58,003 bases of DNA from Caldifarciminota bacterium (lineage in GTDB: Bacteria; Hydrothermota; Tepidihabitantia; SM23-42), in NCBI GenBank assembly GCA_020349965.1, contig CP070705.1, forward strand, positions 1,750,355 through 1,808,357. The letters run 5' to 3'. Shown here piece by piece: positions 1-58,003 of this stretch. A program made the position numbers and the translations under genes. The first letter of the stretch is position 1. Each line of letters opens with the position of its first letter. A model generated the notes under the pieces. It saw only the letters and a list, made by a program, of their open reading frames with translations, was not told where the DNA came from and did no database searches.

Positions 1-792
1 GCCATGACCGGTGATGGCGTGAACGATGCGCCGGCTCTTAAAGAGGCCGACATCGGCGTCGCCATGGGTCTGCGCGGCACACAGGTGGCGCAAGAGGCTG
101 CCGACATGGTCCTCAGGGACGATGCGTTTGCGACCATCGTCGCGGCGGTTGAGCAAGGCCGAGTTATTTTTAACAATATCCGGAAATTCGTGGTCTATCT
201 GATCTCATGTAATGTGAGCGAAGTCATGAGTGTAGCATTGGCCTCCGTATTCAACATGCCATTGCCGATCCTACCGCTGCAGATCCTCTTCCTCAACCTG
301 ATAACCGATGTATTCCCGGCGCTTGCTCTGGGTATGGGCGAGGGCGATACCCGCATTATGGACCGGCCGCCGCGCGATCCCAGGGAATCCATTCTTGAAC
401 GGCGGCATTGGGTGATGATCGGTATTTATGGTTTCCTGATCATGTGTTCAGTTATCGGCTCACTGCTCTTTGCTTTGTATGTCTTGAATTTCGCGCCTGA
501 AAAGGCGATGACCGTTTCCTTCCTTACGTTCGCGTACGCACAGCTTTGGCATGTCTTCAATATGCGTGACCGCGGTTCACGTTTGCTGCGCAATGAAATA
601 ACGCGGAACCGCTTTGTCTGGGGCGCCTTGCTGTTATGTGTCGCTTTGATCCTGGTTGCGGTTTATGTGCCGGGATTGGCAATGGTATTGAAAGTGACCG
701 ATCCGGGAGTGAGTGGTTGGTCGGTCATCCTTGCGTCCAGTCTGTTCCCGTTGATCATTGGCCAAAGCATCAAATCCTTGCGTTTGAAATAG
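1..792 (+). CDS. P-type cation-transporting ATPase, C-terminal part (partial at window edge)
   Basis: The reading frame is open at base 1, so the N-terminal part lies outside the window and 263 residues are visible. The first residues carry the P-type ATPase hinge motif [11 protein letters not shown], followed by the end of the P domain (DIGVAMG). The rest is a membrane bundle matching the Cation_ATPase_C region: NVSEV in M5, [19 protein letters not shown] in M6, then three or four hydrophobic segments. Proteins of this class (SERCA/PMR1-like) pump Ca2+ or another cation across the inner membrane at the cost of ATP. The ion cannot be fixed, because the phosphorylation site and M4 are missing; M5/M6 retain polar residues (N, D) compatible with Ca2+ or Mn2+. 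A small hairpin follows the stop. Confidence 0.95.
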
Positions 793-799
793 TATCACG

Positions 800-822
800 C
801 CAGACTGGTTCGAGCAGTCTGG
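800..822 (+). terminator. Hairpin after the ATPase gene
   Basis: A perfect 8-base stem (CCAGACTG / CAGTCTGG) with a 7-base loop begins 7 bases after the ATPase stop codon. No T-run follows, so a terminator role is likely only from position. Confidence 0.35.
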
Positions 823-925
823 TACGGCATCCTGTAGAGATTGCTCTTAGGAAATCAACCGTCGTCCCGGCTGGCGAAGTAACTGATAGTTGATTTTGTG
901 AGACAGTATAGCAACGCGTAGTATC

Positions 926-1564
926 TTAAAGTCCTAATTCTTCGCCGACTATTACTACTGTAATTATTGGTTTATATTTATCGTTATTATATTGCCATTC
1001 TATGATAACCGTTTTATTGCAGATTCTCCAAGGTGATGTACAATCACTGCATTCGCCGGTCTTGCCGCATGGCGGCATTGGATCAAAATCCGTGTGGCGT
1101 TTGACGTTCGCCGGAGCAGCGATGTTCCTGATCCTCTTCAAAGCTTCCTCGAGGTCATCGACGATCTTGTTGATTCCAACGACTATGATAACCTTATTTG
1201 GCCCGAAGAGCATGGCTGCTGTGCGGTTACCCTGTCCGTCGACGTTGACGATCTTGCCGTCCAATGTCAAAGCATTCGTGCCGGTCACGAATATATCCGA
1301 AGTCAATGCCCGTTTCTTGATCTCGATATTTTCTTCGACACTCGTTCCCGGCTCCCAGGGATTTAGGAAAGTGTAGTTACCCTTCGACAGTGCATCTACC
1401 AGACCAATCTGCCTTAAGGTTAGCGAGTCACCGAATCCGACAACGCTGCCCTCGGGTATCATGGAGATGACCTTTTCGAATGCCTGCTTCTTGTCTTCTG
1501 CGTAAAGGGCCGGGATATTGTTTTGGTCCAACCTTTTAATGCACTTCTGGATTCTCTCATTCAT
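926..1564 (-). CDS. LUD-domain (DUF162, LutC-like) protein
   Basis: This 212-residue protein matches the LUD family (lactate utilisation LutB/LutC, DUF162). It has the glycine-rich core VVGFGDSLTLRQIGLVDAL near residues 36-54 and the central pattern TGTNALTLDGKIVNVDGQGN. A C-terminal cluster of four cysteines (CGKTGECSDCTSPWRIC) near residues 165-181 is seen in stand-alone family members and could bind metal or iron-sulfur. LutC-type proteins act with LutA/LutB in L-lactate oxidation, but neither partner is nearby, so the substrate is unknown. I chose the ATG at 1564, preceded by AGGTGATAACG; a GTG three codons upstream sits inside that ribosome-binding site. It is transcribed away from the ATPase gene. 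Confidence 0.85.
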   Translation of the reverse strand: MNERIQKCIKRLDQNNIPALYAEDKKQAFEKVISMIPEGSVVGFGDSLTLRQIGLVDALSKGNYTFLNPWEPGTSVEENIEIKKRALTSDIFVTGTNALTLDGKIVNVDGQGNRTAAMLFGPNKVIIVVGINKIVDDLEEALKRIRNIAAPANVKRHTDFDPMPPCGKTGECSDCTSPWRICNKTVIIEWQYNNDKYKPIITVVIVGEELGL

Positions 1565-1649
1565 CGTTATCACCTATACTTTGTCATAAGTATGCTCGCG
1601 CCGTCATGGCATGGTGCAAAGAAATCGACACATGTCCGCTGTCGCGTGA

Positions 1650-1684
1650 GGGTGGGGCAAGGTTCCTCCTACCTTGCCCCACCC
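1650..1684. repeat. Perfect 13-base hairpin between two minus-strand genes
   Basis: GGGTGGGGCAAGG and its exact complement CCTTGCCCCACCC are separated by a 9-base loop. The hairpin begins 8 bases past the stop of the 993-residue secreted-protein gene (minus strand) and lies upstream of the LUD gene. There is no T-run, so it may be a stem-loop repeat or an RNA 3'-end stabiliser instead of an intrinsic terminator. Confidence 0.6.
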
Positions 1685-1692
1685 ATTGACCA

Positions 1693-4674
1693 CTACTTTA
1701 TCCTGAGCACCTTGTGACAAAGCATATCGCCGGTTGCAGGATTGTCAACACGAATGAAATAAACGCCCTGTGGAACCTTTCTACCATGGTCATCAATGCC
1801 GTCCCAGGTGATGTGGTTGACAGATGGTGCAATTGAGGATAGGTCAAAGCGTTTGACTAGGCGTCCGGTTACGTCGTAGATCTTCAGATCGGCGCTGTTC
1901 TGCTCTGCAATTTGACAGGTTATGTTCAGCCTATCCGCAAATGGGTTTGGAAGAGCCGTGATCAAAGCATTACGTACAGGTTGAATCTGTTGCGACATCG
2001 GGCCGCCACTGATTACGTTCTGTTCATACCGGAAAATATGTATTGGACCTACGGCGACATAATCACCGCTAATACGATTGAAGGACATTGTAATAGAACC
2101 GTCTTCATACGAGGCGGGAGGAATCCAGAATTCCAGAGTCTTGGATTCATTTGCATCGCAGGTGACAATTGATTGCTGATCGTTGTCGATCGTTACTTGC
2201 GCCGACCAGGAACCAGATGATTCGTGATAGAATACTGCTTTTGCCTTGTAGGAGTAACCAGGTACGAGTGGGAATTTGTATGTTGCTGCTGTATTGCCGA
2301 TGTCCACCGGAATCCGCCAGTCGTCGATGTAACTGTCGCGGGTAACCAGATAAGGAGAAGGTGTTTTCATACCATTAATTGAGCTGAGATAGGCCTTGCC
2401 CTCCGGATCGAGATGCTGCATTTTTTTGAACTTGATCTCGTAGGGAGGGGCGTTACCTTCCAGCCACACAGTGTAGTGAAAATCGTTGTCGAGTGTGAAT
2501 CGAGCTACGGATTGAGGATAGGAGGAATGGTTGGCCGTATTACTGACATTGATGCGGTCGTCATATGATCTGATCTTATAATAGATGTCGTGCGGACTAT
2601 CCGCTGTCGATTCTTCGTCATAGAGAGTGAAAGAACCAGAAGCATTTACAGGATGGAGAGATGCGAGATTAGTTGTAAAACTGAAATTCACCCACTGGAA
2701 ATCATCCTCGGTCAGATATTTACTGGCGCGATAGACTTCTTCGTGTTGGTTTGGGGGTGCGAGATGCTGCCAGACCACAAAGACCGAATCACCAAAGGTT
2801 TCAACAAAAGGATGAGCTGAATGAGCCCCGTCACTGCCGAATGGCGGCCCCTTGATCTCCCACCAATCACTATCTGGTTTCACTGCATAGGAAACCGTGT
2901 CCTCACGCTGCCAAACAGCATGGAACGAATTGTCCGTCTCACAGCGTACAATTGATGGATTGGTTCGGAGTGGCGGATTGAGGGGACCGAGCTTTTCTTC
3001 GATTATGTCGAACCACCCCTGGCTTGGATTGCTGATTGGAAAGGAGAAAACCTCAAGGGCGTGAGAGTACGTTGGTTTCTTACGAGTGGAAATGGCTCCT
3101 GAACGCGTCGCCAGTATGTGCACGGTAGCGGGTTCGAAGGGATCAATGGCAATCGCCGGCGGTGAATTGAGACGTCGATCACTTGAACCGGCAGGGTTGT
3201 CAAGGTGGTAGATAGTGCTCCAACTTGTCGCTGATGTTTTCCTCCTGTACCATAAGCCACCTTCATCATCAGTCCAGGCTACAGACGGCAGATGGCTACC
3301 ATCTAAGACGATCGCCGGGAATGCGCCTTCACCAATGGTCTCTGGTTCATCCCAATTTGCGCCGCCATCAGACGAGTAATGATATACAATTTCTCCTCCA
3401 CGGGTGTAAACGAGATGGAGTTTCTCTGTGTCTGGTTCCCGTACGAGGTGCCGGTTGCCGTTATAGGCAAGCGCCAGCGAATCATCAGTATCATTGATCA
3501 TATCACCCAGTTTGATTAGGTATCCATCCATCGACCCGGCGCCGTAAGAAAGCGTCACACCGGCAATAATGTAGGTATTGTCGTCGATTTCTTCAATGGA
3601 ATATCCTATGTCAAGTTCTTCGCCACCGATCTCTTTGTACCAGAGAATGTTTCCTTCATCATCAGTCCTAACCACATAGACACTAGTGCTGGCAGAATCA
3701 CTGTCGGTTCTACATTCGCCGCATACGATAAAACCGCCATCATTGGTCACTTCAAGATCAAATCCTTCGGAAAAGCGGTATCCGGCATCGGCGATGAATT
3801 TTGCCCATACAGAATCTCCGCTGAAATCTCTTTTTACCAACCAGGCACGGCCTGGATAGCTATCATCCGAGTATAGTCCAGTTACAACAATTCCATCATC
3901 GACTTCTTTTACCGATCTTCCTTCATCCTCATGGTTACCTCCGAACCCAACAGTCCATTGCTCATTTAGGGATGGGTCCAACTTATGCAAAAAGACGTTA
4001 TAATCACCTGGATTTGACCACTTACCCGTGATGGCATATCCTGGATAAGGTTCCCAGACTTCACATCCTGCGAGACCGCGGTCATTGTATGGAGCGGGGT
4101 TGTAAAGAGTGTCCTCGTCATATATCTGGCCATTCGACCGCGCTACAAAGGTCCACGCATCACCCACGGAGCTACCATTGACGAAAGAGCCGACAACTAG
4201 ATAACAGTCCACATAATAGTCTTCTGTGATTTGCTGGATATAGTTTGCCTCGCCGTTAGGATGTTGATATTCTCGATATATATCCAGGTCCCCGTCGTCG
4301 ACCGAAAATTTCATGAAGAAGGCGCGTGTGCCAGCAGCAAGAAACCGCTGGCCGACAACTACATAGCCGTCCCCCACGCTTGGATCATCCACGGCTATCT
4401 CGACACACCTTCCCTCACATCCAGAAGAATCTGCAATACTCTCCCAATCGATATTGCCTAAGCAATCGGTTTTGACTAGATATACTTTTGCGTCTTGACC
4501 TTGATCAACGTGTCCTGCCATGATAAACCCACCATCTGGCGTCTGGCGCATCGATACGATTTCCTCATAGCCCGATGTTCCGAACGTTTTTGTCCAAACA
4601 ATATTCGGTCCCTGGGCATACGATGCTGTCGACAGTATGAGTAGGGCTACGCAGATATTTGCGAATAATTTCAT
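1693..4674 (-). CDS. Large secreted protein with T9SS/FlgD-like sorting tail
   Basis: A 993-residue exported protein. Residues 1-20 form a signal peptide (MKLFANICVALLILSTASYA). The first ~400 residues contain repeated motifs of the type GGFIMAGH / GYVVVGQ / GYAITGKW / DGGFIVCGE / TYIIAGV, as in beta-propeller proteins. Residues ~405-480 look like a BNR/sialidase-like strand set (YSSDGGANWDEPE). The last ~85 residues are a FlgD/T9SS type-A sorting domain: LPNPFADRLNI, then LKIYDVTGRLVKRFDLS, WDGIDDHGRKVPQGVYFIRV and a basic C-terminus. The protein is probably on the cell surface or released. A strong ribosome-binding site (GGGGAGGACAAA) fixes the start. No catalytic motif was recognised, so the activity is unknown. 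Confidence 0.9.
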   Translation of the reverse strand: MKLFANICVALLILSTASYAQGPNIVWTKTFGTSGYEEIVSMRQTPDGGFIMAGHVDQGQDAKVYLVKTDCLGNIDWESIADSSGCEGRCVEIAVDDPSVGDGYVVVGQRFLAAGTRAFFMKFSVDDGDLDIYREYQHPNGEANYIQQITEDYYVDCYLVVGSFVNGSSVGDAWTFVARSNGQIYDEDTLYNPAPYNDRGLAGCEVWEPYPGYAITGKWSNPGDYNVFLHKLDPSLNEQWTVGFGGNHEDEGRSVKEVDDGIVVTGLYSDDSYPGRAWLVKRDFSGDSVWAKFIADAGYRFSEGFDLEVTNDGGFIVCGECRTDSDSASTSVYVVRTDDEGNILWYKEIGGEELDIGYSIEEIDDNTYIIAGVTLSYGAGSMDGYLIKLGDMINDTDDSLALAYNGNRHLVREPDTEKLHLVYTRGGEIVYHYSSDGGANWDEPETIGEGAFPAIVLDGSHLPSVAWTDDEGGLWYRRKTSATSWSTIYHLDNPAGSSDRRLNSPPAIAIDPFEPATVHILATRSGAISTRKKPTYSHALEVFSFPISNPSQGWFDIIEEKLGPLNPPLRTNPSIVRCETDNSFHAVWQREDTVSYAVKPDSDWWEIKGPPFGSDGAHSAHPFVETFGDSVFVVWQHLAPPNQHEEVYRASKYLTEDDFQWVNFSFTTNLASLHPVNASGSFTLYDEESTADSPHDIYYKIRSYDDRINVSNTANHSSYPQSVARFTLDNDFHYTVWLEGNAPPYEIKFKKMQHLDPEGKAYLSSINGMKTPSPYLVTRDSYIDDWRIPVDIGNTAATYKFPLVPGYSYKAKAVFYHESSGSWSAQVTIDNDQQSIVTCDANESKTLEFWIPPASYEDGSITMSFNRISGDYVAVGPIHIFRYEQNVISGGPMSQQIQPVRNALITALPNPFADRLNITCQIAEQNSADLKIYDVTGRLVKRFDLSSIAPSVNHITWDGIDDHGRKVPQGVYFIRVDNPATGDMLCHKVLRIK

Positions 4675-5383
4675 TTTGTCCTCCCCTGCAAATGGTTCAT
4701 ATACTATTTCCTTATTGTTTTGTTCCTCTCTAACCCCCTACTCCGCCTCTACTTGTAAAAAACCAAATGCGCCGGCGTATCTATGGGCCCATTTTTCCAT
4801 CACCTCCTTTTTATATTCTTTAATACCTCGTATTACGGATGCTCAATATTGATATGCCGTTTATTTAATTCATGTTGATTATGAATATTCCATGCTGTAT
4901 GACCTATGACTATCTTGTTTGCTACTTCGCAAAGTTGAATGTTCTGCAGTATGTTGACTCGTACAGCCCTGGTAAATATTGAAGGGGGAAACCATGGCAG
5001 TGTTATTCTGACTTTTGAATATACGATGATATTCTTGTAGGGCATACCACCTCGGCGTATTACTATATATGTCGTATAGGTTGTGTCAAGAGCAATGAGT
5101 AGTTGGATTGGAAAATACATATCAATTGCAGTACGGTCTGAATGTATACTCCATAAATTGGAATTGCCGATTCCGTTGCGGATTGGAACCGGGGCATGAC
5201 GGTTGATACTGGACCGTATTGTACACGAGGTCGTTAGCTGATGTGTTCGCACAGCGTCAGATTTTTATGAAAGAAAAGGAAAAATGCGGTGTTAACAATC
5301 AAAAAAAAACATCCTCACTGCAAAATCCATATTATTGCTATAATCCAATGATCATATTAAGCCTTGAAAACGGGAGGAAATGT
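4675..5383. other. Long intergenic region without a convincing gene
   Basis: About 700 bases lie between two divergent genes. The minus strand is open from 5252 to 4833 (139 residues from a GTG), but it has no ribosome-binding site and no family resemblance that I recognise, so I do not call it a gene. A TATAAT box at 5339-5344 could be the -10 of the gene starting at 5384; no good -35 box stands in front of it. The region is AT-rich compared with the flanking coding sequence. Confidence 0.6.
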
Positions 5384-6079
5384 ATGACAGTAGAAGAAAT
5401 CGAAGATCGAGTAGGTGATATCGAGAAGAAGCTTGATCAGAAGAAGAAGAGCGTATGGGATATATTCCTTGGTCTCGGTGCTGTGCTTATTCCCGCCACT
5501 ATTGCCTTGGTCGGTTACCTCATAGCCCATCGCATAGAGAAGGGCCAATTGGGCGTTGCACAAACAAATGTGAGAGTCGATCAGTCGGAGCTGATAAGGA
5601 AATTCATGACTTCCCTCACCAGCAAAAATACGGATGAACGTGCGTTAGCGGTTTTTGCGGTGACCTACGCGGTCCCTGTCTTCAACGAATTCCTTGTAAC
5701 ACGGGAGACCGAAAGGAAAGATACTGGGAGTTATGTGGAGTGGTCAGCGAAATATGCACTTGACATACGTTTGAACCAACTGATTGAAGACCTGTATGCG
5801 CCAGCTTCTCGAACACGAACAGCAAGTGCCGAAGAGATCATACAAGTGTGGCGTTCAGACACTATGTTAGTACCTAAGTTGTTGAATTATGCCAAGGAAC
5901 ATATGGATAATGATAATGGAATTTACAATACTGTAGTCGTTCTGAATTCCATTGATCCTAAATCATTAACAAAATATGAAAGTAGTATAAAGAGTTTCTT
6001 GGATGAAGCAAGAAAGGTAGGTCCGAAGACCAGAAGCCAAATAGACCGCATTTCTTCGCGATTGTCCAATGTGGAATAG
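5384..6079 (+). CDS. Membrane-anchored protein of unknown function
   Basis: A 231-residue protein that I do not recognise. The N-terminus is a short charged helix (TVEEIEDRVGDIEKKLDQKK), followed by one transmembrane segment near residues 30-50 (VWDIFLGLGAVLIPATIALV). The remainder is a helical soluble domain rich in charged residues. The topology suggests a single-pass inner-membrane protein with a large C-terminal helical domain. The frame is open further upstream to 5219, but the ATG at 5384 directly follows GGGAGGAAATGT, a strong ribosome-binding site. It stands alone and has a hairpin after its stop. Confidence 0.75.
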   Translation: MTVEEIEDRVGDIEKKLDQKKKSVWDIFLGLGAVLIPATIALVGYLIAHRIEKGQLGVAQTNVRVDQSELIRKFMTSLTSKNTDERALAVFAVTYAVPVFNEFLVTRETERKDTGSYVEWSAKYALDIRLNQLIEDLYAPASRTRTASAEEIIQVWRSDTMLVPKLLNYAKEHMDNDNGIYNTVVVLNSIDPKSLTKYESSIKSFLDEARKVGPKTRSQIDRISSRLSNVE

Positions 6080-6154
6080 TTGAAAATTCCTGGCGGTGTA
6101 GATTTAACCAATTACACGTGCTTGCCGAGACTTGAGATTATTAGGCTTGGGGAG

Positions 6155-6187
6155 ATGAGGTCGGCCAGATTACCTGACCGACCTCAT
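6155..6187 (+). terminator. Hairpin downstream of the 5384-6079 gene
   Basis: A perfect 10-base stem (ATGAGGTCGG / CCGACCTCAT) with a 13-base loop is followed by a short T-containing stretch (TTTA). It probably ends the transcript of the preceding gene. Confidence 0.5.
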
Positions 6188-6211
6188 TTACTCGTGCTTA
6201 TTCAGCAGTGA

Positions 6212-6480
6212 TCATTCTTCCAAGTACACAGTTATGTGGACCGTGGTGTCGTGGTAGAGTTTATCATTAATAGAATCTGTTCCGGGGAACCACTGGTCAC
6301 CAAATTAGGACGGGCACGATACCCTTAAAGAGTTCTGGGACACGGGGTTGCTTTTCAACACAAAGGTGTGTAGCAGGTCTTTGATTATCTTCATCTCCGA
6401 AATAGATGCAAGCTACACATGATTTCGAGAGCATGTTTTCGCTTGCATCTTTAGCCAGAGCGTGTCCCCGTAAGTTAGGA
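6212..6480 (-). pseudogene. Possible remnant of a sorting-tail protein
   Basis: One minus-strand frame reads protein-like text broken by TAG at 6413-6415 and TAA at 6305-6307. It includes YGDTLWLKMQAKTCSRNHV, then HTFVLKSNPVSQNSLRV, then GDQWFPGTDSINDKLYHDTT, and ends at a TGA at 6212. The middle piece resembles the NP-containing start of the sorting tails found elsewhere in this window. The density of stops is not proof: a random frame of this length could have this few. Low-confidence call. Confidence 0.22.
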
Positions 6481-6492
6481 AATTTGTAATCG

Positions 6493-6520
6493 TTGACACT
6501 ACTCTGCAGCTATTTATAAT
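6493..6520 (+). promoter_or_regulatory. Consensus promoter TTGACA-16-TATAAT for the GH113-like gene
   Basis: TTGACA at 6493-6498 and TATAAT at 6515-6520 are separated by 16 bases. Expected transcription start is near 6527, giving a leader of about 30 bases to the ATG at 6557, with no clear Shine-Dalgarno sequence. Confidence 0.75.
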
Positions 6521-6556
6521 AAACGGCGCTGTAATAACGTAAGACCAAACACGATA

Positions 6557-7585
6557 ATGAAGATTTTTCGATCTTATGCAAATCGCGGACAACGCGTTGC
6601 AGTATTCGTTGTCATAATGACATCTTTCTTACTGTGGGGGATCTCCTGCAACGACGGAAGATATGGCGAGATCGTCGACTATCGCAAAGGAATGAGCATA
6701 CCGAGCTGGCAGAGCCATGAGTACCTGGACAGCCGTGTCATCGAGTCGATGCTTGCCTTGAGTGAGACAGGCGCCGACTACATTGCCATTGTGCCGACCT
6801 GGTACCAGGAATCTGCGCAAGGCGATTCCATCTATCCAACGGCAAGCACGCCGGTGGATAGTGCGGTCATCCACGTCATCAATGAAGCGAGGGCACTGGG
6901 GTATGGAGTGATGCTGAAACCTCATGTCGATGTCGAGGACGGTACATTCAGGGGCGATATTTTTCCTGCCGACATCGATTCGTGGTTCGGTTCCTATGAG
7001 CAATTCATACTTCACAACGCGGGAATAGCCCAGCTCACCGGCGTTGAAATATTCTGTATCGGCACTGAATTTAAGCGGCTCTCATCAAGATCGGAATGGA
7101 TCGACATTATCGCTTCAGTTAAGAGTATATATGATGGAATGACAGTCTATGCGGCCAACTGGGACGAATATCCGTCGGTAAGTTTCTGGGAGTATCTCGA
7201 TTACGTCGGCATAGATGCTTACTTTCCCCTGGCGCGCGACAGAGAGGCGACGATAGAGGAATACCTTCAGAATTTTGAACTCTGGCTTTTTCAGATCGAC
7301 AATTACCAGAGCAGCGTCGGCAAAGATATCATCATCACCGAAGTAGGATTCAGAAGTGTACGGGGCTGCGCGGTCGAACCCTATGAATGGCAAGAGGACG
7401 GGATCATGGATGAAGAATCTCAGGCCGATGCGTACCGGACGATCCTGGCTACCCTTCAGAGAAAACAATGGCTGGAGGGGATATTTTTCTGGCAGTGGGA
7501 TCCCATACTAAGTGAAGATTCAATCGGATATACGCCCTATAGCAAACTTGCAGAAGACGTGTTGCGCGAGTTCTGGGTTGAGTGA
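6557..7585 (+). CDS. GH113-like glycoside hydrolase, probable lipoprotein
   Basis: A 342-residue protein resembling glycoside hydrolase family 113 (beta-mannanase-like TIM barrels). Residues 13-31 form a hydrophobic signal ending at Cys31 (LLWGISC), a possible but non-canonical lipobox. Family features follow: KGMSIPSW at the first strand, the strand-4 motif VEIFCIGTEFKR with the likely acid/base Glu171, the strand-6 motif WEYLDYVGIDAYFPL, and IIITEVGF with the likely nucleophile Glu262. FFWQWD near the end is typical of the last strands. It probably hydrolyses a mannan or related beta-linked glycan at the cell surface; the substrate is not proven. It has a consensus promoter and is followed without a gap by the next gene. 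Confidence 0.82.
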   Translation: MKIFRSYANRGQRVAVFVVIMTSFLLWGISCNDGRYGEIVDYRKGMSIPSWQSHEYLDSRVIESMLALSETGADYIAIVPTWYQESAQGDSIYPTASTPVDSAVIHVINEARALGYGVMLKPHVDVEDGTFRGDIFPADIDSWFGSYEQFILHNAGIAQLTGVEIFCIGTEFKRLSSRSEWIDIIASVKSIYDGMTVYAANWDEYPSVSFWEYLDYVGIDAYFPLARDREATIEEYLQNFELWLFQIDNYQSSVGKDIIITEVGFRSVRGCAVEPYEWQEDGIMDEESQADAYRTILATLQRKQWLEGIFFWQWDPILSEDSIGYTPYSKLAEDVLREFWVE

Positions 7586-8313
7586 TGAGTGTCTTTTATT
7601 GTGTTGTAACACTCCTGGTCTTCCCTCAGGCTGCTGGTTCAGAACTGATCGTTGGAACGTCATTGAACGCGTTGACGTTCACTCCCAGATGGAGTATTGA
7701 ACCTTATCCAGGTTACCAGGGGTTTCTTGCCAATGAACTTAAATTGTCACACGCCATGCTGTACGGTAGGAATCTATCTTTGGGAGTAGAAATTGGTGTG
7801 GCCAATAGATTCCACTTCACCTATTTCGAATCTTATGCTGCATGGGGATTGCATGATACAAAGGTTTGGCTGATGGGGCATTCTTTCGGCACCATAAGTC
7901 TATTGGCACGGCTGGGCTTGCCGACCGGATTGTACGATGCGGGTATAGGACCAGGAGCCTACTGGTTTGAAATATATGCGAAGAAAGCCCGCATCATATG
8001 TAGCAGCATTTGCATCGGGTATGAGTGGATAGGTACAAACCCAGACGAGGTGAACAACGGCGATAGAATTCACCTCGGGCTTGAGATATTTAGCTGGTTT
8101 GGAATCCACTGTCAATATGCATTTTCTGATCATGGTACATACTATTCGCTCAATGACTCGCCTTCTTTTGCGGTGGAAATTTCACTTTCGAAGAACTTCA
8201 CGTTCTCAAAAGTCTACAACATCGCGCTAGTTTTCAACCAGACCGTACTGGGGAAAGACATCCCTGTTTCGACCAGTGTGTCATTGAGAATGTCGCGCAG
8301 CAGAACGCGATAA
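7585..8313 (+). CDS. Exported protein, probable outer-membrane beta-barrel
   Basis: A 242-residue protein without a recognised family. After a signal peptide (about residues 1-18, MSVFYCVVTLLVFPQAAG) the sequence alternates hydrophobic and polar residues with many aromatic and glycine residues, as in small outer-membrane barrels. Examples are LSLGVEIGVANRFHFTYFES, ICIGYEWIG and IHLGLEIFSWFGIHCQYAF. It ends with strand-like SVSLRMSRSRTR, which lacks the usual terminal Phe. The ATG overlaps the stop of the GH113-like gene by one base (TGATG); a GTG one codon earlier is also possible. This implies translational coupling and a shared function at the envelope. Confidence 0.7.
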   Translation: MSVFYCVVTLLVFPQAAGSELIVGTSLNALTFTPRWSIEPYPGYQGFLANELKLSHAMLYGRNLSLGVEIGVANRFHFTYFESYAAWGLHDTKVWLMGHSFGTISLLARLGLPTGLYDAGIGPGAYWFEIYAKKARIICSSICIGYEWIGTNPDEVNNGDRIHLGLEIFSWFGIHCQYAFSDHGTYYSLNDSPSFAVEISLSKNFTFSKVYNIALVFNQTVLGKDIPVSTSVSLRMSRSRTR

Positions 8314-8371
8314 GGAATTATTTTGCCAACTATGTTTGCAGTTATATCCGCTCGGACCTGAGGGTGATCGA

Positions 8372-8923
8372 ATGAAACGCAGATCAAAACTCAGAGTTCG
8401 CATTGACGGCTCAATTGTATATCTGCGCCCTGTCAAATTGGACGACGCTCCGGTGATCAGAAAATGGCACAATGATCCGCAGCTCATGCGGCTGGCAAGG
8501 GTCGGCGAGAAGAAGACGACGTTGAAGCAGGAGCGTATTGACATTCGAGCCACGCGTAAGTCGGACAGAGAGGCGTATCATATGATAGTTAGTAAGCCGA
8601 ATGGATCTGCGATCGGGTTCCTCCGCTTCAACTACATCGACAGAACGAGCGGTAACGTGTGGCTACGTGTAATGATCGGAGAGAGGCACACACGTGGTAA
8701 AGGATATGCCCGTGAAGCGCTGCAGATTTATCTCAAATGGCTTTTCGACGTGATAGGTATCCATCGGGTGACACTTGAATGCTATGCGACCAATGAACGT
8801 GCGGTTAAATTCTACCGGCAACTCGGGTTTCGAAAGGAAGGTGTATTACGAGAGGCGGTTTTGATCGACGGCAAGTATTATGACATCTTTTCCTTTGGTT
8901 TGTTGAGGGAAGATTTGCAGTGA
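8372..8923 (+). CDS. GNAT-family N-acetyltransferase (RimJ/RimL-type)
   Basis: A 183-residue protein of the Acetyltransf_3 type. It opens with the typical IVYLRPVKLDDAPVIRKWHNDP. The acetyl-CoA pyrophosphate-binding motif is RHTRGKGYAREAL near residues 108-120. It is followed by HRVTLECYATNERAVKFYRQLGFRKEGVLREAV, the signature of RimJ/RimL and of small-molecule acetyltransferases. It transfers acetyl from acetyl-CoA to an amine, either a protein N-terminus, a polyamine or a sugar nucleotide; the acceptor is unknown. I chose ATG 8372, preceded by GAGGGTGATCGA; a TTG at 8336 is in frame but has no ribosome-binding site. Confidence 0.9.
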   Translation: MKRRSKLRVRIDGSIVYLRPVKLDDAPVIRKWHNDPQLMRLARVGEKKTTLKQERIDIRATRKSDREAYHMIVSKPNGSAIGFLRFNYIDRTSGNVWLRVMIGERHTRGKGYAREALQIYLKWLFDVIGIHRVTLECYATNERAVKFYRQLGFRKEGVLREAVLIDGKYYDIFSFGLLREDLQ

Positions 8924-8952
8924 CCGGCCGTTGCCATTGCACGGACACTTCG

Positions 8953-8981
8953 TTGACTTCGCGGCATGTTTGAGGTATATT
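8953..8981 (+). promoter_or_regulatory. Promoter TTGACT-17-TATATT for the 9001 gene
   Basis: TTGACT at 8953-8958 and TATATT at 8976-8981 with a 17-base spacer. AGGAGAGG at 8988-8995 follows as the ribosome-binding site of the ATG at 9001. Confidence 0.65.
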
Positions 8982-9000
8982 GTAAGCAGGAGAGGTTACT

Positions 9001-9387
9001 ATGGCAGAGAACGAATCGATCCTCATTGGTATTTTGGCGGGGACTGCGGCGAATCGAGATAAAGCCAAGAAGATCAGTGTCTTCTTCGGGAGCTGCCCCT
9101 ACTGTGCCGTGAGTGCATGCAAGGGAGATACGATTCTTGCCGTATTGACGATTCCGCATGAACACAAATGGTGGCTGGAATCTATAAGGGAGCGGCCAAA
9201 GGACACGGTTGGGCTGGAAAAAGCGGAAGTCTTCTATACTACTGGAGTGAAGGCGACAAGTCCGTGGAGTGCCGGTAAGGTCGAACCCGCACTGGATAGA
9301 TCTCCATGCGGGGCACAGTGCCAGGAGTGTCCCGTTTATAAGAAAGAATGCCGCGGGTGTCCGGCCACGATACACTGTCTGGGATAG
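9001..9387 (+). CDS. Small cysteine-rich protein, DUF3795-like C-terminus
   Basis: A 128-residue soluble protein with nine cysteines. The N-terminal part has a CPYCAVSAC cluster near residues 32-40. The C-terminal end has the dense motif CGAQCQECPVYKKECRGCP followed by a further Cys, similar to the Cys-rich ends of DUF3795 proteins, which are thought to bind metal or iron-sulfur. The middle (EHKWWLESIRERPKDTVGLEKAEVFYT) is not familiar. It has its own promoter and a strong ribosome-binding site, so it is probably a single-gene transcript. The function is unknown; a redox or metal-binding role is inferred only from the cysteines. Confidence 0.75.
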   Translation: MAENESILIGILAGTAANRDKAKKISVFFGSCPYCAVSACKGDTILAVLTIPHEHKWWLESIRERPKDTVGLEKAEVFYTTGVKATSPWSAGKVEPALDRSPCGAQCQECPVYKKECRGCPATIHCLG

Positions 9388-9478
9388 GCGGTATTCATCG
9401 GTTCTTTGTGTCCGGCCTAGCCGCAATTGGATGATTTTGTGAAAAATGACCGAAGGTCTATGTAACTCTGAAACGCTA

Positions 9479-9506
9479 TTGACTATTTAGAAGATTTCCG
9501 TAATAT
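9479..9506 (+). promoter_or_regulatory. Promoter TTGACT-16-TAATAT for the DUF1846 gene
   Basis: TTGACT at 9479-9484, 16 bases, then TAATAT at 9501-9506; a TATAAT overlaps at 9504-9509. The leader to ATG 9599 would be about 85 bases. Confidence 0.5.
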
Positions 9507-9598
9507 AATTCAGTGCCTGAGCAGTCGACATTAAAGACCGCATTTCTTTTCACAACAAGGCACGTTAATTGCTTCATTGATCTTCCATTGCCACGGAA

Positions 9599-11113
9599 AT
9601 GAACAAAATAGGTTTTGACAGCGAAAGATATCTCAAAGAGCAGAGTGGGGAAATACTGAAGCGCGTGCAACATTTTGACAAGCGTTTGTATCTTGAATTC
9701 GGCGGCAAGTTGATCTTCGACTATCATGCGGCGCGAGTCTTGCCCGGTTTCAATCCAAATGCCAAGATGCAGCTGTTGCAGCGGCTCAAGGACAAAGTCG
9801 ACATCCTGCTGTGCATCTATGCCGGCGATATCGAGCGGAAGAAGGTCAGGGCTGATTTCGGCATCACCTACGACGTCGATACGCTGCGGCTGATCGACGA
9901 TCTGAAAGACTGGGATCTGTCGGTAAATGGCGTTGTCATCACGCGCTTCGATAACCAGCCATCAGCCACGATATTCAAGAACAAGCTCGAGCGTCTCGGC
10001 ATTAATGTCTACACGCACCGTTACACCAAGGGCTATCCAACTGATGTCGATACCGTGGTAAGTGATGAGGGCTACGGCGCGAATGATTATGTAAAGACCG
10101 ACAAATCACTCGTTGTCGTTGCCGGCCCCGGCCCGGGCAGCGGTAAGCTTGCGACCTGTCTTTCGCAGTTGTACCATGACCACCGCCAGGGCGTGAATTC
10201 CGGGTATGCGAAGTTCGAAACGTTCCCAATTTGGAACATGCCGCTGAAGCATCCGGTCAATGTCGCATATGAAGCAGCGACCGCGGACATCCGAGATTTC
10301 AACATGATAGATCCGTTCCATCTCGAGGCTTACGGTAAGACCGCGGTCAATTACAACCGTGACGTCGAGGTCTTTCCGGTGCTCAGACGCATATTCACCA
10401 AGATAATGGGTGAATCTGTATATAATTCGCCCACAGACATGGGGGTCAATCGCGCCGGTTACGGGATAGTCGATGATGCGATAATCCAGGAGGCAGCGAA
10501 GCAGGAAATAATACGAAGATTCTTCCGCTATCGTTGCGAGTATGTGATGGGTTTCGTCGACAAGGAAACGGTGCAGAAAGTGGAGCTCTTGATGGAAGAG
10601 ATGAACGTAAAGCCGGAGGACCGGATTGTGGTCGGGCCGGCACGCGCTGCTGCGCAAGAAGCGAAAGAACAGGGTAAAGGTAATGAGGGGATTTTTTGCG
10701 GGGCGGCACTACAATTGCGTGATGGCACGCTAATCACCGGCAAGAACTCGGTACATATGCACGCTGCATCGAGTCTTGTTCTCAATGCGATAAAGTGCCT
10801 GGCAGAGATACCCGATAAGATCCACCTTTTGTCGCCGATGGTCATCAACTCGATCTCCAGTCTGGATAAATATTTCATGAAGCCGAAGAAGACGGTCAGT
10901 CTGGACTTGGAGGAGACTCTCATTGCCTTGAGTTTCAGCGCGACTACGAATCCTGGAGCGCAGATGGCCCTCGAAAAATTGAAAGAATTGCAAGGCTGCG
11001 AAATACATATGACGCACATCCCCACGCCGGGTGATGAGAAAGGGTTGCGCAAGCTGGGAGTGAACCTTACCAGCGATCCGAATTTCTCAACTAACAGCCT
11101 GGCAATAATCTGA
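9599..11113 (+). CDS. DUF1846 (UPF0371) family protein
   Basis: A 504-residue protein covering the whole DUF1846/UPF0371 family, known from Firmicutes and other anaerobes. Landmarks are [19 protein letters not shown] at the N-terminus, [22 protein letters not shown], and a glycine-rich nucleotide-binding-like loop [19 protein letters not shown] near residues 173-191. Further on are [17 protein letters not shown] and the C-terminal [20 protein letters not shown]. The family is described as having a P-loop-like N-terminal half but no settled reaction. It seems cytosolic, with no signal peptide. The ribosome-binding site is weak (CACGGAA). It is monocistronic: a palindrome and about 340 non-coding bases follow. 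Confidence 0.92.
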
Positions 11114-11125
11114 TTCTCATTTAAA

Positions 11126-11147
11126 GAATTCGCCAATTGGCGAATTC
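11126..11147. repeat. 22-base perfect palindrome, member of a repeat family
   Basis: GAATTCGCCAATTGGCGAATTC reads the same on both strands. Its 18-base core recurs at 50529-50546. It lies 12 bases after the DUF1846 stop. The rest of 11148-11404 shows no gene. Confidence 0.75.
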
Positions 11148-11404
11148 GCTAATTCTTCGTATCGGGGGTTACAATCATTGCTTCATTACGGGAATTGCTG
11201 GATTGTGTGTTGGTGGTTGAGAAGGGCATAAATGTGTGGCCACTCTCATCGTCAACCTGTCTTTGGGGGAATTCAACCTAAAACAATTTTCTTCAAGCAA
11301 GAGCAATTGCAATTTGTCCTTCTCTTACATTCCCGTCTTTCTCATATATGGTTCGAAGATCCTATCTTGGTGAAGACAGTAGCGTATCAATATACTTCAC
11401 CATA

Positions 11405-11432
11405 TTGACTTCGGCGCTGGATTTCTTATCAT
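11405..11432 (+). promoter_or_regulatory. Promoter TTGACT-16-TATCAT for the YVTN gene
   Basis: TTGACT at 11405-11410, 16-base spacer, TATCAT at 11427-11432. The expected start near 11439 leaves a short leader containing GGGAGGAG before ATG 11455. Confidence 0.6.
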
Positions 11433-11454
11433 ATATCACAAAACGGGAGGAGAT

Positions 11455-14028
11455 ATGTCAGCGATAATTGTAATTCTACTGACTGTCGGACCAGAGCATG
11501 TAGAAATACCCGCGTACGGCATTCATTATGCAAATACCATGGGTTTCGAGAATATAAAGAGCTTCTATAGTGACACGGATGATTGCATCTACCTAACGGC
11601 TGAGGGTAAGATCATCGCGGTTTTCCCGACGCACGAGGATCCATCGGCACTGTACCGGGATACGATCGGCACGATATGGTATCCGGATGAGTTGAGCGGC
11701 GTCGCGTTTCCGCGAGAATTCGTCGCGAACTGGAGTAACGGATCAGTTTATGTTATCGGCTCATATGGCCGTAATATTGCGGTCTGCGATATCCAGAACG
11801 GCGCAAGGACCGACGGTATCATGACCGGCCGCGGCACGACGGCGCTTGCCTACAGCGCGACGCAGAACAAGATATACTGCGCTGCTTACTACGATTTCAC
11901 CGTCGATGTCGTGGATTGCGCGACGAACGATGTGATCGAGACTATCTCGCTCATGGGTGCACTGTCCGATGCCTGCTGGAACAGCACTAACGACAGAGTT
12001 TACTGCAGTAATTATAGTGCGGGCAGTGTCGATGTAATCGATTGTATGAGCGATTCATTCGTGACAAGGATCACGGTGGGCAGCAATCCGCGCGCCGTGC
12101 TTTACAATCCGATATCTGATAAAGTATATTGCGCATACACCGATAGCGTGGCAGTCATCGATTGCAGCGCCGACACCGTGATCACAGCAGTGATGGTCGG
12201 CTCGCCGAATTACTTCTTGGAGTTGAATACAGTTGATAATAAGGTGTATTGTGTCAACCGCGGTAGTAATACCGTGAGTATCATCGATGGTGCAAGCAAT
12301 ATGTTGATCGCGACCGTGGCGGTGAGCAACTGGCCAGAGTGCGTCAGTTATAATCCTGTGATGAACAGAATATACGTAGGGCACAGCAACGGGCAGAACG
12401 TCATGGTGATCGACGGCAGCACCAATTCCGTGGTCGGTACGATTCCGCTCGGCCAGCCTATCTATGCAAGCGACTGTGATACCACTGATAACCGGCTCTT
12501 TGTAACATCATCCAGCGACCAGGTGATCGCGATAGACTGCACGAACAATACTGTCATTGATTATCTTGCCGCGGCGAACTGGCCCATGGGAGTATTCTGG
12601 GAAAGCAGTTATAATGTAGTCTGGATCGGTAATACCGGGGCCGGTAATCTCCCGGGTTTTACAGTACAGGGTTATGAAGGGGACGATCTGGTCAGTCTCT
12701 TCAAAACCGTCATCGGTTACACGCCATATTCGACGATGCTCGATCCGGCCACGAATAAGTTTTATGCAGCAGGGCGCGGTGATGAGATGCTGGCGATTCT
12801 CGACATAGCAAGTCCTGATACGGCCGAAATGCTGCTTGTCCGGGACGGACCATGGGATGTTTGCGACAACCCGAATGAGAACAAGGTGTACTGCGCCAGC
12901 CGCTATGACAACCGCGTGTCGATTATCGACGCTGCGACTAACTCGATACTCAACGAGGTGAACACCGGACAATACCCGGTCGGGCTCGCATGCAACTTTA
13001 CAGACAATAAGGTATATTCGGTAAATTTCTGGGGCGACAACGTCACGGTTATCGACGGCAGCAGCAATAATTTTCTCGGGCACATCCAGGTCGGTTACGG
13101 CCCCTACGACATACTCTACAATCCAGATGGTAACAAGATCTATTCGATCGATTACGGCGATAACACGGTCACGGTGATCGATGCATCCGCAGATACCGTC
13201 ATCACAACACTTGCGGTCGGCAATTGGCCGTGGTCCGCGGTTCACAATGCGATCAACAATAAGATTTACGTCGCCAACTATGCGAGTCATGACATATCGG
13301 TCATTGACGCGGCGATGAATCAGGTTGTTTCGACGCTCTTCATAGCACCCAATGCTTATCCCTTCACTCTCGTCTATAATCCTCATAACAATAAATTATA
13401 CAGCGCGAATATTTTCAGCAGCACGATGACGATCATCGACGCATCGATCGATACGATCATAACGACTTTCGGAATTAACGGCGCGCCGTATTCACTTGCT
13501 TACAATCCGAACAGCAATGTCATATACTGTGCTTATATCAGCACTTGGCAGGACGCGCTACTGGTGATCGACGGCAATACAGACGCGATCCTTGCGAGTT
13601 TTGTCATTCCTTCGCAGAATCAATCATACGGTATCGATTCGCCCAGAAAAGCGCTCGTTTATGATACTGAGGAGGACGTTCTGTACATGAGTCACTACGC
13701 GTCGAGCAAGATCACGGTGATCGACGGCAGCACGGGTGTTGTCGAATTTTCCTCTGCAATTCCAGAGGATAACCTGTTGAGCATATCGCCGAACCCTGCG
13801 AAGGATAGGATCAGCATCAGGTGCATGATGCAGGATGCGGAAAACATGAACAAGATACTGCGCTTGGGGATCTACGATGTTACAGGTAGGTTGGTCAAAG
13901 AAGAAGATCTTGAGTACGAGGGTGTAACAACTTCGCTGTCTGTTGAAGAGATCAATTCCGGCGTGTACTTTCTCGTCGTAAGTGACGGTCCGCGCAGGGC
14001 TATGATCAAACTGATAGTACTGGAATAG
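11455..14028 (+). CDS. Exported YVTN/YncE-type beta-propeller with sorting tail
   Basis: An 857-residue protein built of about 16 copies of a roughly 42-residue YVTN-type repeat: KVYCVNRGSNTVSIIDGASN, then a strand such as MLIATVAVSNWP, then a YNP turn. These repeats form one or two beta-propellers. The last ~85 residues are a sorting tail (ISPNPAKDRISI, LRLGIYDVTGRLVKEED, SGVYFLVVSDGPRRAMIKLI). The N-terminal signal is very short and has no basic residues (MSAIIVILLTVG), yet the ribosome-binding site GGGAGGAGAT fixes this start. Such propellers bind ligands or form surface structures; no enzymatic motif was seen. A long minus-strand open frame inside it is a shadow. Confidence 0.9.
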   Translation: MSAIIVILLTVGPEHVEIPAYGIHYANTMGFENIKSFYSDTDDCIYLTAEGKIIAVFPTHEDPSALYRDTIGTIWYPDELSGVAFPREFVANWSNGSVYVIGSYGRNIAVCDIQNGARTDGIMTGRGTTALAYSATQNKIYCAAYYDFTVDVVDCATNDVIETISLMGALSDACWNSTNDRVYCSNYSAGSVDVIDCMSDSFVTRITVGSNPRAVLYNPISDKVYCAYTDSVAVIDCSADTVITAVMVGSPNYFLELNTVDNKVYCVNRGSNTVSIIDGASNMLIATVAVSNWPECVSYNPVMNRIYVGHSNGQNVMVIDGSTNSVVGTIPLGQPIYASDCDTTDNRLFVTSSSDQVIAIDCTNNTVIDYLAAANWPMGVFWESSYNVVWIGNTGAGNLPGFTVQGYEGDDLVSLFKTVIGYTPYSTMLDPATNKFYAAGRGDEMLAILDIASPDTAEMLLVRDGPWDVCDNPNENKVYCASRYDNRVSIIDAATNSILNEVNTGQYPVGLACNFTDNKVYSVNFWGDNVTVIDGSSNNFLGHIQVGYGPYDILYNPDGNKIYSIDYGDNTVTVIDASADTVITTLAVGNWPWSAVHNAINNKIYVANYASHDISVIDAAMNQVVSTLFIAPNAYPFTLVYNPHNNKLYSANIFSSTMTIIDASIDTIITTFGINGAPYSLAYNPNSNVIYCAYISTWQDALLVIDGNTDAILASFVIPSQNQSYGIDSPRKALVYDTEEDVLYMSHYASSKITVIDGSTGVVEFSSAIPEDNLLSISPNPAKDRISIRCMMQDAENMNKILRLGIYDVTGRLVKEEDLEYEGVTTSLSVEEINSGVYFLVVSDGPRRAMIKLIVLE

Positions 14029-14085
14029 GAAGATTTGGTTACGATTTGTGGTGTGCGTCAATAGTGAAAGGTAGGAGGTTGGAGG

Positions 14086-14772
14086 ATGAAGATAGCGATA
14101 ATTATCGTTAGTATAATCGCCCTGGTGCTGGCGGGATTCGCTTTGTATCTGCTCAGCGCCAACTCGAAGATGCGTGGTGAAATGATGGGTAAGATCGATG
14201 ACCTTGAAGAGCAGGTGAATATCCTCACGGTTGAGCTCGAAGCGCGGGTCGCCGAGGTTTCGCAGGAAAAAGAGGAGGAGATCGACAGGCTCAAAGGGAC
14301 ATATGATGCTCTCGTCGCGGACATGAAGAGCGAGATCGAACTGGGTCAGATAAAGATCACTCAACTGGCCGACCGGCTGTCCGTTAGCATGGTTGACAAG
14401 ATACTATTCCCGTCGGGCGAGGCAGAGATCACTGCGGAAGGGCTGGAGATACTCGACCGAGTCGGCAAGGTCTTGAAGGATGCCGAAGGCAAAGTGATCC
14501 GTGTTGAAGGGCACACCGACAACGTGCCGATCCACCCGAACCTGCAGAAGAAATTCCCGACGAACTGGGAACTTTCAACGGCCCGAGCGACGAACGTCGT
14601 GCGGTTTCTTCAGGATGAGGTTGGCATTAAAGGGACGCGCCTTCAGGTCATAGGTATGTCAGAGTACCATCCGGTGGCGAGCAATGCTAACGTGGCAGGT
14701 AGGAGTCAAAACCGCAGGATCGAGATAACTCTGCTGCCCGAATCTGCTGGTTTGGCACCGACGACGAAGTAG
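14086..14772 (+). CDS. OmpA/MotB-domain membrane-anchored protein
   Basis: A 228-residue protein with three parts. Residues 5-25 are an N-terminal transmembrane helix (IAIIIVSIIALVLAGFALYL). Residues 27-100 form a coiled coil (EEQVNILTVELEARVAEVSQ...). The C-terminal domain (about 103-220) is an OmpA-like peptidoglycan-binding domain: ILFPSGEAEITAEGLEILDRVGKVL, VEGHTDNVPI, NWELSTARATNVVRFL and RSQNRRIEI. The Asp and Arg residues that hold diaminopimelate are present. The layout (anchor, coiled coil, OmpA) matches envelope-anchoring proteins such as MotB-like or YiaD-like proteins; no MotA partner is adjacent. The ribosome-binding site is GGAGGTTGGAGG. A small lipoprotein gene follows after 12 bases. 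Confidence 0.9.
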   Translation: MKIAIIIVSIIALVLAGFALYLLSANSKMRGEMMGKIDDLEEQVNILTVELEARVAEVSQEKEEEIDRLKGTYDALVADMKSEIELGQIKITQLADRLSVSMVDKILFPSGEAEITAEGLEILDRVGKVLKDAEGKVIRVEGHTDNVPIHPNLQKKFPTNWELSTARATNVVRFLQDEVGIKGTRLQVIGMSEYHPVASNANVAGRSQNRRIEITLLPESAGLAPTTK

Positions 14773-14784
14773 GGTCGTACAGCA

Positions 14785-15201
14785 TTGCGAATACTGTCTT
14801 TTCGATTGTGGTCTGTTTATCTCGTGGCGTTGCTTGTGGTCTCTTCGTGTACTGTATATAGAAGTTGCGTTTCTGTGGTGGGTCTTCCCGAGGATGCATC
14901 AGATAAAGCGGCACAAGAGATAATTAAGATCGTGCTGCGTAATAACTTCGGGGATAAGATAAGGGCCGAATTCCCGAATCTGACGAAAGAACAACTCGAT
15001 GGACTCACTGTCAGTTGGCGTAGAGTGAAGGTTCTCGGTGCGGAAAGATCAAGGTTATCTATCGTCATTAAAATAAGGTACGGAGGTTCACTTACGACCG
15101 ATGATGCAAGAGAAGTGACCGAATACGGTAGGACTATTGTTGAAGATGCGGTGAAAGATTATTTCGAATTACATGGTGGCAAGTCGCTTCAGGAGGTCTA
15201 G
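14785..15201 (+). CDS. Small probable lipoprotein of unknown function
   Basis: A 138-residue protein. The N-terminus is a lipoprotein-type signal (FRLWSVYLVALLVVSSC) with the acylated cysteine expected at residue 22. The mature part is an alpha/beta domain with SDKAAQEIIKIVLRNNF and RLSIVIKIRYGG; I do not recognise the family. It starts with TTG at 14785, 12 bases after the OmpA-domain gene, with no obvious ribosome-binding site. Co-transcription with the OmpA-domain protein and a shared periplasmic location are likely. About 240 bases without a clear gene follow. Confidence 0.65.
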   Translation: MRILSFRLWSVYLVALLVVSSCTVYRSCVSVVGLPEDASDKAAQEIIKIVLRNNFGDKIRAEFPNLTKEQLDGLTVSWRRVKVLGAERSRLSIVIKIRYGGSLTTDDAREVTEYGRTIVEDAVKDYFELHGGKSLQEV

Positions 15202-15444
15202 TTGCTTCACTGGGCGTGGTTTTTATTACTTCTCGATACGCTTGATTATGTCCAAAGAACGACCCCTTGTGCTCAAAGGACATGGGAAGTTTGCTGAAAG
15301 ATACGCGGCGATGGTCGACACTGAGTCCCATAATGTCGAATAAAAGCGTCGGCCCTGCGCAGACATTTGTGACAGGCGTTGTGAGTGATATGTGACGTCA
15401 GGGGTTATATTCAATAGAGATTTTTGATTGTAAAAGGAGGAAGC

Positions 15445-17100
15445 GTGAAAAGTAAAACCGCGCCTAAACTCATACTGGCTGTGATGGTCCCGGTGATTCT
15501 CTCAGCGCAGATCGAAAAGTGGGTATATACTTATAACGGCAATCTTGATAATACGGATATTGCCTATGCGCTGGCGTGCGGGTTGGAAGGGAACATCTAC
15601 GTAGCGGGAAGAAGCGCCAACTTCGGTACGAGCAGTGATTTCCTTTTGGTCAGTCTCACGGATGGAGGTGATACAAACTGGGTCTATAAGTATAATCCTG
15701 CCAATCTTGAGGATATTGCTCTTTCCGTTGTTTATGGACAGGACGGCAACATTTATGCGGCCGGCATGAGTTCGGCCCCCCTTACATATTCCGATTTCAC
15801 AGTATTGAGCGTGACGACCTCAGGCGACACCAACTGGACTTACCTGCATGATGGACCGAGCACCATCGAAGATTATGATGTTGCGCGTACGATAACATAT
15901 GGATTGGATGGAAACATCTATGTCGGGGGAAATTCGATGGCTAATTTTACCGGGGGCGATTTCTTCGTTGTCAGCCTTAATGGCAGCGGTATGGCCAACT
16001 GGACATATCGGTATGGCGGCATTGAATACCTGGGCGGTGCGGCTAATTCAATTGTGTTTGGTGCGGACAGCAACATCTATGCTGCCGGTCATAGCTTTCA
16101 CGTTGGTACCCGCCGTGATTTTGTTGTGCTGAGTCTGACAACCACGGGCGATACGAACTGGACATATCGCTATGACGGAGCTTTGAACGCCGACGAAGCG
16201 AATTCGGTCACGTATGGTCTGGATGGTAATATCTATGCTGCCGGATATTCGACGTGGATCGACTCATGTCGGTATTTCACTGTCATAAGTTTGTCCGATG
16301 ACGGCGATGAGAACTGGGTATTTAGATACAAGGGCGGTACGACCGATTTTCCCTATGGTACGAATGCTGTTGTCTATGGTTTGGATAACAACATATACGC
16401 AGCGGGACAATGTTCGGCTGGTCCGTCGGATGATTTCTTCGTAGTAAGCCTGAGCACTGCGGGCGATACAAACTGGACATACCGGCTCGACGGATCGTCA
16501 GGGAATGATGACTTCGCCGTGGCGCTCGCCTATGGTTCAGACGGCAACATTTATGCTTGCGGTATGGTCAACAATACAGGGAGCGCACAGGATTTTACGG
16601 TTGTGAGTCTTGATGGAAGTGGTATTGACAACTGGATCTACTACTATGCGGCTGAGGCGTCGTATCCTTTTTGGGACAGAGCACATGCAATCGACCTTGG
16701 TCTGGATGGTAGTGTTTACGCAGCAGGTTTCAGCCACTTTATCGAAACCGACTATGACTTTACGGTGATAAGCCTCGATCCGACTACGGGTGTCGAAGAG
16801 ACGAAGGATCTGATAACAGAATCGATCAGGATACAGGCGGCGCCAAATCCGTTTTCAAAGTTGACGACAATCAGCTTTGGCATAGAGCATAGCGCAGAGC
16901 GCATGGAGCTCAATATCTATGATGCGAGCGGACGGTTGGTCAATTGCCTTTATCGTGGATCAGGCATCGAGAATAAAGAATCGGTCATTAGGTGGGACGG
17001 TACAGATGCCAGTGGGAACAGGTTGCCGGGCGGAGTCTATTTTGCAGGATTCCAGTGTGGGAATGATATGACAATGGGAAAATTGCTGTTAGTACGGTGA
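15445..17100 (+). CDS. Secreted repeat protein with sorting tail
   Basis: A 551-residue exported protein starting with GTG at 15445, which follows AAAGGAGGAAGC; an in-frame TTG at 15424 is less likely. The signal peptide is MKSKTAPKLILAVMVPVILSAQ. The body is about eight repeats of ~53 residues, each with the pattern GLDGNIYAAG, then FTVVSL, then GDTNWTYRYDG, a propeller-like arrangement related to SBBP/delta-60 repeats. The last ~85 residues are the sorting tail, in which SFGIEHSAERMELNIYDASG is almost identical in protein and DNA to the tail of the 17321-18976 gene. The role is unknown; it is a surface or released protein. Confidence 0.88.
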   Translation: MKSKTAPKLILAVMVPVILSAQIEKWVYTYNGNLDNTDIAYALACGLEGNIYVAGRSANFGTSSDFLLVSLTDGGDTNWVYKYNPANLEDIALSVVYGQDGNIYAAGMSSAPLTYSDFTVLSVTTSGDTNWTYLHDGPSTIEDYDVARTITYGLDGNIYVGGNSMANFTGGDFFVVSLNGSGMANWTYRYGGIEYLGGAANSIVFGADSNIYAAGHSFHVGTRRDFVVLSLTTTGDTNWTYRYDGALNADEANSVTYGLDGNIYAAGYSTWIDSCRYFTVISLSDDGDENWVFRYKGGTTDFPYGTNAVVYGLDNNIYAAGQCSAGPSDDFFVVSLSTAGDTNWTYRLDGSSGNDDFAVALAYGSDGNIYACGMVNNTGSAQDFTVVSLDGSGIDNWIYYYAAEASYPFWDRAHAIDLGLDGSVYAAGFSHFIETDYDFTVISLDPTTGVEETKDLITESIRIQAAPNPFSKLTTISFGIEHSAERMELNIYDASGRLVNCLYRGSGIENKESVIRWDGTDASGNRLPGGVYFAGFQCGNDMTMGKLLLVR

Positions 17101-17119
17101 CGTTGATACAACAGTGAAG

Positions 17120-17155
17120 AGGGGGGCCACGCGGGTGTGTGCCCCCCTTTTTTTT
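17120..17155 (+). terminator. Rho-independent terminator
   Basis: A GGGGGGC / GCCCCCC stem (extended by one A-T pair) with a 13-base loop is followed by eight Ts. This is the clearest intrinsic terminator in the window and ends the 15445-17100 transcript. Confidence 0.92.
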
Positions 17156-17263
17156 CATTCTCAGGCGTAAGATTAAGAAGTCTTCTGGGGAGAGGTTCTC
17201 TGTGTCAACGTGGGTATAGGTTGGCGAGCAAACGTCCCTTTATACTTAAGTCTAAAATAATCC

Positions 17264-17291
17264 TTGACATTACGGGGAATTTGTGTATGAT
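17264..17291 (+). promoter_or_regulatory. Promoter TTGACA-16-TATGAT for the C25-like gene
   Basis: TTGACA at 17264-17269, 16-base spacer, TATGAT at 17286-17291. The leader to ATG 17321 is about 23 bases and contains GAGGTGATTGA as the ribosome-binding site. Confidence 0.7.
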
Positions 17292-17320
17292 TCACAATAA
17301 TTATTGGATGAGGTGATTGA

Positions 17321-18976
17321 ATGAGAAAATGCATATTTCTTCTGTTGGTTTTGCTTGGCTCCAGTATAGCGCAGGAATCAGGCGCCAGATATTTGATCGT
17401 TGCGCCAGATGATTTATTCGGCGTGATCCAGCCGCTCGCGCAATGGAAGAACAGAATGGGATTGAGGACAAAGATCGTTAAGCTATCACAGATCGGATAC
17501 TCAGCGGCTGCCATCAAGGCCTACGTCGACAATGCGTATAATACCTGGCCGACCAAACCCGAATATCTCCTGCTGGTGGGTGCCCCCAATTACATACCTT
17601 TCTTCTATTTCTCTGCAGGCAATTGCTATTCGGACAATTATTACACCAACATGGATGCGGATATCTACAACGAAATATTGTCCGGCCGTTTAAATGTACA
17701 CAATCCCACGGAAGCACAGACCGTGGTGAATAAGATCCTCTTGTATGAGAAGACACCGGATCTTGAGGATTCGCTTTGGTTCATTGGGGCATGTCTGATC
17801 GTCAATGAGGATTACAGTACGTACCCGCCGCCACCTTACGGCGATGATTCGATCTACTGGAGTGACATCCGGCACGCAAAAAGTTTGATGTTGGCGCATG
17901 GATACAACACAGTTGACACGCTTTCGGACCTGCTCGGCAACAGTGCGAGCACTATCATCAACCGAGTGAATTCTGGAAGGGCGTTCGTTCTCTACCGGGG
18001 GAGCGCTACGAATGTCTGGTATTATCCTTTCTCTGTTGATCCGAACGTTACCCAGAACGGGAGCAAACTGCCGATCGTGCTTTCCATAACCTGTGGAACG
18101 CTCAGTGCAAGCTCTTCACCGACGACGTCGGAGAAATGGGCTTATACCGGCTCGGCGACTACGCCGAGAGGTGCCGCAGGCTACTATGCCACGACAACCA
18201 GCGGCAGCAATATTTCCCATCTGAGGAGCGCGGTGTGCAAAGGCTTTTTCAATGCTCTGTTCGACGAGAAGAAGCAAACATTCGGCGAGGCGTGCGAAGG
18301 TGGTCGGTTGAATGTCTACAATATGTATTCTTCGTCAAGTGAATATAGAGGATTCACGACAATCGGTGACCCATCGATGAGAATCTGGACCGCGATTCCC
18401 AAACGGCTCGATGTGTATCATGATTCTACCTTGACAGTGGATGCCGAATCGTTACGCATCGATGTGCTCTGTAATGAGTCACCGGTTGATTCTGCGCTGG
18501 TGTGTGTGCTGATCGATACCACCGTGTATGAATACGGCTATACCGAGAACAATGGCCAGATTATCTTCAGGTTTGACACGCTTGTGCAGGGCAATATGCA
18601 TATCACGGTAACTGCTGACAATAAGATCCCGTATCTCGATTCAATACCAGTCGGCGAGATCGGTGTCGGCGAAATGACTCCTGCGGTCGAGGAAATCGGA
18701 TCGTACGTTGAGGTCTCGCCAAATCCGTTTACGAAGCTGGCCACGGTCAGCTTCGGCATAGGGCATGGAGCAGAGCGCATGGAGCTCAACATCTACGATG
18801 CGAGCGGACGTTTGGTAAAATCCTTTTATCATGGATCGGGTATCGTGGATCGTGAATCAGTCGCTTCGTGGAATGGTCGAGATGACCATGACAGGCAGTT
18901 GCCTGCCGGTGTATATTTTGTGCGACTCACTGCAAACGATGAGGTGAACAGCGTACCGGTCTTGCTGGTCAGGTAA
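17321..18976 (+). CDS. C25 (gingipain)-family protein with altered His site, sorting tail
   Basis: A 551-residue exported protein. Signal peptide at residues 1-17. Residues ~22-375 match the peptidase C25 fold: YLIVAPDDLFGVIQPLAQWK, PEYLLLVGAPNYIP, and the core LPIVLSITCGT with the expected nucleophile Cys258, then FGEACEGG and FTTIGDPSMRIW. The catalytic His of gingipains normally lies in a GHG motif on the preceding strand; here that strand reads VLYRGSATNVW (residues 223-233) and contains no His. The protein may therefore be inactive or use another residue. A linker domain and a T9SS/FlgD tail (residues ~465-551) follow. It has its own promoter and ribosome-binding site and runs convergent to the 19004-19210 gene. 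Confidence 0.87.
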   Translation: MRKCIFLLLVLLGSSIAQESGARYLIVAPDDLFGVIQPLAQWKNRMGLRTKIVKLSQIGYSAAAIKAYVDNAYNTWPTKPEYLLLVGAPNYIPFFYFSAGNCYSDNYYTNMDADIYNEILSGRLNVHNPTEAQTVVNKILLYEKTPDLEDSLWFIGACLIVNEDYSTYPPPPYGDDSIYWSDIRHAKSLMLAHGYNTVDTLSDLLGNSASTIINRVNSGRAFVLYRGSATNVWYYPFSVDPNVTQNGSKLPIVLSITCGTLSASSSPTTSEKWAYTGSATTPRGAAGYYATTTSGSNISHLRSAVCKGFFNALFDEKKQTFGEACEGGRLNVYNMYSSSSEYRGFTTIGDPSMRIWTAIPKRLDVYHDSTLTVDAESLRIDVLCNESPVDSALVCVLIDTTVYEYGYTENNGQIIFRFDTLVQGNMHITVTADNKIPYLDSIPVGEIGVGEMTPAVEEIGSYVEVSPNPFTKLATVSFGIGHGAERMELNIYDASGRLVKSFYHGSGIVDRESVASWNGRDDHDRQLPAGVYFVRLTANDEVNSVPVLLVR

Positions 18977-19003
18977 AGGTAACTAGCGCGACCGGTACAG
19001 TAT

Positions 19004-19210
19004 TTACGTCAATTTGACATTAAACCCGATCTGCAGCAGCTTATAAGTGCCGAATCTTTTCGACGCCGACTTGAATGTAACCGTTTTGGGAAGATTCTGC
19101 ATGATTTCTTCCGCTTGTTCTCGTGGAAAACCGCTTTTTTCAAGAAGCTTAATGCCGTCTTCCGTCGACACCTTGCAATTCTCTATCTTAAGACGCAATT
19201 TAGCTGGCAT
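19004..19210 (-). CDS. Small protein of unknown function (68 residues)
   Basis: A 68-residue basic, cytosolic-looking protein. It has a helix-turn region (VSTEDGIKLLEKSGFPREQAEEIMQNLPKTV) followed by a strand-rich end (TYKLLQIGFNVKLT). I do not recognise the family. It is supported as a real gene by AAGGAGAAGTA directly before the ATG and by a perfect consensus promoter about 100 bases upstream. Confidence 0.65.
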   Translation of the reverse strand: MPAKLRLKIENCKVSTEDGIKLLEKSGFPREQAEEIMQNLPKTVTFKSASKRFGTYKLLQIGFNVKLT

Positions 19211-19311
19211 TACTTCTCCTTTCCTTAGTTCCGCGTCACTCTCTCAAAAATGGTCTTATATCTAAAAACAATGCTACAAAAGCAATATTGTTGCCGATTC
19301 TATCCTTTCTT

Positions 19312-19339
19312 ATTATAACTGATTTATCCTTACTGTCAA
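19312..19339 (-). promoter_or_regulatory. Perfect promoter TTGACA-16-TATAAT for the 68-residue protein gene
   Basis: On the minus strand TTGACA (19334-19339) and TATAAT (19312-19317) are 16 bases apart. The predicted leader is about 95 bases to the ATG at 19210. The stretch 19211-19394 otherwise has no gene. Confidence 0.75.
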
Positions 19340-19394
19340 CTATGCCGGCGTGATCCGATCTCAAACATTCGTAGGTTCGAAATTACAGCGACAT

Positions 19395-19832
19395 TTACCA
19401 AAATTTCTTGCCCCGGATGAACTGTTTGACCCCTTTCCTTTTAAGAATTCGGAGGTTCTTGATGTGTGCGTCATCGTGCACTGCCCGCAAGAAATCGAGC
19501 TTCTGACACTGCTCGAAAGTCTCACATTTCCAGCACCCCACAATCCCTTTCCTTGCACAGCAATTTCTGATCTTACAGGCGGGCGGTCCGCCGCCGCTGC
19601 GGCACATACGCTTGCACCGCAACTTTACCATCATGCCAAGGAGTTCATAGGTTTTATCGTAGTTCCGATATTGCTTGAAGAATTTGCCGATCACACCTGC
19701 AAAGCGGTCGAATTTCGACATACGTAGTTCCTTGCGCAGGTCACGTGAGAGGTCTGCGATCTTACCTTTGTGTATGAAACAGTCGCCGCAAGAAAGCCCG
19801 CAGTAGGCGATAGAACGGATGCTTTTCTGCAT
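19395..19832 (-). CDS. DUF3795-domain cysteine-rich protein
   Basis: A 145-residue protein matching DUF3795: the opening IAYCGLSCGDCFIHKGKIADLSRDLRKEL, a helical centre, and the Cys cluster CKRMCRSGGGPPACKIRNCC followed by GIVGCWKCETFEQC. It has eleven cysteines. Family members are small, cytosolic and common in anaerobic bacteria and archaea; the cysteines probably bind zinc or an iron-sulfur cluster, but no reaction is established. A GAGAGG element precedes the ATG at some distance. It is the second protein of this Cys-rich kind in the window, after the one at 9001. Confidence 0.85.
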   Translation of the reverse strand: MQKSIRSIAYCGLSCGDCFIHKGKIADLSRDLRKELRMSKFDRFAGVIGKFFKQYRNYDKTYELLGMMVKLRCKRMCRSGGGPPACKIRNCCARKGIVGCWKCETFEQCQKLDFLRAVHDDAHIKNLRILKRKGVKQFIRGKKFW

Positions 19833-19914
19833 TTCTATGTTTTCCTCTCGTTGCCCTCGTTACTATTTGCTGGCTAGTGGTGATCGATAATCTTTAGCCT
19901 GTCATTTGCTCCGG

Positions 19915-20934
19915 TTACTTGATCTTGACGATCTTTTCTGGTTGAAAACCATCAATGTAGACGAAATAAACACCTTCCTTAAGATTCTGGCCGACTATGT
20001 TGCTCGTTTGTCTTGCAGTAAGTCTGCCGGTTACGTCGAAGATTCGTATCTCGGTTGGTGGTTCTATCCCTTTTATTTCTGTGCTGTGCAAGAACGGATT
20101 CGGGCCGATCTTCAGATGAGAATAGTTTGCCGTAATAGTCGGTGTTTCCGCAATGCCCACTGCCTCATCGAGTGCTGCAACGGTAGGTAGGTTCATTACT
20201 GTCCAGGCGATCGGTTCAGCCGGTGTAGTCGCGGCCACGTCTCCGGCTGCCCGGTAGTAGACCGTGTCTATTCCATTGAAAACCGGATGCAGCGCAAAAT
20301 TAGAGAAATATAGGTCGGTTGGTGTGAGGTTGCTGATTCCCGCTGTCATGTGGAACGCATTGGCGATGGGATTTATATTTACGTTCGGACAGCCCAGGTT
20401 GTCGCCCATGATGAGAATCCCACCCGTTTCGGAGAGCCAGTCAAAAACATTGTCGATGAACGGCACGTTGTCTGCGTAAGAGAGATACATATTCTCGCAG
20501 AAATTCATGTCGCCGGTCAGCAGCACCCTCTGGTTGTCTTGATCATAAAAGCTCACGAGCGAGTCAACCTCTTCTGCAGTATAAGCGCTGTTCCAATTGT
20601 TGACGAGGTTGATGAGCACTACGTCATACTGCATGAGGTCCACGGTGTGCACGCCGGTACCGCAATAATCAACGGTGTAGCCGCTGTCGGCAAGATTTGC
20701 GAGAAGAGTTGAATAGCGGATAGAGGGGACATAGTTGAGGTATGTGCCGTGGGTGGTATCCCATAAGACGCTGTGCTGCCTCAGCGGTCCGACTGTCGGG
20801 GTCTCTACTTTTTCGTGAACTAGGACAGCGGGGCAGCCAGTTGTCACATCGGTCGGCATTGCATCAGCGTGTAACATATGCGTGAAACCGATTAGCGCAA
20901 TTAAGACAGTAAGCACACTACTTTGACGAACCAT
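19915..20934 (-). CDS. Secreted protein with ThuA/DUF4350-like domain and sorting tail
   Basis: A 339-residue exported protein. The start is ATG 20934, preceded by AAAGGAGGATAGT; the frame is open ten codons further without a ribosome-binding site. A signal peptide covers residues 1-24. The region after residue ~55 (HSVLWDTTHGTYLNY..., then MQYDVVLINLVNNWNSAYTAEEVDSLVSF, then RVLLTGD and GGILIMGDNLG) resembles glutamine-amidotransferase-like DUF4350/ThuA domains, without a catalytic Cys that I can identify. It ends in a short sorting tail (LKIGPNPFLHSTEI, EIRIFDVTGRL, EGVYFVYIDGFQPEKIVKIK). Role unknown; surface-located. Confidence 0.8.
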   Translation of the reverse strand: MVRQSSVLTVLIALIGFTHMLHADAMPTDVTTGCPAVLVHEKVETPTVGPLRQHSVLWDTTHGTYLNYVPSIRYSTLLANLADSGYTVDYCGTGVHTVDLMQYDVVLINLVNNWNSAYTAEEVDSLVSFYDQDNQRVLLTGDMNFCENMYLSYADNVPFIDNVFDWLSETGGILIMGDNLGCPNVNINPIANAFHMTAGISNLTPTDLYFSNFALHPVFNGIDTVYYRAAGDVAATTPAEPIAWTVMNLPTVAALDEAVGIAETPTITANYSHLKIGPNPFLHSTEIKGIEPPTEIRIFDVTGRLTARQTSNIVGQNLKEGVYFVYIDGFQPEKIVKIK

Positions 20935-20984
20935 ACTATCCTCCTTTACTTTACAGAATTGCACGTAATACTATGCATGAACAC

Positions 20985-21329
20985 CTATGTCTTACTCCAC
21001 AGTCCCATGATATTGCCTGAGGGGTCTGTGAATAGACCGTAGAAACCGAACTCGGGCGAAATGGCGGTTTTTTCCTTTACTTTTCTGCCGCCGGCTGATT
21101 CGATTTCACTCAGTTTTTTTGTAATATCTTCCACCTCAATGTAGAGGATGACGCCGTTCTCAGATGGTTTGCTGTCTTGGGTCAAACCGCCGCTTTGGTT
21201 CTCGCCAGTTGTAAACATGACATAGTTCGGCATATCCTCCGCCATTTTCCAACCGAACAGTTTTCCGTAAAAAACCTTTGATTTTTGCGAATCTGTCGTT
21301 GGTATCTCTATGTGGGCAAATCCATACAT
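20985..21329 (-). CDS. VOC-family (glyoxalase/dioxygenase-fold) protein
   Basis: A 114-residue protein of the vicinal oxygen chelate superfamily with two beta-alpha-beta-beta-beta halves. The first half is FAHIEIPTTDSQKSKVFYGKLFGWKM...YVMFTTG; the second is VILYIEVEDITKKLSEIESAGG...FGFYGLFTDPSGNIMGLW. Possible metal ligands are His6 in the first strand and the Glu/Asp of the C-terminal strands, but one typical ligand pair is not obvious. Family members include glyoxalase I, dioxygenases and antibiotic-binding proteins; which applies here is unknown. The ribosome-binding site is GAAAGGAGGAATC. Its promoter has an unusual inverted-repeat spacer, suggesting inducible expression. Confidence 0.85.
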   Translation of the reverse strand: MYGFAHIEIPTTDSQKSKVFYGKLFGWKMAEDMPNYVMFTTGENQSGGLTQDSKPSENGVILYIEVEDITKKLSEIESAGGRKVKEKTAISPEFGFYGLFTDPSGNIMGLWSKT

Positions 21330-21348
21330 GATTCCTCCTTTCCAGCAT

Positions 21349-21378
21349 AGTATAACACGCGGGGGAGCGTGTTGTCAA
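21349..21378 (-). promoter_or_regulatory. VOC-gene promoter TTGACA-18-TATACT with a dyad filling the spacer
   Basis: On the minus strand TTGACA (21373-21378) and TATACT (21349-21354) flank an 18-base spacer. That spacer is an inverted repeat ACACGC-6 bases-GCGTGT covering it exactly (21355-21372). The long spacer with a dyad between the boxes is the layout of MerR-type regulated promoters; the regulator gene is not in the window. Confidence 0.65.
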
Positions 21379-21390
21379 GCAAAAGGGGAC

Positions 21391-21483
21391 AGGCATATAC
21401 TTTCAAACTTTTGCCAGTACTTCGGAACTTCTCCTCGTAAATTCATTCAATGTCGAAACAGAAAAGTTTAAAAGTATATGCCT
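21391..21483. repeat. REPIN-like element with 22-base imperfect inverted repeats
   Basis: AGGCATATACTTTCAAACTT (21391-21410, plus TT) and its complement at 21462-21483 match at 21 of 22 positions across a 49-base centre. GGGGAC directly outside the left end is partly mirrored on the right. There is no ORF inside. It separates the divergent VOC and lipoprotein genes. Confidence 0.65.
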
Positions 21484-21496
21484 ATCACCATCGATA

Positions 21497-21524
21497 TTGA
21501 CATGAGGAGGCGGATTTATACACT
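21497..21524 (+). promoter_or_regulatory. Promoter TTGACA-16-TACACT for the 21556 gene
   Basis: TTGACA at 21497-21502 and TACACT at 21519-21524 with a 16-base spacer. The leader is about 25 bases, with GGGAGGAAGG before ATG 21556. Confidence 0.5.
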
Positions 21525-21555
21525 ATCACATATTCTGTATACCCAGGGAGGAAGG

Positions 21556-21960
21556 ATGAAGAAGCTATCGCTGTACCTGTTGGTGATCTCTATCGTCGGG
21601 ATGAACTGTGGTGGCGAACAGTATACAAGGTTGAATCTTGTCTTCGGCGAACAGCCTGAGGGTGGTAGGGATGTCACAGAAATCAGGTGTTATGTTGTTG
21701 GCCGTCTGGAGGGAGGTTCTACACCGATACAAGCAACTCTGCAGGCATGGTGGGCTGATGAGATCGGCGTCGATGATACACTGTACGCATATGACACGTG
21801 GACATTCAGGTATGACGATGTTTTCGAAGAACTGCGGATCATATTGCAGACACCGCCGGGTTATGTCTGGCTCGGATATTTCTGGTTCAGCTGTTACTGG
21901 ACGGACGGGGACGGTACGTACAACGAGATATTCAGCGACACGGCATACTGCTATCAGTGA
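21556..21960 (+). CDS. Small exported protein or lipoprotein of unknown function
   Basis: A 134-residue protein. The start is ATG 21556 behind GGGAGGAAGG; the frame is open upstream to 21478, but that stretch covers the promoter. Residues 1-18 form a signal ending in Cys18 (LYLLVISIVGMNC), a weak lipobox. The mature part is rich in aromatic residues and strands (AWWADEIGVDDTLYAYDTWTFRYDD, WLGYFWFSCYWTDGDGTYNE). It looks like a small beta-sandwich; the family is not recognised. Confidence 0.7.
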   Translation: MKKLSLYLLVISIVGMNCGGEQYTRLNLVFGEQPEGGRDVTEIRCYVVGRLEGGSTPIQATLQAWWADEIGVDDTLYAYDTWTFRYDDVFEELRIILQTPPGYVWLGYFWFSCYWTDGDGTYNEIFSDTAYCYQ

Positions 21961-22070
21961 GGTGCTGACAAGTTAACACACTTCTCGGCGAGAGTGGCCA
22001 GTACGCCGAACCGTGGAGATGGAGGGCGAACACAAGTAACATCGCCGTAACCTTTCTTTCATCGCTGTAA

Positions 22071-22095
22071 TCATGGAAGGCGAAGCCTTCCGGGT
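22071..22095. repeat. Repeat hairpin, copy 1 (second copy at 37434)
   Basis: A stem GGAAGGC / GCCTTCC with a GAA loop sits inside a 25-base block that is identical at 37434-37458. Similarity extends leftwards through ACATCGC(C/T)GTAA. It touches the stop codon of the HerA-type ATPase gene. There is no T-run on either strand. Confidence 0.75.
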
Positions 22096-24614
22096 TAAGG
22101 TTTGCGCCAGGCAGATATGCGCGCGCTTGTCTCGGTGCCGCTGGCAGTTCGATATCCGATTTCCCAATAAGGGATCCAGGTGAGACTCACCATTTCCACG
22201 GCGCAATCGCTCTTCTTTGGTCTTACCTTATAGGTCGTGATTTTCTCAATCTTCGTCGCCCAGAGATCATTGATATCATCGACATTGTGTTCCATCCGAC
22301 TACGGATTTCCTGGACTTCGTTCTGGAGTCTGGCGATCTCCCTTACTGATTCATCAACGTCTGCCTTTGCCTTTGCGGTCATGCGTCTCTTGCGGGCTGC
22401 TTTGGAGAAGGCGGTGGTTGGCCGGCGCCGGCCAAATACCCCTAACACGCTTATGATACTCTCTCCTGCAGAGAAGATCTCTTCCCGTTTGTGCCCGGCG
22501 TATCTTGCCTGATCCTGAGTCAATTCCTGTTGTTCTTCGTAGAGTTTTGATTCGAGCCTCTGGAGTTGGGCGGTGTATTTACGCCTTAGTTTATCCACTT
22601 CAGCATCCCGTTTTTCCCGAATGAAATGCTGGACTCTTATCCTGAATTCGTGCTCCGATTCATATGGTTGTCCGTAGATATTGGCGATTGCATGGTAATA
22701 CAAATTCAACACATTTTGGTGGCACAGGTAGTCTAGAAAATCCTTGGATAATGCTTTGAACTTGGCCGGAGTGTTAAGTTGCTTTGGTACTGGTCCGAAC
22801 CGGGCATCAGCCTCAGGTTGTTGAGCCAGGACGGTGGGGTCAATGTCGACACATTCTGCGTCTTCCCAGCGTATCATTCCGCTGACTTTTGACGGGTCGA
22901 CAAGCAATACTTTTTTCTGAAGTTCATCGATATGGATCTTGCGGTCGATGAAGTGGATGTTTCCCCATGCCAGCAGGCTTGGCTCGTAAACGAGTGTACT
23001 TTGGGTCTGCTCAGTCTTCTGGTGGATCTGTTCGGCCAGGGCAGTGAGCGCATCGACACTGTTCACCCGAACCGGGAGGAAAGTCTGCGGTAATTCTGGG
23101 GACAACCGCGGAAGATCTTCAGTGTATTTTGCGGCAATGGACGGTCGTGGCATAGGTTCTGCAGAAGGTTGAGTTGCGGCGGCAGCCGGCGCTTTTTCCT
23201 CCGTAATGCCAGCCATGAGGTCTTTGAGCTGAATACGGGTGAGCGGGCCCCGTAAATAACTCATCGCCCATCTTGTCTGGAAGATAATCGCGTGATCAGC
23301 ATGGACATTGTGGAGCAGGAAAACGCGTGTGCCGAGCGAAGAGATACTCTGGTTGAGCTGACGCCGGTTCATCTTGCTGCCGGCTTCGCTGATCGCCGAC
23401 TCTAATCCATCCAGGACACGCATTTTGTCCCGGTCGGTCTGCAGCTTGCCGATGAACCAGGCGCCGGCATTTGTCAGTCCCTTGTAATCAAGGTCAACCG
23501 GGTTCTGCGTGGTGAGCACGACGCCAAAACCAAAGGCACGCGCCTGCTTCAATAAGGTGAGCAGGGGTTTCTTTGATGGAGGGTTTGCGACCGGCGGGAA
23601 AAATCCGAATACCTCGTCAAAGTAGAGCAGGGCGCGCAGACTTGTTGTGCCCGATTGTTGTCTCACCCAAGTGAGAACCTGTTCAAGCAGTAGCGTGACG
23701 AAGAACATCCGCTGCTGATCGCTGAGATGGGCAATGTAGAAGATGCTGTGACGCGGTTTTCCGTCGGGAGAGTACAAGATCCGGGAGATATCAAAAGGCT
23801 CACCCTGCAGCCATAAGTCAAAACTCGGCGCGGCAATAATATTGTTAAGCAACATCGCCAATTCAAACCGTTCTTTTTCCGGGAAAAAGGTGTCGGTATC
23901 AAAGACACCCAATTGACGGACCGGCGGCGTCTGGATCGCGGCAATGAGTTTGGCAAGATCAAGGTCTTCGCCGCGGCGCCAGAAGTTTTCGAAAATATTG
24001 GACAGCAGAATGTGCTCGCGGCTCCTTATCGGGTCGGCATCAATGCCGACAAGACCGATCAGGGCGCTTACCGTACCCTGAATCTTGTCACGCAATAATT
24101 CCTCATTTTCACTCCAACTTAGTTTGGGCGCACTGAGTGATGACAGAATGGAGACGGACAGTCCGGCATCAGAACCCGGGGTATAGATGAGAAAATCTGC
24201 GCTTTGTTTGAACATGCGGATGCGCTCCGAACCCTGATCCCATTCTTTGAGGCCGTTTTGCCATGTCTGGGCAATGTACTTGGCGTATTGTTCCGTTGTC
24301 ATATCCTTGCGGCGCGCATCGTCGGGATTTACCCATGGCGCAAAATCTTCAGGCCGCAGGTCAGGGAATGCGAGCAGCATATTGGTGATATCGCCTTTTG
24401 GATCGATTATTATTGCCGGGACACTATCGATCGCAGCTTCCTCGAGCAGATCAATGCATAGACCGGTCTTGCCCGAACCCGTCATTCCGACACAGACCGC
24501 ATGTGTGGTCAGGTCGCGGGCGTCGTACATGACCAAATGCTCGAGCAGTTTCTTTGCAGCGAGGTCGTACTCCTTGCCGAGATAAAAGCTGCCGAGTTTT
24601 TCAAAGGGCTGCAT
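22095..24614 (-). CDS. HerA/FtsK-type ATP-binding protein (DUF87-like)
   Basis: An 839-residue protein. Residues ~1-460 form a HerA/FtsK-superfamily ATPase: KEYDLAAKKLLEHLVMYDARDLTTHAVCVGMTGSGKT with Walker A GMTGSGKT, then AIIIDPKGDI, Walker B ALLYFDEVF and the sensor-like VVLTTQNPVDLDYKGL. Residues ~480-840 are a linker and charged coiled coils (VDKLRRKYTAQLQRLESKLYEEQQELTQD...) ending in a small conserved-looking domain (VEMVSLTWIPYWEIGYRTAS). HerA-like ATPases move DNA or remodel protein complexes; the NurA nuclease partner is absent here, so the function is open. The start is ATG 24614 with AAGGAGGTTTGTC; a likely promoter lies 80-105 bases upstream. It is probably a single-gene transcript. 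Confidence 0.88.
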   Translation of the reverse strand: MQPFEKLGSFYLGKEYDLAAKKLLEHLVMYDARDLTTHAVCVGMTGSGKTGLCIDLLEEAAIDSVPAIIIDPKGDITNMLLAFPDLRPEDFAPWVNPDDARRKDMTTEQYAKYIAQTWQNGLKEWDQGSERIRMFKQSADFLIYTPGSDAGLSVSILSSLSAPKLSWSENEELLRDKIQGTVSALIGLVGIDADPIRSREHILLSNIFENFWRRGEDLDLAKLIAAIQTPPVRQLGVFDTDTFFPEKERFELAMLLNNIIAAPSFDLWLQGEPFDISRILYSPDGKPRHSIFYIAHLSDQQRMFFVTLLLEQVLTWVRQQSGTTSLRALLYFDEVFGFFPPVANPPSKKPLLTLLKQARAFGFGVVLTTQNPVDLDYKGLTNAGAWFIGKLQTDRDKMRVLDGLESAISEAGSKMNRRQLNQSISSLGTRVFLLHNVHADHAIIFQTRWAMSYLRGPLTRIQLKDLMAGITEEKAPAAAATQPSAEPMPRPSIAAKYTEDLPRLSPELPQTFLPVRVNSVDALTALAEQIHQKTEQTQSTLVYEPSLLAWGNIHFIDRKIHIDELQKKVLLVDPSKVSGMIRWEDAECVDIDPTVLAQQPEADARFGPVPKQLNTPAKFKALSKDFLDYLCHQNVLNLYYHAIANIYGQPYESEHEFRIRVQHFIREKRDAEVDKLRRKYTAQLQRLESKLYEEQQELTQDQARYAGHKREEIFSAGESIISVLGVFGRRRPTTAFSKAARKRRMTAKAKADVDESVREIARLQNEVQEIRSRMEHNVDDINDLWATKIEKITTYKVRPKKSDCAVEMVSLTWIPYWEIGYRTASGTETSARISAWRKP

Positions 24615-24690
24615 GACAAACCTCCTTATGCACAATGTCTACGAAAATGAATTCACTGCCGTTGGGCAGGATGAAATGGCATACACTACT

Positions 24691-24718
24691 AATACAATAC
24701 CTGGTGATTTCATATCAA
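24691..24718 (-). promoter_or_regulatory. Possible promoter TTGATA-16-TGTATT for the HerA-type gene
   Basis: On the minus strand TTGATA (24713-24718) and TGTATT (24691-24696) are 16 bases apart, the spacing most common in this window. Both boxes are imperfect. Confidence 0.4.
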
Positions 24719-24758
24719 TGACCTCGAAGTATGGCAACATCCACATCTCACAAATTCG

Positions 24759-26996
24759 CTACGTCTTTGCCTTCAACTCAGCCAAGCGCTTCTTGGCGTC
24801 GATCTTTTCTGTCCGGTCCTCATCCGCGTTCTTCCAGAGATTCAAAAACTTTTCATATTCAAACACGGCCTTATCATTGAGGCTCTTTTCTTCATAAAGT
24901 TTCGCTAAACGGAAATGGTATTTTGGGTGAATGAGACGGCGGTCGTTATTTTCTGTACCAAATCTAACGATTTGCTCATATTGATTAATTGCTTTATCCA
25001 AATTTCCATTTACTAAATACATGCGCGCTGAGATATCCTTTATATAAGGCAGAATATATCGTAAGCCAAAGAATTCATCGATCGCAATCAAATAAGTCTT
25101 CTTAAAGCGATATGGGATTTCTCGTTTTGCATTGATATTTTTTCCTAAAGATTTTTCGGCAATACACATTTCGTCATCAAGAATACCCAGCTGATATTCG
25201 ATTTCACTCTTGTCTCTTGGATCATCGCATTTCGACGTGTATTGCCTTATTTTTGTCATTTTCTGTTTTGCTAATGGCAATTGCTTTTTCGTGATATCTA
25301 CATAACACAGCCAGCAATTAAGATAAGCTTTAAGAAAGTATTGTCTTTTGGGACTTACCTTTATACGATATTTTAAGGCTTCTCGAAAAAACGTTCTGCT
25401 CTTACGATACTTCTTCTTTTCAAAATAGATCCACGCCCGCATTAGTTCGACGCAACTCAAACCTCCAGCATTCTCAACAGTTTTATAGAATTTTTCTGCG
25501 CTCAGCAAGTATTCAAGCGCCTTCTCAAGACTACCAAGCCAATAATTATAAAAACCATACCACATATAAACATGTGCTAACGAACCGGCGAATGTAACTT
25601 TTTCTTGTTCCTGTTTAAGCAGATTATTCATTTCTTCGTAGTTTTCCTGAAATGCATAAATATACGAGAGTTTCAAATTTGTTCTATACATCTTTGGCTC
25701 AATTTTCAACGCGAGTTTAAGATTGCTTATCGCTTTATCCAAATTCCCTATCTGAAAATATATTTCACCGGCAGAATCATAAGCATTAGCATTATCGGGG
25801 CTTAGCTTTTTATATTTTTCGATGCACTCGATTGCTTTTGCGTAATTTCCGAGGTCAGCGTTATCAAAACTAATATAATTCCATATCTCGCTGTCATTAG
25901 GATACAATATTAGTTCCTTTTCGTACTCCTTGAGTGCCTCATTAAGCATATATTTTGTCCGGTATGCAATACCTAACCAGCAATGTGCATTTTTTTCCTT
26001 GGGATACTTACTCAAGAGTATTTTTAATATTTTTATTTGTTTGTCCACATCGCCCTCGATCTCATGCGCATAACGTGATCTTATCCATAATTTCTCTTTT
26101 TCGCTAATATTTTCGGATAGTTGCATAGCTTTTTCGAATAATTCTTTGAATGTTTTCGTATTGCCCGCATATCGATTTATTAAGGCAAGAATATAGTAAG
26201 CCGCGGCGAATGCCGGATCGATTTGTATTGCTTTTTCAAGTAATTCCCTTGCTTTCTCATGGTAGAATTTCTCAAAAGCTTCTTTTCCCTCCAAATAATA
26301 ACTATATGCTTCAATCGATGACGTCGTAACATCGGATATGTGTAATCCACTCTTGTCGATCAAGGATAAGGATAAACCAACACCTTGAGAAATTACACTG
26401 CTCAATTCGTCAATTTGAGTTTCAAGTATGCTATCAATACCTTTTGCCTTTGAATTTGCTGTCTTGAGCAGTTGCTTTGATGATACATCAAGAATCTTCA
26501 GATCAGTCGCAAACATATTACCAGCTTTTGTGAAACATCCCAGCACAATATTATCTACCCCATCCAGCTTGCATAGCTCAAAACCCAGTTTATCATTGAT
26601 TGTTTTAATCTCCTCCTTACCCAGGATTTCCAACAGATCATGCATGCGCTCCCAGGTCATGACACTGAGATACTTTGATTGTTCCAGATTGGTGATCAAT
26701 AGGTTCGGTATTGCTTCAGAAAGGTAATCAAAACTTGTGTCGCCGGTAAGATTCTTGAAGGGCATGACGGCAATGGGCCGGCGTTCGGCAGGTATAGGGA
26801 ATTGTTCTTCGATTACCTTTGCGTATGCCTTTGTATCGATCTTCGTCAGTGTTATTTCAGTTGTGCTGACAACAAACGGGAATCGTCTGGCAAACCTAAC
26901 TTCTTTCTTGGTAAAGGGCACGATGACCTGAAGATAACCAAAGACCAGGGCGATGATGATGCCGACGATGGTGAGTATGAGGGTAATTGGATCCAT
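24759..26996 (-). CDS. FlgO/TolB-like plus TPR membrane protein, paralogue 1 (AT-rich)
   Basis: A 745-residue protein. One N-terminal transmembrane helix (about 4-28, ITLILTIVGIIIALVFGYLQV) is followed at ~73-215 by a FlgO/TolB-N-like domain (IAVMPFKNLTGDTSFDYLSEAIPNLLITNLEQ..., VMTWERMHDLLEILGKEE). A long array of TPR repeats (~225-740) ends in the shared KIDAKKRLAELKAK. It lacks the second, basic-flanked membrane helix of its two paralogues. The TPR centre is clearly more AT-rich and more lysine/isoleucine-rich than the neighbours, while both ends match them, suggesting a mosaic or diverged gene. It is last in a seven-gene minus-strand operon, 6 bases after paralogue 2, with no ribosome-binding site of its own. 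Role unknown; a cell-envelope scaffold is inferred. Confidence 0.85.
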   Translation of the reverse strand: MDPITLILTIVGIIIALVFGYLQVIVPFTKKEVRFARRFPFVVSTTEITLTKIDTKAYAKVIEEQFPIPAERRPIAVMPFKNLTGDTSFDYLSEAIPNLLITNLEQSKYLSVMTWERMHDLLEILGKEEIKTINDKLGFELCKLDGVDNIVLGCFTKAGNMFATDLKILDVSSKQLLKTANSKAKGIDSILETQIDELSSVISQGVGLSLSLIDKSGLHISDVTTSSIEAYSYYLEGKEAFEKFYHEKARELLEKAIQIDPAFAAAYYILALINRYAGNTKTFKELFEKAMQLSENISEKEKLWIRSRYAHEIEGDVDKQIKILKILLSKYPKEKNAHCWLGIAYRTKYMLNEALKEYEKELILYPNDSEIWNYISFDNADLGNYAKAIECIEKYKKLSPDNANAYDSAGEIYFQIGNLDKAISNLKLALKIEPKMYRTNLKLSYIYAFQENYEEMNNLLKQEQEKVTFAGSLAHVYMWYGFYNYWLGSLEKALEYLLSAEKFYKTVENAGGLSCVELMRAWIYFEKKKYRKSRTFFREALKYRIKVSPKRQYFLKAYLNCWLCYVDITKKQLPLAKQKMTKIRQYTSKCDDPRDKSEIEYQLGILDDEMCIAEKSLGKNINAKREIPYRFKKTYLIAIDEFFGLRYILPYIKDISARMYLVNGNLDKAINQYEQIVRFGTENNDRRLIHPKYHFRLAKLYEEKSLNDKAVFEYEKFLNLWKNADEDRTEKIDAKKRLAELKAKT

Positions 26997-27002
26997 GATT
27001 GC

Positions 27003-29279
27003 TTATCTTGCCTTCAACTCAGCCAAACGTTTCTTGGCGTCGATGAACTCCGGCCGGTCAGCATCTGCGGTCTTCCAGATGTCGAGAAATTTTTGGTATT
27101 GCTGGATCGCCTTTGCTTTTAGATCCCGTTGGTCATACAGTTTTGCCAGCTCATAACGCCAGAGAGGACGGATGAGGCAGCGGCCCCGTTTATTCGGGTC
27201 AGGGTCAGTCAGCCGTTCGTATTCAAGGATGGCTCGGTTAATATCGCCTTTCTTGATGTAAGCGCGCGCGGCTACATCTACGGCGAAAAAATTCTCAAAG
27301 AATATATTGGTTCTATTTGGGTCGTGCACAATGGCCCCTGACGCCTTCTGACCTAACGCGATGGCCTTGTCCACCGAATCTTCAGCGAGCAAGAGTTCGG
27401 CGTATAGAGCATGTTGATACATACGCATTTCTTCTCTGTCCCGAGAGATGATGATATCAGGCAGTAGAGAATCTATGATAGCGAGCCTCGTTCTTGCTGA
27501 ATTATGCTGTTCCTGCTTCAGGTCGATAATTGCCAGGCAAAAGTTAGAGTCTACTACGGATAATGCCGGGTCGTGCCAACCTGCCTGATAGCCACAAAAC
27601 CTCAAGTAATCACGACTTCGTTCATACTCCTGCACACTGTAGTACACCCATCCCCTTACCCATTCTGTAACCGCCTTATCTTCTTCAAATTCTGTTGGGG
27701 ACAGTATGTGTTTAATCGTGTCGAGATCGTTGATGGCTTGGTGAAAGTTGCCCAAGTGTGCGTCATAGAAAGCCTTGCGGCGATATCCATGTGCTTTAAT
27801 ACCAGGAGAGGGTGCCACGGTGATATTTTGCCCTATCCATTTTAATGCTCCTTCATAGTCTTCCTGTAAAGCGTGAATGTAGGCGATCTTCAGATTCGCA
27901 TCCCAAAAATCAGGTTTGACATATATCGCTTCCATGTATTTTGCCAGCGCATCATCCAGCCGTCCCATCTGAAAATAGAGATCGCCCATGGAATCGAACG
28001 GGTTGGCATCGCCGGGGAAAGTCGCTGCATAGAATTTGAAATATTCTATCGCCTTATCATAATCACCAATCTCGGTATATATATACGCGAGATCCATTAT
28101 TGACCAGCCATATGTTGGATCAAGCGCCAGGGCGATTTTGCTTTCTTTGATTGCTGCGCCATAATCTTTCTCAACCGCCCAGTAATAGACACCTAAGAAA
28201 CGGTGCGCGCGCTTGTCTTTGGGATATTTCTTCGGCAATAACTTGAGGATACGAAATCTTGTCTCTAGATCGTTTTCTATATCGCGTGCGTACCAGGCAT
28301 CGATCCAGAGTTTTTCTCTGTCGGTTGCCTTATGGGACAATGCCTTAGCTTTTTTGAGCGCCTCAGTATATGCTTCACCATAATCCAATCCTCCGAATGC
28401 GAAGGCGAGATAGAGATAGGCAGAAGCAAAGGTTGAGTCAATCTCAATCGCTTTCTCCAGATACCGTGCTGCCTCTTCAAAGTAGAACTTCTCATATTCG
28501 TCGCGGCCGCGCAGGAAGTAGTTGTAGGCTTCCATTGAGTTAGTAGTCACATCTTCAATGTTGAACTTGGTCGTTTCTATCACCCGTTCATATCTACTCA
28601 CACCCCTGGCAATATCCTTGCTCAGTTCATCGATCTGGGTTTTCAGGATGCTGGCAACACCCTCGCCGTCTGAACTGACGCTCTTAAGCAGTTTCTTGCT
28701 TCTGACATCGAGCACCTTTGCCTCGGTGACAAACATGTTCCCGGCCTTGGTAAAACTGCCGATGACAATTGCGTGAATATCATCCATTTCGCAGATCTCA
28801 AAACCCAGATCTTCGTCCACCGCACGCGCGTCTTCTTTGCCGAGGATTTTCAATAGGTCGTGCATGCGTTCCCAAGTCATGATGCTGAGATGCTTTGACT
28901 GCTCCAAATTGGTAATGAGCAGATTGGGTATCGCCGCGCAGAGGTAATCGAATTGCTCGTCGCCGGTGCGATTGGTGAAATTGATGACAGCGATCGGTAC
29001 CTGCTCGATCGCCTTGGCCTGGAAGACAAGAAATCGTATGAGTACAAACAGAATTATCAGAATCCCGATTGCCAACCCAGGGATGAGGAAACGTTTTCTC
29101 TTTTTCTTCTTGCGTCGGTGTGGTTTTGCTGCAGGGGCCGCTTCGGCAGTTTCCACAAAGGGAAAGCGGCGCGAAAACCTCACTTCGCCCTTGATGAACG
29201 GCACCACAACCTGCAAATAACCAAAGATTATTGCGATGATGATGCCAAGAATAGTAAGCAAGAGGAATATGAGTTCCAT
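27003..29279 (-). CDS. FlgO/TolB-like plus TPR membrane protein, paralogue 2
   Basis: A 758-residue protein. A transmembrane helix at ~3-27 is followed by a basic cluster (HRRKKKKRKR) and a second transmembrane helix at ~68-90 (LIPGLAIGILIILFVLIRFLVF). Next come the FlgO/TolB-N-like domain (IAVINFTNRTGDEQFDYLCAAIPNLLITN..., ~97-235) and about twelve TPR units to residue ~745. TolB-N/FlgO-like domains before TPRs are also seen in adenylate-cyclase-type and kinase-type receptors; no catalytic domain is present here. The N-terminal ~270 residues are nearly identical to paralogue 3 while the TPR part has diverged. It lies 14 bases after the TonB-receptor gene. Confidence 0.88.
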   Translation of the reverse strand: MELIFLLLTILGIIIAIIFGYLQVVVPFIKGEVRFSRRFPFVETAEAAPAAKPHRRKKKKRKRFLIPGLAIGILIILFVLIRFLVFQAKAIEQVPIAVINFTNRTGDEQFDYLCAAIPNLLITNLEQSKHLSIMTWERMHDLLKILGKEDARAVDEDLGFEICEMDDIHAIVIGSFTKAGNMFVTEAKVLDVRSKKLLKSVSSDGEGVASILKTQIDELSKDIARGVSRYERVIETTKFNIEDVTTNSMEAYNYFLRGRDEYEKFYFEEAARYLEKAIEIDSTFASAYLYLAFAFGGLDYGEAYTEALKKAKALSHKATDREKLWIDAWYARDIENDLETRFRILKLLPKKYPKDKRAHRFLGVYYWAVEKDYGAAIKESKIALALDPTYGWSIMDLAYIYTEIGDYDKAIEYFKFYAATFPGDANPFDSMGDLYFQMGRLDDALAKYMEAIYVKPDFWDANLKIAYIHALQEDYEGALKWIGQNITVAPSPGIKAHGYRRKAFYDAHLGNFHQAINDLDTIKHILSPTEFEEDKAVTEWVRGWVYYSVQEYERSRDYLRFCGYQAGWHDPALSVVDSNFCLAIIDLKQEQHNSARTRLAIIDSLLPDIIISRDREEMRMYQHALYAELLLAEDSVDKAIALGQKASGAIVHDPNRTNIFFENFFAVDVAARAYIKKGDINRAILEYERLTDPDPNKRGRCLIRPLWRYELAKLYDQRDLKAKAIQQYQKFLDIWKTADADRPEFIDAKKRLAELKAR

Positions 29280-29293
29280 ATCAGGTTATCTTC

Positions 29294-32041
29294 TTAGAAT
29301 TCGATGCCAATACCAACCTGTGCCCTGAATCCGTGGTTATAATACACCGGATTTTCATAATAGTCAGCGAGCATGTCAATCCACTCCTGTTTGTATTCGA
29401 TTGGTGTGATTAGACCGTCGTGGCTGTGGTCAGCCTGCGGTGAATAATAGTAGCTCGATATTGAGACGTTGCCAAACTGGTCAAGAGGCGGCTCAGGATC
29501 ACCGTGGTCATCAGGTTTGCCAGTTGTGCTGTAGACATACAGCACCTGCTCTGTGTTAAAAAGGTTGTAGATGATACCGTTAAGAACAAGATCTATCGGA
29601 CCGATTGAAAAACGTCGTCGGAGTCTGAGATCGACATTCCAGAACCCGGGCATGCGCGCGGAATTCTCTTCACCGAGCAGGTTACCGCGCAGATCTCTTG
29701 GTGTGTATGGAAAGCCGGAATGGAAAGCTATGACAATTGAACTTAGGAAATCTTGGAGCGGTACAAAGAAGAAATTTCCAGGCAGCTCGACATCAATATT
29801 AGCATGTATCGAATGCCTTTCGTCAAAATCCAACCAGTGGTCAATGACCGGAACAGATGTTCCATAGTACCAATTGTCGTACCACCATTCTGTTGCATCG
29901 GCAGCAGTGCCTTTGGCGAATTGCAGGGTGTAGTTGATACCCAATGCCCACATGTTCGACATCTGCTTGTTCAAGTTTATTTCAAATCCCTTTACGTTGC
30001 CGTAATCAACATTTACGTAATGAATGTAGGAGCTCGGAATTGCCAGAACCTCACGTATCTGAAGCAGATCGTATATGTCCTTGAAGTATGCAGTGAAGCC
30101 AAAGGCAACATCATCGGTCAATAGGGTTTCTAAGCCAATTTCATACATTACAGTCCTCTGTGGTTCAAGCGTTATGTTGCCTATAAAATTACCTCGGTAT
30201 ACTTGTATTCTCACGGGTGCGATCGTATCTGTCCACAAATAATAAGGATCAAAGTAAGGAAATTGAAAATAATGGCCGTAGTTGAAACGGAATTTCATAC
30301 GGTCAGTTACAGGCAGTGAGATACCAATCCGGGGTGAAATCGTATGATTTATTTTTGAACGCAAAATTGAATCATTCTCCCAGTCAGTCGGTGCGGCATA
30401 AGTAAAAGCCTTGGGGTCAAAATAGTCAAATCGTACACCTAAACGGGCAATGAGACCGCCAAAGTCCATCTTATCTTGGATAAAAGAAGCGATTTTATAG
30501 GGACGTTTATCGTAATAGTCCCAGCTCTCGATTATCCGCATTGAACCACGATAGGGGAATATACACCTATATCTGACAAAATCGAGTCCAGTCTTTAGCT
30601 CATGAACCTTGCCACTGGAGTGTGTCAGATCGAAACGCATTTGATAATCATCGTTCTGCCGATAAAACCACCGGTTATAATCACCATAGGTAAAAAACCA
30701 CCCGTCCATGCCATAGGGGCTATGACGCAGGGCAAGAATGCCGGTGTTATCCGGTTCGATGTGATACTGCAAGACACTGTCTACGAGCACGTCTCGTACT
30801 GGCAGAGTACCGTCAAGAATATAGTCTATTAAGTGCTCGGCCTTCAATCGATAGTCATCATACCATTGCCTGCCGGCCGAATCTTCCCATGCGTAATCGC
30901 GCGCGCCCAGGGCGCGTTCGTAGTGTGTAATTCCCGCATTCAAAGAAACGAGGGTTTTCGGCGTTATCATATAGTTTACCTTTCCCGAGGCCATCCAATT
31001 CTTTATTCGATTCATCGGTTTACTGTCAGAATACTTTGCCGTGTTAGGATCGTCTGTATATCTATCCCAGTATATCCACTGCCTGCGCTCATTGAATCCG
31101 CTGAGTGTAATCTTACCCTTTGCATTGGGCAGAAGATAAGATAACCTTGCCTGTGCCCGGTAATCCATGCGCGGAGACGGAACCTTATAACGTGCTTCCT
31201 GGTACGCATCGGTCAGCATCAGTTCGCCAGATAAGAAATAGCGGATGCGTGAGGCCAGGAGCGTGGGCCCGCCTAAGGAGAATTCATAGCGGTTATAGCC
31301 GTAGTGCACGCGGTCATGTCCCGAAAATATCTCATCCGTATAATAATGTAGTGCACCGGTGTGTTTAATGCCGCCTTCTTTGGTTGCGATGTTGACGATG
31401 CCGGACAGGGCATCGCCGTATTCAGCATCGAACCCGCCGCTCACCATGGTAATTTCTTCTACGGTCGAGTAACTCAGTATTGCTGATTGTTGACCGTAAT
31501 AAGGTTCCCTTGCGATAATGCCGTCTACATAGTACATGACTTCGTCAGGTCTTCCGCCGCGGACGTGCGTGCCACGGTAACTCTGCACAACACCGGGTTG
31601 AAGACCGACGATTTCATCGAGTGTCGTCGCGGGCAAGCGCTTCATTTCATCTGCGGTGACGGCGCGGCTCGTTGAGGTCTCGGAAACGATGATCATCGGC
31701 CGCTCGGCTACTGAGGTAATCCCACCGACCTCAATGACTGCCGGTGACAGGCGGAAGTTTAGGCGTGTGATCTGATCCGCATGCACGACGACGCTGATGT
31801 ATTCGTATGGTGTATAACCGATGTATGATGCGGAGATCGCATAGGTTCCAACTGGCACATAGAGGACTGCGTATGCACCATTTTCGTCGGTTGCCGCGCC
31901 ACATTCTGTTCCTGTGACCATTACGTCAGCGCCAGCGAGTGGGTTGCCGGTTTCACGGTCAACTATCCTGCCGGTAATCCGGCCAAAATCGCCGGCAAGA
32001 AGAAGACCGCAAGCAGTGAAAATGCATAATATTGATCTCAT
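29294..32041 (-). CDS. TonB-dependent outer-membrane receptor with CarboxypepD_reg domain
   Basis: A 915-residue protein. Signal peptide 1-17, then a carboxypeptidase-regulatory-like domain (~20-105: GRITGRIVDRETGNPLAGADVMVTGT...). A plug domain (~120-225) has MKRLPATTLDEIVGLQPGVV, RGGRPDEVMYYVDGI and GGFDAEYGDALSGIVNIATKEG. A ~22-strand beta-barrel ends in the terminal Phe of outer-membrane proteins (VGIGIEF). It imports or transduces for an unknown ligand using the proton-motive force through TonB/ExbBD, none of which is in the window. The ribosome-binding site is GAAGGAGGCGGACC. It lies between two FlgO/TPR paralogues in one operon, 12 and 14 bases from them, so the TPR proteins probably act with it. 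Confidence 0.95.
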   Translation of the reverse strand: MRSILCIFTACGLLLAGDFGRITGRIVDRETGNPLAGADVMVTGTECGAATDENGAYAVLYVPVGTYAISASYIGYTPYEYISVVVHADQITRLNFRLSPAVIEVGGITSVAERPMIIVSETSTSRAVTADEMKRLPATTLDEIVGLQPGVVQSYRGTHVRGGRPDEVMYYVDGIIAREPYYGQQSAILSYSTVEEITMVSGGFDAEYGDALSGIVNIATKEGGIKHTGALHYYTDEIFSGHDRVHYGYNRYEFSLGGPTLLASRIRYFLSGELMLTDAYQEARYKVPSPRMDYRAQARLSYLLPNAKGKITLSGFNERRQWIYWDRYTDDPNTAKYSDSKPMNRIKNWMASGKVNYMITPKTLVSLNAGITHYERALGARDYAWEDSAGRQWYDDYRLKAEHLIDYILDGTLPVRDVLVDSVLQYHIEPDNTGILALRHSPYGMDGWFFTYGDYNRWFYRQNDDYQMRFDLTHSSGKVHELKTGLDFVRYRCIFPYRGSMRIIESWDYYDKRPYKIASFIQDKMDFGGLIARLGVRFDYFDPKAFTYAAPTDWENDSILRSKINHTISPRIGISLPVTDRMKFRFNYGHYFQFPYFDPYYLWTDTIAPVRIQVYRGNFIGNITLEPQRTVMYEIGLETLLTDDVAFGFTAYFKDIYDLLQIREVLAIPSSYIHYVNVDYGNVKGFEINLNKQMSNMWALGINYTLQFAKGTAADATEWWYDNWYYGTSVPVIDHWLDFDERHSIHANIDVELPGNFFFVPLQDFLSSIVIAFHSGFPYTPRDLRGNLLGEENSARMPGFWNVDLRLRRRFSIGPIDLVLNGIIYNLFNTEQVLYVYSTTGKPDDHGDPEPPLDQFGNVSISSYYYSPQADHSHDGLITPIEYKQEWIDMLADYYENPVYYNHGFRAQVGIGIEF

Positions 32042-32053
32042 GGTCCGCCTCCT

Positions 32054-34327
32054 TCACAGACTGGTGGCCATCAACTTTGCCAGCCTTTTCTTTGCATCGA
32101 TCTTTTCTGGCCGGTTCTCATCCGTGTTTTTCCAGATGTTGAGGAATTTCTCGTATTGTTCGATTGCTTTTGTTCTAAGACCTTTTTCTTCGTATAATTT
32201 GGCCAGTTCGTAGTGCCAGGTTGGACGTATAAGGCACCGTCCTCGTTTATTGGGATCAGGATCAGTCAATCGTTCGTACTCAAGGATGGCTTTATCAAAG
32301 TTGCCCATTCTACAAAAGGCTCTGGCTCCTACGGTTCTGTCAAATGGTTGGTGTACCCCGTATATCATCTCTGCTGGTGCAATATCTATTTCGAATTTCG
32401 GTTTCTCTTCAAATACTACGATGGCTTTTTCGAGTGAATCCTGTGCGAGCAGTAGTTCAGCGTAGAGAAGGCTGTAGCAAAATTGCGCTGGATCTGTGTA
32501 CCAAGTAGACACATTAGGTAATATGGATCTGATTGTAGCAAGTGTTGTCTTTGCCGAATCAAGATTCTTCTGTTTCAACAATGTTAACCCTAGGTAATAA
32601 TTGTATAGGACAGTATTGGCCGGTATTTTAGGGAATTTCGGATAGCAGTTCTCAAGATATTTGCGACTCAGCTCAAGCTTGCCAAGATCATGATATATCA
32701 GTGCTCTCGCCATACCTACGAGTCCCATTCCCATCTCAAATTCAGTTGGTTTGAGTAGATTTTCTGCTGTATCGAGATTGGCGAAGGCTCGATCGAAATT
32801 CCCTAATAAGTAGTAGTAGAATGATTTTTGCTGGTAGCCGCCCATTTGCACACTTGGAGATTGAGCGACGGCGATAAAATGGTCGACCCATTCTATTGCT
32901 GCAGCATAATCTTCCCTTAGCGCGTAAAGGTAAGCCATCTTTCCACATGAAAAATAGAAATTCGGTCTAGCAAATAACGCTTCTTTGTATTGAGCAAGCG
33001 CATCTTCAAGTTTCCCCATTCGAAAATAGAGGTCACCCATAGAATCGAACGGATTGGCATCGCCCGGTGACACGGCTGCGTACCGCTTGAAATATTCGAT
33101 TGCCTTTACATAATCTCCCAGAGTGGTGTTTAAATAGGCCGTTCTACGCAAGGCTGCTCCATAGTGTGGATCAAGTTCCAGTGCTTTGTGTAACTCTTCT
33201 ATCGCTTTGTTGAACAGCTCCTTTGATTCGTAATAACGGGATATTCGTATGTATACGTTCTTTTCTTTGGGATATTTTTTTGCCAGTTGTTTGAGGATGC
33301 GTAATCTTTTCTCCGGTTCTTCTTCTATAACACCTGCGTATGATGCCATGATATATAGTCTCTCTTTCTCGCTGACAAGATCCGAGAATGCGTAGGCCTT
33401 TTCAAGGATTTCATTGGATTCTTTATAATCGTTCAGCATATCATATGTCCAGGCAAGATAGAGGTAAGCAGAAGCAAAAGTAGAATCGAGCTCAATTGCC
33501 TTCCGGAGGAATTTTTTAGCATCGTCAAAATAGAATTTCTCATAATCGTCTCTGCCCCTCAGGAAGTAATTGTAGGCGTCCATAGAGGTAGTAGTTACGT
33601 CGACAATGTTGAACTTCGTTGTTTCAATTACGCGCTCGTATCGGCTCACGCCTCGCGCAATATCCTTGCTCAGTTCGTCGATCTGGGTCTTCAGGATACT
33701 GGCAACGCCTTCGCCGTCCGAGCTGACGCTCTTGAGCAGTTTCTTGGTTTGGACATCGAGCACCTTTGCCTCGGTGACAAAGGTGTTCCCGGCCTTGGTA
33801 AAACTACCGATGACGATAGTATGAATATCATCCATTTTGCAGATCTCAAAGCCCAAGTTCTCATCGACCGTAGGCGTGTCTTCTTTGCCGAGGACTTTCA
33901 ATAGATCGTGCATTCGCTCCCAGGTCATGATACTGAGGTGCTTTGATTGCTCTAAGTTGGTGATCAGCAGATTCGGGATCGCCGCGCAGAGATAGTCGAA
34001 TTGTTCGTCACCTGTGCGGTTGGTGAAATTGATCACGGCGATGGGTACCCGCTCGATCGCCTTGGCCTGGAAGATGAGGAATCTAATGAGTACAAAAATG
34101 ATTATCAGAATCCCGATTGCTAAACCGGGGATGAGGAAGCGTTTTCGCTTCTTCTTTTTGCGCCGGCGCGGCTTTGTGGCAGCCACGGCTTCGGCGCTTT
34201 CCACAAAGGGAAAGCGGCGCGAAAACTTTACTTCGCCCTTGATGAACGGCACCACCACCTGCAAATAACCAAAAATCACAGCAACTATAATACCTAGGAT
34301 TGTGAGGAATAATGATATTATGTCCAC
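32054..34327 (-). CDS. FlgO/TolB-like plus TPR membrane protein, paralogue 3
   Basis: A 757-residue protein starting with GTG at 34327 behind AGGAGATCA. The architecture is the same as paralogue 2: transmembrane helix ~3-27, basic linker RRRKKKKRKR, second transmembrane helix ~68-90, FlgO/TolB-N-like domain ~97-235 (IAVINFTNRTGDEQFDYL..., MTWERMHDLLKVLGKE), then TPRs to ~745 and the shared end KIDAKKRLAKL. DNA identity with paralogue 2 is very high over the first ~800 bases and in short TPR blocks (for example around 33010-33070 and 27970-28020), a pattern expected from gene conversion. It is the first of the three paralogues to be transcribed, 52 bases after the protease gene. Confidence 0.88.
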   Translation of the reverse strand: MDIISLFLTILGIIVAVIFGYLQVVVPFIKGEVKFSRRFPFVESAEAVAATKPRRRKKKKRKRFLIPGLAIGILIIIFVLIRFLIFQAKAIERVPIAVINFTNRTGDEQFDYLCAAIPNLLITNLEQSKHLSIMTWERMHDLLKVLGKEDTPTVDENLGFEICKMDDIHTIVIGSFTKAGNTFVTEAKVLDVQTKKLLKSVSSDGEGVASILKTQIDELSKDIARGVSRYERVIETTKFNIVDVTTTSMDAYNYFLRGRDDYEKFYFDDAKKFLRKAIELDSTFASAYLYLAWTYDMLNDYKESNEILEKAYAFSDLVSEKERLYIMASYAGVIEEEPEKRLRILKQLAKKYPKEKNVYIRISRYYESKELFNKAIEELHKALELDPHYGAALRRTAYLNTTLGDYVKAIEYFKRYAAVSPGDANPFDSMGDLYFRMGKLEDALAQYKEALFARPNFYFSCGKMAYLYALREDYAAAIEWVDHFIAVAQSPSVQMGGYQQKSFYYYLLGNFDRAFANLDTAENLLKPTEFEMGMGLVGMARALIYHDLGKLELSRKYLENCYPKFPKIPANTVLYNYYLGLTLLKQKNLDSAKTTLATIRSILPNVSTWYTDPAQFCYSLLYAELLLAQDSLEKAIVVFEEKPKFEIDIAPAEMIYGVHQPFDRTVGARAFCRMGNFDKAILEYERLTDPDPNKRGRCLIRPTWHYELAKLYEEKGLRTKAIEQYEKFLNIWKNTDENRPEKIDAKKRLAKLMATSL

Positions 34328-34379
34328 TGATCTCCTGACGCTTAAGTTAGTGCATAGCTGCCTAAAACTCTCGATGTAC

Positions 34380-35477
34380 TCAGCGCAGGCGCACTATTTC
34401 GATCTTATTATCCCGCGGTTTTGAATTGCGAATGTCGTAAAATCCCTCGAGATTCTTTTGCTGATAACCAGCCGCGAGTATGACCGCGCTATATTTATTT
34501 TCGATGGGTAACATGAATGGTATGCGGAACCTGCCGTCAAGACCGCTTTTTATCCATATATAGGTTTTCTCTTTCCAATTTTCATTAGTGACCTCACTGC
34601 ACTCGATACCTGGTAGTAGCACAAAAAAGGCCGCACCAATGACACCTCTTCCTGTCTCAGCATCAATAATCCGGCCGCTGACCGGTGCGCCCAGTTCTGT
34701 CTCTGGTACCCACGCACCGATCATCTCGCGCACACGATTCACTGGCAGGATATATCCCTTATAGCCGGCGAGACCATGATAGGCGAATGTTGGAGCACCA
34801 ACGAGTTTGCCCTCGCGATTGACAGCTGCGCCACCACTATTTCCAGCGGAAATTTCTGCATCTGTTCCGATCAGCATACGGATCCTGGGTAAATCCTCAC
34901 TCGAAATGATGTTTGTGACCATGCCCCTGGAACAATTGACCGAGCCGAATGCATAGTCTGGATAACCTATGGTGTAGATATCATGCCCGACCTGGATGTC
35001 TTTGTCCGAATCGCCAACATGGATGTAATAAGGAAAGAGATTAGCATCCTCGGCCAATGGTAAGCCGGTGTTGTCGCGGGTGCATTTGAGCAAGGCGTAA
35101 TCAGATTGTAGGGGAACGTATTTCAGGTAATCTTTTGCTTCTGCGTAGTATAAGAATATTGGACTCTGATCTGGGGCATGATTGTAACATATCTGGATGT
35201 TGTCGGCAAAGTACCATTCAGAATCTGCAGGATCTTGATAGAAAGCAACATGATAGTTCGTAAGAATCCATCCACTTGGGCTCAGAACGGTTCCTGAACC
35301 GCCCCAATATAATGTGGTGTCCTGGTCATTGATCTTGGTCTGCACCGAACCATAGATGAGGACCGTCGAATGAAGTGAATTATTCAGGTCCTTTTCAGAG
35401 ATTTGTCCTTGCGCTGAAGCAATGATCAGCGCATAGGATATGATCAGGCCAATTATTGATCCATGCAGCACTTTCAT
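34380..35477 (-). CDS. Exported S1C-type serine protease with C-terminal regulatory-like domain
   Basis: A 365-residue protein. A signal peptide spans 1-22. A trypsin-like (HtrA/S1C-type) domain covers ~30-250 with the full triad: His76 in LTNYHV, Asp126 in QSDYALLK and Ser214 in SAGNSGGA; the oxyanion GNSGG is intact. Instead of a PDZ domain it carries a carboxypeptidase-regulatory-like Ig fold (~265-360: APVSGRIIDAETGRGVIGAAFFV...). It should cleave or monitor proteins in the periplasm. The ribosome-binding site is AAGGAGGGAACCG. It is third in the operon, 11 bases after the anchored-protein gene. The TonB receptor of the same operon has the same type of Ig-like domain. Confidence 0.92.
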   Translation of the reverse strand: MKVLHGSIIGLIISYALIIASAQGQISEKDLNNSLHSTVLIYGSVQTKINDQDTTLYWGGSGTVLSPSGWILTNYHVAFYQDPADSEWYFADNIQICYNHAPDQSPIFLYYAEAKDYLKYVPLQSDYALLKCTRDNTGLPLAEDANLFPYYIHVGDSDKDIQVGHDIYTIGYPDYAFGSVNCSRGMVTNIISSEDLPRIRMLIGTDAEISAGNSGGAAVNREGKLVGAPTFAYHGLAGYKGYILPVNRVREMIGAWVPETELGAPVSGRIIDAETGRGVIGAAFFVLLPGIECSEVTNENWKEKTYIWIKSGLDGRFRIPFMLPIENKYSAVILAAGYQQKNLEGFYDIRNSKPRDNKIEIVRLR

Positions 35478-35488
35478 CGGTTCCCTCC

Positions 35489-36064
35489 TTACTGTATCTG
35501 AATGCTTCTCAGAATCCTGTGAAAGGAAGGTAGATTTCTATGATATTCTCTTTCTTCGGCTGCGAGGGTAATAATGTAGACTCTTCCATTGTAGGGAAGG
35601 ATGACATCGAATGCGCGGACAATTATCGGAACAGAAATTACGCCAGCCTGTACACCAATAGGGTCGAACGCATATGCATATTCCAATTTCATCGCTTTCA
35701 AATCATTCACTTGAAAGGGATTCAATGAGATGGTACGGTAAAGAGGGAGAGAACTTCCCCTCTTAGCGGTGAGTTCAACGATGAAATTGCCAATTTCGAT
35801 GTCTTCATTCCACTCCTTCGAAGCTATCACAAGTTTAGTATTGAATATCGAGGGAGTCAGTGGGTCCAACACTTCCAGAAGTGCATCTTCTTCTTCTGAC
35901 GTAAGCCAAGATGCAGGATAATGCAGTGAGATCCCGGCTTCTGGATCATCAAATTCAATTGTTCTGCTTTCAACCCCTGCCTTGACAAGCCAGCCGATAA
36001 GAAGGCAGGCGATCACAGACACCAACACTATTGGGTCCCAATGTTTGTCAACTGTGCCCATCAT
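35489..36064 (-). CDS. Single-pass membrane protein, PsbP-like soluble domain suspected
   Basis: A 191-residue protein. Residues 10-29 form one transmembrane helix (PIVLVSVIACLLIGWLVKAG). A strand-rich domain follows, beginning TIEFDDPEAGISLHYPASW, with YIITLAAEEREYHRNLPSFHRILRSIQI at the end. That opening (a line ending in HYPASW) and the closing SFHRILRSI resemble PsbP-like/DUF1795 domains, which is a tentative match. It would be anchored in the inner membrane facing the periplasm. The ATG overlaps the stop of the PrsW-like gene by four bases (ATGA), and AAAGGAGGC inside that gene serves as ribosome-binding site. Confidence 0.75.
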   Translation of the reverse strand: MMGTVDKHWDPIVLVSVIACLLIGWLVKAGVESRTIEFDDPEAGISLHYPASWLTSEEEDALLEVLDPLTPSIFNTKLVIASKEWNEDIEIGNFIVELTAKRGSSLPLYRTISLNPFQVNDLKAMKLEYAYAFDPIGVQAGVISVPIIVRAFDVILPYNGRVYIITLAAEEREYHRNLPSFHRILRSIQIQ

Positions 36065-36912
36065 GCCTCCTTTGTTTTCGGGGACGTCCTTGCTGCCTGA
36101 AGGGCTACTGAGTGTCGGATCAATAGCTCAACGATTGTGTAGACGATTATGACAATAATGATGCCGGCAATGAGGCTATTCCAGGGGTTATATTCCATGC
36201 TCCTGATCACAACTGCTCGCTGTACCCAGAAGAATATTCCATTCAACACGGCAGCCGCGAGGATACCCGTCATAAGCCGCCATTGGCTATAATCTTCGCG
36301 AAACTTAACCATTGCCAGGGAGTAACCGATGACCGAAGCGAAGCTTGCATAGGCGAGCGCGTTTATGACACAGAATATGGCAGAAATTACGAGTTTGGCG
36401 CCGCCTAGTTCGATCACGCGGTAGATATTCAGAACGGTCGCAAAGCCTAACCCTGCTGCAGTTGCATAGATGACGCCGTCGATCCATTCGTCGAATTCCT
36501 TTGTTGGATAGACCGTGTACCGGATTGCCAGATATATCAGAAATTGATACACCACGCCGACGACAAGAATTGATCCCAGGATGTAACCCCAAGTTGTCAA
36601 ATACACCCAAGCTTGTATTTTGAATACGTGTTTGACCACGGGAATGCCAATTAAGTATGCCAAGAAGGCGCCCAAAAGAAAAACTCCGAATACATAGTGC
36701 TTTGGCTCGGGTTCCAACCTGTCACGCTGATAAAAGAAGCTCAGCCAGACTAATGCCGGTATGAGTGAGAAAATAATGCCCCAAAATATCAGTAACCCGG
36801 TCGTAGGGTCGGTCTTGGTTAGCGAGACGATCAGTTGCACGATGAGCACGAATAGGACCAGCGAGACAATTTGAAACCCTCCGCTTTTCCATATTATTTT
36901 GTGTGCTCTCAT
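36061..36912 (-). CDS. PrsW-like membrane protein lacking the protease residues
   Basis: A 283-residue protein with about eight transmembrane helices and the PrsW/RsiW-protease layout: FFYQRDRLEPEPKHYVFGVF after helix 2, EFDEWIDGVIYATAAGLGFATV in the middle, SFASVIGYSLAM later. The residues that make PrsW an intramembrane metalloprotease are missing. The EExxK position reads VYQFL (121-125), the Glu of FAxxEN is Leu161, the His of the HxxF motif is Tyr188, and the later His is Asn224. I infer a pseudoprotease that may bind but not cut membrane proteins. The start is ATG 36912 with GGAGGAGGTAAA; the frame extends 20 codons further without support. It is the first gene of the minus-strand operon. 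Confidence 0.82.
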   Translation of the reverse strand: MRAHKIIWKSGGFQIVSLVLFVLIVQLIVSLTKTDPTTGLLIFWGIIFSLIPALVWLSFFYQRDRLEPEPKHYVFGVFLLGAFLAYLIGIPVVKHVFKIQAWVYLTTWGYILGSILVVGVVYQFLIYLAIRYTVYPTKEFDEWIDGVIYATAAGLGFATVLNIYRVIELGGAKLVISAIFCVINALAYASFASVIGYSLAMVKFREDYSQWRLMTGILAAAVLNGIFFWVQRAVVIRSMEYNPWNSLIAGIIIVIIVYTIVELLIRHSVALQAARTSPKTKEA

Positions 36913-37011
36913 TTTACCTCCTCCAGAAAGCATTTCATGAACATCAAATGATGAGAAGAACTTGGCCAGCAAGTGTCACGCGGCACAAATGGACACGCGT
37001 CTGTTATATTG

Positions 37012-37025
37012 AACGTAATTACGTT
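37012..37025. promoter_or_regulatory. 14-base perfect palindrome upstream of the PrsW-like operon
   Basis: AACGTAATTACGTT lies 99 bases before the ATG at 36912, close to a possible minus-strand -10 (TATAAC at 37003-37008). It is the size and symmetry of a dimeric repressor site. No regulator gene is adjacent. Confidence 0.35.
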
Positions 37026-37308
37026 GCTTATGCGCACCCCCTCGCCTACTGGTTCCGCTTGGATATTTAATGCATCATCTTTAAAGACTATCCAACGATT
37101 ATTCTGCTATGGCAATTCATCCAGCAATGCTTTTTTCTTCGAGCATTGGAGATAAAATCAGTGTTCTCATCTGTTCGTGTGGGTGTATGTAATGCCGCGC
37201 CGCATACGTGACGTTCATGCATATGCCGTAGTACTCTACTATTTGCACTAGTCTCCTCAGAAGATATACGTAGTCAAACTAACATAGGATATAGCAACTT
37301 TACACCAA

Positions 37309-37336
37309 AGTATAGAAAAATAAGTAACTTTGTCAA
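37309..37336 (-). promoter_or_regulatory. Promoter TTGACA-16-TATACT reading toward the PrsW-like operon
   Basis: On the minus strand TTGACA (37331-37336) and TATACT (37309-37314) are 16 bases apart. If it drives the operon starting at 36912 the leader would be about 390 bases, unusually long for this window. I found no gene in 36913-37308. Confidence 0.6.
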
Positions 37337-37433
37337 GATATACGGTAGTATTGTGACGTCTGCGATGCGGAAGAGGTGTCCAGCGAAAGCGAAGATGGTG
37401 ACATCGCTGTAATCTGTTCTTCTGCAGTTATTA

Positions 37434-37458
37434 TCATGGAAGGCGAAGCCTTCCGGGT
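37434..37458. repeat. Repeat hairpin, copy 2 (first copy at 22071)
   Basis: The 25-base block is identical to 22071-22095, with stem GGAAGGC / GCCTTCC and GAA loop, and is preceded by a degenerate ACATCGCTGTAA stretch also present in copy 1. It ends four bases before the -35 box of the DUF4159 promoter. Confidence 0.75.
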
Positions 37459-37462
37459 GGGC

Positions 37463-37490
37463 TTGACACTCTAGAGAACCAACTTATAAT
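37463..37490 (+). promoter_or_regulatory. Consensus promoter TTGACA-16-TATAAT, leaderless DUF4159 transcript
   Basis: TTGACA at 37463-37468, 16-base spacer, TATAAT at 37485-37490. The ATG at 37498 follows after only 7 bases, at the expected transcription start, with no room for a Shine-Dalgarno sequence. Confidence 0.8.
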
Positions 37491-37497
37491 GAAGTAG

Positions 37498-38130
37498 ATG
37501 AATGTTCTGATATTTCTGCTGTTGATCATTGGCCAGCATGATTTTACGATCGGCAGGTTGAAATACGGCGGCGGTGGCGACTGGTATGCGAACCCGTCAT
37601 CGCTTACGAACTTACTCGCTGCGGTCAACGAGCGGACGAGCATCAGGGCTGCATCACGCGAGGAGGTCGTTGAGATCACCGACCCCAGATTATTCGAGCA
37701 CCCATACCTTTACATGACCGGCCACGGCAACGTGCATTTTACTGAGGATGAAGTGAAGGTGTTGCGCGGGTTTTTTGCCGCAGGCGGATTCCTCCACGCG
37801 GACGATAATTACGGGATGGATTCCACTTTCCGCCGCGAGATCGCAAAAATCTTTCCTGAATCGCCGCTCGTCGAGTTACCTTTCGACCATCCGATATACA
37901 GATCTTATTACGAATTCGATAGGGGATTGCCAAAGATCCACGAGCACGACGGCAAAGCGGCCCAGGGTTTGGGAATTTTTTACAACGATAGGCTGGTCGT
38001 ATTTTATACGTACGAATGCGATCTCGGCGACGGCTGGGAGGACCCGGATGTGCACAACGATCCGCCGGAAAAGAGGGAAGAAGCTATTCAAATGGGCATC
38101 AATATCATAATGCACTACCTCACCAATTAA
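37498..38130 (+). CDS. DUF4159-domain exported protein
   Basis: A 210-residue protein that is almost entirely a DUF4159 domain: FTIGRLKYGGGGDWYANPSSLTNL at the start, LYMTGHGNVHFTEDEVKVLRGFFAAGGFLHADDNYG in the centre, and VFYTYECDLGDGWED near the end. The fold is glutamine-amidotransferase-like without the catalytic Cys. The N-terminal signal is short and uncharged (MNVLIFLLLIIGQ). DUF4159 proteins usually occur in envelope clusters with MoxR ATPases and DUF58 or DUF4175 proteins. Here it heads a three-gene operon, one base before the DUF4175 gene. The mRNA is predicted to be leaderless. Function unknown. Confidence 0.92.
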   Translation: MNVLIFLLLIIGQHDFTIGRLKYGGGGDWYANPSSLTNLLAAVNERTSIRAASREEVVEITDPRLFEHPYLYMTGHGNVHFTEDEVKVLRGFFAAGGFLHADDNYGMDSTFRREIAKIFPESPLVELPFDHPIYRSYYEFDRGLPKIHEHDGKAAQGLGIFYNDRLVVFYTYECDLGDGWEDPDVHNDPPEKREEAIQMGINIIMHYLTN

Positions 38131-38131
38131 T

Positions 38132-41100
38132 ATGCGTAATTTCGACATCATTTTCCGCGCGGCCAGAAAGTACGCGAGAAAACAGAACGTCGTTGATTTC
38201 TTCGCTCTTCTGATCTTCGCATGTGCGGCGGTGGTCGTATCACTCACGGTTGCCTTGTTTCTTCTAAAATCGCCTCTGTACTGTTTGATCGGCGCGGTAC
38301 CTCTTTTGTTCTTTCGCCCCAAGAAGGCTCTCGATCGCGCACGCCAACTTCAGAAAAAGGCCGGGTTAAATGACGAGATCGTGAGCAGCCTGCAGCTCGC
38401 TCAAATACCCGAAGGGAGCAAGGAGAATTATTCGCGAGAACTTATCCAGGCTTTCATCGATGAAACCGCAATAAAGGTCAGAGAAATGAAAGTGGAGGAG
38501 TACGTGAGCTACGGTGGTGCCACAGCTGCAGCAAAGTACCTCCTCGTTGCGCTCGGGTTCGCTTTGATCTTTCCAGCCTCTTTCCCGCAACGCTTCTGGT
38601 ACGCGCTCAACCACCGGATCGAATACCGTGTGTCGCCTGGAAGCGCAGAATACCCCAAGGACACGCAGGCCGATATCTCGCTACAGTTATGGGGTGTCTA
38701 CGTTCCGAGATACATAGAGTTGAGACTAAGTACTGCAGAGAAGACGGGCAGGCAAAAGCTCCGCGTGAAAGAGGGCGTCGCGAGAAAGAAAATTACGATC
38801 TCAGAGACCATCACGTATCGCTTTTCGTTCCTCGAGTACAAGACCAAAACGTATGAACTGTTTCCGCTTGAGCCGTTGCGCATCGAAAACCTCACGTTCC
38901 GGCTACGGTATCCAGCCCACACAGGCATGTCCGATAATACCATGACCGGCCGACAGTTGGTCGCGCCTGCCCAGACCGTTGTGTACATGGAAGGGAGGGT
39001 TTCGGAGCAGTTGAGGTCAGCGTGGATTCAATATGGCGACACAGTCGAAGTGGATCACGAAGGCAGGAATTTCCGCGGTCGATTCACGGTAAGAGAGAGC
39101 GGTACTGCGCTGCTGAGCCTGTCCGGGCGCAGTTCGTTACAAGAGCAGATCAGGATCTATTCGATACCAGACCTGGCGCCGGTAGTCGATATATTCTATC
39201 CGGGTACAGACGTGAATCTGCCGCGCGATATGAAGCTCGAGATCGGCGTCCGCTGCAGCGATGATTACGGTTTGTCCGCAGGTGTCTTCTACTACACTTT
39301 TGATAAGGAATTTAAGACGTCCATCGCAGTTGAATCAGGTGTGTTCGAAGATACGGTTGTTTTCAATTGGGATCTGACCGAGTTGGGTATGTTGCCGGGT
39401 GACGAAGTTACATACTACGCGGTGATCCGTGACAACAGCGGACAGATGACCAAAAGCAGCAGTTACCGCGTGTACTTCCCTACAATGGAGCAGATGTATG
39501 ATGAGGTGAGTGAAAAGGAAACCATGCTACAGACAGACATCGCACGGATACAGTCCGAACACGGAAACCAAATGAAGGAGACGGCGCGGATCCAGGAGAA
39601 GATGATGAAGGAGCGGGAATTTTCCTGGGCCGACCAGGAACAGTTGCGCGAAGCGATCAAGAAGGAAGAAGCAATTCTGGACAAGGTGAACGAGTGGCGG
39701 GCCGAGCTGGAACAGACGATTGAAAAACTGGAAGATGGTGTGCTTCTTGACCCGGAATCCATCGAGCGTCTCAACGAGATCGCGCGGATACTCGAGGAGA
39801 TCGCGCCCCAAGAGTTGAGGAAGGCGCTGGAGGAGTTAAGGCTGGCTATGGAGCAACGTCCGAATGATCTTCCGAGGGCCCTCGAACAGTTGCAGCAGCG
39901 GCAGGAAGAACTGGCCAGAGCCCTTGAGCGCTCTTTGGAGATCCTGAGGCGGTATGAACAGGAAGAGAAGTTGCGGGAGTACGCCGAGAAAGCTCAGCAA
40001 TTGGCTGAACAGCAGGAAATCGTCGAGGAGTTGTTCGGCAAAGACGAAGAGGTTGCTACGGAGAAGCAGCATGAGATAGATCGGGCCATGGAGGAACTCA
40101 TGAGCAAGATCTCCCAGCTTGCATCATCAGAGGATCTGGAGCAGGAGATAAAAGATGCCCTTGAGCAGATGGCGATGCAGCTACGGCAGATGAGCAGCGC
40201 GGGCATGGCAGAGAAAAAGTCCGGGCTGAAGAACCTGGCAATGGGCCTGCAGCAGTTGTACGATAAACTGACCCAGGGGCGCTATGTGAACTTACGCAAA
40301 GATCTCATCGAAAGTCTCAAGCAGACGATCGAGGCCTCCAAGGCGCAGGAAAGTATAATAGACCGTCTAAACACAGGAGCGGGAATCGACCAGGGCCTGC
40401 AGCAGGACATCATCCGCGCGACCGAGACAATTGCGGAAAGCCTTTTTCAGCAGCAATCAAAGAGTTTCTTTGTGGGCCCGCACATCAGCAAGGGTTTGGC
40501 TCGAGCCACCCTGCGCATGAAGGAAGCGCAGAAGGCGCATAATCAGGACAGGGTGAACAGGGTGAAGGCGACCGAGGCGATGAAGGAATTGAACCTCGTT
40601 GCGCGCGACATACTCTTCGCTCTAAAGATGATGGTGGAAGACGGTTCATCGACGGGCATGAATTCATTTATGCAGCAGTTATCCGATATTACACAGGGCC
40701 AGATGACATTGAGTCAGTCCTTGATGAACATCCTTCCGATACCCATGCCTGGTCTTTCCCAGGCACAGAAGGCGCAGCTGGAGCGCCTTGCCGGGCGGCA
40801 GCGAGCATTGAGGGAGGCACTCCAATCTTTGAAGGGAGAGGCTGCAGCTGGCAAGTACCAGCACATGCTCGACGCCATGATAGATGAGATGATGGATATC
40901 GAGGAGGCTCTTTTTCAATACAAGGTGGATCGTGAATTGATCGAACGCCAGAAAAGAGTCATCTCACGATTACTGGATAGTCAGCGTTCGATCCGCAAAG
41001 AGGATTACGCTGAGAAGAGAGAGAGCAAACCGGGTCAGGCCGTACTGGACCGCGCGCGCCCCGCACCGTTGAGCGAAAGGTTAGGCAAAGACGAACTGCG

Positions 41101-41194
41101 CGAACTGCTTCAGCAGGAATTGCGGAAGTCTTACCCCCCAGAATATGAGATCTATATAAGGGAATATTTCAAGGCACTGCTGGGAGAGAAGTGA
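38132..41194 (+). CDS. DUF4175-family large membrane/coiled-coil protein
   Basis: A 1020-residue protein of the DUF4175 family. Transmembrane helices lie at ~27-65 (one long or two short) and ~127-148. The middle (150-450) is a series of Ig-like strand domains (VSPGSAEYPKDTQADISLQL..., LRIENLTFRLRYPAHTG, VEGSVFEDTVVFNWD-type strands). Residues ~455-900 are long glutamine- and glutamate-rich helices predicted as coiled coil (REQEELARALERSLEILRR-type heptads). The C-terminus is charged (YEIYIREYFKALLGEK). It likely spans from inner membrane into the periplasm as a scaffold. There is no ribosome-binding site: ATG 38132 starts one base after the upstream stop. The next gene overlaps it by four bases. 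Confidence 0.9.
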   Translation: MRNFDIIFRAARKYARKQNVVDFFALLIFACAAVVVSLTVALFLLKSPLYCLIGAVPLLFFRPKKALDRARQLQKKAGLNDEIVSSLQLAQIPEGSKENYSRELIQAFIDETAIKVREMKVEEYVSYGGATAAAKYLLVALGFALIFPASFPQRFWYALNHRIEYRVSPGSAEYPKDTQADISLQLWGVYVPRYIELRLSTAEKTGRQKLRVKEGVARKKITISETITYRFSFLEYKTKTYELFPLEPLRIENLTFRLRYPAHTGMSDNTMTGRQLVAPAQTVVYMEGRVSEQLRSAWIQYGDTVEVDHEGRNFRGRFTVRESGTALLSLSGRSSLQEQIRIYSIPDLAPVVDIFYPGTDVNLPRDMKLEIGVRCSDDYGLSAGVFYYTFDKEFKTSIAVESGVFEDTVVFNWDLTELGMLPGDEVTYYAVIRDNSGQMTKSSSYRVYFPTMEQMYDEVSEKETMLQTDIARIQSEHGNQMKETARIQEKMMKEREFSWADQEQLREAIKKEEAILDKVNEWRAELEQTIEKLEDGVLLDPESIERLNEIARILEEIAPQELRKALEELRLAMEQRPNDLPRALEQLQQRQEELARALERSLEILRRYEQEEKLREYAEKAQQLAEQQEIVEELFGKDEEVATEKQHEIDRAMEELMSKISQLASSEDLEQEIKDALEQMAMQLRQMSSAGMAEKKSGLKNLAMGLQQLYDKLTQGRYVNLRKDLIESLKQTIEASKAQESIIDRLNTGAGIDQGLQQDIIRATETIAESLFQQQSKSFFVGPHISKGLARATLRMKEAQKAHNQDRVNRVKATEAMKELNLVARDILFALKMMVEDGSSTGMNSFMQQLSDITQGQMTLSQSLMNILPIPMPGLSQAQKAQLERLAGRQRALREALQSLKGEAAAGKYQHMLDAMIDEMMDIEEALFQYKVDRELIERQKRVISRLLDSQRSIRKEDYAEKRESKPGQAVLDRARPAPLSERLGKDELRELLQQELRKSYPPEYEIYIREYFKALLGEK

Positions 41195-41916
41195 TTCTTT
41201 TCATCATCCTGTTCAGCCTTCAGAGCCGCGCCGACAGTTTGGAGAATCTAATGGTTCAGGATCCGCAGATCGAGACACTCGTCCAGCTCAACCGATATTA
41301 CCTGGCGGAAGGTGAATACCATAAGAGCATGGAGCTACTGAAGAAGTGCGAGCGTTATTTCATGAAAGAGGCGGAGAAAGCACTCATCGCTTTTGAAACG
41401 GGCAACGCGTATATGTTTGCCGGCGATATTGTCAGGGCGCATGACATGTTCATCCGTGTCGTCAGCACCTACCCCAAATTGGGTATCGCCAATGACGTAG
41501 CAGACCGTCTCTACTTGATCGAAGCAGCACGGGATGATACGGTACAGTTGAAGCGGCTGGTCAATGTCGTCCGCCTGTTCGAAACTGAACAGTATCCGGC
41601 TGCGGTCGATTCGGCCAGAAGACTGTTGAAGACGGTGGTGGCTCCCTATGCCTACTACTACCTGGCGCTTGTTTACACTGCGATGGATGACGTGCCTCAA
41701 GCACTGGGTGCGCTCACGGAGATGAGAAACGAACATCCGGTCCACAGCGTCTATGATGCCGTTCTGCTCGAGGCCGATATATATATCAGACTGGACAGAA
41801 GGAGAGAAGCGCGAGAGATACTGGAAGACCTGATCGTTCTGCGGCCAAACACGATCTACGCACTCAGAGCGCGCCAGCGATTGAGCAGTATAGACTCCTC
41901 AGATCTCCGCGAGTAA
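41191..41916 (+). CDS. TPR-repeat exported protein
   Basis: A 241-residue protein. A short uncharged signal (MILFIILFSLQSRA) is followed by helical TPR-like repeats (LNRYYLAEGEYHKSMELLKKCERYF, AFETGNAYMFAGDIVRAHDMFIRVV, YYLALVYTAMDDVPQALGALTEM, EADIYIRLDRRREAREILEDLI). It starts with GTG at 41191, overlapping the DUF4175 stop by four bases, so translation is coupled. It probably binds the DUF4175 or DUF4159 partner in the periplasm. It ends the operon, convergent with the HAD gene 20 bases away. Confidence 0.82.
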   Translation: MILFIILFSLQSRADSLENLMVQDPQIETLVQLNRYYLAEGEYHKSMELLKKCERYFMKEAEKALIAFETGNAYMFAGDIVRAHDMFIRVVSTYPKLGIANDVADRLYLIEAARDDTVQLKRLVNVVRLFETEQYPAAVDSARRLLKTVVAPYAYYYLALVYTAMDDVPQALGALTEMRNEHPVHSVYDAVLLEADIYIRLDRRREAREILEDLIVLRPNTIYALRARQRLSSIDSSDLRE

Positions 41917-41936
41917 CAACAACGACGAGGTCGCTC

Positions 41937-42581
41937 TCAGGCAACAGACAAGAGAGCGGTGATCAATTTTTTGATGTCTTCGGGACCTTTTACCTCGTAG
42001 ATCTTCATCCCCAGATCTTGGGCAGGGATGAGGTCGACACTGTACCGGTCACCCACGACAAGGCACTCGTTGGGCTTCACACCCATCGCTTTGGCCGCTT
42101 CTTTGAAGAATTCGGGATCGGGTTTCATCGTCCGAAAACTGTTGTACGTGAAGACGCGATCGAACACATCCTGCAGGTTGAGTGCCTCCAGGATCCGCCT
42201 TGCCTGCACTTCATTATTATTACTTAAGATCGCAAGCCGGAACCGTTTCTTTAGCCCGTTCAGCATTTCCTTGAGGTCGCCATTAGCCGACAGGTAATCG
42301 CGGGGATCAAAGAAGGAGATATTCTCCTTGTGCCAGGTTTCGACCGGCATGCCGAAACGCACGAGGGTCAGTGTGTAGGGTACGGGGAACCCGTGTTTTG
42401 CACGCAGCTTCTCGCGCGTTTCTTCGATGAGATTTCTCGCATCGTCTACCGGAATATTCTTGAGTTTCGCCAGGGCATGATACGCGGCTTCGGCGAATTT
42501 GTCCCTAACCTCGGCGCTGTTATAGAGAGTACCGTCGAGGTCGAAGAGTATCGTTTTCAGCGTGCCGTGTTCAAGGATCAT
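41937..42581 (-). CDS. HAD-superfamily hydrolase (subfamily IA)
   Basis: A 214-residue phosphatase-like protein. Motif I is ILFDLDGTLYNS (Asp nucleophile and general acid), motif II LAILSNNNE (the usual Ser/Thr appears as Ser), motif III Lys in TMKPDPEFFKEAAKAMG, and motif IV VVGDRYSVDLIPAQDLGM. A helical cap (~15-90) makes it a C1-cap enzyme of the phosphoglycolate phosphatase/pyrimidine 5'-nucleotidase kind. The substrate is unknown. It follows porB after 29 bases without its own promoter or clear ribosome-binding site, so it is probably the last gene of the por transcript. Confidence 0.9.
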   Translation of the reverse strand: MILEHGTLKTILFDLDGTLYNSAEVRDKFAEAAYHALAKLKNIPVDDARNLIEETREKLRAKHGFPVPYTLTLVRFGMPVETWHKENISFFDPRDYLSANGDLKEMLNGLKKRFRLAILSNNNEVQARRILEALNLQDVFDRVFTYNSFRTMKPDPEFFKEAAKAMGVKPNECLVVGDRYSVDLIPAQDLGMKIYEVKGPEDIKKLITALLSVA

Positions 42582-42610
42582 ATATGTAGTATTGGACTAG
42601 GGGATTCCCG

Positions 42611-43531
42611 CTACTCCGCACTCCTCTTCAGCAGCCGCTCCCAGATCATGTCGACCTCTGCCTGATATTCCTTGATCGGGACATCGTCGTGCCATTTGAA
42701 TAAGTGTCCGAACCTGCCCTGGAGATTCAGGAATTCGGTGATCGGCTTCTTCTCTTTTGGTTTCACGGTTATCCGGTACTTTCCGTTCTCGTACTCATAT
42801 AGGGGCCAGATGCAGGTTTCTACCGCCAGTTTTGACACCTTGATAGTCTTCTCCGGCACATATGCCCAGCCGAGCCGGCATGGCGAATAGATATTAATGA
42901 AGGAAGGTCCGTCGGCTTCCAAAGCCTTGCGCACTTTCGTTACGAGATCATTCCAATAGCCGATCGTAGTCTGGGCTGCGTAAGCGGGTTCGTGAGCGAT
43001 CACGATCTCAGTGAGGTTCTTTCTGAGCTGTATCTTGCCGGGGATCTCGGTGCCGGCCGGCGAAGTCGTTGTGTGCGCACCGCGTGGCGTTGCCGATGAA
43101 CGCTGGATACCGGTGTTCATGTATGCTTCATTGTTGTAGCAGACGTAGAGCACCCGGTGGCGTCTTTCGATCATTCCTGAGAGCGATTGCAGCCCGATGT
43201 CATAGGTTCCTCCGTCGCCGCCGAAAGCAATGAACCGGAGGTCTTTCTTGATCATTCCCTTTTTCTTCAGGGCGCGGTATGCAGCTTCGACTCCGGACAT
43301 GGTCGCGGCTACGTTCTCGAACGCGTTATGGACATAGGGGACGTTCCAGGCCGAATACGGGTATATCGTGCTGACGACCTCGAGGCATCCGGTTGCCGCG
43401 CCGACGACGACCGGTTGTTCTGCCGCCATCAAGACCATACGCGCGGCAATGGTTGCGGCGCATCCTGCACAGGCGCGGTGGCCGCCCATGAATTTCTCTT
43501 TCTGAGTCGCTAATTGCTTCAGTGATGCCAT
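42611..43531 (-). CDS. porB: Pyruvate:ferredoxin oxidoreductase, beta subunit
   Basis: A 306-residue thiamine-diphosphate subunit of 2-oxoacid:ferredoxin oxidoreductase. The N-terminal GHRACAGCAATIAAR holds two cluster cysteines; AATGCLEVV and YSPCRLGWAY hold the others for the [4Fe-4S] cluster. The TPP/Mg2+ motif is GDGGTYDIGLQSLSG followed by NNEAYMNTGIQRSSATPRGA. The enzyme oxidises pyruvate to acetyl-CoA and CO2 while reducing ferredoxin. Sequence cannot fully exclude a 2-oxoisovalerate enzyme, but the TPRGAHTTT region fits pyruvate. Its ATG overlaps the porA stop (TAATG). Confidence 0.95.
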   Translation of the reverse strand: MASLKQLATQKEKFMGGHRACAGCAATIAARMVLMAAEQPVVVGAATGCLEVVSTIYPYSAWNVPYVHNAFENVAATMSGVEAAYRALKKKGMIKKDLRFIAFGGDGGTYDIGLQSLSGMIERRHRVLYVCYNNEAYMNTGIQRSSATPRGAHTTTSPAGTEIPGKIQLRKNLTEIVIAHEPAYAAQTTIGYWNDLVTKVRKALEADGPSFINIYSPCRLGWAYVPEKTIKVSKLAVETCIWPLYEYENGKYRITVKPKEKKPITEFLNLQGRFGHLFKWHDDVPIKEYQAEVDMIWERLLKRSAE

Positions 43532-44703
43532 TATTCCCCCCTCACTCCGTAGTAGACGATTTCCTTGTCGACCTCACCTGATTTCTGAATGTTGAACAGT
43601 TCTGCGTAGATGTCTTCGATCTCCTCGATGCTGATGTCACGCCCGCCCAGCCCGTAGATGTAGTTCTTCATGATCGGCCGCTCCTCTGAATCGTACAGGA
43701 TCGAGCGGCATTCGTTGTAGAGGTGACCGCCGAGCGTGGACATGGTATCTGCCCGGTCCATGATGCCCAGAACCTTAACCTTGCTCACTGCTTTCAGCAT
43801 TGCTCCTTTTGGGAAGGGGCGGTAAACGCGGCATCTTATCAGGCCGACCTTCTTACCTTGTTCTCGTAACCGGTCGACGGCAACTTTGCCAGTCCCTCCG
43901 GTTGAGCCCATGGCAAGGATCGCTACTTCGGCGTCGTCCATCTTGTATTCGTCAACCGTATTGTAGTTGCGTCCGAATTTCTTTCCGAATTCCTTCTGGA
44001 CCTCATCAATGATCGGAAGGACATGGTTCATTGCGTCGATTTCAGACCGCTTGTGTTCGAAGAAATAGTCTTGAAGGTCGAGGGCACCGAGCGTGATCGG
44101 GTTGTCGACATCGAGCAGTGAGGTTTTTGCTTTCCTTTCGCCGAGGAATTTCGGAACCTCGGCGTCGCCGACGAGCTCGACCCTTTCCATGCCGTGGCTG
44201 ATGATGAAGCCGTCGGTCGTGACCATTGCCGGGAGCAGTGCTTTTTCCGCGATCTTCACTGCCATAAGTGTCGTATCATATGCTTCCTGTGTGTTCTCGG
44301 TGAAGATCTGTATCCAGCCGGAATCCCTCGAAGCGAGTGAATCAGAGTGGTCACAATGAATATTGATCGGGCTCGACAGGGAACGGTTGACCAGGCAGAT
44401 GACGATGGGCAGTCGCAGACCAGCGGCAATGAAAAGGATCTCGTGCATCAAAGCGAGTCCTTGGGAAGACGTGGATGTCATCACTCTTGCCCCTGCTGAT
44501 GATGCGCCGACGCACGCGCTGATCGCCGAGTGTTCACTTTCTGCCGGCACGAATTGAGTGCTGACCGTACCGTCATGAACGAATGTGGAAAACAACTGGA
44601 CGACTTCGGTGGCTGGCGTGATCGGGTATGCAGCGACTACGTCAGGGTTTATCTGGCGCATTGCCTCGGCCATTGCTTCGTTTCCGGTTCTCGCGACTAT
44701 CAT
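43531..44703 (-). CDS. porA: Pyruvate:ferredoxin oxidoreductase, alpha subunit
   Basis: A 390-residue subunit with the 2-oxoacid oxidoreductase domain I (VVAAYPITPATEVVQLFSTF, FVPAESEHSAISACVGASSAGARVMTSTSSQGLALM). The substrate loop is NRSLSSPINIHCDHSDSLASRD. A C-terminal domain (DAEVAILAMGSTGGTGKVAVDRLR...GLIRCRVYRPFP) is typical of four-subunit enzymes. It supplies the pyruvate-binding site next to the TPP of porB. I chose ATG 44703, which follows AGGGAGGAAAA and overlaps the porD stop by four bases; the frame extends 22 codons upstream into porD without support. Confidence 0.95.
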   Translation of the reverse strand: MIVARTGNEAMAEAMRQINPDVVAAYPITPATEVVQLFSTFVHDGTVSTQFVPAESEHSAISACVGASSAGARVMTSTSSQGLALMHEILFIAAGLRLPIVICLVNRSLSSPINIHCDHSDSLASRDSGWIQIFTENTQEAYDTTLMAVKIAEKALLPAMVTTDGFIISHGMERVELVGDAEVPKFLGERKAKTSLLDVDNPITLGALDLQDYFFEHKRSEIDAMNHVLPIIDEVQKEFGKKFGRNYNTVDEYKMDDAEVAILAMGSTGGTGKVAVDRLREQGKKVGLIRCRVYRPFPKGAMLKAVSKVKVLGIMDRADTMSTLGGHLYNECRSILYDSEERPIMKNYIYGLGGRDISIEEIEDIYAELFNIQKSGEVDKEIVYYGVRGE

Positions 44704-44990
44704 TTTTCCTCCCTGACCATTTTGATCGCCTGTACTTTCGGGGGACATTCCTCGGCACAGATCCCGCAACCCTTGCAGTAGCGATAATCGATTCCCTGTA
44801 CCTTGCCGTCTTTTACGATGATCGCAGAGTCAGGGCAGTAGATCCAGCATATGAAGCAGTTGGTGCATTTCTTCTCATCCCAGATCGGCTTCTCGCTACG
44901 CCAGTCGCCGGTTTCAAATCTTTTGCTCGAACCGCCTTCCAGTACGAGGCCGATAGGTAGTTCTTTCCAGCCTTCTTTCTCTTTCTTCAT
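44700..44990 (-). CDS. porD: Pyruvate:ferredoxin oxidoreductase, delta (ferredoxin-like) subunit
   Basis: A 96-residue 2[4Fe-4S] ferredoxin-like subunit with CTNCFICWIYCP and CKGCGICAEECP cluster motifs. The N-terminal GDWRSEKPIWDEKKC is usual for PorD. It passes electrons from the TPP-linked cluster of PorB to soluble ferredoxin. Its ATG overlaps the porG stop by four bases and its stop overlaps the porA start. Confidence 0.96.
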   Translation of the reverse strand: MKKEKEGWKELPIGLVLEGGSSKRFETGDWRSEKPIWDEKKCTNCFICWIYCPDSAIIVKDGKVQGIDYRYCKGCGICAEECPPKVQAIKMVREEK

Positions 44991-45559
44991 GCTTTGGCCT
45001 CCTCGTAAGCGCGCTTGATCGCCTTCATGTTGCCTTCTACGACTTCGGGGCGGTTAGGAAATTTGTGTTCCAGTCTGAGTTTTACCGAGCCGAGCATTGC
45101 GTTGAAGTCGAGCAATTTCGATACCTTGATAAGAGCACCGAGCATGGGTGTATTGGGCAGATTGCGTTTCAGTATTTCATTTGCGATCTTACTCGCATCC
45201 ACAACATAGACGTTCTGAGAAGTGAGCTTCAGTTGTTTCTTGATCTCACTGGCCGACTTCTGGGTATTGACAAGAATCACACCATCCGGGGGCAGGCCGT
45301 CGGTGACGTCGACCGTTTCCATGAGTGTCGGGTCGAGCACGACAACAATGTTGGGCTCCTTGATACCGCAATGCTGGAGTATCGGTTCATCAGAAATCCG
45401 GTTAAATGCAAAGACCGGTGCTCCCATGCGTTCTGGCCCGTATTCCGGAAATGCCTGGATGTACTTTCCGGTTTCGACCGCGGCATCGGCGAAAAGCAAG
45501 GCGGCGGTTTTTGCGCCCTGTCCACCCCTGCCGTGCCACCGTATTTCAAGTAATGCCAT
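44987..45559 (-). CDS. porG: Pyruvate:ferredoxin oxidoreductase, gamma subunit
   Basis: A 190-residue gamma subunit. It has the signature EIRWHGRGGQGAKTAALLFADA at the N-terminus, then FPEYGPERMGAPVFAFNRIS and VVVLDPTLM, and PNTPMLGALIKV in the second half. The family binds the CoA-side domain of the complex. It is first in the porGDAB-HAD operon, with GGAAAGGAG before the ATG and a clear promoter about 110 bases upstream. The gene order G-D-A-B is that of archaea and of anaerobes such as Thermotoga. Confidence 0.96.
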   Translation of the reverse strand: MALLEIRWHGRGGQGAKTAALLFADAAVETGKYIQAFPEYGPERMGAPVFAFNRISDEPILQHCGIKEPNIVVVLDPTLMETVDVTDGLPPDGVILVNTQKSASEIKKQLKLTSQNVYVVDASKIANEILKRNLPNTPMLGALIKVSKLLDFNAMLGSVKLRLEHKFPNRPEVVEGNMKAIKRAYEEAKA

Positions 45560-45669
45560 CTCAAAACTCCTTTCCTTTTCGGTAAAAGGTGTCTAAATGA
45601 GAAAAATAATCGACCGCGTTCTGTGTGCCGTTGTGATACCGCGGCACCAGTTTAGATTACCATTTTGCA

Positions 45670-45697
45670 ATTATAGCCAAAATAGCCCTTGAGTCAA
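45670..45697 (-). promoter_or_regulatory. Promoter TTGACT-16-TATAAT for porGDAB
   Basis: On the minus strand TTGACT (45692-45697) and TATAAT (45670-45675) are 16 bases apart, giving a leader of about 105 bases to porG. Confidence 0.78.
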
Positions 45698-45729
45698 GGA
45701 GATGGCTCAGTGAGGAAAGAAGGTGTTCT

Positions 45730-47643
45730 CTATTTTACAATGATGATTTTCGTCAGTGTTTGGCCTTGTCTTACAAAATAGATGCCCGTCTTGTCAACGT
45801 TCTTGATCTCCTGGCCGAGAATATTGTACAGTTTTATATCGGCCATGCCCTCGTGATTGAATTGCCTGGTTATTGTCGGGAAATAGTTCTGCTTCAGGCC
45901 GCTTGCGTTATTCTCGGCAATGGCGGCCGGTACATCTATCCTTATGAGCCGGCTTCGAATGCCGAGTCCCTGATTGTTCTGTCCCTGAACACTGTAAAAA
46001 TAAGTCCCCGTGGGTACATTGGTGAAGGTAGTGAAAGTGTCTGTTCCATGCGGAAGATCTGAAATGAGATAATAGGTGACGGTTGGATAGAAGTCATCGA
46101 AATGAATACCTTCATACCGGCCAGAACCGTCCGTGGAAAGGCGGAACCGGAAATAGACCGACTTGCCGACGTAGTCATTCAATGGATAGGCGCGGGTGTG
46201 CCAAAAGGACTGGTGGCCGGTGAACCGGAAGATCTGATCCCAAACTAGGCCGTCGGTTGAAATTTCAAAGAAGGCCACATCTCCGTTCAGTTCAAGGTCG
46301 TAGTATGTCCAGAACGTTGCAGTATCACCTTGTTCGACAAGGTAAGGATATTGCGTCGTGGCATGGGCAATGGTGCCATCCAAATAATTGGCAGAGATGC
46401 TATAGAGGCCCGAGTGTGCTTGCTGCGAGCTCGGAGAGAATCCGGACATGACCCACCGATCGTTCGTTGTTCCAAACGTGTCGGCAGTCACATCGATGTT
46501 CGCCATTTCGCGCAGGCGCCATAAGCAGGGACCGGCATTGTTCTGAGGGATCCAGTAGACCGTATAATCATTGCCTGATTGCGAGTAGCCGATATCAGGT
46601 GCAATCACGATCCGGGGTGTAACATTGACGACAGAATCGATGCTTTGGGCAAGATATGGTACTGCTTTGAAATTTTCCCGACAGATCTGCGGGAGGTAGA
46701 GCGTATCCGGTGCCGCTGATGTACCGAGCTCGATCGTGAATGGAAGACACGGTATGCCTCTGACATAACGGCTGTATCCGTACATGAAATCACCCCAGGA
46801 CCCGCAGATCGGGTACCAGGTACTCTGTTGAAAGGATGAATAATGACCCGACCCACTCTGGCAGGTTATCATGCTCGCTATCGTGTCGCAGAGCATTGTG
46901 AGCAAAATGCTATCCGGTGCCGGATCGAAGGACCAGGACCAGGGTCGGCTGACCGATTCGCCATAACAGTGGTAGGAGATGCCGGTGTTAATCCGCTGAC
47001 CGTTCAAGAACGAAAGCAGTGCCCGATTTTCATATTCAGAGAAGGCGGCTTGGCCGCAAAAGAAAGCGGATGAGGGTAGATGGGATGTGTTTTGATGGGG
47101 TTGGCCGCCCCACGTGTCATATGCGCTGCCGCTGCAACCGCCGTAGTAATTTCGGTTAGGATCGGTGCCGATCGAACCTCCGTAGGGTCGACGGTTCTTG
47201 CGCCAGCTGGTGTTACCAAGATCGTGCGAATAATGGTATCCGTCCACATTGAAGCACGGCATTATCCAGATCCTGCAGTTGTCGACTATCCAGGTGATGG
47301 AAGGATCCTGCCCATATGCGCTTGCCAGTGAGTCAGCAAAGAATAGAGGTACTACGACCGACGTCCATTCAGCCCCATGGTGGAGGCCGACGAAGAACAG
47401 ACCTGGTTCACCTTCGTCGATTCCAGGGTTGTCCGAGATTTCCAGATATAGGATCTGCCTTGCTTCGTAGCTCAGACCGATAGAATCCACTCTGGCGATC
47501 AGGGGATGATTGAGGGCTATATCGTGCATCGAATCATGAATCTCGGCAAGGGTAGGATACTGCATGCGATTGCGCTCGAGTTCGAGAATGTCGTTGGGAG
47601 TTAATTCACCGTCGTACAAAATGAACAGAAAGAATGCGATCAT
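45730..47643 (-). CDS. M14-family zinc carboxypeptidase, exported, with sorting tail
   Basis: A 637-residue protein. The M14 domain (~28-325) has the zinc ligands His89 and Glu92 (HHGAEW) and His225 (SYHCYGE), the substrate-binding NRN-type residues in TDPNRNYYGGCSGS, and the catalytic Glu305 in FTIELG. It is followed by a fibronectin-like segment, a MAM/immune-inhibitor-A-like beta-sandwich (~395-525: TATFWTYYDLELNGDVAFFE...IHFDDFYP) and a short sorting tail (DIKLYNILGQEI, GIYFVRQGQTLTKIIIVK). It removes C-terminal residues from external peptides. The signal is unusually short (MIAFFLFILYDG). The mRNA appears leaderless. Confidence 0.93.
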   Translation of the reverse strand: MIAFFLFILYDGELTPNDILELERNRMQYPTLAEIHDSMHDIALNHPLIARVDSIGLSYEARQILYLEISDNPGIDEGEPGLFFVGLHHGAEWTSVVVPLFFADSLASAYGQDPSITWIVDNCRIWIMPCFNVDGYHYSHDLGNTSWRKNRRPYGGSIGTDPNRNYYGGCSGSAYDTWGGQPHQNTSHLPSSAFFCGQAAFSEYENRALLSFLNGQRINTGISYHCYGESVSRPWSWSFDPAPDSILLTMLCDTIASMITCQSGSGHYSSFQQSTWYPICGSWGDFMYGYSRYVRGIPCLPFTIELGTSAAPDTLYLPQICRENFKAVPYLAQSIDSVVNVTPRIVIAPDIGYSQSGNDYTVYWIPQNNAGPCLWRLREMANIDVTADTFGTTNDRWVMSGFSPSSQQAHSGLYSISANYLDGTIAHATTQYPYLVEQGDTATFWTYYDLELNGDVAFFEISTDGLVWDQIFRFTGHQSFWHTRAYPLNDYVGKSVYFRFRLSTDGSGRYEGIHFDDFYPTVTYYLISDLPHGTDTFTTFTNVPTGTYFYSVQGQNNQGLGIRSRLIRIDVPAAIAENNASGLKQNYFPTITRQFNHEGMADIKLYNILGQEIKNVDKTGIYFVRQGQTLTKIIIVK

Positions 47644-47648
47644 GAATT

Positions 47649-47677
47649 ACTATATACGGTAGCTTGTTTCCTGTCAA
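47649..47677 (-). promoter_or_regulatory. Promoter TTGACA-17-TATAGT, leaderless M14 transcript
   Basis: On the minus strand TTGACA (47672-47677) and TATAGT (47649-47654). Five bases separate the -10 box from ATG 47643, leaving no space for a ribosome-binding site. Confidence 0.75.
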
Positions 47678-47698
47678 CTATGGTCCAGCGCAAATTCA

Positions 47699-47726
47699 TT
47701 GCATTACTCAAGAAAAGCGATATAAT
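47699..47726 (+). promoter_or_regulatory. Promoter TTGCAT-16-TATAAT, leaderless panC transcript
   Basis: TTGCAT at 47699-47704, 16-base spacer, TATAAT at 47721-47726. Five bases separate it from GTG 47732, the same spacing as at the M14 and DUF2330 genes. Confidence 0.65.
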
Positions 47727-47731
47727 TGTCG

Positions 47732-48568
47732 GTGCGGTTGATCAAGAAAGTCGACGTTGCAAGCCGGATCGTTGCGCGTGTGCGAAAGAGAGGAAAGGTG
47801 ATCGGACTTGTGCCGACCATGGGTTATCTGCACGAAGGGCACCTTTCTCTTGTCCGTATTGCCCGGAAGAAATGCGGTTATCTCATTGTATCGATATTCG
47901 TTAACCCGACCCAATTCGGGCCAAAAGAGGATTTCAGACAGTATCCACGTGATCTGAAAAAAGACCTGTCCATGCTCAGGAAGGAAGGCGTCGATCTTGT
48001 ATTCAACCCGTCGGTAAGAGAGATGTATGGGCCCGACCATCAAACGTATGTTGAGGTCGTTGATTGGAGCAGATTACTTTGTGGTGCATCGCGGCCCATA
48101 CACTTCCGGGGTGTGACCACAGTTGTTCTTAAATTCTTCAATATTCTGCAGCCGGATATCGCGGTCTTCGGACGCAAAGACTATCAGCAGGCGGCAATAA
48201 TAAGGAAGATGGTCAGAGAGTTGAATCTGAAGGTGAATGTCATTACCGGTCCCGTAGTCCGGGAGAAAGACGGCCTGGCAATGAGTTCGAGGAATATCTA
48301 TCTGAACCCGGGACAGAGACAGAATGCAGTCGTTATCAGCGAATCCCTGGAGTGGGTGAGGCAGGCATACAAGAAGGGTGCGCGTCAAACAAAGGAAGTC
48401 AGGACAAGGATGGCACGGATGATCAGAAACAGAGGCGGCAGAATCGACTACATTGCCGTCGTGGACAAGGATACGCTCGAGCCGGTCAAGAAATTGAAGA
48501 AAGGGACATTGGTTGCTCTGGCTGTATTCTTCGGCCGTACCAGATTGATCGACAACACGGTACTTTAA
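47732..48568 (+). CDS. panC: Pantothenate synthetase
   Basis: A 278-residue pantoate-beta-alanine ligase, cytosolic, making pantothenate from pantoate, beta-alanine and ATP for coenzyme A. The HIGH-like motif is VPTMGYLHEGHLSLV. Further conserved parts are SIFVNPTQFGPKEDFRQYPR, VFGRKDYQQAAIIR and the KMSKS-like MSSRN. The length is normal for the family. The frame is open from TTG 47726, but that codon overlaps the -10 box; GTG 47732 lies where transcription should begin and gives the usual short N-terminus (MRLIKKV). No other pan gene is adjacent. A REPIN-like element follows 15 bases after the stop. Confidence 0.96.
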   Translation: MRLIKKVDVASRIVARVRKRGKVIGLVPTMGYLHEGHLSLVRIARKKCGYLIVSIFVNPTQFGPKEDFRQYPRDLKKDLSMLRKEGVDLVFNPSVREMYGPDHQTYVEVVDWSRLLCGASRPIHFRGVTTVVLKFFNILQPDIAVFGRKDYQQAAIIRKMVRELNLKVNVITGPVVREKDGLAMSSRNIYLNPGQRQNAVVISESLEWVRQAYKKGARQTKEVRTRMARMIRNRGGRIDYIAVVDKDTLEPVKKLKKGTLVALAVFFGRTRLIDNTVL

Positions 48569-48583
48569 ATCTCAAATAGCCTT

Positions 48584-48712
48584 GGGGTCAGATCTTGACT
48601 ATTGACAAATCTATTTTTCAGGGGATACATTCCAAGAAATGTTGGGCTCGATTTTACCGGCAGATAGATAAAACTTGTCGCGTGGTTTTGTCAATAGTCA
48701 AGATCTGACCCC
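48584..48712. repeat. REPIN-like element with perfect 26-base inverted ends
   Basis: GGGGTCAGATCTTGACTATT plus GACAAA (48584-48609) is repeated exactly in inverse at 48687-48712 around a 77-base centre without an ORF. The element fills the gap between the convergent panC and metallophosphoesterase genes. The layout (two inverted copies of one short unit) is that of REPINs or small MITEs mobilised by a RAYT/IS200-like transposase, none of which is in the window. Confidence 0.82.
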
Positions 48713-48727
48713 GTCAGTCTCGTGTTC

Positions 48728-50458
48728 TCATCTGAACTCCAGTATCCCAAAGTACTGCGGCGCGTGAGCAAACGGGACTGACCAGTAGCCCGCGTCATTG
48801 AGGCGGGGCTGGAGCCGGCGCATATTGAACCCCCATTTGTCTTCGCTGAAAGGTGCGAATTCCGCTTTGGCGATCTTTAGTTCCAAGGTCCACGCTCCGT
48901 TTTCACGGCCCGCCTCCACCTGCCATGCACCATTCCATGTAATATCTCTTGTTCCATCAGTGGTGCATTTGCGGTCGAAGATCGCACCGTTGCAGTTGAT
49001 GATCGCCTGGTAATAATTCTCAGCATCGAGATTTGTGTCGAAGAAAAGCCAGACGTTGTCGTCATAGTATGTTTCGCCGTCATGTTCGAATACGTCGGCA
49101 TGCAGCTGCGAGAAGTCACTTTCGTAGCACCGCGCCGCGAAGTAGAGATTATCGGCGTCGTGTGCGAAATAAACCTCGGTCTTTTCGATGGGCGATGAAG
49201 CTGAGCCGTCGAAATTGGCAAAATGGAGCATCGGCTTTGTACTTCGCCACAGGGGATCATCGAGGCGTCCGTCTATCTCAGGAGCTGAAGCCACTTTCTC
49301 CACATACTTGTGCCGCTTGACCGAAAGTAGATGGTAGAGGGTGCATACTTTGTCACGCATAAACGGGTAGGCAAGCGTGAATCTTGGTATCGGGAATGGA
49401 TTTGCGCCGTCAGCAATGGTCACGTCGAAGCTATATTCCTTACTCTCATCGGGTGCGATGGCCAGCGGCATTTCGTTCGGTCTAATCGCGTAGTGTACCG
49501 GGTCGACCTGCCACATTAGCGTTTGCGTCAAAGAGTCAGGACCGAAGTTGTTTACTGTTATGATTACAGTCTGCGAGACATTTTTCACGTCTTCGTCGAC
49601 TATGAGGTCTTCCGCGGCGATGGCTTCTTCATCCGCCCGTTCTATCGTTTGAATGTCTTTGAGGGTCACGACGTTGCGCGGAAGTACGCTTTCTTTCTTA
49701 AAGACCGCGATATTCCGCTGTTTTCCCCTTACCGTGACGAGTAGATACTGAAAGAAATGTCCGCGTGCCGGGTCATTGGTCGATTTATCGCCGCCCGAAC
49801 TACCAACGTTGATGTATTCAATACCGTTCTGTTCGTAATGTGAATAGTGGTGGTGGTGGCCGGTGAAGACGACGTCAACTCCGTATTTCTCGAATATCTG
49901 CATGAGGGTATCGGTTTCGCCCTCGCGCAGCGCGTAGATGTATGTGGGAATGTGGTAGAATACGAAAATGTTGTCCATCTGTCTGTGCTTTTCGAGGTCT
50001 TTTGCCAGCCATGAGAGCTGTTCAGGCTCCATGTCCTGGCGCTGCGCCCAGTAAGTCATGGAATTGTCGAGGATGATGAAATGGCTGTTCTCATGATTGA
50101 ATGAGTAGTATCGTTTGAACCCTGTTCTCTGTTCGTAGATCCTGCGATCGACTTCATTCTCCAGCTCATGGTTGCCCGGCGTGAAGTAGAACTTAGAGGG
50201 GAGTGTCCGGATCGTCGCCAGGATCGTATCCCATTGGGCGTGCATGACAGTGGTGTCTGTCTGATACCCTTCGATGAGATCACCAACAGACATCACGAAA
50301 TCAGGATCGAGCAATTCTACTTCTTTGAGTATTTCTTCAAAAACCTGCCCGGTTGCACCGCCGGTGCGGTCGCCGACTACGGCAAAACGGAAGGCCTTAT
50401 CTGCCTTGGCTGAAAGAAAAAGAACAAGGAACAATATTACGATGATCGGTCTTTTCAT
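48728..50458 (-). CDS. Exported metallophosphoesterase with CBM9-like C-terminal domain
   Basis: A 576-residue protein. A signal peptide (residues ~1-19) precedes a calcineurin-like phosphoesterase domain (~22-245). Its metal motifs are VVGDRTGG (GDxxx; the first Asp), SVGDLIEG (GDxx), TPGNHELE (GNHE) and FTGHHHHYSHYEQ (GHxH), all intact. A middle Ig-like region (~290-375) and a C-terminal CBM9/DOMON-like domain (~385-576) follow, beginning APEIDGRLDDPLWRST with DNLYFAARCYESD and the final WGFNMRRLQPRLND. It probably hydrolyses a phosphate ester outside the cytoplasm; the last domain may bind sugar or haem-like ligands. ATG 50458 is preceded by AGAGGAGGCAAT. Confidence 0.9.
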   Translation of the reverse strand: MKRPIIVILFLVLFLSAKADKAFRFAVVGDRTGGATGQVFEEILKEVELLDPDFVMSVGDLIEGYQTDTTVMHAQWDTILATIRTLPSKFYFTPGNHELENEVDRRIYEQRTGFKRYYSFNHENSHFIILDNSMTYWAQRQDMEPEQLSWLAKDLEKHRQMDNIFVFYHIPTYIYALREGETDTLMQIFEKYGVDVVFTGHHHHYSHYEQNGIEYINVGSSGGDKSTNDPARGHFFQYLLVTVRGKQRNIAVFKKESVLPRNVVTLKDIQTIERADEEAIAAEDLIVDEDVKNVSQTVIITVNNFGPDSLTQTLMWQVDPVHYAIRPNEMPLAIAPDESKEYSFDVTIADGANPFPIPRFTLAYPFMRDKVCTLYHLLSVKRHKYVEKVASAPEIDGRLDDPLWRSTKPMLHFANFDGSASSPIEKTEVYFAHDADNLYFAARCYESDFSQLHADVFEHDGETYYDDNVWLFFDTNLDAENYYQAIINCNGAIFDRKCTTDGTRDITWNGAWQVEAGRENGAWTLELKIAKAEFAPFSEDKWGFNMRRLQPRLNDAGYWSVPFAHAPQYFGILEFR

Positions 50459-50474
50459 ATTGCCTCCTCTAGTG

Positions 50475-50502
50475 ATGGTAATCATGTTAGGAGAAAAATC
50501 AA
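50475..50502 (-). promoter_or_regulatory. Possible promoter TTGATT-16-TACCAT for the phosphoesterase gene
   Basis: On the minus strand TTGATT (50497-50502) and TACCAT (50475-50480) with the 16-base spacing common here. Both boxes deviate from consensus. Confidence 0.35.
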
Positions 50503-50528
50503 GGTCATCGAGTCCTCACGAATTCAAC

Positions 50529-50546
50529 AATTCGCCAATTGGCGAA
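50529..50546. repeat. 18-base palindrome, second copy of the 11126 repeat
   Basis: AATTCGCCAATTGGCGAA matches the core of the palindrome at 11126-11147; 16 bases are perfectly symmetric. Confidence 0.7.
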
Positions 50547-50568
50547 ATACGGCAGTTGAGAGTTTAAT

Positions 50569-50599
50569 GGGACAGGCACCTTACGGAGCCAGTCCCCTT
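50569..50599. repeat. REP-like hairpin, copy 1 (inverse copy at 56920)
   Basis: GGGACAGGCACC and GGAGCCAGTCCCC form an imperfect hairpin. The block is nearly identical, in inverse orientation, to 56920-56953. The remaining bases up to 50899 hold no gene: an AT-rich, TTTAG-rich stretch at about 50755-50830 is all I see. Confidence 0.75.
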
Positions 50600-50899
50600 G
50601 TCTGCCTTACGGCATCGGCGTGCATTGCGCATATGGTAGCGTTAAGCGCATGGTCAGATTTGTGTCTCGACGCGGTTGGCTTCGCGCCCCTTGCTCGAGG
50701 CATAATATTCGTGCTGAACACTGGAAGATATGAAATGTTGGCAGTGAAGTTTTGTTGTTTGTGTCATTGGTATTTAGAGTTTTAGATTTGTTTAGTATTT
50801 CGGATTTCGATATTAGGATTTATGGAGTGAGAAGAAGATCATTCCCGCAGAAACCTGTGGTGCTTCTGATAATCGCGATTCATGTTGAGATGAGTTCGT

Positions 50900-52621
50900 C
50901 TAGTCTTTCATCAGTTCTTCTTCCATGATCTGGTGCTGGTAGAGTTTCAGATACAACCCCTCTTTCTTAAGCAGTGCCTCGTGTGGTCCCTGTTCCACGA
51001 CTTTGCCCTTGTCGAGGACATATATGTAGTCGCAAATCGAAAGGACTGAAAGGCGGTGGGAAATGATGATCAGCGTCGTGCCCGGTATTTCGGATAACTG
51101 GGTAATCAGTGCCTTTTCGGTGTCCGCATCGAGATTTGAAGTCGCGTCGTCGAGTACGAGGATTTTGGGTCGGCCGAGGATGGCGCGGGCGATTGCCACG
51201 CGTTGCTTCTCCCCGCCGGATATCCGCAATCCGCGCTCGCCGATCAGTTCGTCGAGCCCCTTGGGCGCACCGCGCACAAAACCCTCGAGCTGCGCGAGTT
51301 TCACTGCGTTGTTGACCATGGGCGTATCTATCCTGCGGCCGAACGTTATGTTGTTATAGATACTCTCCGAAAATAGTGATGGTTCCTGGGGAATGTAACC
51401 AAAAAGAGAACGCAATTCAGATAGCCGAATTTCCCGCATATCCGTTCCGTTCAATTTTACCCTTCCTGCACTCGGTTCGGCAATGCGCATGAGCACCTGG
51501 AGCAGCGTCGTTTTGCCCGAGCCGACCGTGCCTGCGATTCCGATTTTCTGACCGGGTTCGATCTTGATACTGATTCCATCGAGGATCAATGGGCCGTCTT
51601 CTGCGTACCTGAAAGATACATTCTCCATGGCGATGCCTCTGTGATCCGCCTCTTGCACCTGACCGACATCCTTAACATCGGGCGGGAAATTTTTCATTTC
51701 TTCAATGCGTTCGCTCTGCACCTGGGCGCGTTTCTTGGAAACGAAGAAGTTGCCGATCCTCAACATTGGATCGAGCAGAAGTATGATATATGCGTTGAAG
51801 GCGACGAATTCACCGATCGTAAGATCGCCTCTGATGATGAACAACCCGCCAAAGAGAAGTACGAGTATTACGCCGGTCTCTTCAATGGCGGTGAAAAGAG
51901 TGTGAATAAGAGCTTCTAATCTGATGACCTTGATCGACGCGGCAACACGTTTCTTGAGCATCTCGATGAATCGCAGGTCGGTTTTCTTCTCTGTGATGTA
52001 TGACTTCACCAATTTTATGCCGGTGAAACTCGACTGCATATGGTTATTCGTGTTCGATATTGAATCGCGCCAGGCATAATAGTATTTGTACATGATGGGA
52101 CTTATCTTGAGCCAACCTACCGCGGCTACGCTAATGGGCAGGGCAGAGATCAGCGTAAGCAACGGGTTTATTTTAATAAGGAAGAGAAGTGCAACAACCA
52201 GAGCAAAAATACCCTCGATGGGTCTGAAAAGACCTGAACAGGAAAACCAGGCGAGTTCGTTGAGGTCATGATCTACGCGCTGCAGAATGTCGCCGGCAGG
52301 GAATCGATTGAGGAATGAGTGTCCCTTGCGTAGTATTTTGGAGAAGGTGTTGGTACGTTCGTCGATGAGGTACATTTCGTTGCTGCGTCCGCGCGTGTAG
52401 GGCAACAGAGAGTTGAATACGGCGCGAAGGAAGCCGATCCCCCCGATGATCATAATGAACCAAAGAAGATCCTGGCGCGCGAAGTTCACTCTTATGCCGT
52501 CGATCACATCCTTGAGGATGTACGGAAAGATGAGAGAGATGATCGTATTGATGAATGAGAACGTTACAAGGAATGAGAACCATATCTTGTGCCGCTTCCA
52601 GAAATGGATGACTGATCTCAT
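50900..52621 (-). CDS. ABC exporter subunit, ATPase with Asp in place of catalytic Glu
   Basis: A 573-residue half-transporter with six transmembrane helices (~12-295) and a C-terminal nucleotide-binding domain. Walker A GTVGSGKTT (364-372), Q-loop YIPQEPSLFS, canonical signature ISGGEKQ (467-473), Walker B ILVLDDATSNLD with Asp492 where catalytic Glu is usual, and H-loop IISHR. Together with the next gene it forms a heterodimer like BmrCD or TM287/288. This subunit supplies the Walker site of the degenerate pocket and the signature of the active pocket. The substrate (drug, lipid or peptide) is unknown. Its ATG overlaps the partner stop by four bases. Confidence 0.94.
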   Translation of the reverse strand: MRSVIHFWKRHKIWFSFLVTFSFINTIISLIFPYILKDVIDGIRVNFARQDLLWFIMIIGGIGFLRAVFNSLLPYTRGRSNEMYLIDERTNTFSKILRKGHSFLNRFPAGDILQRVDHDLNELAWFSCSGLFRPIEGIFALVVALLFLIKINPLLTLISALPISVAAVGWLKISPIMYKYYYAWRDSISNTNNHMQSSFTGIKLVKSYITEKKTDLRFIEMLKKRVAASIKVIRLEALIHTLFTAIEETGVILVLLFGGLFIIRGDLTIGEFVAFNAYIILLLDPMLRIGNFFVSKKRAQVQSERIEEMKNFPPDVKDVGQVQEADHRGIAMENVSFRYAEDGPLILDGISIKIEPGQKIGIAGTVGSGKTTLLQVLMRIAEPSAGRVKLNGTDMREIRLSELRSLFGYIPQEPSLFSESIYNNITFGRRIDTPMVNNAVKLAQLEGFVRGAPKGLDELIGERGLRISGGEKQRVAIARAILGRPKILVLDDATSNLDADTEKALITQLSEIPGTTLIIISHRLSVLSICDYIYVLDKGKVVEQGPHEALLKKEGLYLKLYQHQIMEEELMKD

Positions 52622-54405
52622 TGCGCCCCGCTCAGATATTGCAGCCTGTACATTTTATAGTAGTGTCCTTTTTCGCGCAGGAGGTCGCCATGTTTCCCCT
52701 GTTCCACCAGCTTGCCCTTATGGATGACGAGCACCCGGTCAGCAAGTCGTGTGGTCGTGAGACGATGGGCGATGATAATAGCGGTGCGTCCTTTCAGGAG
52801 TTCTTTTAGTCCCTGCTGGATCAACCGTTCGCTCTGTGGATCGACGGACGATGTTGCTTCGTCGAGAATGAGTATTTCAGGGTCGAAGACAAGTGCCCTC
52901 GTATATGATATTAGCTGCCTTTCTCCGAAGGAAAGATTTATGCCTTGTTCGACGATATTCGTTCTGTAACCATCCGGGAGAGTCGAGATGCGGTCATGGA
53001 TCTTAGCCCGCTTTGCGGCGTCGAATATTTGATCATCCGGTATCGCGGAATCGAAGAGCCTCAGATTTTCGAGTATCGAACCGGGGAACAGGATGACGTC
53101 CTGAGGAACAAATCCGATTCTCGAGCGTAGCGAGTGGCGTTCGATATCGGCCAGAGGTGTGCCGTCGATGAGGATGTCGCCGTCTTGAGGCGAGTAATAC
53201 TTCAGAAGAAGCGATATGATCGATGTTTTACCGCCTCCGGTCTCACCGACGAGCGCGATCCGCTCGCCTTTCGCGATGCGGAAATTCAAATTCTTGAGGA
53301 CCCAGTTCTTGTCTTCATAGAAGAAACTCAGGTCTTTGAATTCTATCGCGTGTTCGAATTCTCTGAGGACGTGTTTCTCGTCAACGTGGAACTCCTCCTT
53401 AATCGATAGGATATTGAATACCCTCTCGGCCGCAGCGAAAGCGCGCTCGATGACGTTTATCTGGTCTGACAATCCGCGCAGCGGTACGAAGAGGCGGGTG
53501 ATGTAACTTATGAAGAGATATAGAGTACCGATCGAGATCAGTCCTGCAAGCGCCCAGATCCCGCCGAAGCCGAGCACGAGAACGATTCCGATGATCTCAC
53601 CCAATTCCACGAAGAGCCAGATCCGGTACCATAAGGAAAGCGCTTTCATATCATATTTGTACTTGTCCTTTCCCATCCGGTGGATCTTCGATACAAAATT
53701 GTCTTGCTGCTGGAACGCCTGCACGACATTGAGCGATTTCACCGTTTCTACCACAAAACCGTTTATTTCGGCGATGGTCTTTCTCAGATTTACGTATACG
53801 GAACGGGCATGTTTCTCGAACCACCAGAAACTGTATGCAAAGATCGGCAGCATCACCAGGATCAGCAGGTAAAGGCGCCAGCTTACAACGCACATGACTA
53901 CCGACATCCCGACGAGCAGGGCAATGTTGCTGACCAGTATGACGGCGGTGGATGAGAAAAGGGATTTCAATGCCTCGGTGTCACTTTCGACTCGGGAAAT
54001 CAGTGAGCCGACTGGATGTTTGTCATAATAGGATATCGGCAGCCTGAGGAGGTGTCTGAACATGTCGGCCTTAAGATCGGCGATCGCCCTCTCACCTGTG
54101 ATCATGATCTCTATTTGCTGGAAGTACCGGACGACGATCACGACGATCTGTACGACAATATATATAGCAGCGATTAGTATCAATCCCTGCGTGCTTTGAT
54201 TGGGGATTTCAACATCGATGGCACGTTTGATGAGGATCGGACCGAGCAGGGTAAGGAGTGTCGAGAAAAGTAGGAGGAACGAAGCAATGATTATCGTCTT
54301 TGTGTATTTGCGGAAATAAGGCAGCAAGTTCTTGATAATGCGCCAATTCACTTTTCTCGTGTCATCTTGTTCAACAGCGTAGGGATCCTCCCAGTGCCAG
54401 CGCAT
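52618..54405 (-). CDS. ABC exporter subunit, ATPase with canonical Walker B
   Basis: A 595-residue half-transporter with six transmembrane helices (~35-310). Walker A GETGGGKTS (387-395), Q-loop FVPQDVILFP, altered signature LSFGERQ (491-497), Walker B ILILDEATSSVD with catalytic Glu516, and H-loop IIAHR. The altered signature complements the Asp492 of the partner, so one ATP site of the heterodimer is degenerate and one is active. It is first in the two-gene operon. ATG 54405 sits six bases after the -10 box without a ribosome-binding site, so the transcript appears leaderless. Confidence 0.94.
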   Translation of the reverse strand: MRWHWEDPYAVEQDDTRKVNWRIIKNLLPYFRKYTKTIIIASFLLLFSTLLTLLGPILIKRAIDVEIPNQSTQGLILIAAIYIVVQIVVIVVRYFQQIEIMITGERAIADLKADMFRHLLRLPISYYDKHPVGSLISRVESDTEALKSLFSSTAVILVSNIALLVGMSVVMCVVSWRLYLLILVMLPIFAYSFWWFEKHARSVYVNLRKTIAEINGFVVETVKSLNVVQAFQQQDNFVSKIHRMGKDKYKYDMKALSLWYRIWLFVELGEIIGIVLVLGFGGIWALAGLISIGTLYLFISYITRLFVPLRGLSDQINVIERAFAAAERVFNILSIKEEFHVDEKHVLREFEHAIEFKDLSFFYEDKNWVLKNLNFRIAKGERIALVGETGGGKTSIISLLLKYYSPQDGDILIDGTPLADIERHSLRSRIGFVPQDVILFPGSILENLRLFDSAIPDDQIFDAAKRAKIHDRISTLPDGYRTNIVEQGINLSFGERQLISYTRALVFDPEILILDEATSSVDPQSERLIQQGLKELLKGRTAIIIAHRLTTTRLADRVLVIHKGKLVEQGKHGDLLREKGHYYKMYRLQYLSGAQ

Positions 54406-54411
54406 AAGTTC

Positions 54412-54441
54412 ATATTATGCACACAATTTCGTTATTGTCAA
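54412..54441 (-). promoter_or_regulatory. Promoter TTGACA-18-TAATAT, leaderless ABC-exporter transcript
   Basis: On the minus strand TTGACA (54436-54441) and TAATAT (54412-54417); reading the -10 as ATAATA gives a 17-base spacer. Six bases separate it from ATG 54405. The remainder of the gap up to 54657 holds no gene, only a direct CTGATATTCTG repeat. Confidence 0.7.
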
Positions 54442-54657
54442 ATGCATTTGGTAATAAAGACCTGTCATGGTGGATGAAACCGATGGCCGGCGACAACGTG
54501 GCGATAACACCGATGGCTTTTCTGATATTCTGCTTCGCTGATAGACTTCTTGCTGATATTCTGATGTCCTGATTCACTTCTCCTCCTCCTGGTTCCTGTA
54601 TTTTTCTTTTCGCTTTGACCTATACCCTTTGCTCTATGCGTTAATCATGCGCAGTAA

Positions 54658-54685
54658 TTGACTTTGCACGGCAGATTGTTATAAT
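54658..54685 (+). promoter_or_regulatory. Promoter TTGACT-16-TATAAT, leaderless DUF2330 transcript
   Basis: TTGACT at 54658-54663, 16-base spacer, TATAAT at 54680-54685, then five bases before ATG 54691. Confidence 0.78.
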
Positions 54686-54690
54686 AACGC

Positions 54691-55569
54691 ATGAAGCGCA
54701 TTGGTGTATTAGCAACCCTCTCCATCATCACCACTACATTTTGTTTTGCTGATCGCGGCATGATGCCTTTCAATCCCAATGTGCAGATCTTCGAACCTGT
54801 TCAGCGGGCAATGATCGCCTGGAACGGTACCGATGAGATACTGCTCTTGAGTACGGACGTGCACGCGTCGGAATCGACCATGGTCCTGGAAGTTCTCCCC
54901 CTTCCGGCAGAACCGGAGGTGAAAAAGGGAGACCTGGAGACTTTTCGCCGGGCGACCGACTTGATCAACTGGAAGATCCACCGCGGAGGCGTTTCGAAGG
55001 GTAGGGTGCTCTCAGAAGGTGTGGTGGTTCCGTCCGGTGAGGTTACATTTCACAAGCAAATCGGCGCCCACGATATTTCGGTGACTCATCTGCTCAATGC
55101 GTCGGGTTTTGTCGCATGGGTGGTACGATACCTACAATCCATTGGTATCGAGGAGGATATTGTCTCACCGGCAATGAATAATCTGATCGAGGATTATATC
55201 AAGGATGGATTCGAATGGTTCGTGTTTGATGTTGTATCATTAGGTGAAGATATCGTGACCAATGAGCCAATACAGTATTGCTTCAAGAGTGACCATTTGT
55301 TCTACCCTTTGAAGATTACGAGCACGGCACAAGGTTCGACGTCGATCGAGCTTCTTATCCTCACGCCGCGGCTTCTGAATAGATTTCCATCCCTGCCGAT
55401 CGACCGCATACACCTGAAGCACGACCCGGTTGAGATCAGTCAGGATGAACTCAGAGGTTTGAATGAAGATATGTACTCACTGCTCAAAGGGTATGACAGG
55501 ATGAGACTGCGTATCTGGGAGATCGTGGGTGATTTGGAAGAGTTTGATGCCGACTTGCTGGCAAGGTGA
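54691..55569 (+). CDS. DUF2330-domain exported protein
   Basis: A 292-residue protein. A signal peptide spans residues 1-20 (MKRIGVLATLSIITTTFCFA), and the mature part begins DRGMMPFNPNVQIFEPVQRAMIAWNGTDEILLLST, which is typical of DUF2330 proteins. It continues with VLEVLPLPAEPEV and, in the second half, FEWFVFDVVSL and YCFKSDHLFYPLKI. The family is secreted or periplasmic and functionally uncharacterised. The transcript is predicted to be leaderless. It diverges from the ABC exporter operon. Confidence 0.82.
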   Translation: MKRIGVLATLSIITTTFCFADRGMMPFNPNVQIFEPVQRAMIAWNGTDEILLLSTDVHASESTMVLEVLPLPAEPEVKKGDLETFRRATDLINWKIHRGGVSKGRVLSEGVVVPSGEVTFHKQIGAHDISVTHLLNASGFVAWVVRYLQSIGIEEDIVSPAMNNLIEDYIKDGFEWFVFDVVSLGEDIVTNEPIQYCFKSDHLFYPLKITSTAQGSTSIELLILTPRLLNRFPSLPIDRIHLKHDPVEISQDELRGLNEDMYSLLKGYDRMRLRIWEIVGDLEEFDADLLAR

Positions 55570-55648
55570 GACGTATGCCATCAATTGCCTTCAAGTACCT
55601 TCATGAATTTTACCCGTATCTGTGATATGGTTGTATCTAATGTCCCGT

Positions 55649-55674
55649 ACTTCCCCAAGATGATGCGGGGAAGT
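55649..55674. other. 8-base hairpin before the deoxyhypusine-synthase-like gene
   Basis: ACTTCCCC / GGGGAAGT with a 10-base loop lies 30 bases before ATG 55704. It could terminate the DUF2330 transcript or act in the leader of the next gene; there is no T-run. Confidence 0.45.
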
Positions 55675-55703
55675 TGCCTTGCTTAGTGTAAGGAGAATTG
55701 CCG

Positions 55704-56873
55704 ATGAAAAAGAAGAAGAAGATGAAGCGATACAAGCAATATGATATTTTGCCTAAATGGCTCAGAGGAAAGAAGTTCCCCAATATGTACAAATACCTTT
55801 CGGGCCCAAGGATTTACCCGGATCCGATCACGGGTCGTGAAAAATTGACCGGCGTAATCGAAAAAACATTTCTTGCCTACAATTCGGCGCGCATCCGGGA
55901 AGCCTGTCGTCTGTTTACCGAGAAGATGCTCAAACGCGATGTTTACGTCGGCATGAGTCTTGCCGGCGCGTTAACTCCTGCTGGTCTCGGCAAGTCCGTA
56001 ATCGTCCCTCTAATAAATGCAGGTTTTGTGGATTGGATCGTCTCTACGGGTGCTAATTTGTATCATGATCTGCATTTTGCTTTTGATTTACCCCTGCATA
56101 TCGGGTCTCATCACGTGAATGATGCCGCATTACGCGACAGTGGTGTGGTCCGAATCTATGATATCCTTTTGAGTTATACTGACTGCCTGCTCGAAACAGA
56201 CCGTCGGCTGCGCGAGATCTTGAGCAGACAGGAGTTCCAGAGGATGATGGGCACGTCTGAGCTTCACTACTTGCTCGGCAAATATTGCGCAAAGGAAGAG
56301 GAGAAACAGGGCATCAAGAATGTCTCAGTCCTTGCTGCTGCCTATCGTGCAGGAGTACCGATTTACACAAGTTCACCAGGCGATTCTGGAGTGGGCATGC
56401 ACATTGCTGAGAATTCATTGCGTGACTTTGGAACTCGACTTGTACCGTCAATCGATGTGAACGAAACCGCTGCAATAGTGTATGCGGCAAAGCGGTCGGG
56501 TGGCAAGTCGGCAATTGTGCTTGTTGGCGGAGGGAGCCCGAAGAATTTTGTACTTCAGACCGAACCGCACATCCAGGAAATACTGCATATCCCAGATGTC
56601 GGACACGATTACTTTCTACAGATTACTGATGCGCGGCCGGATACGGGAGGCCTTTCAGGTGCCACACCGCACGAAGCCGTATCCTGGGGCAAGGTCGATC
56701 CTAACCGACTGCCCGACGCCATCGTCTGTTATGTCGATGCGACTGTTGTGCTGCCACTCTTGACTCATTATGCACTGGCAAAACACAAGAAACGCCCGCT
56801 GCGCAGACTTTATGCGAAGCGGGATGAAATGGTTAAGAATTTGGTCAAGAGGTACTGGGAGGAAAACGAGTGA
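55704..56873 (+). CDS. Deoxyhypusine synthase-family protein (bacterial)
   Basis: A 389-residue cytosolic protein of the deoxyhypusine synthase family. Characteristic parts are [77 protein letters not shown] with the Lys expected to carry the imine intermediate, and [17 protein letters not shown]. In eukaryotes and archaea the enzyme moves an aminobutyl group from spermidine to eIF5A/aIF5A using NAD. Bacteria lack that target, and bacterial relatives are linked to polyamine (homospermidine-type) metabolism. That role is inference here. ATG 55704 is preceded by AAGGAGAATTGCCG; the TTG at 55698 is too close to the AAGGAG. Confidence 0.9.
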
Positions 56874-56919
56874 TCTCTCGTTGTCGCTCGAGACAAATCC
56901 GAAATCAGAATATCCTGAC

Positions 56920-56953
56920 AAGGGGACTGGCTCCGTGAGGTGCCTGTCCCCTT
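56920..56953. repeat. REP-like hairpin, copy 2 (inverse of 50569)
   Basis: The imperfect hairpin AAGGGGACTGG...CCTGTCCCCTT is the near-exact reverse complement of 50569-50599. The bases from here to 57008 are AT-rich and hold no gene. Confidence 0.75.
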
Positions 56954-57008
56954 GGTTCTCCTTGAGTTTATTTGTGATTTTGAATTTAGTGCTTAGTACT
57001 TAGGATTT

Positions 57009-57039
57009 TCCTTTTTGGAATTCAATATTCCAAAAAGGA
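57009..57039. repeat. 13-base perfect hairpin downstream of tRNA-His
   Basis: TCCTTTTTGGAAT and ATTCCAAAAAGGA enclose a 5-base loop. It starts five bases past the tRNA-His 3' end on the minus strand and may mark the end of the tRNA transcript. Confidence 0.6.
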
Positions 57040-57043
57040 CAAG

Positions 57044-57117
57044 GGTGGGTAACGGGACTTGAACCCGCAACATTTGGAGCCACAGTCCAATGCTCTGCCG
57101 GTTGAGCTATACCCACC
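57044..57117 (-). tRNA. tRNA-His (GTG)
   Basis: A full cloverleaf on the minus strand: acceptor GTGGGTA/TACCCAC, D-stem GCTC/GAGC, anticodon stem TTGGA/TCCAA with loop CTGTGGC (anticodon GTG), T-arm GCGGG-TTCAAGT-CCCGT. The extra 5' G facing discriminator C73 is the identity mark of tRNA-His. CCA is not encoded. Confidence 0.97.
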
Positions 57118-57125
57118 AAGAACCA

Positions 57126-57172
57126 GATGCTGGATACTTGATCCTCGATACTGGATTCAAGGACCCAGCATC
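57126..57172. repeat. Imperfect hairpin in the tRNA-His leader
   Basis: GATGCTGG and CCAGCATC close a longer imperfect stem (with CTTGA / TCAAG inside). It lies between the predicted promoter and the tRNA and resembles short intergenic repeats made of TGGATACT-type units. Confidence 0.5.
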
Positions 57173-57174
57173 TT

Positions 57175-57202
57175 ATTATAAGCAATCTCCATCGTGGCGC
57201 AA
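57175..57202 (-). promoter_or_regulatory. Possible promoter TTGCGC-16-TATAAT for tRNA-His
   Basis: On the minus strand TTGCGC (57197-57202) and a perfect TATAAT (57175-57180) with a 16-base spacer, about 58 bases before the tRNA 5' end. Confidence 0.5.
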
Positions 57203-57229
57203 TATACTCCAACCACGGGAGATCCGAAA

Positions 57230-57303
57230 TACCCCGCGCAGGATTTGAACCTGCAACCCGCTGATTAAGAATCAGCTGCTCTGCCAAATTGAGCTAGCGG
57301 GGC
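57230..57303 (-). tRNA. tRNA-Lys (CTT)
   Basis: A cloverleaf on the minus strand: acceptor GCCCCGC/GCGGGGT, D-stem GCTC/GAGC, anticodon stem GCTGA/TCAGC with loop TTCTTAA (anticodon CTT), T-arm GCAGG-TTCAAAT-CCTGC, discriminator A. CCA is not encoded. Confidence 0.97.
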
Positions 57304-57347
57304 GTATAACCGCGAGACGCTGTACGCCTGCTCCGCACCACCGTACC

Positions 57348-57431
57348 GTCATTGCAAGGAGCGAAGCGATGTGGCAATCTCCACTCCCCTCTGTCATTGC
57401 GAGTCTTGCGGAACAAGACGAAGCAATCTCC
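57348..57431. repeat. Two tandem copies of a GTCATTGC...GCAATCTCC repeat
   Basis: Copy 1 (57348-57382) and copy 2 (57393-57431) both begin GTCATTGC and end GCAATCTCC, with a CGAAGC-type centre. This is a short palindromic intergenic repeat seen widely in environmental bacteria. It lies between tRNA-Lys and tRNA-Arg. Confidence 0.72.
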
Positions 57432-57484
57432 GCTCAGATCAAAGATTTGAAAGATCGTACTCCCTCGCTTACGCTCGGGACTCT

Positions 57485-57521
57485 CAATTCTGCAGCTACA
57501 TCACAGATGTAGGCAGAATTG
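57485..57521. other. Strong hairpin directly downstream of tRNA-Arg
   Basis: CAATTCTGC-CTACATC pairs with GATGTAG-GCAGAATTG (16 pairs, a 2-base bulge, 3-base loop). It starts four bases past the tRNA-Arg 3' end and may end the tRNA transcript or mark a recombination site. Confidence 0.65.
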
Positions 57522-57524
57522 GAG

Positions 57525-57598
57525 CGCGCCTGAGGTGAATCGAACACCTAACCTACGGATTAGAAATCCGTTGCTCTATCCGATTGAGCTACAGGCGC
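57525..57598 (-). tRNA. tRNA-Arg (TCT)
   Basis: A cloverleaf on the minus strand: acceptor GCGCCTG/CAGGCGC, D-stem GCTC/GAGC, anticodon stem ACGGA/TCCGT with loop TTTCTAA (anticodon TCT), T-arm AGGTG-TTCGATT-CACCT, discriminator G. CCA is not encoded. Confidence 0.97.
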
Positions 57599-57609
57599 AT
57601 AATGCTTTG

Positions 57610-58003
57610 CTAAACGCTACCCTCATTTTGTGGAAGGTTTGTGGAAGCTTCATGCGATATGCCAGTTATGCTTTCGATGACCTTCCGTTTACGCTCCTCG
57701 TTTGGATGCAGGTAGCGTTCCGTGCTCTTCAGACTCTTATGACCCATCAATTCCTGAATGGTTTTGATATCAGCACCTTGATTCACCAACCAAGTCCCGA
57801 AAGTATGGCGCAGATCGTGAAAGCGAAGATTGGTAATGCCAGCCCTTCGGCATGCCGCTTTGAAAGCAGTTTTGATAGTCACACGTTGCTTTCCGTTCTT
57901 CCCTGGAAAAACATATGCTGAGCTCAATTGCTGATACCTTTTCCTAAGCAGTTTGTAGACAATTTGATTCATCGGCACAGTACGCGGTGTATTGTTCTTG
58001 GTA
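57610..58003 (-). CDS. Tyrosine-type site-specific integrase, C-terminal part (partial)
   Basis: The frame is open to the window edge, so the N-terminal domains are missing; 131 residues are visible. They contain the end of the catalytic domain: TKNNTPRTVPMN, HDLRHTFGTWLV (the His-x-x-Arg motif), LMGHKSLKSTERYLHP with the second His and the nucleophile Tyr. Such enzymes insert phages, plasmids or islands, often at tRNA genes. The stop codon lies 11 bases before the 5' end of tRNA-Arg on the same strand, so the element, if present, extends beyond the window. The intact motif suggests a recent or functional gene. Confidence 0.93.
   Translation of the reverse strand, partial: TKNNTPRTVPMNQIVYKLLRKRYQQLSSAYVFPGKNGKQRVTIKTAFKAACRRAGITNLRFHDLRHTFGTWLVNQGADIKTIQELMGHKSLKSTERYLHPNEERKRKVIESITGISHEASTNLPQNEGSV

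Follow-up and report, generated by a model that had tools for sequence, protein, structure and literature searches.

PrsW-family and HtrA-type proteases have roles in stress signalling, and receptors of the TIGR04510-like family, which join a Ser/Thr kinase or guanylate/adenylate cyclase to a TolB_N/FlgO-like domain and a TPR array, are found in Aminicenantes, Ignavibacteria, Bacteroidetes, and WOR-3. To our knowledge, TonB-dependent protein secretion is known from one bacterium only. In Myxococcus xanthus, export of the protease PopC depends on the outer membrane protein Oar, which acts together with ExbB, two ExbD proteins, and TonB, and the CarboxypepD_reg extension is dispensable for PopC secretion (PMC6434023). 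PopC is a subtilisin without a signal peptide.

The window analysed here, a stretch of 58,003 nt from a 2.30-Mb genome assembled as a single contig, contains relatives of several of these proteins in one block on the minus strand. By its named relatives in GTDB, the genome was placed in the phylum to which candidate division WOR-3 belongs. Seven adjoining cell-envelope genes occupied nt 24759–36912 with gaps of -4, 11, 52, 12, 14, and 6 nt, and both the spacing and the gene families given in a preliminary description were found as claimed. In 5′ to 3′ order, domain searches assigned them to a PrsW-family protein (g7, nt 36061–36912), a TM-anchored protein (g6, nt 35489–36064), a trypsin-like protease (g5, nt 34380–35477), TPR protein C (g4, nt 32054–34327), a TonB-dependent transporter (g3, nt 29294–32041), TPR protein B (g2, nt 27003–29279), and TPR protein A (g1, nt 24759–26996), all with intact reading frames. 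The ATG start of g7 at nt 36912 was preceded by GGAGGAGG. The strongest promoter-like site of the region on the minus strand, TTGACA-16-TATACT (nt 37309–37336), matched the sigma-70-type consensus at 11 of 12 positions and was located about 400 bp upstream of g7; in shuffles of the spacer upstream of g7, an 11/12 site on one strand arose 14 times in 2000, and none was present on the minus strand inside the seven genes. Thus, the seven genes are predicted to form one transcription unit, and the operon proposed earlier is likely. No Rfam match at the gathering score was observed between nt 21900 and 37600.

The product predicted for g3 possessed Pfam domains CarboxypepD_reg (E 1.5e-18), Plug (E 7e-9), and OMP_b-brl_4 (E 2e-9), that is, the PF13620 extension, plug, and TBDT barrel by which it is classed as an Oar-type TonB-dependent transporter. 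No STN domain was detected in it by Pfam, so that cell-surface signalling of the FecA type is not expected, and no sigma/anti-sigma or regulator genes were present within the cassette block; on these two grounds, a TonB-dependent transducer was rejected. A SusCD pair was rejected as well, as TIGR04056 scored 54.7 bits versus a cut-off of 368 and SusD had no match. Members of the g3 family were found in nearly every relative, the best match being 63% identical. The main copy, in many relatives as well as in this genome, belonged to a conserved ExbB-ExbD-ExbD-TonB-lipoprotein-receptor locus, while other copies stood alone. In WOR-3 genomes the lipoprotein and the Oar-type receptor of this locus are followed by a large exported protein without a Pfam match; the locus was observed at L115:3055-12376 and L110:2415-7809, and also in L113, L116, and L118-L122, and resembles the ton-oar cluster of M. 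xanthus.

Comparison with Oar/PopC showed three points of likeness: the PF13620 extension and plug of g3 in a protein free of STN, the encoding of the WOR-3 receptor family together with ExbB-ExbD-ExbD-TonB, as in the ton-oar cluster (PMC6434023), and the association of a protease with the receptor, here at the level of the genes. There were also three differences: g5 is trypsin-like with a signal segment, whereas PopC is a subtilisin without one; the g3 copy lies apart from the Ton genes; and the TPR proteins and the PrsW-like protein of the cassette have no counterpart in M. xanthus.

The predicted g5 protein began with a hydrophobic signal segment and contained a Trypsin_2 domain (E 1e-18) in which the His (TNYHVA), Asp (SDYALL), and Ser (GNSGG) residues were visible, its best solved relatives being DegQ and HtrA (E about 1e-9). 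It is thus trypsin-like, as are DegS, DegQ, and DegP, but the domain search revealed no PDZ domain, and a CarboxypepD_reg-like domain took the C-terminal place. The assignment to S1C proteases in the preliminary description therefore holds for the domain with the His-Asp-Ser residues and not for a C-terminal PDZ. Similarly, the carboxypeptidase-regulatory domain said to be common to protease and receptor was a true homologue (BLASTP E 6e-6 against g3 and 2e-6 against the receptor of a relative), although the Pfam match in g5 (E 0.0019) fell below the cut-off. Among 120 relatives, g5 matched generic HtrA domains only, at no more than 36 bits versus a self-score of 840. The g6 protein was TM-anchored with a sub-threshold match to PsbP (E 6e-4), had no homologue in other genomes of the phylum (147 genomes), and gave only a poor, uninformative single-sequence structure model (mean pLDDT 35).

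The g7 protein matched Pfam PrsW-protease (E 2e-12, above the cut-off) and NCBIfam intramemb_PrsW (E 3e-22), scoring 79 bits in the latter versus an equivalog cut-off of 225. Alignment with 13 relatives, including an ordinary PrsW encoded elsewhere in the same genome (nt 1537813–1538367), showed the changes EE to QF, K to Y, EN to LN, PGH to NAL, and HGxYD to NGIFF; consequently the glutamates and lysine of EExxK, the Glu of GFAxxEN, the His of PGH, and the His and Asp of HGxYD, all of them present in PrsW proteases, were gone from g7. In contrast, RDRLEPEP and EFDEWIDGVIYATAAGLGFAT were retained, corresponding to the non-catalytic motifs RDxxEPEP and EFDEWxDGxxYATAAGLGFAT of the family. That every catalytic motif is lost while scaffold and reading frame are preserved points to a pseudoprotease held by another constraint, and the earlier designation of g7 as such is strongly supported by the alignment. 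Its relatives in 120 genomes were PrsW-family proteins only (25% to 41% identity), and those aligned had ordinary PrsW motifs. Our literature search found no paper on PrsW as a pseudoprotease, and g7 offers a clear test case for pseudo-intramembrane-proteases.

The three TPR paralogues were, as had been described, proteins with a membrane anchor and a domain of the TolB_N/CsgG/FlgO superfamily. This domain was weak in single sequences, and the TolB_N, CsgG, and FlgO models matched 19, 18, and 17 of 25 family members, respectively. An AF2 model of C (mean pLDDT 88.5) showed TM helices at residues 3–29 and 65–87, an alpha/beta domain at residues 94–227, and a TPR solenoid; Foldseek matches of C were dominated by the TPRs, and a profile search by sequence found no solved relative of the TolB_N-like domain. 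The second TM helix found in B and C was missing from A, and judging from charge distribution the domain and TPRs should lie in the periplasm in B and C and in the cytoplasm in A. In other phyla, the N-terminus of most members of the family is formed by a Ser/Thr kinase or a guanylate/adenylate cyclase domain. With these receptors A, B, and C share the same TolB_N-like domain and TPR array at about 35% to 54% identity, but a short hydrophobic anchor (a hairpin in B and C, a single helix in A) replaces the enzymatic N-terminus. By sequence, their membership in the Ser/Thr-kinase/cyclase receptor family is firm. No full-length kinase form of this subfamily was found in their own genome.

B and C were 92% identical in the TolB_N-like domain versus 44% in the TPRs. 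In a tree of the TolB_N halves they were sisters (support 100, distance 0.08), while in a tree of the TPR halves C grouped with G009 (support 96) and B with G010 (support 77), the distance between B and C being 1.76; synonymous divergence was dS 1.0 in the anchor/TolB_N half versus saturation in the TPR half. These trees and distances firmly indicate proteins with near-identical front halves and TPR halves of different ancestry, a mosaic for which gene conversion in the front half or a swap of the TPR half would be a better explanation than selection alone. Together, the swap of enzyme for anchor and the constant/variable mosaic suggest that receptors can become scaffolds with changeable specificity. 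Several arrangements of related genes were also observed. In two WOR-3 relatives, a Ser/Thr kinase-TolB_N-TPR gene is directly followed by a similar 502-aa gene (L052:6974-11451, where the two overlap, and L053:6381-10858); the 502-aa neighbour in G010 is a GAF-sigma54-Fis activator, so the two are a candidate kinase/activator pair. Two or three kinase-TPR paralogues occur in tandem in congeners (G003:C1:436550-443473 and G007:C1:570606-574027). In G005 (L128:1495-2649), the N-terminal anchor motif GYLQ..VPF.KGEV.F..PF of the TPR proteins precedes, in the same reading frame, a lipoprotein-like protein that is otherwise unrelated; the anchor may be a module that moves, or the fusion may be accidental.

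A gene outside the set described earlier, which encoded a HerA-like ATPase (nt 22095–24635; DUF87/TrwB matches), followed 123 bp downstream of the cassette; it is co-directional with the seven genes and forms part of their inserted block. This gene and the seven others take up about 15.4 kb and are bounded by imperfect direct repeats of 60 bp on the plus strand, the left at nt 22036–22095 and the right at nt 37398–37458; the copies were identical at 49 of 61 positions, with the last 26 bp, which contain the palindrome GGAAGGCGAAGCCTTCC, exact. In G002, the nearest relative (flanking proteins 84% to 95% identical, most above 90%), the HerA-like and the seven cassette genes were missing, and the equivalent of nt 21478–21960 lay directly before that of nt 37498, with one homologous copy of the repeat; the completeness of this assembly is 67%, but no break falls within the site itself. 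G005 carried the HerA-like gene at this place, together with an HTH/Panacea gene; a different gene, of 416–421 aa, occupied it in G001, G003, and G007. At some positions the two repeat copies agree with each other but not with G002, a pattern that speaks for an insertion in this lineage rather than a deletion from G002. The occupied and empty sites and the border direct repeats are those by which an integrative mobile element is recognized, and no integrase, transposase, or recombinase was encoded between the repeats. Three other readings were considered and rejected: a dispersed repeat as source of the borders (the palindrome occurred in the window at the two borders only and in no fetched locus of relatives), a defence island (PADLOC gave only weak HerA, TPR, and trypsin-domain matches), and a plasmid (no PLSDB record covered 80% of g5 or C). 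Adjoining the right repeat, a perfect 12/12 sigma-70-type promoter, TTGACA-16-TATAAT, was located on the plus strand (nt 37463–37490) for a conserved DUF4159 operon; TTGACA/TATAAT hexamers upstream of the DUF4159-operon gene were also seen in G002, G003, G005, and G007.

None of the other WOR-3 genomes examined contained the full seven-gene set, and the adjacency of the seven families, which the preliminary description had asked to be checked in related genomes, was seen in no relative examined, the outcome that it had named as refuting its proposal. Among 35 named GTDB loci, no relatives of g5, g6, or g7 were found near TPR-family genes, and a TonB receptor followed a TPR-family gene at 0.2–2 kb in two (L091 of Bacteroidetes and L101 of Aminicenantes), which is a weak lead. 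The closest relatives of the TPR and TonB-receptor genes, those of A, B, and C being in G010, G009, and G047 (48% to 62% identity), sit in other, unrelated surroundings. The gene content is thus real and unusual, and it is a private cassette in the genomes examined, not a conserved system such as a sensing machine; since only one genome with the set is known, the neighbourhood carries little functional weight. The strongest findings are the pseudo-PrsW, the kinase-receptor ancestry of the scaffolds, and the mosaic of B and C.

Our preferred reading, to which we give a probability of about 0.4, is an accessory envelope cassette that is specific to this lineage, is probably transcribed as a unit, and occupies a site of variable content, with a proposed transport mechanism. 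Its two parts differ in strength, the cassette and the sequence assignments being very probable and the Oar-like mechanism doubtful. Nevertheless, the likeness to Oar, the same set of Ton proteins, and the homology of the g5 domain to the g3 extension make an Oar-like unit the most concrete proposal, and an assembly or transport role is possible. Under this proposal, g3, powered by the ExbB-ExbD-ExbD-TonB of the genome, would carry a substrate, probably a peptide or protein, through the outer membrane; g5 would either be transported by g3, in the way that PopC depends on Oar, or trim the substrate in the periplasm. The domain common to g5 and g3 need not be a docking tag, because the extension is dispensable for PopC secretion. 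In the inner membrane, the constant TM/TolB_N halves of B and C might hold these two proteins together, with partners selected by their differing TPR surfaces, and the dead PrsW g7 might bind or chaperone a membrane substrate without cleaving it. The more ambitious version, in which transporter, own protease, dead PrsW, and receptors constitute a compact TonB-driven export or processing unit whose partner specificity can be changed by exchange of TPR halves on a half kept constant by gene conversion, is improbable. If the cassette does work as a unit, TonB-dependent protein secretion would extend to a phylum without cultured members, where it would have a protease and scaffolds of its own.

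The genes may instead be independent acquisitions or duplications that piled up behind one promoter in a permissive hotspot and have no joint function. The restriction of the set to one genome, the other contents held at the site by congeners, the unrelated contexts of the relatives of each gene, and the G+C of gene A (0.38 versus 0.44–0.48 in the other six) agree with such co-location, but six gaps of at most 52 bp, including a 4-bp overlap, between co-directional genes, the domain common to protease and receptor, and the intact frames throughout argue against it, and we regard it as somewhat unlikely. The preliminary description had proposed an outer-membrane sensing or assembly system; in the sensing form, envelope stress or a ligand would be sensed by the receptor and TPR proteins and relayed by the protease and PrsW. 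Although TPR-family proteins of other loci are receptors with a kinase or cyclase, and stress signalling involves both the PrsW and the HtrA-type families, here the receptor is devoid of STN, the block of sigma/anti-sigma or regulator genes, and the TPR proteins of the usual kinase or cyclase output, PrsW is catalytically dead, and the search of the genome found no full-length kinase of the subfamily; receptor signalling was thus not borne out, and sensing as a whole is distinctly unlikely. That last finding also weighs against kinase-less TolB_N-TPR proteins acting as decoys or dominant negatives that use their conserved half to bind kinase forms, a highly improbable role for which the almost identical anchor/TolB_N halves of B and C and the kinase forms of congeners would speak.

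Apart from the cassette, several exported proteins with type IX-like C-terminal sorting tails were encoded in the window (nt 1693–4674, 11455–14028, 15424–17100, 17321–18976, and 19915–20964), one of which was a C25 (gingipain/PorU-type) peptidase.
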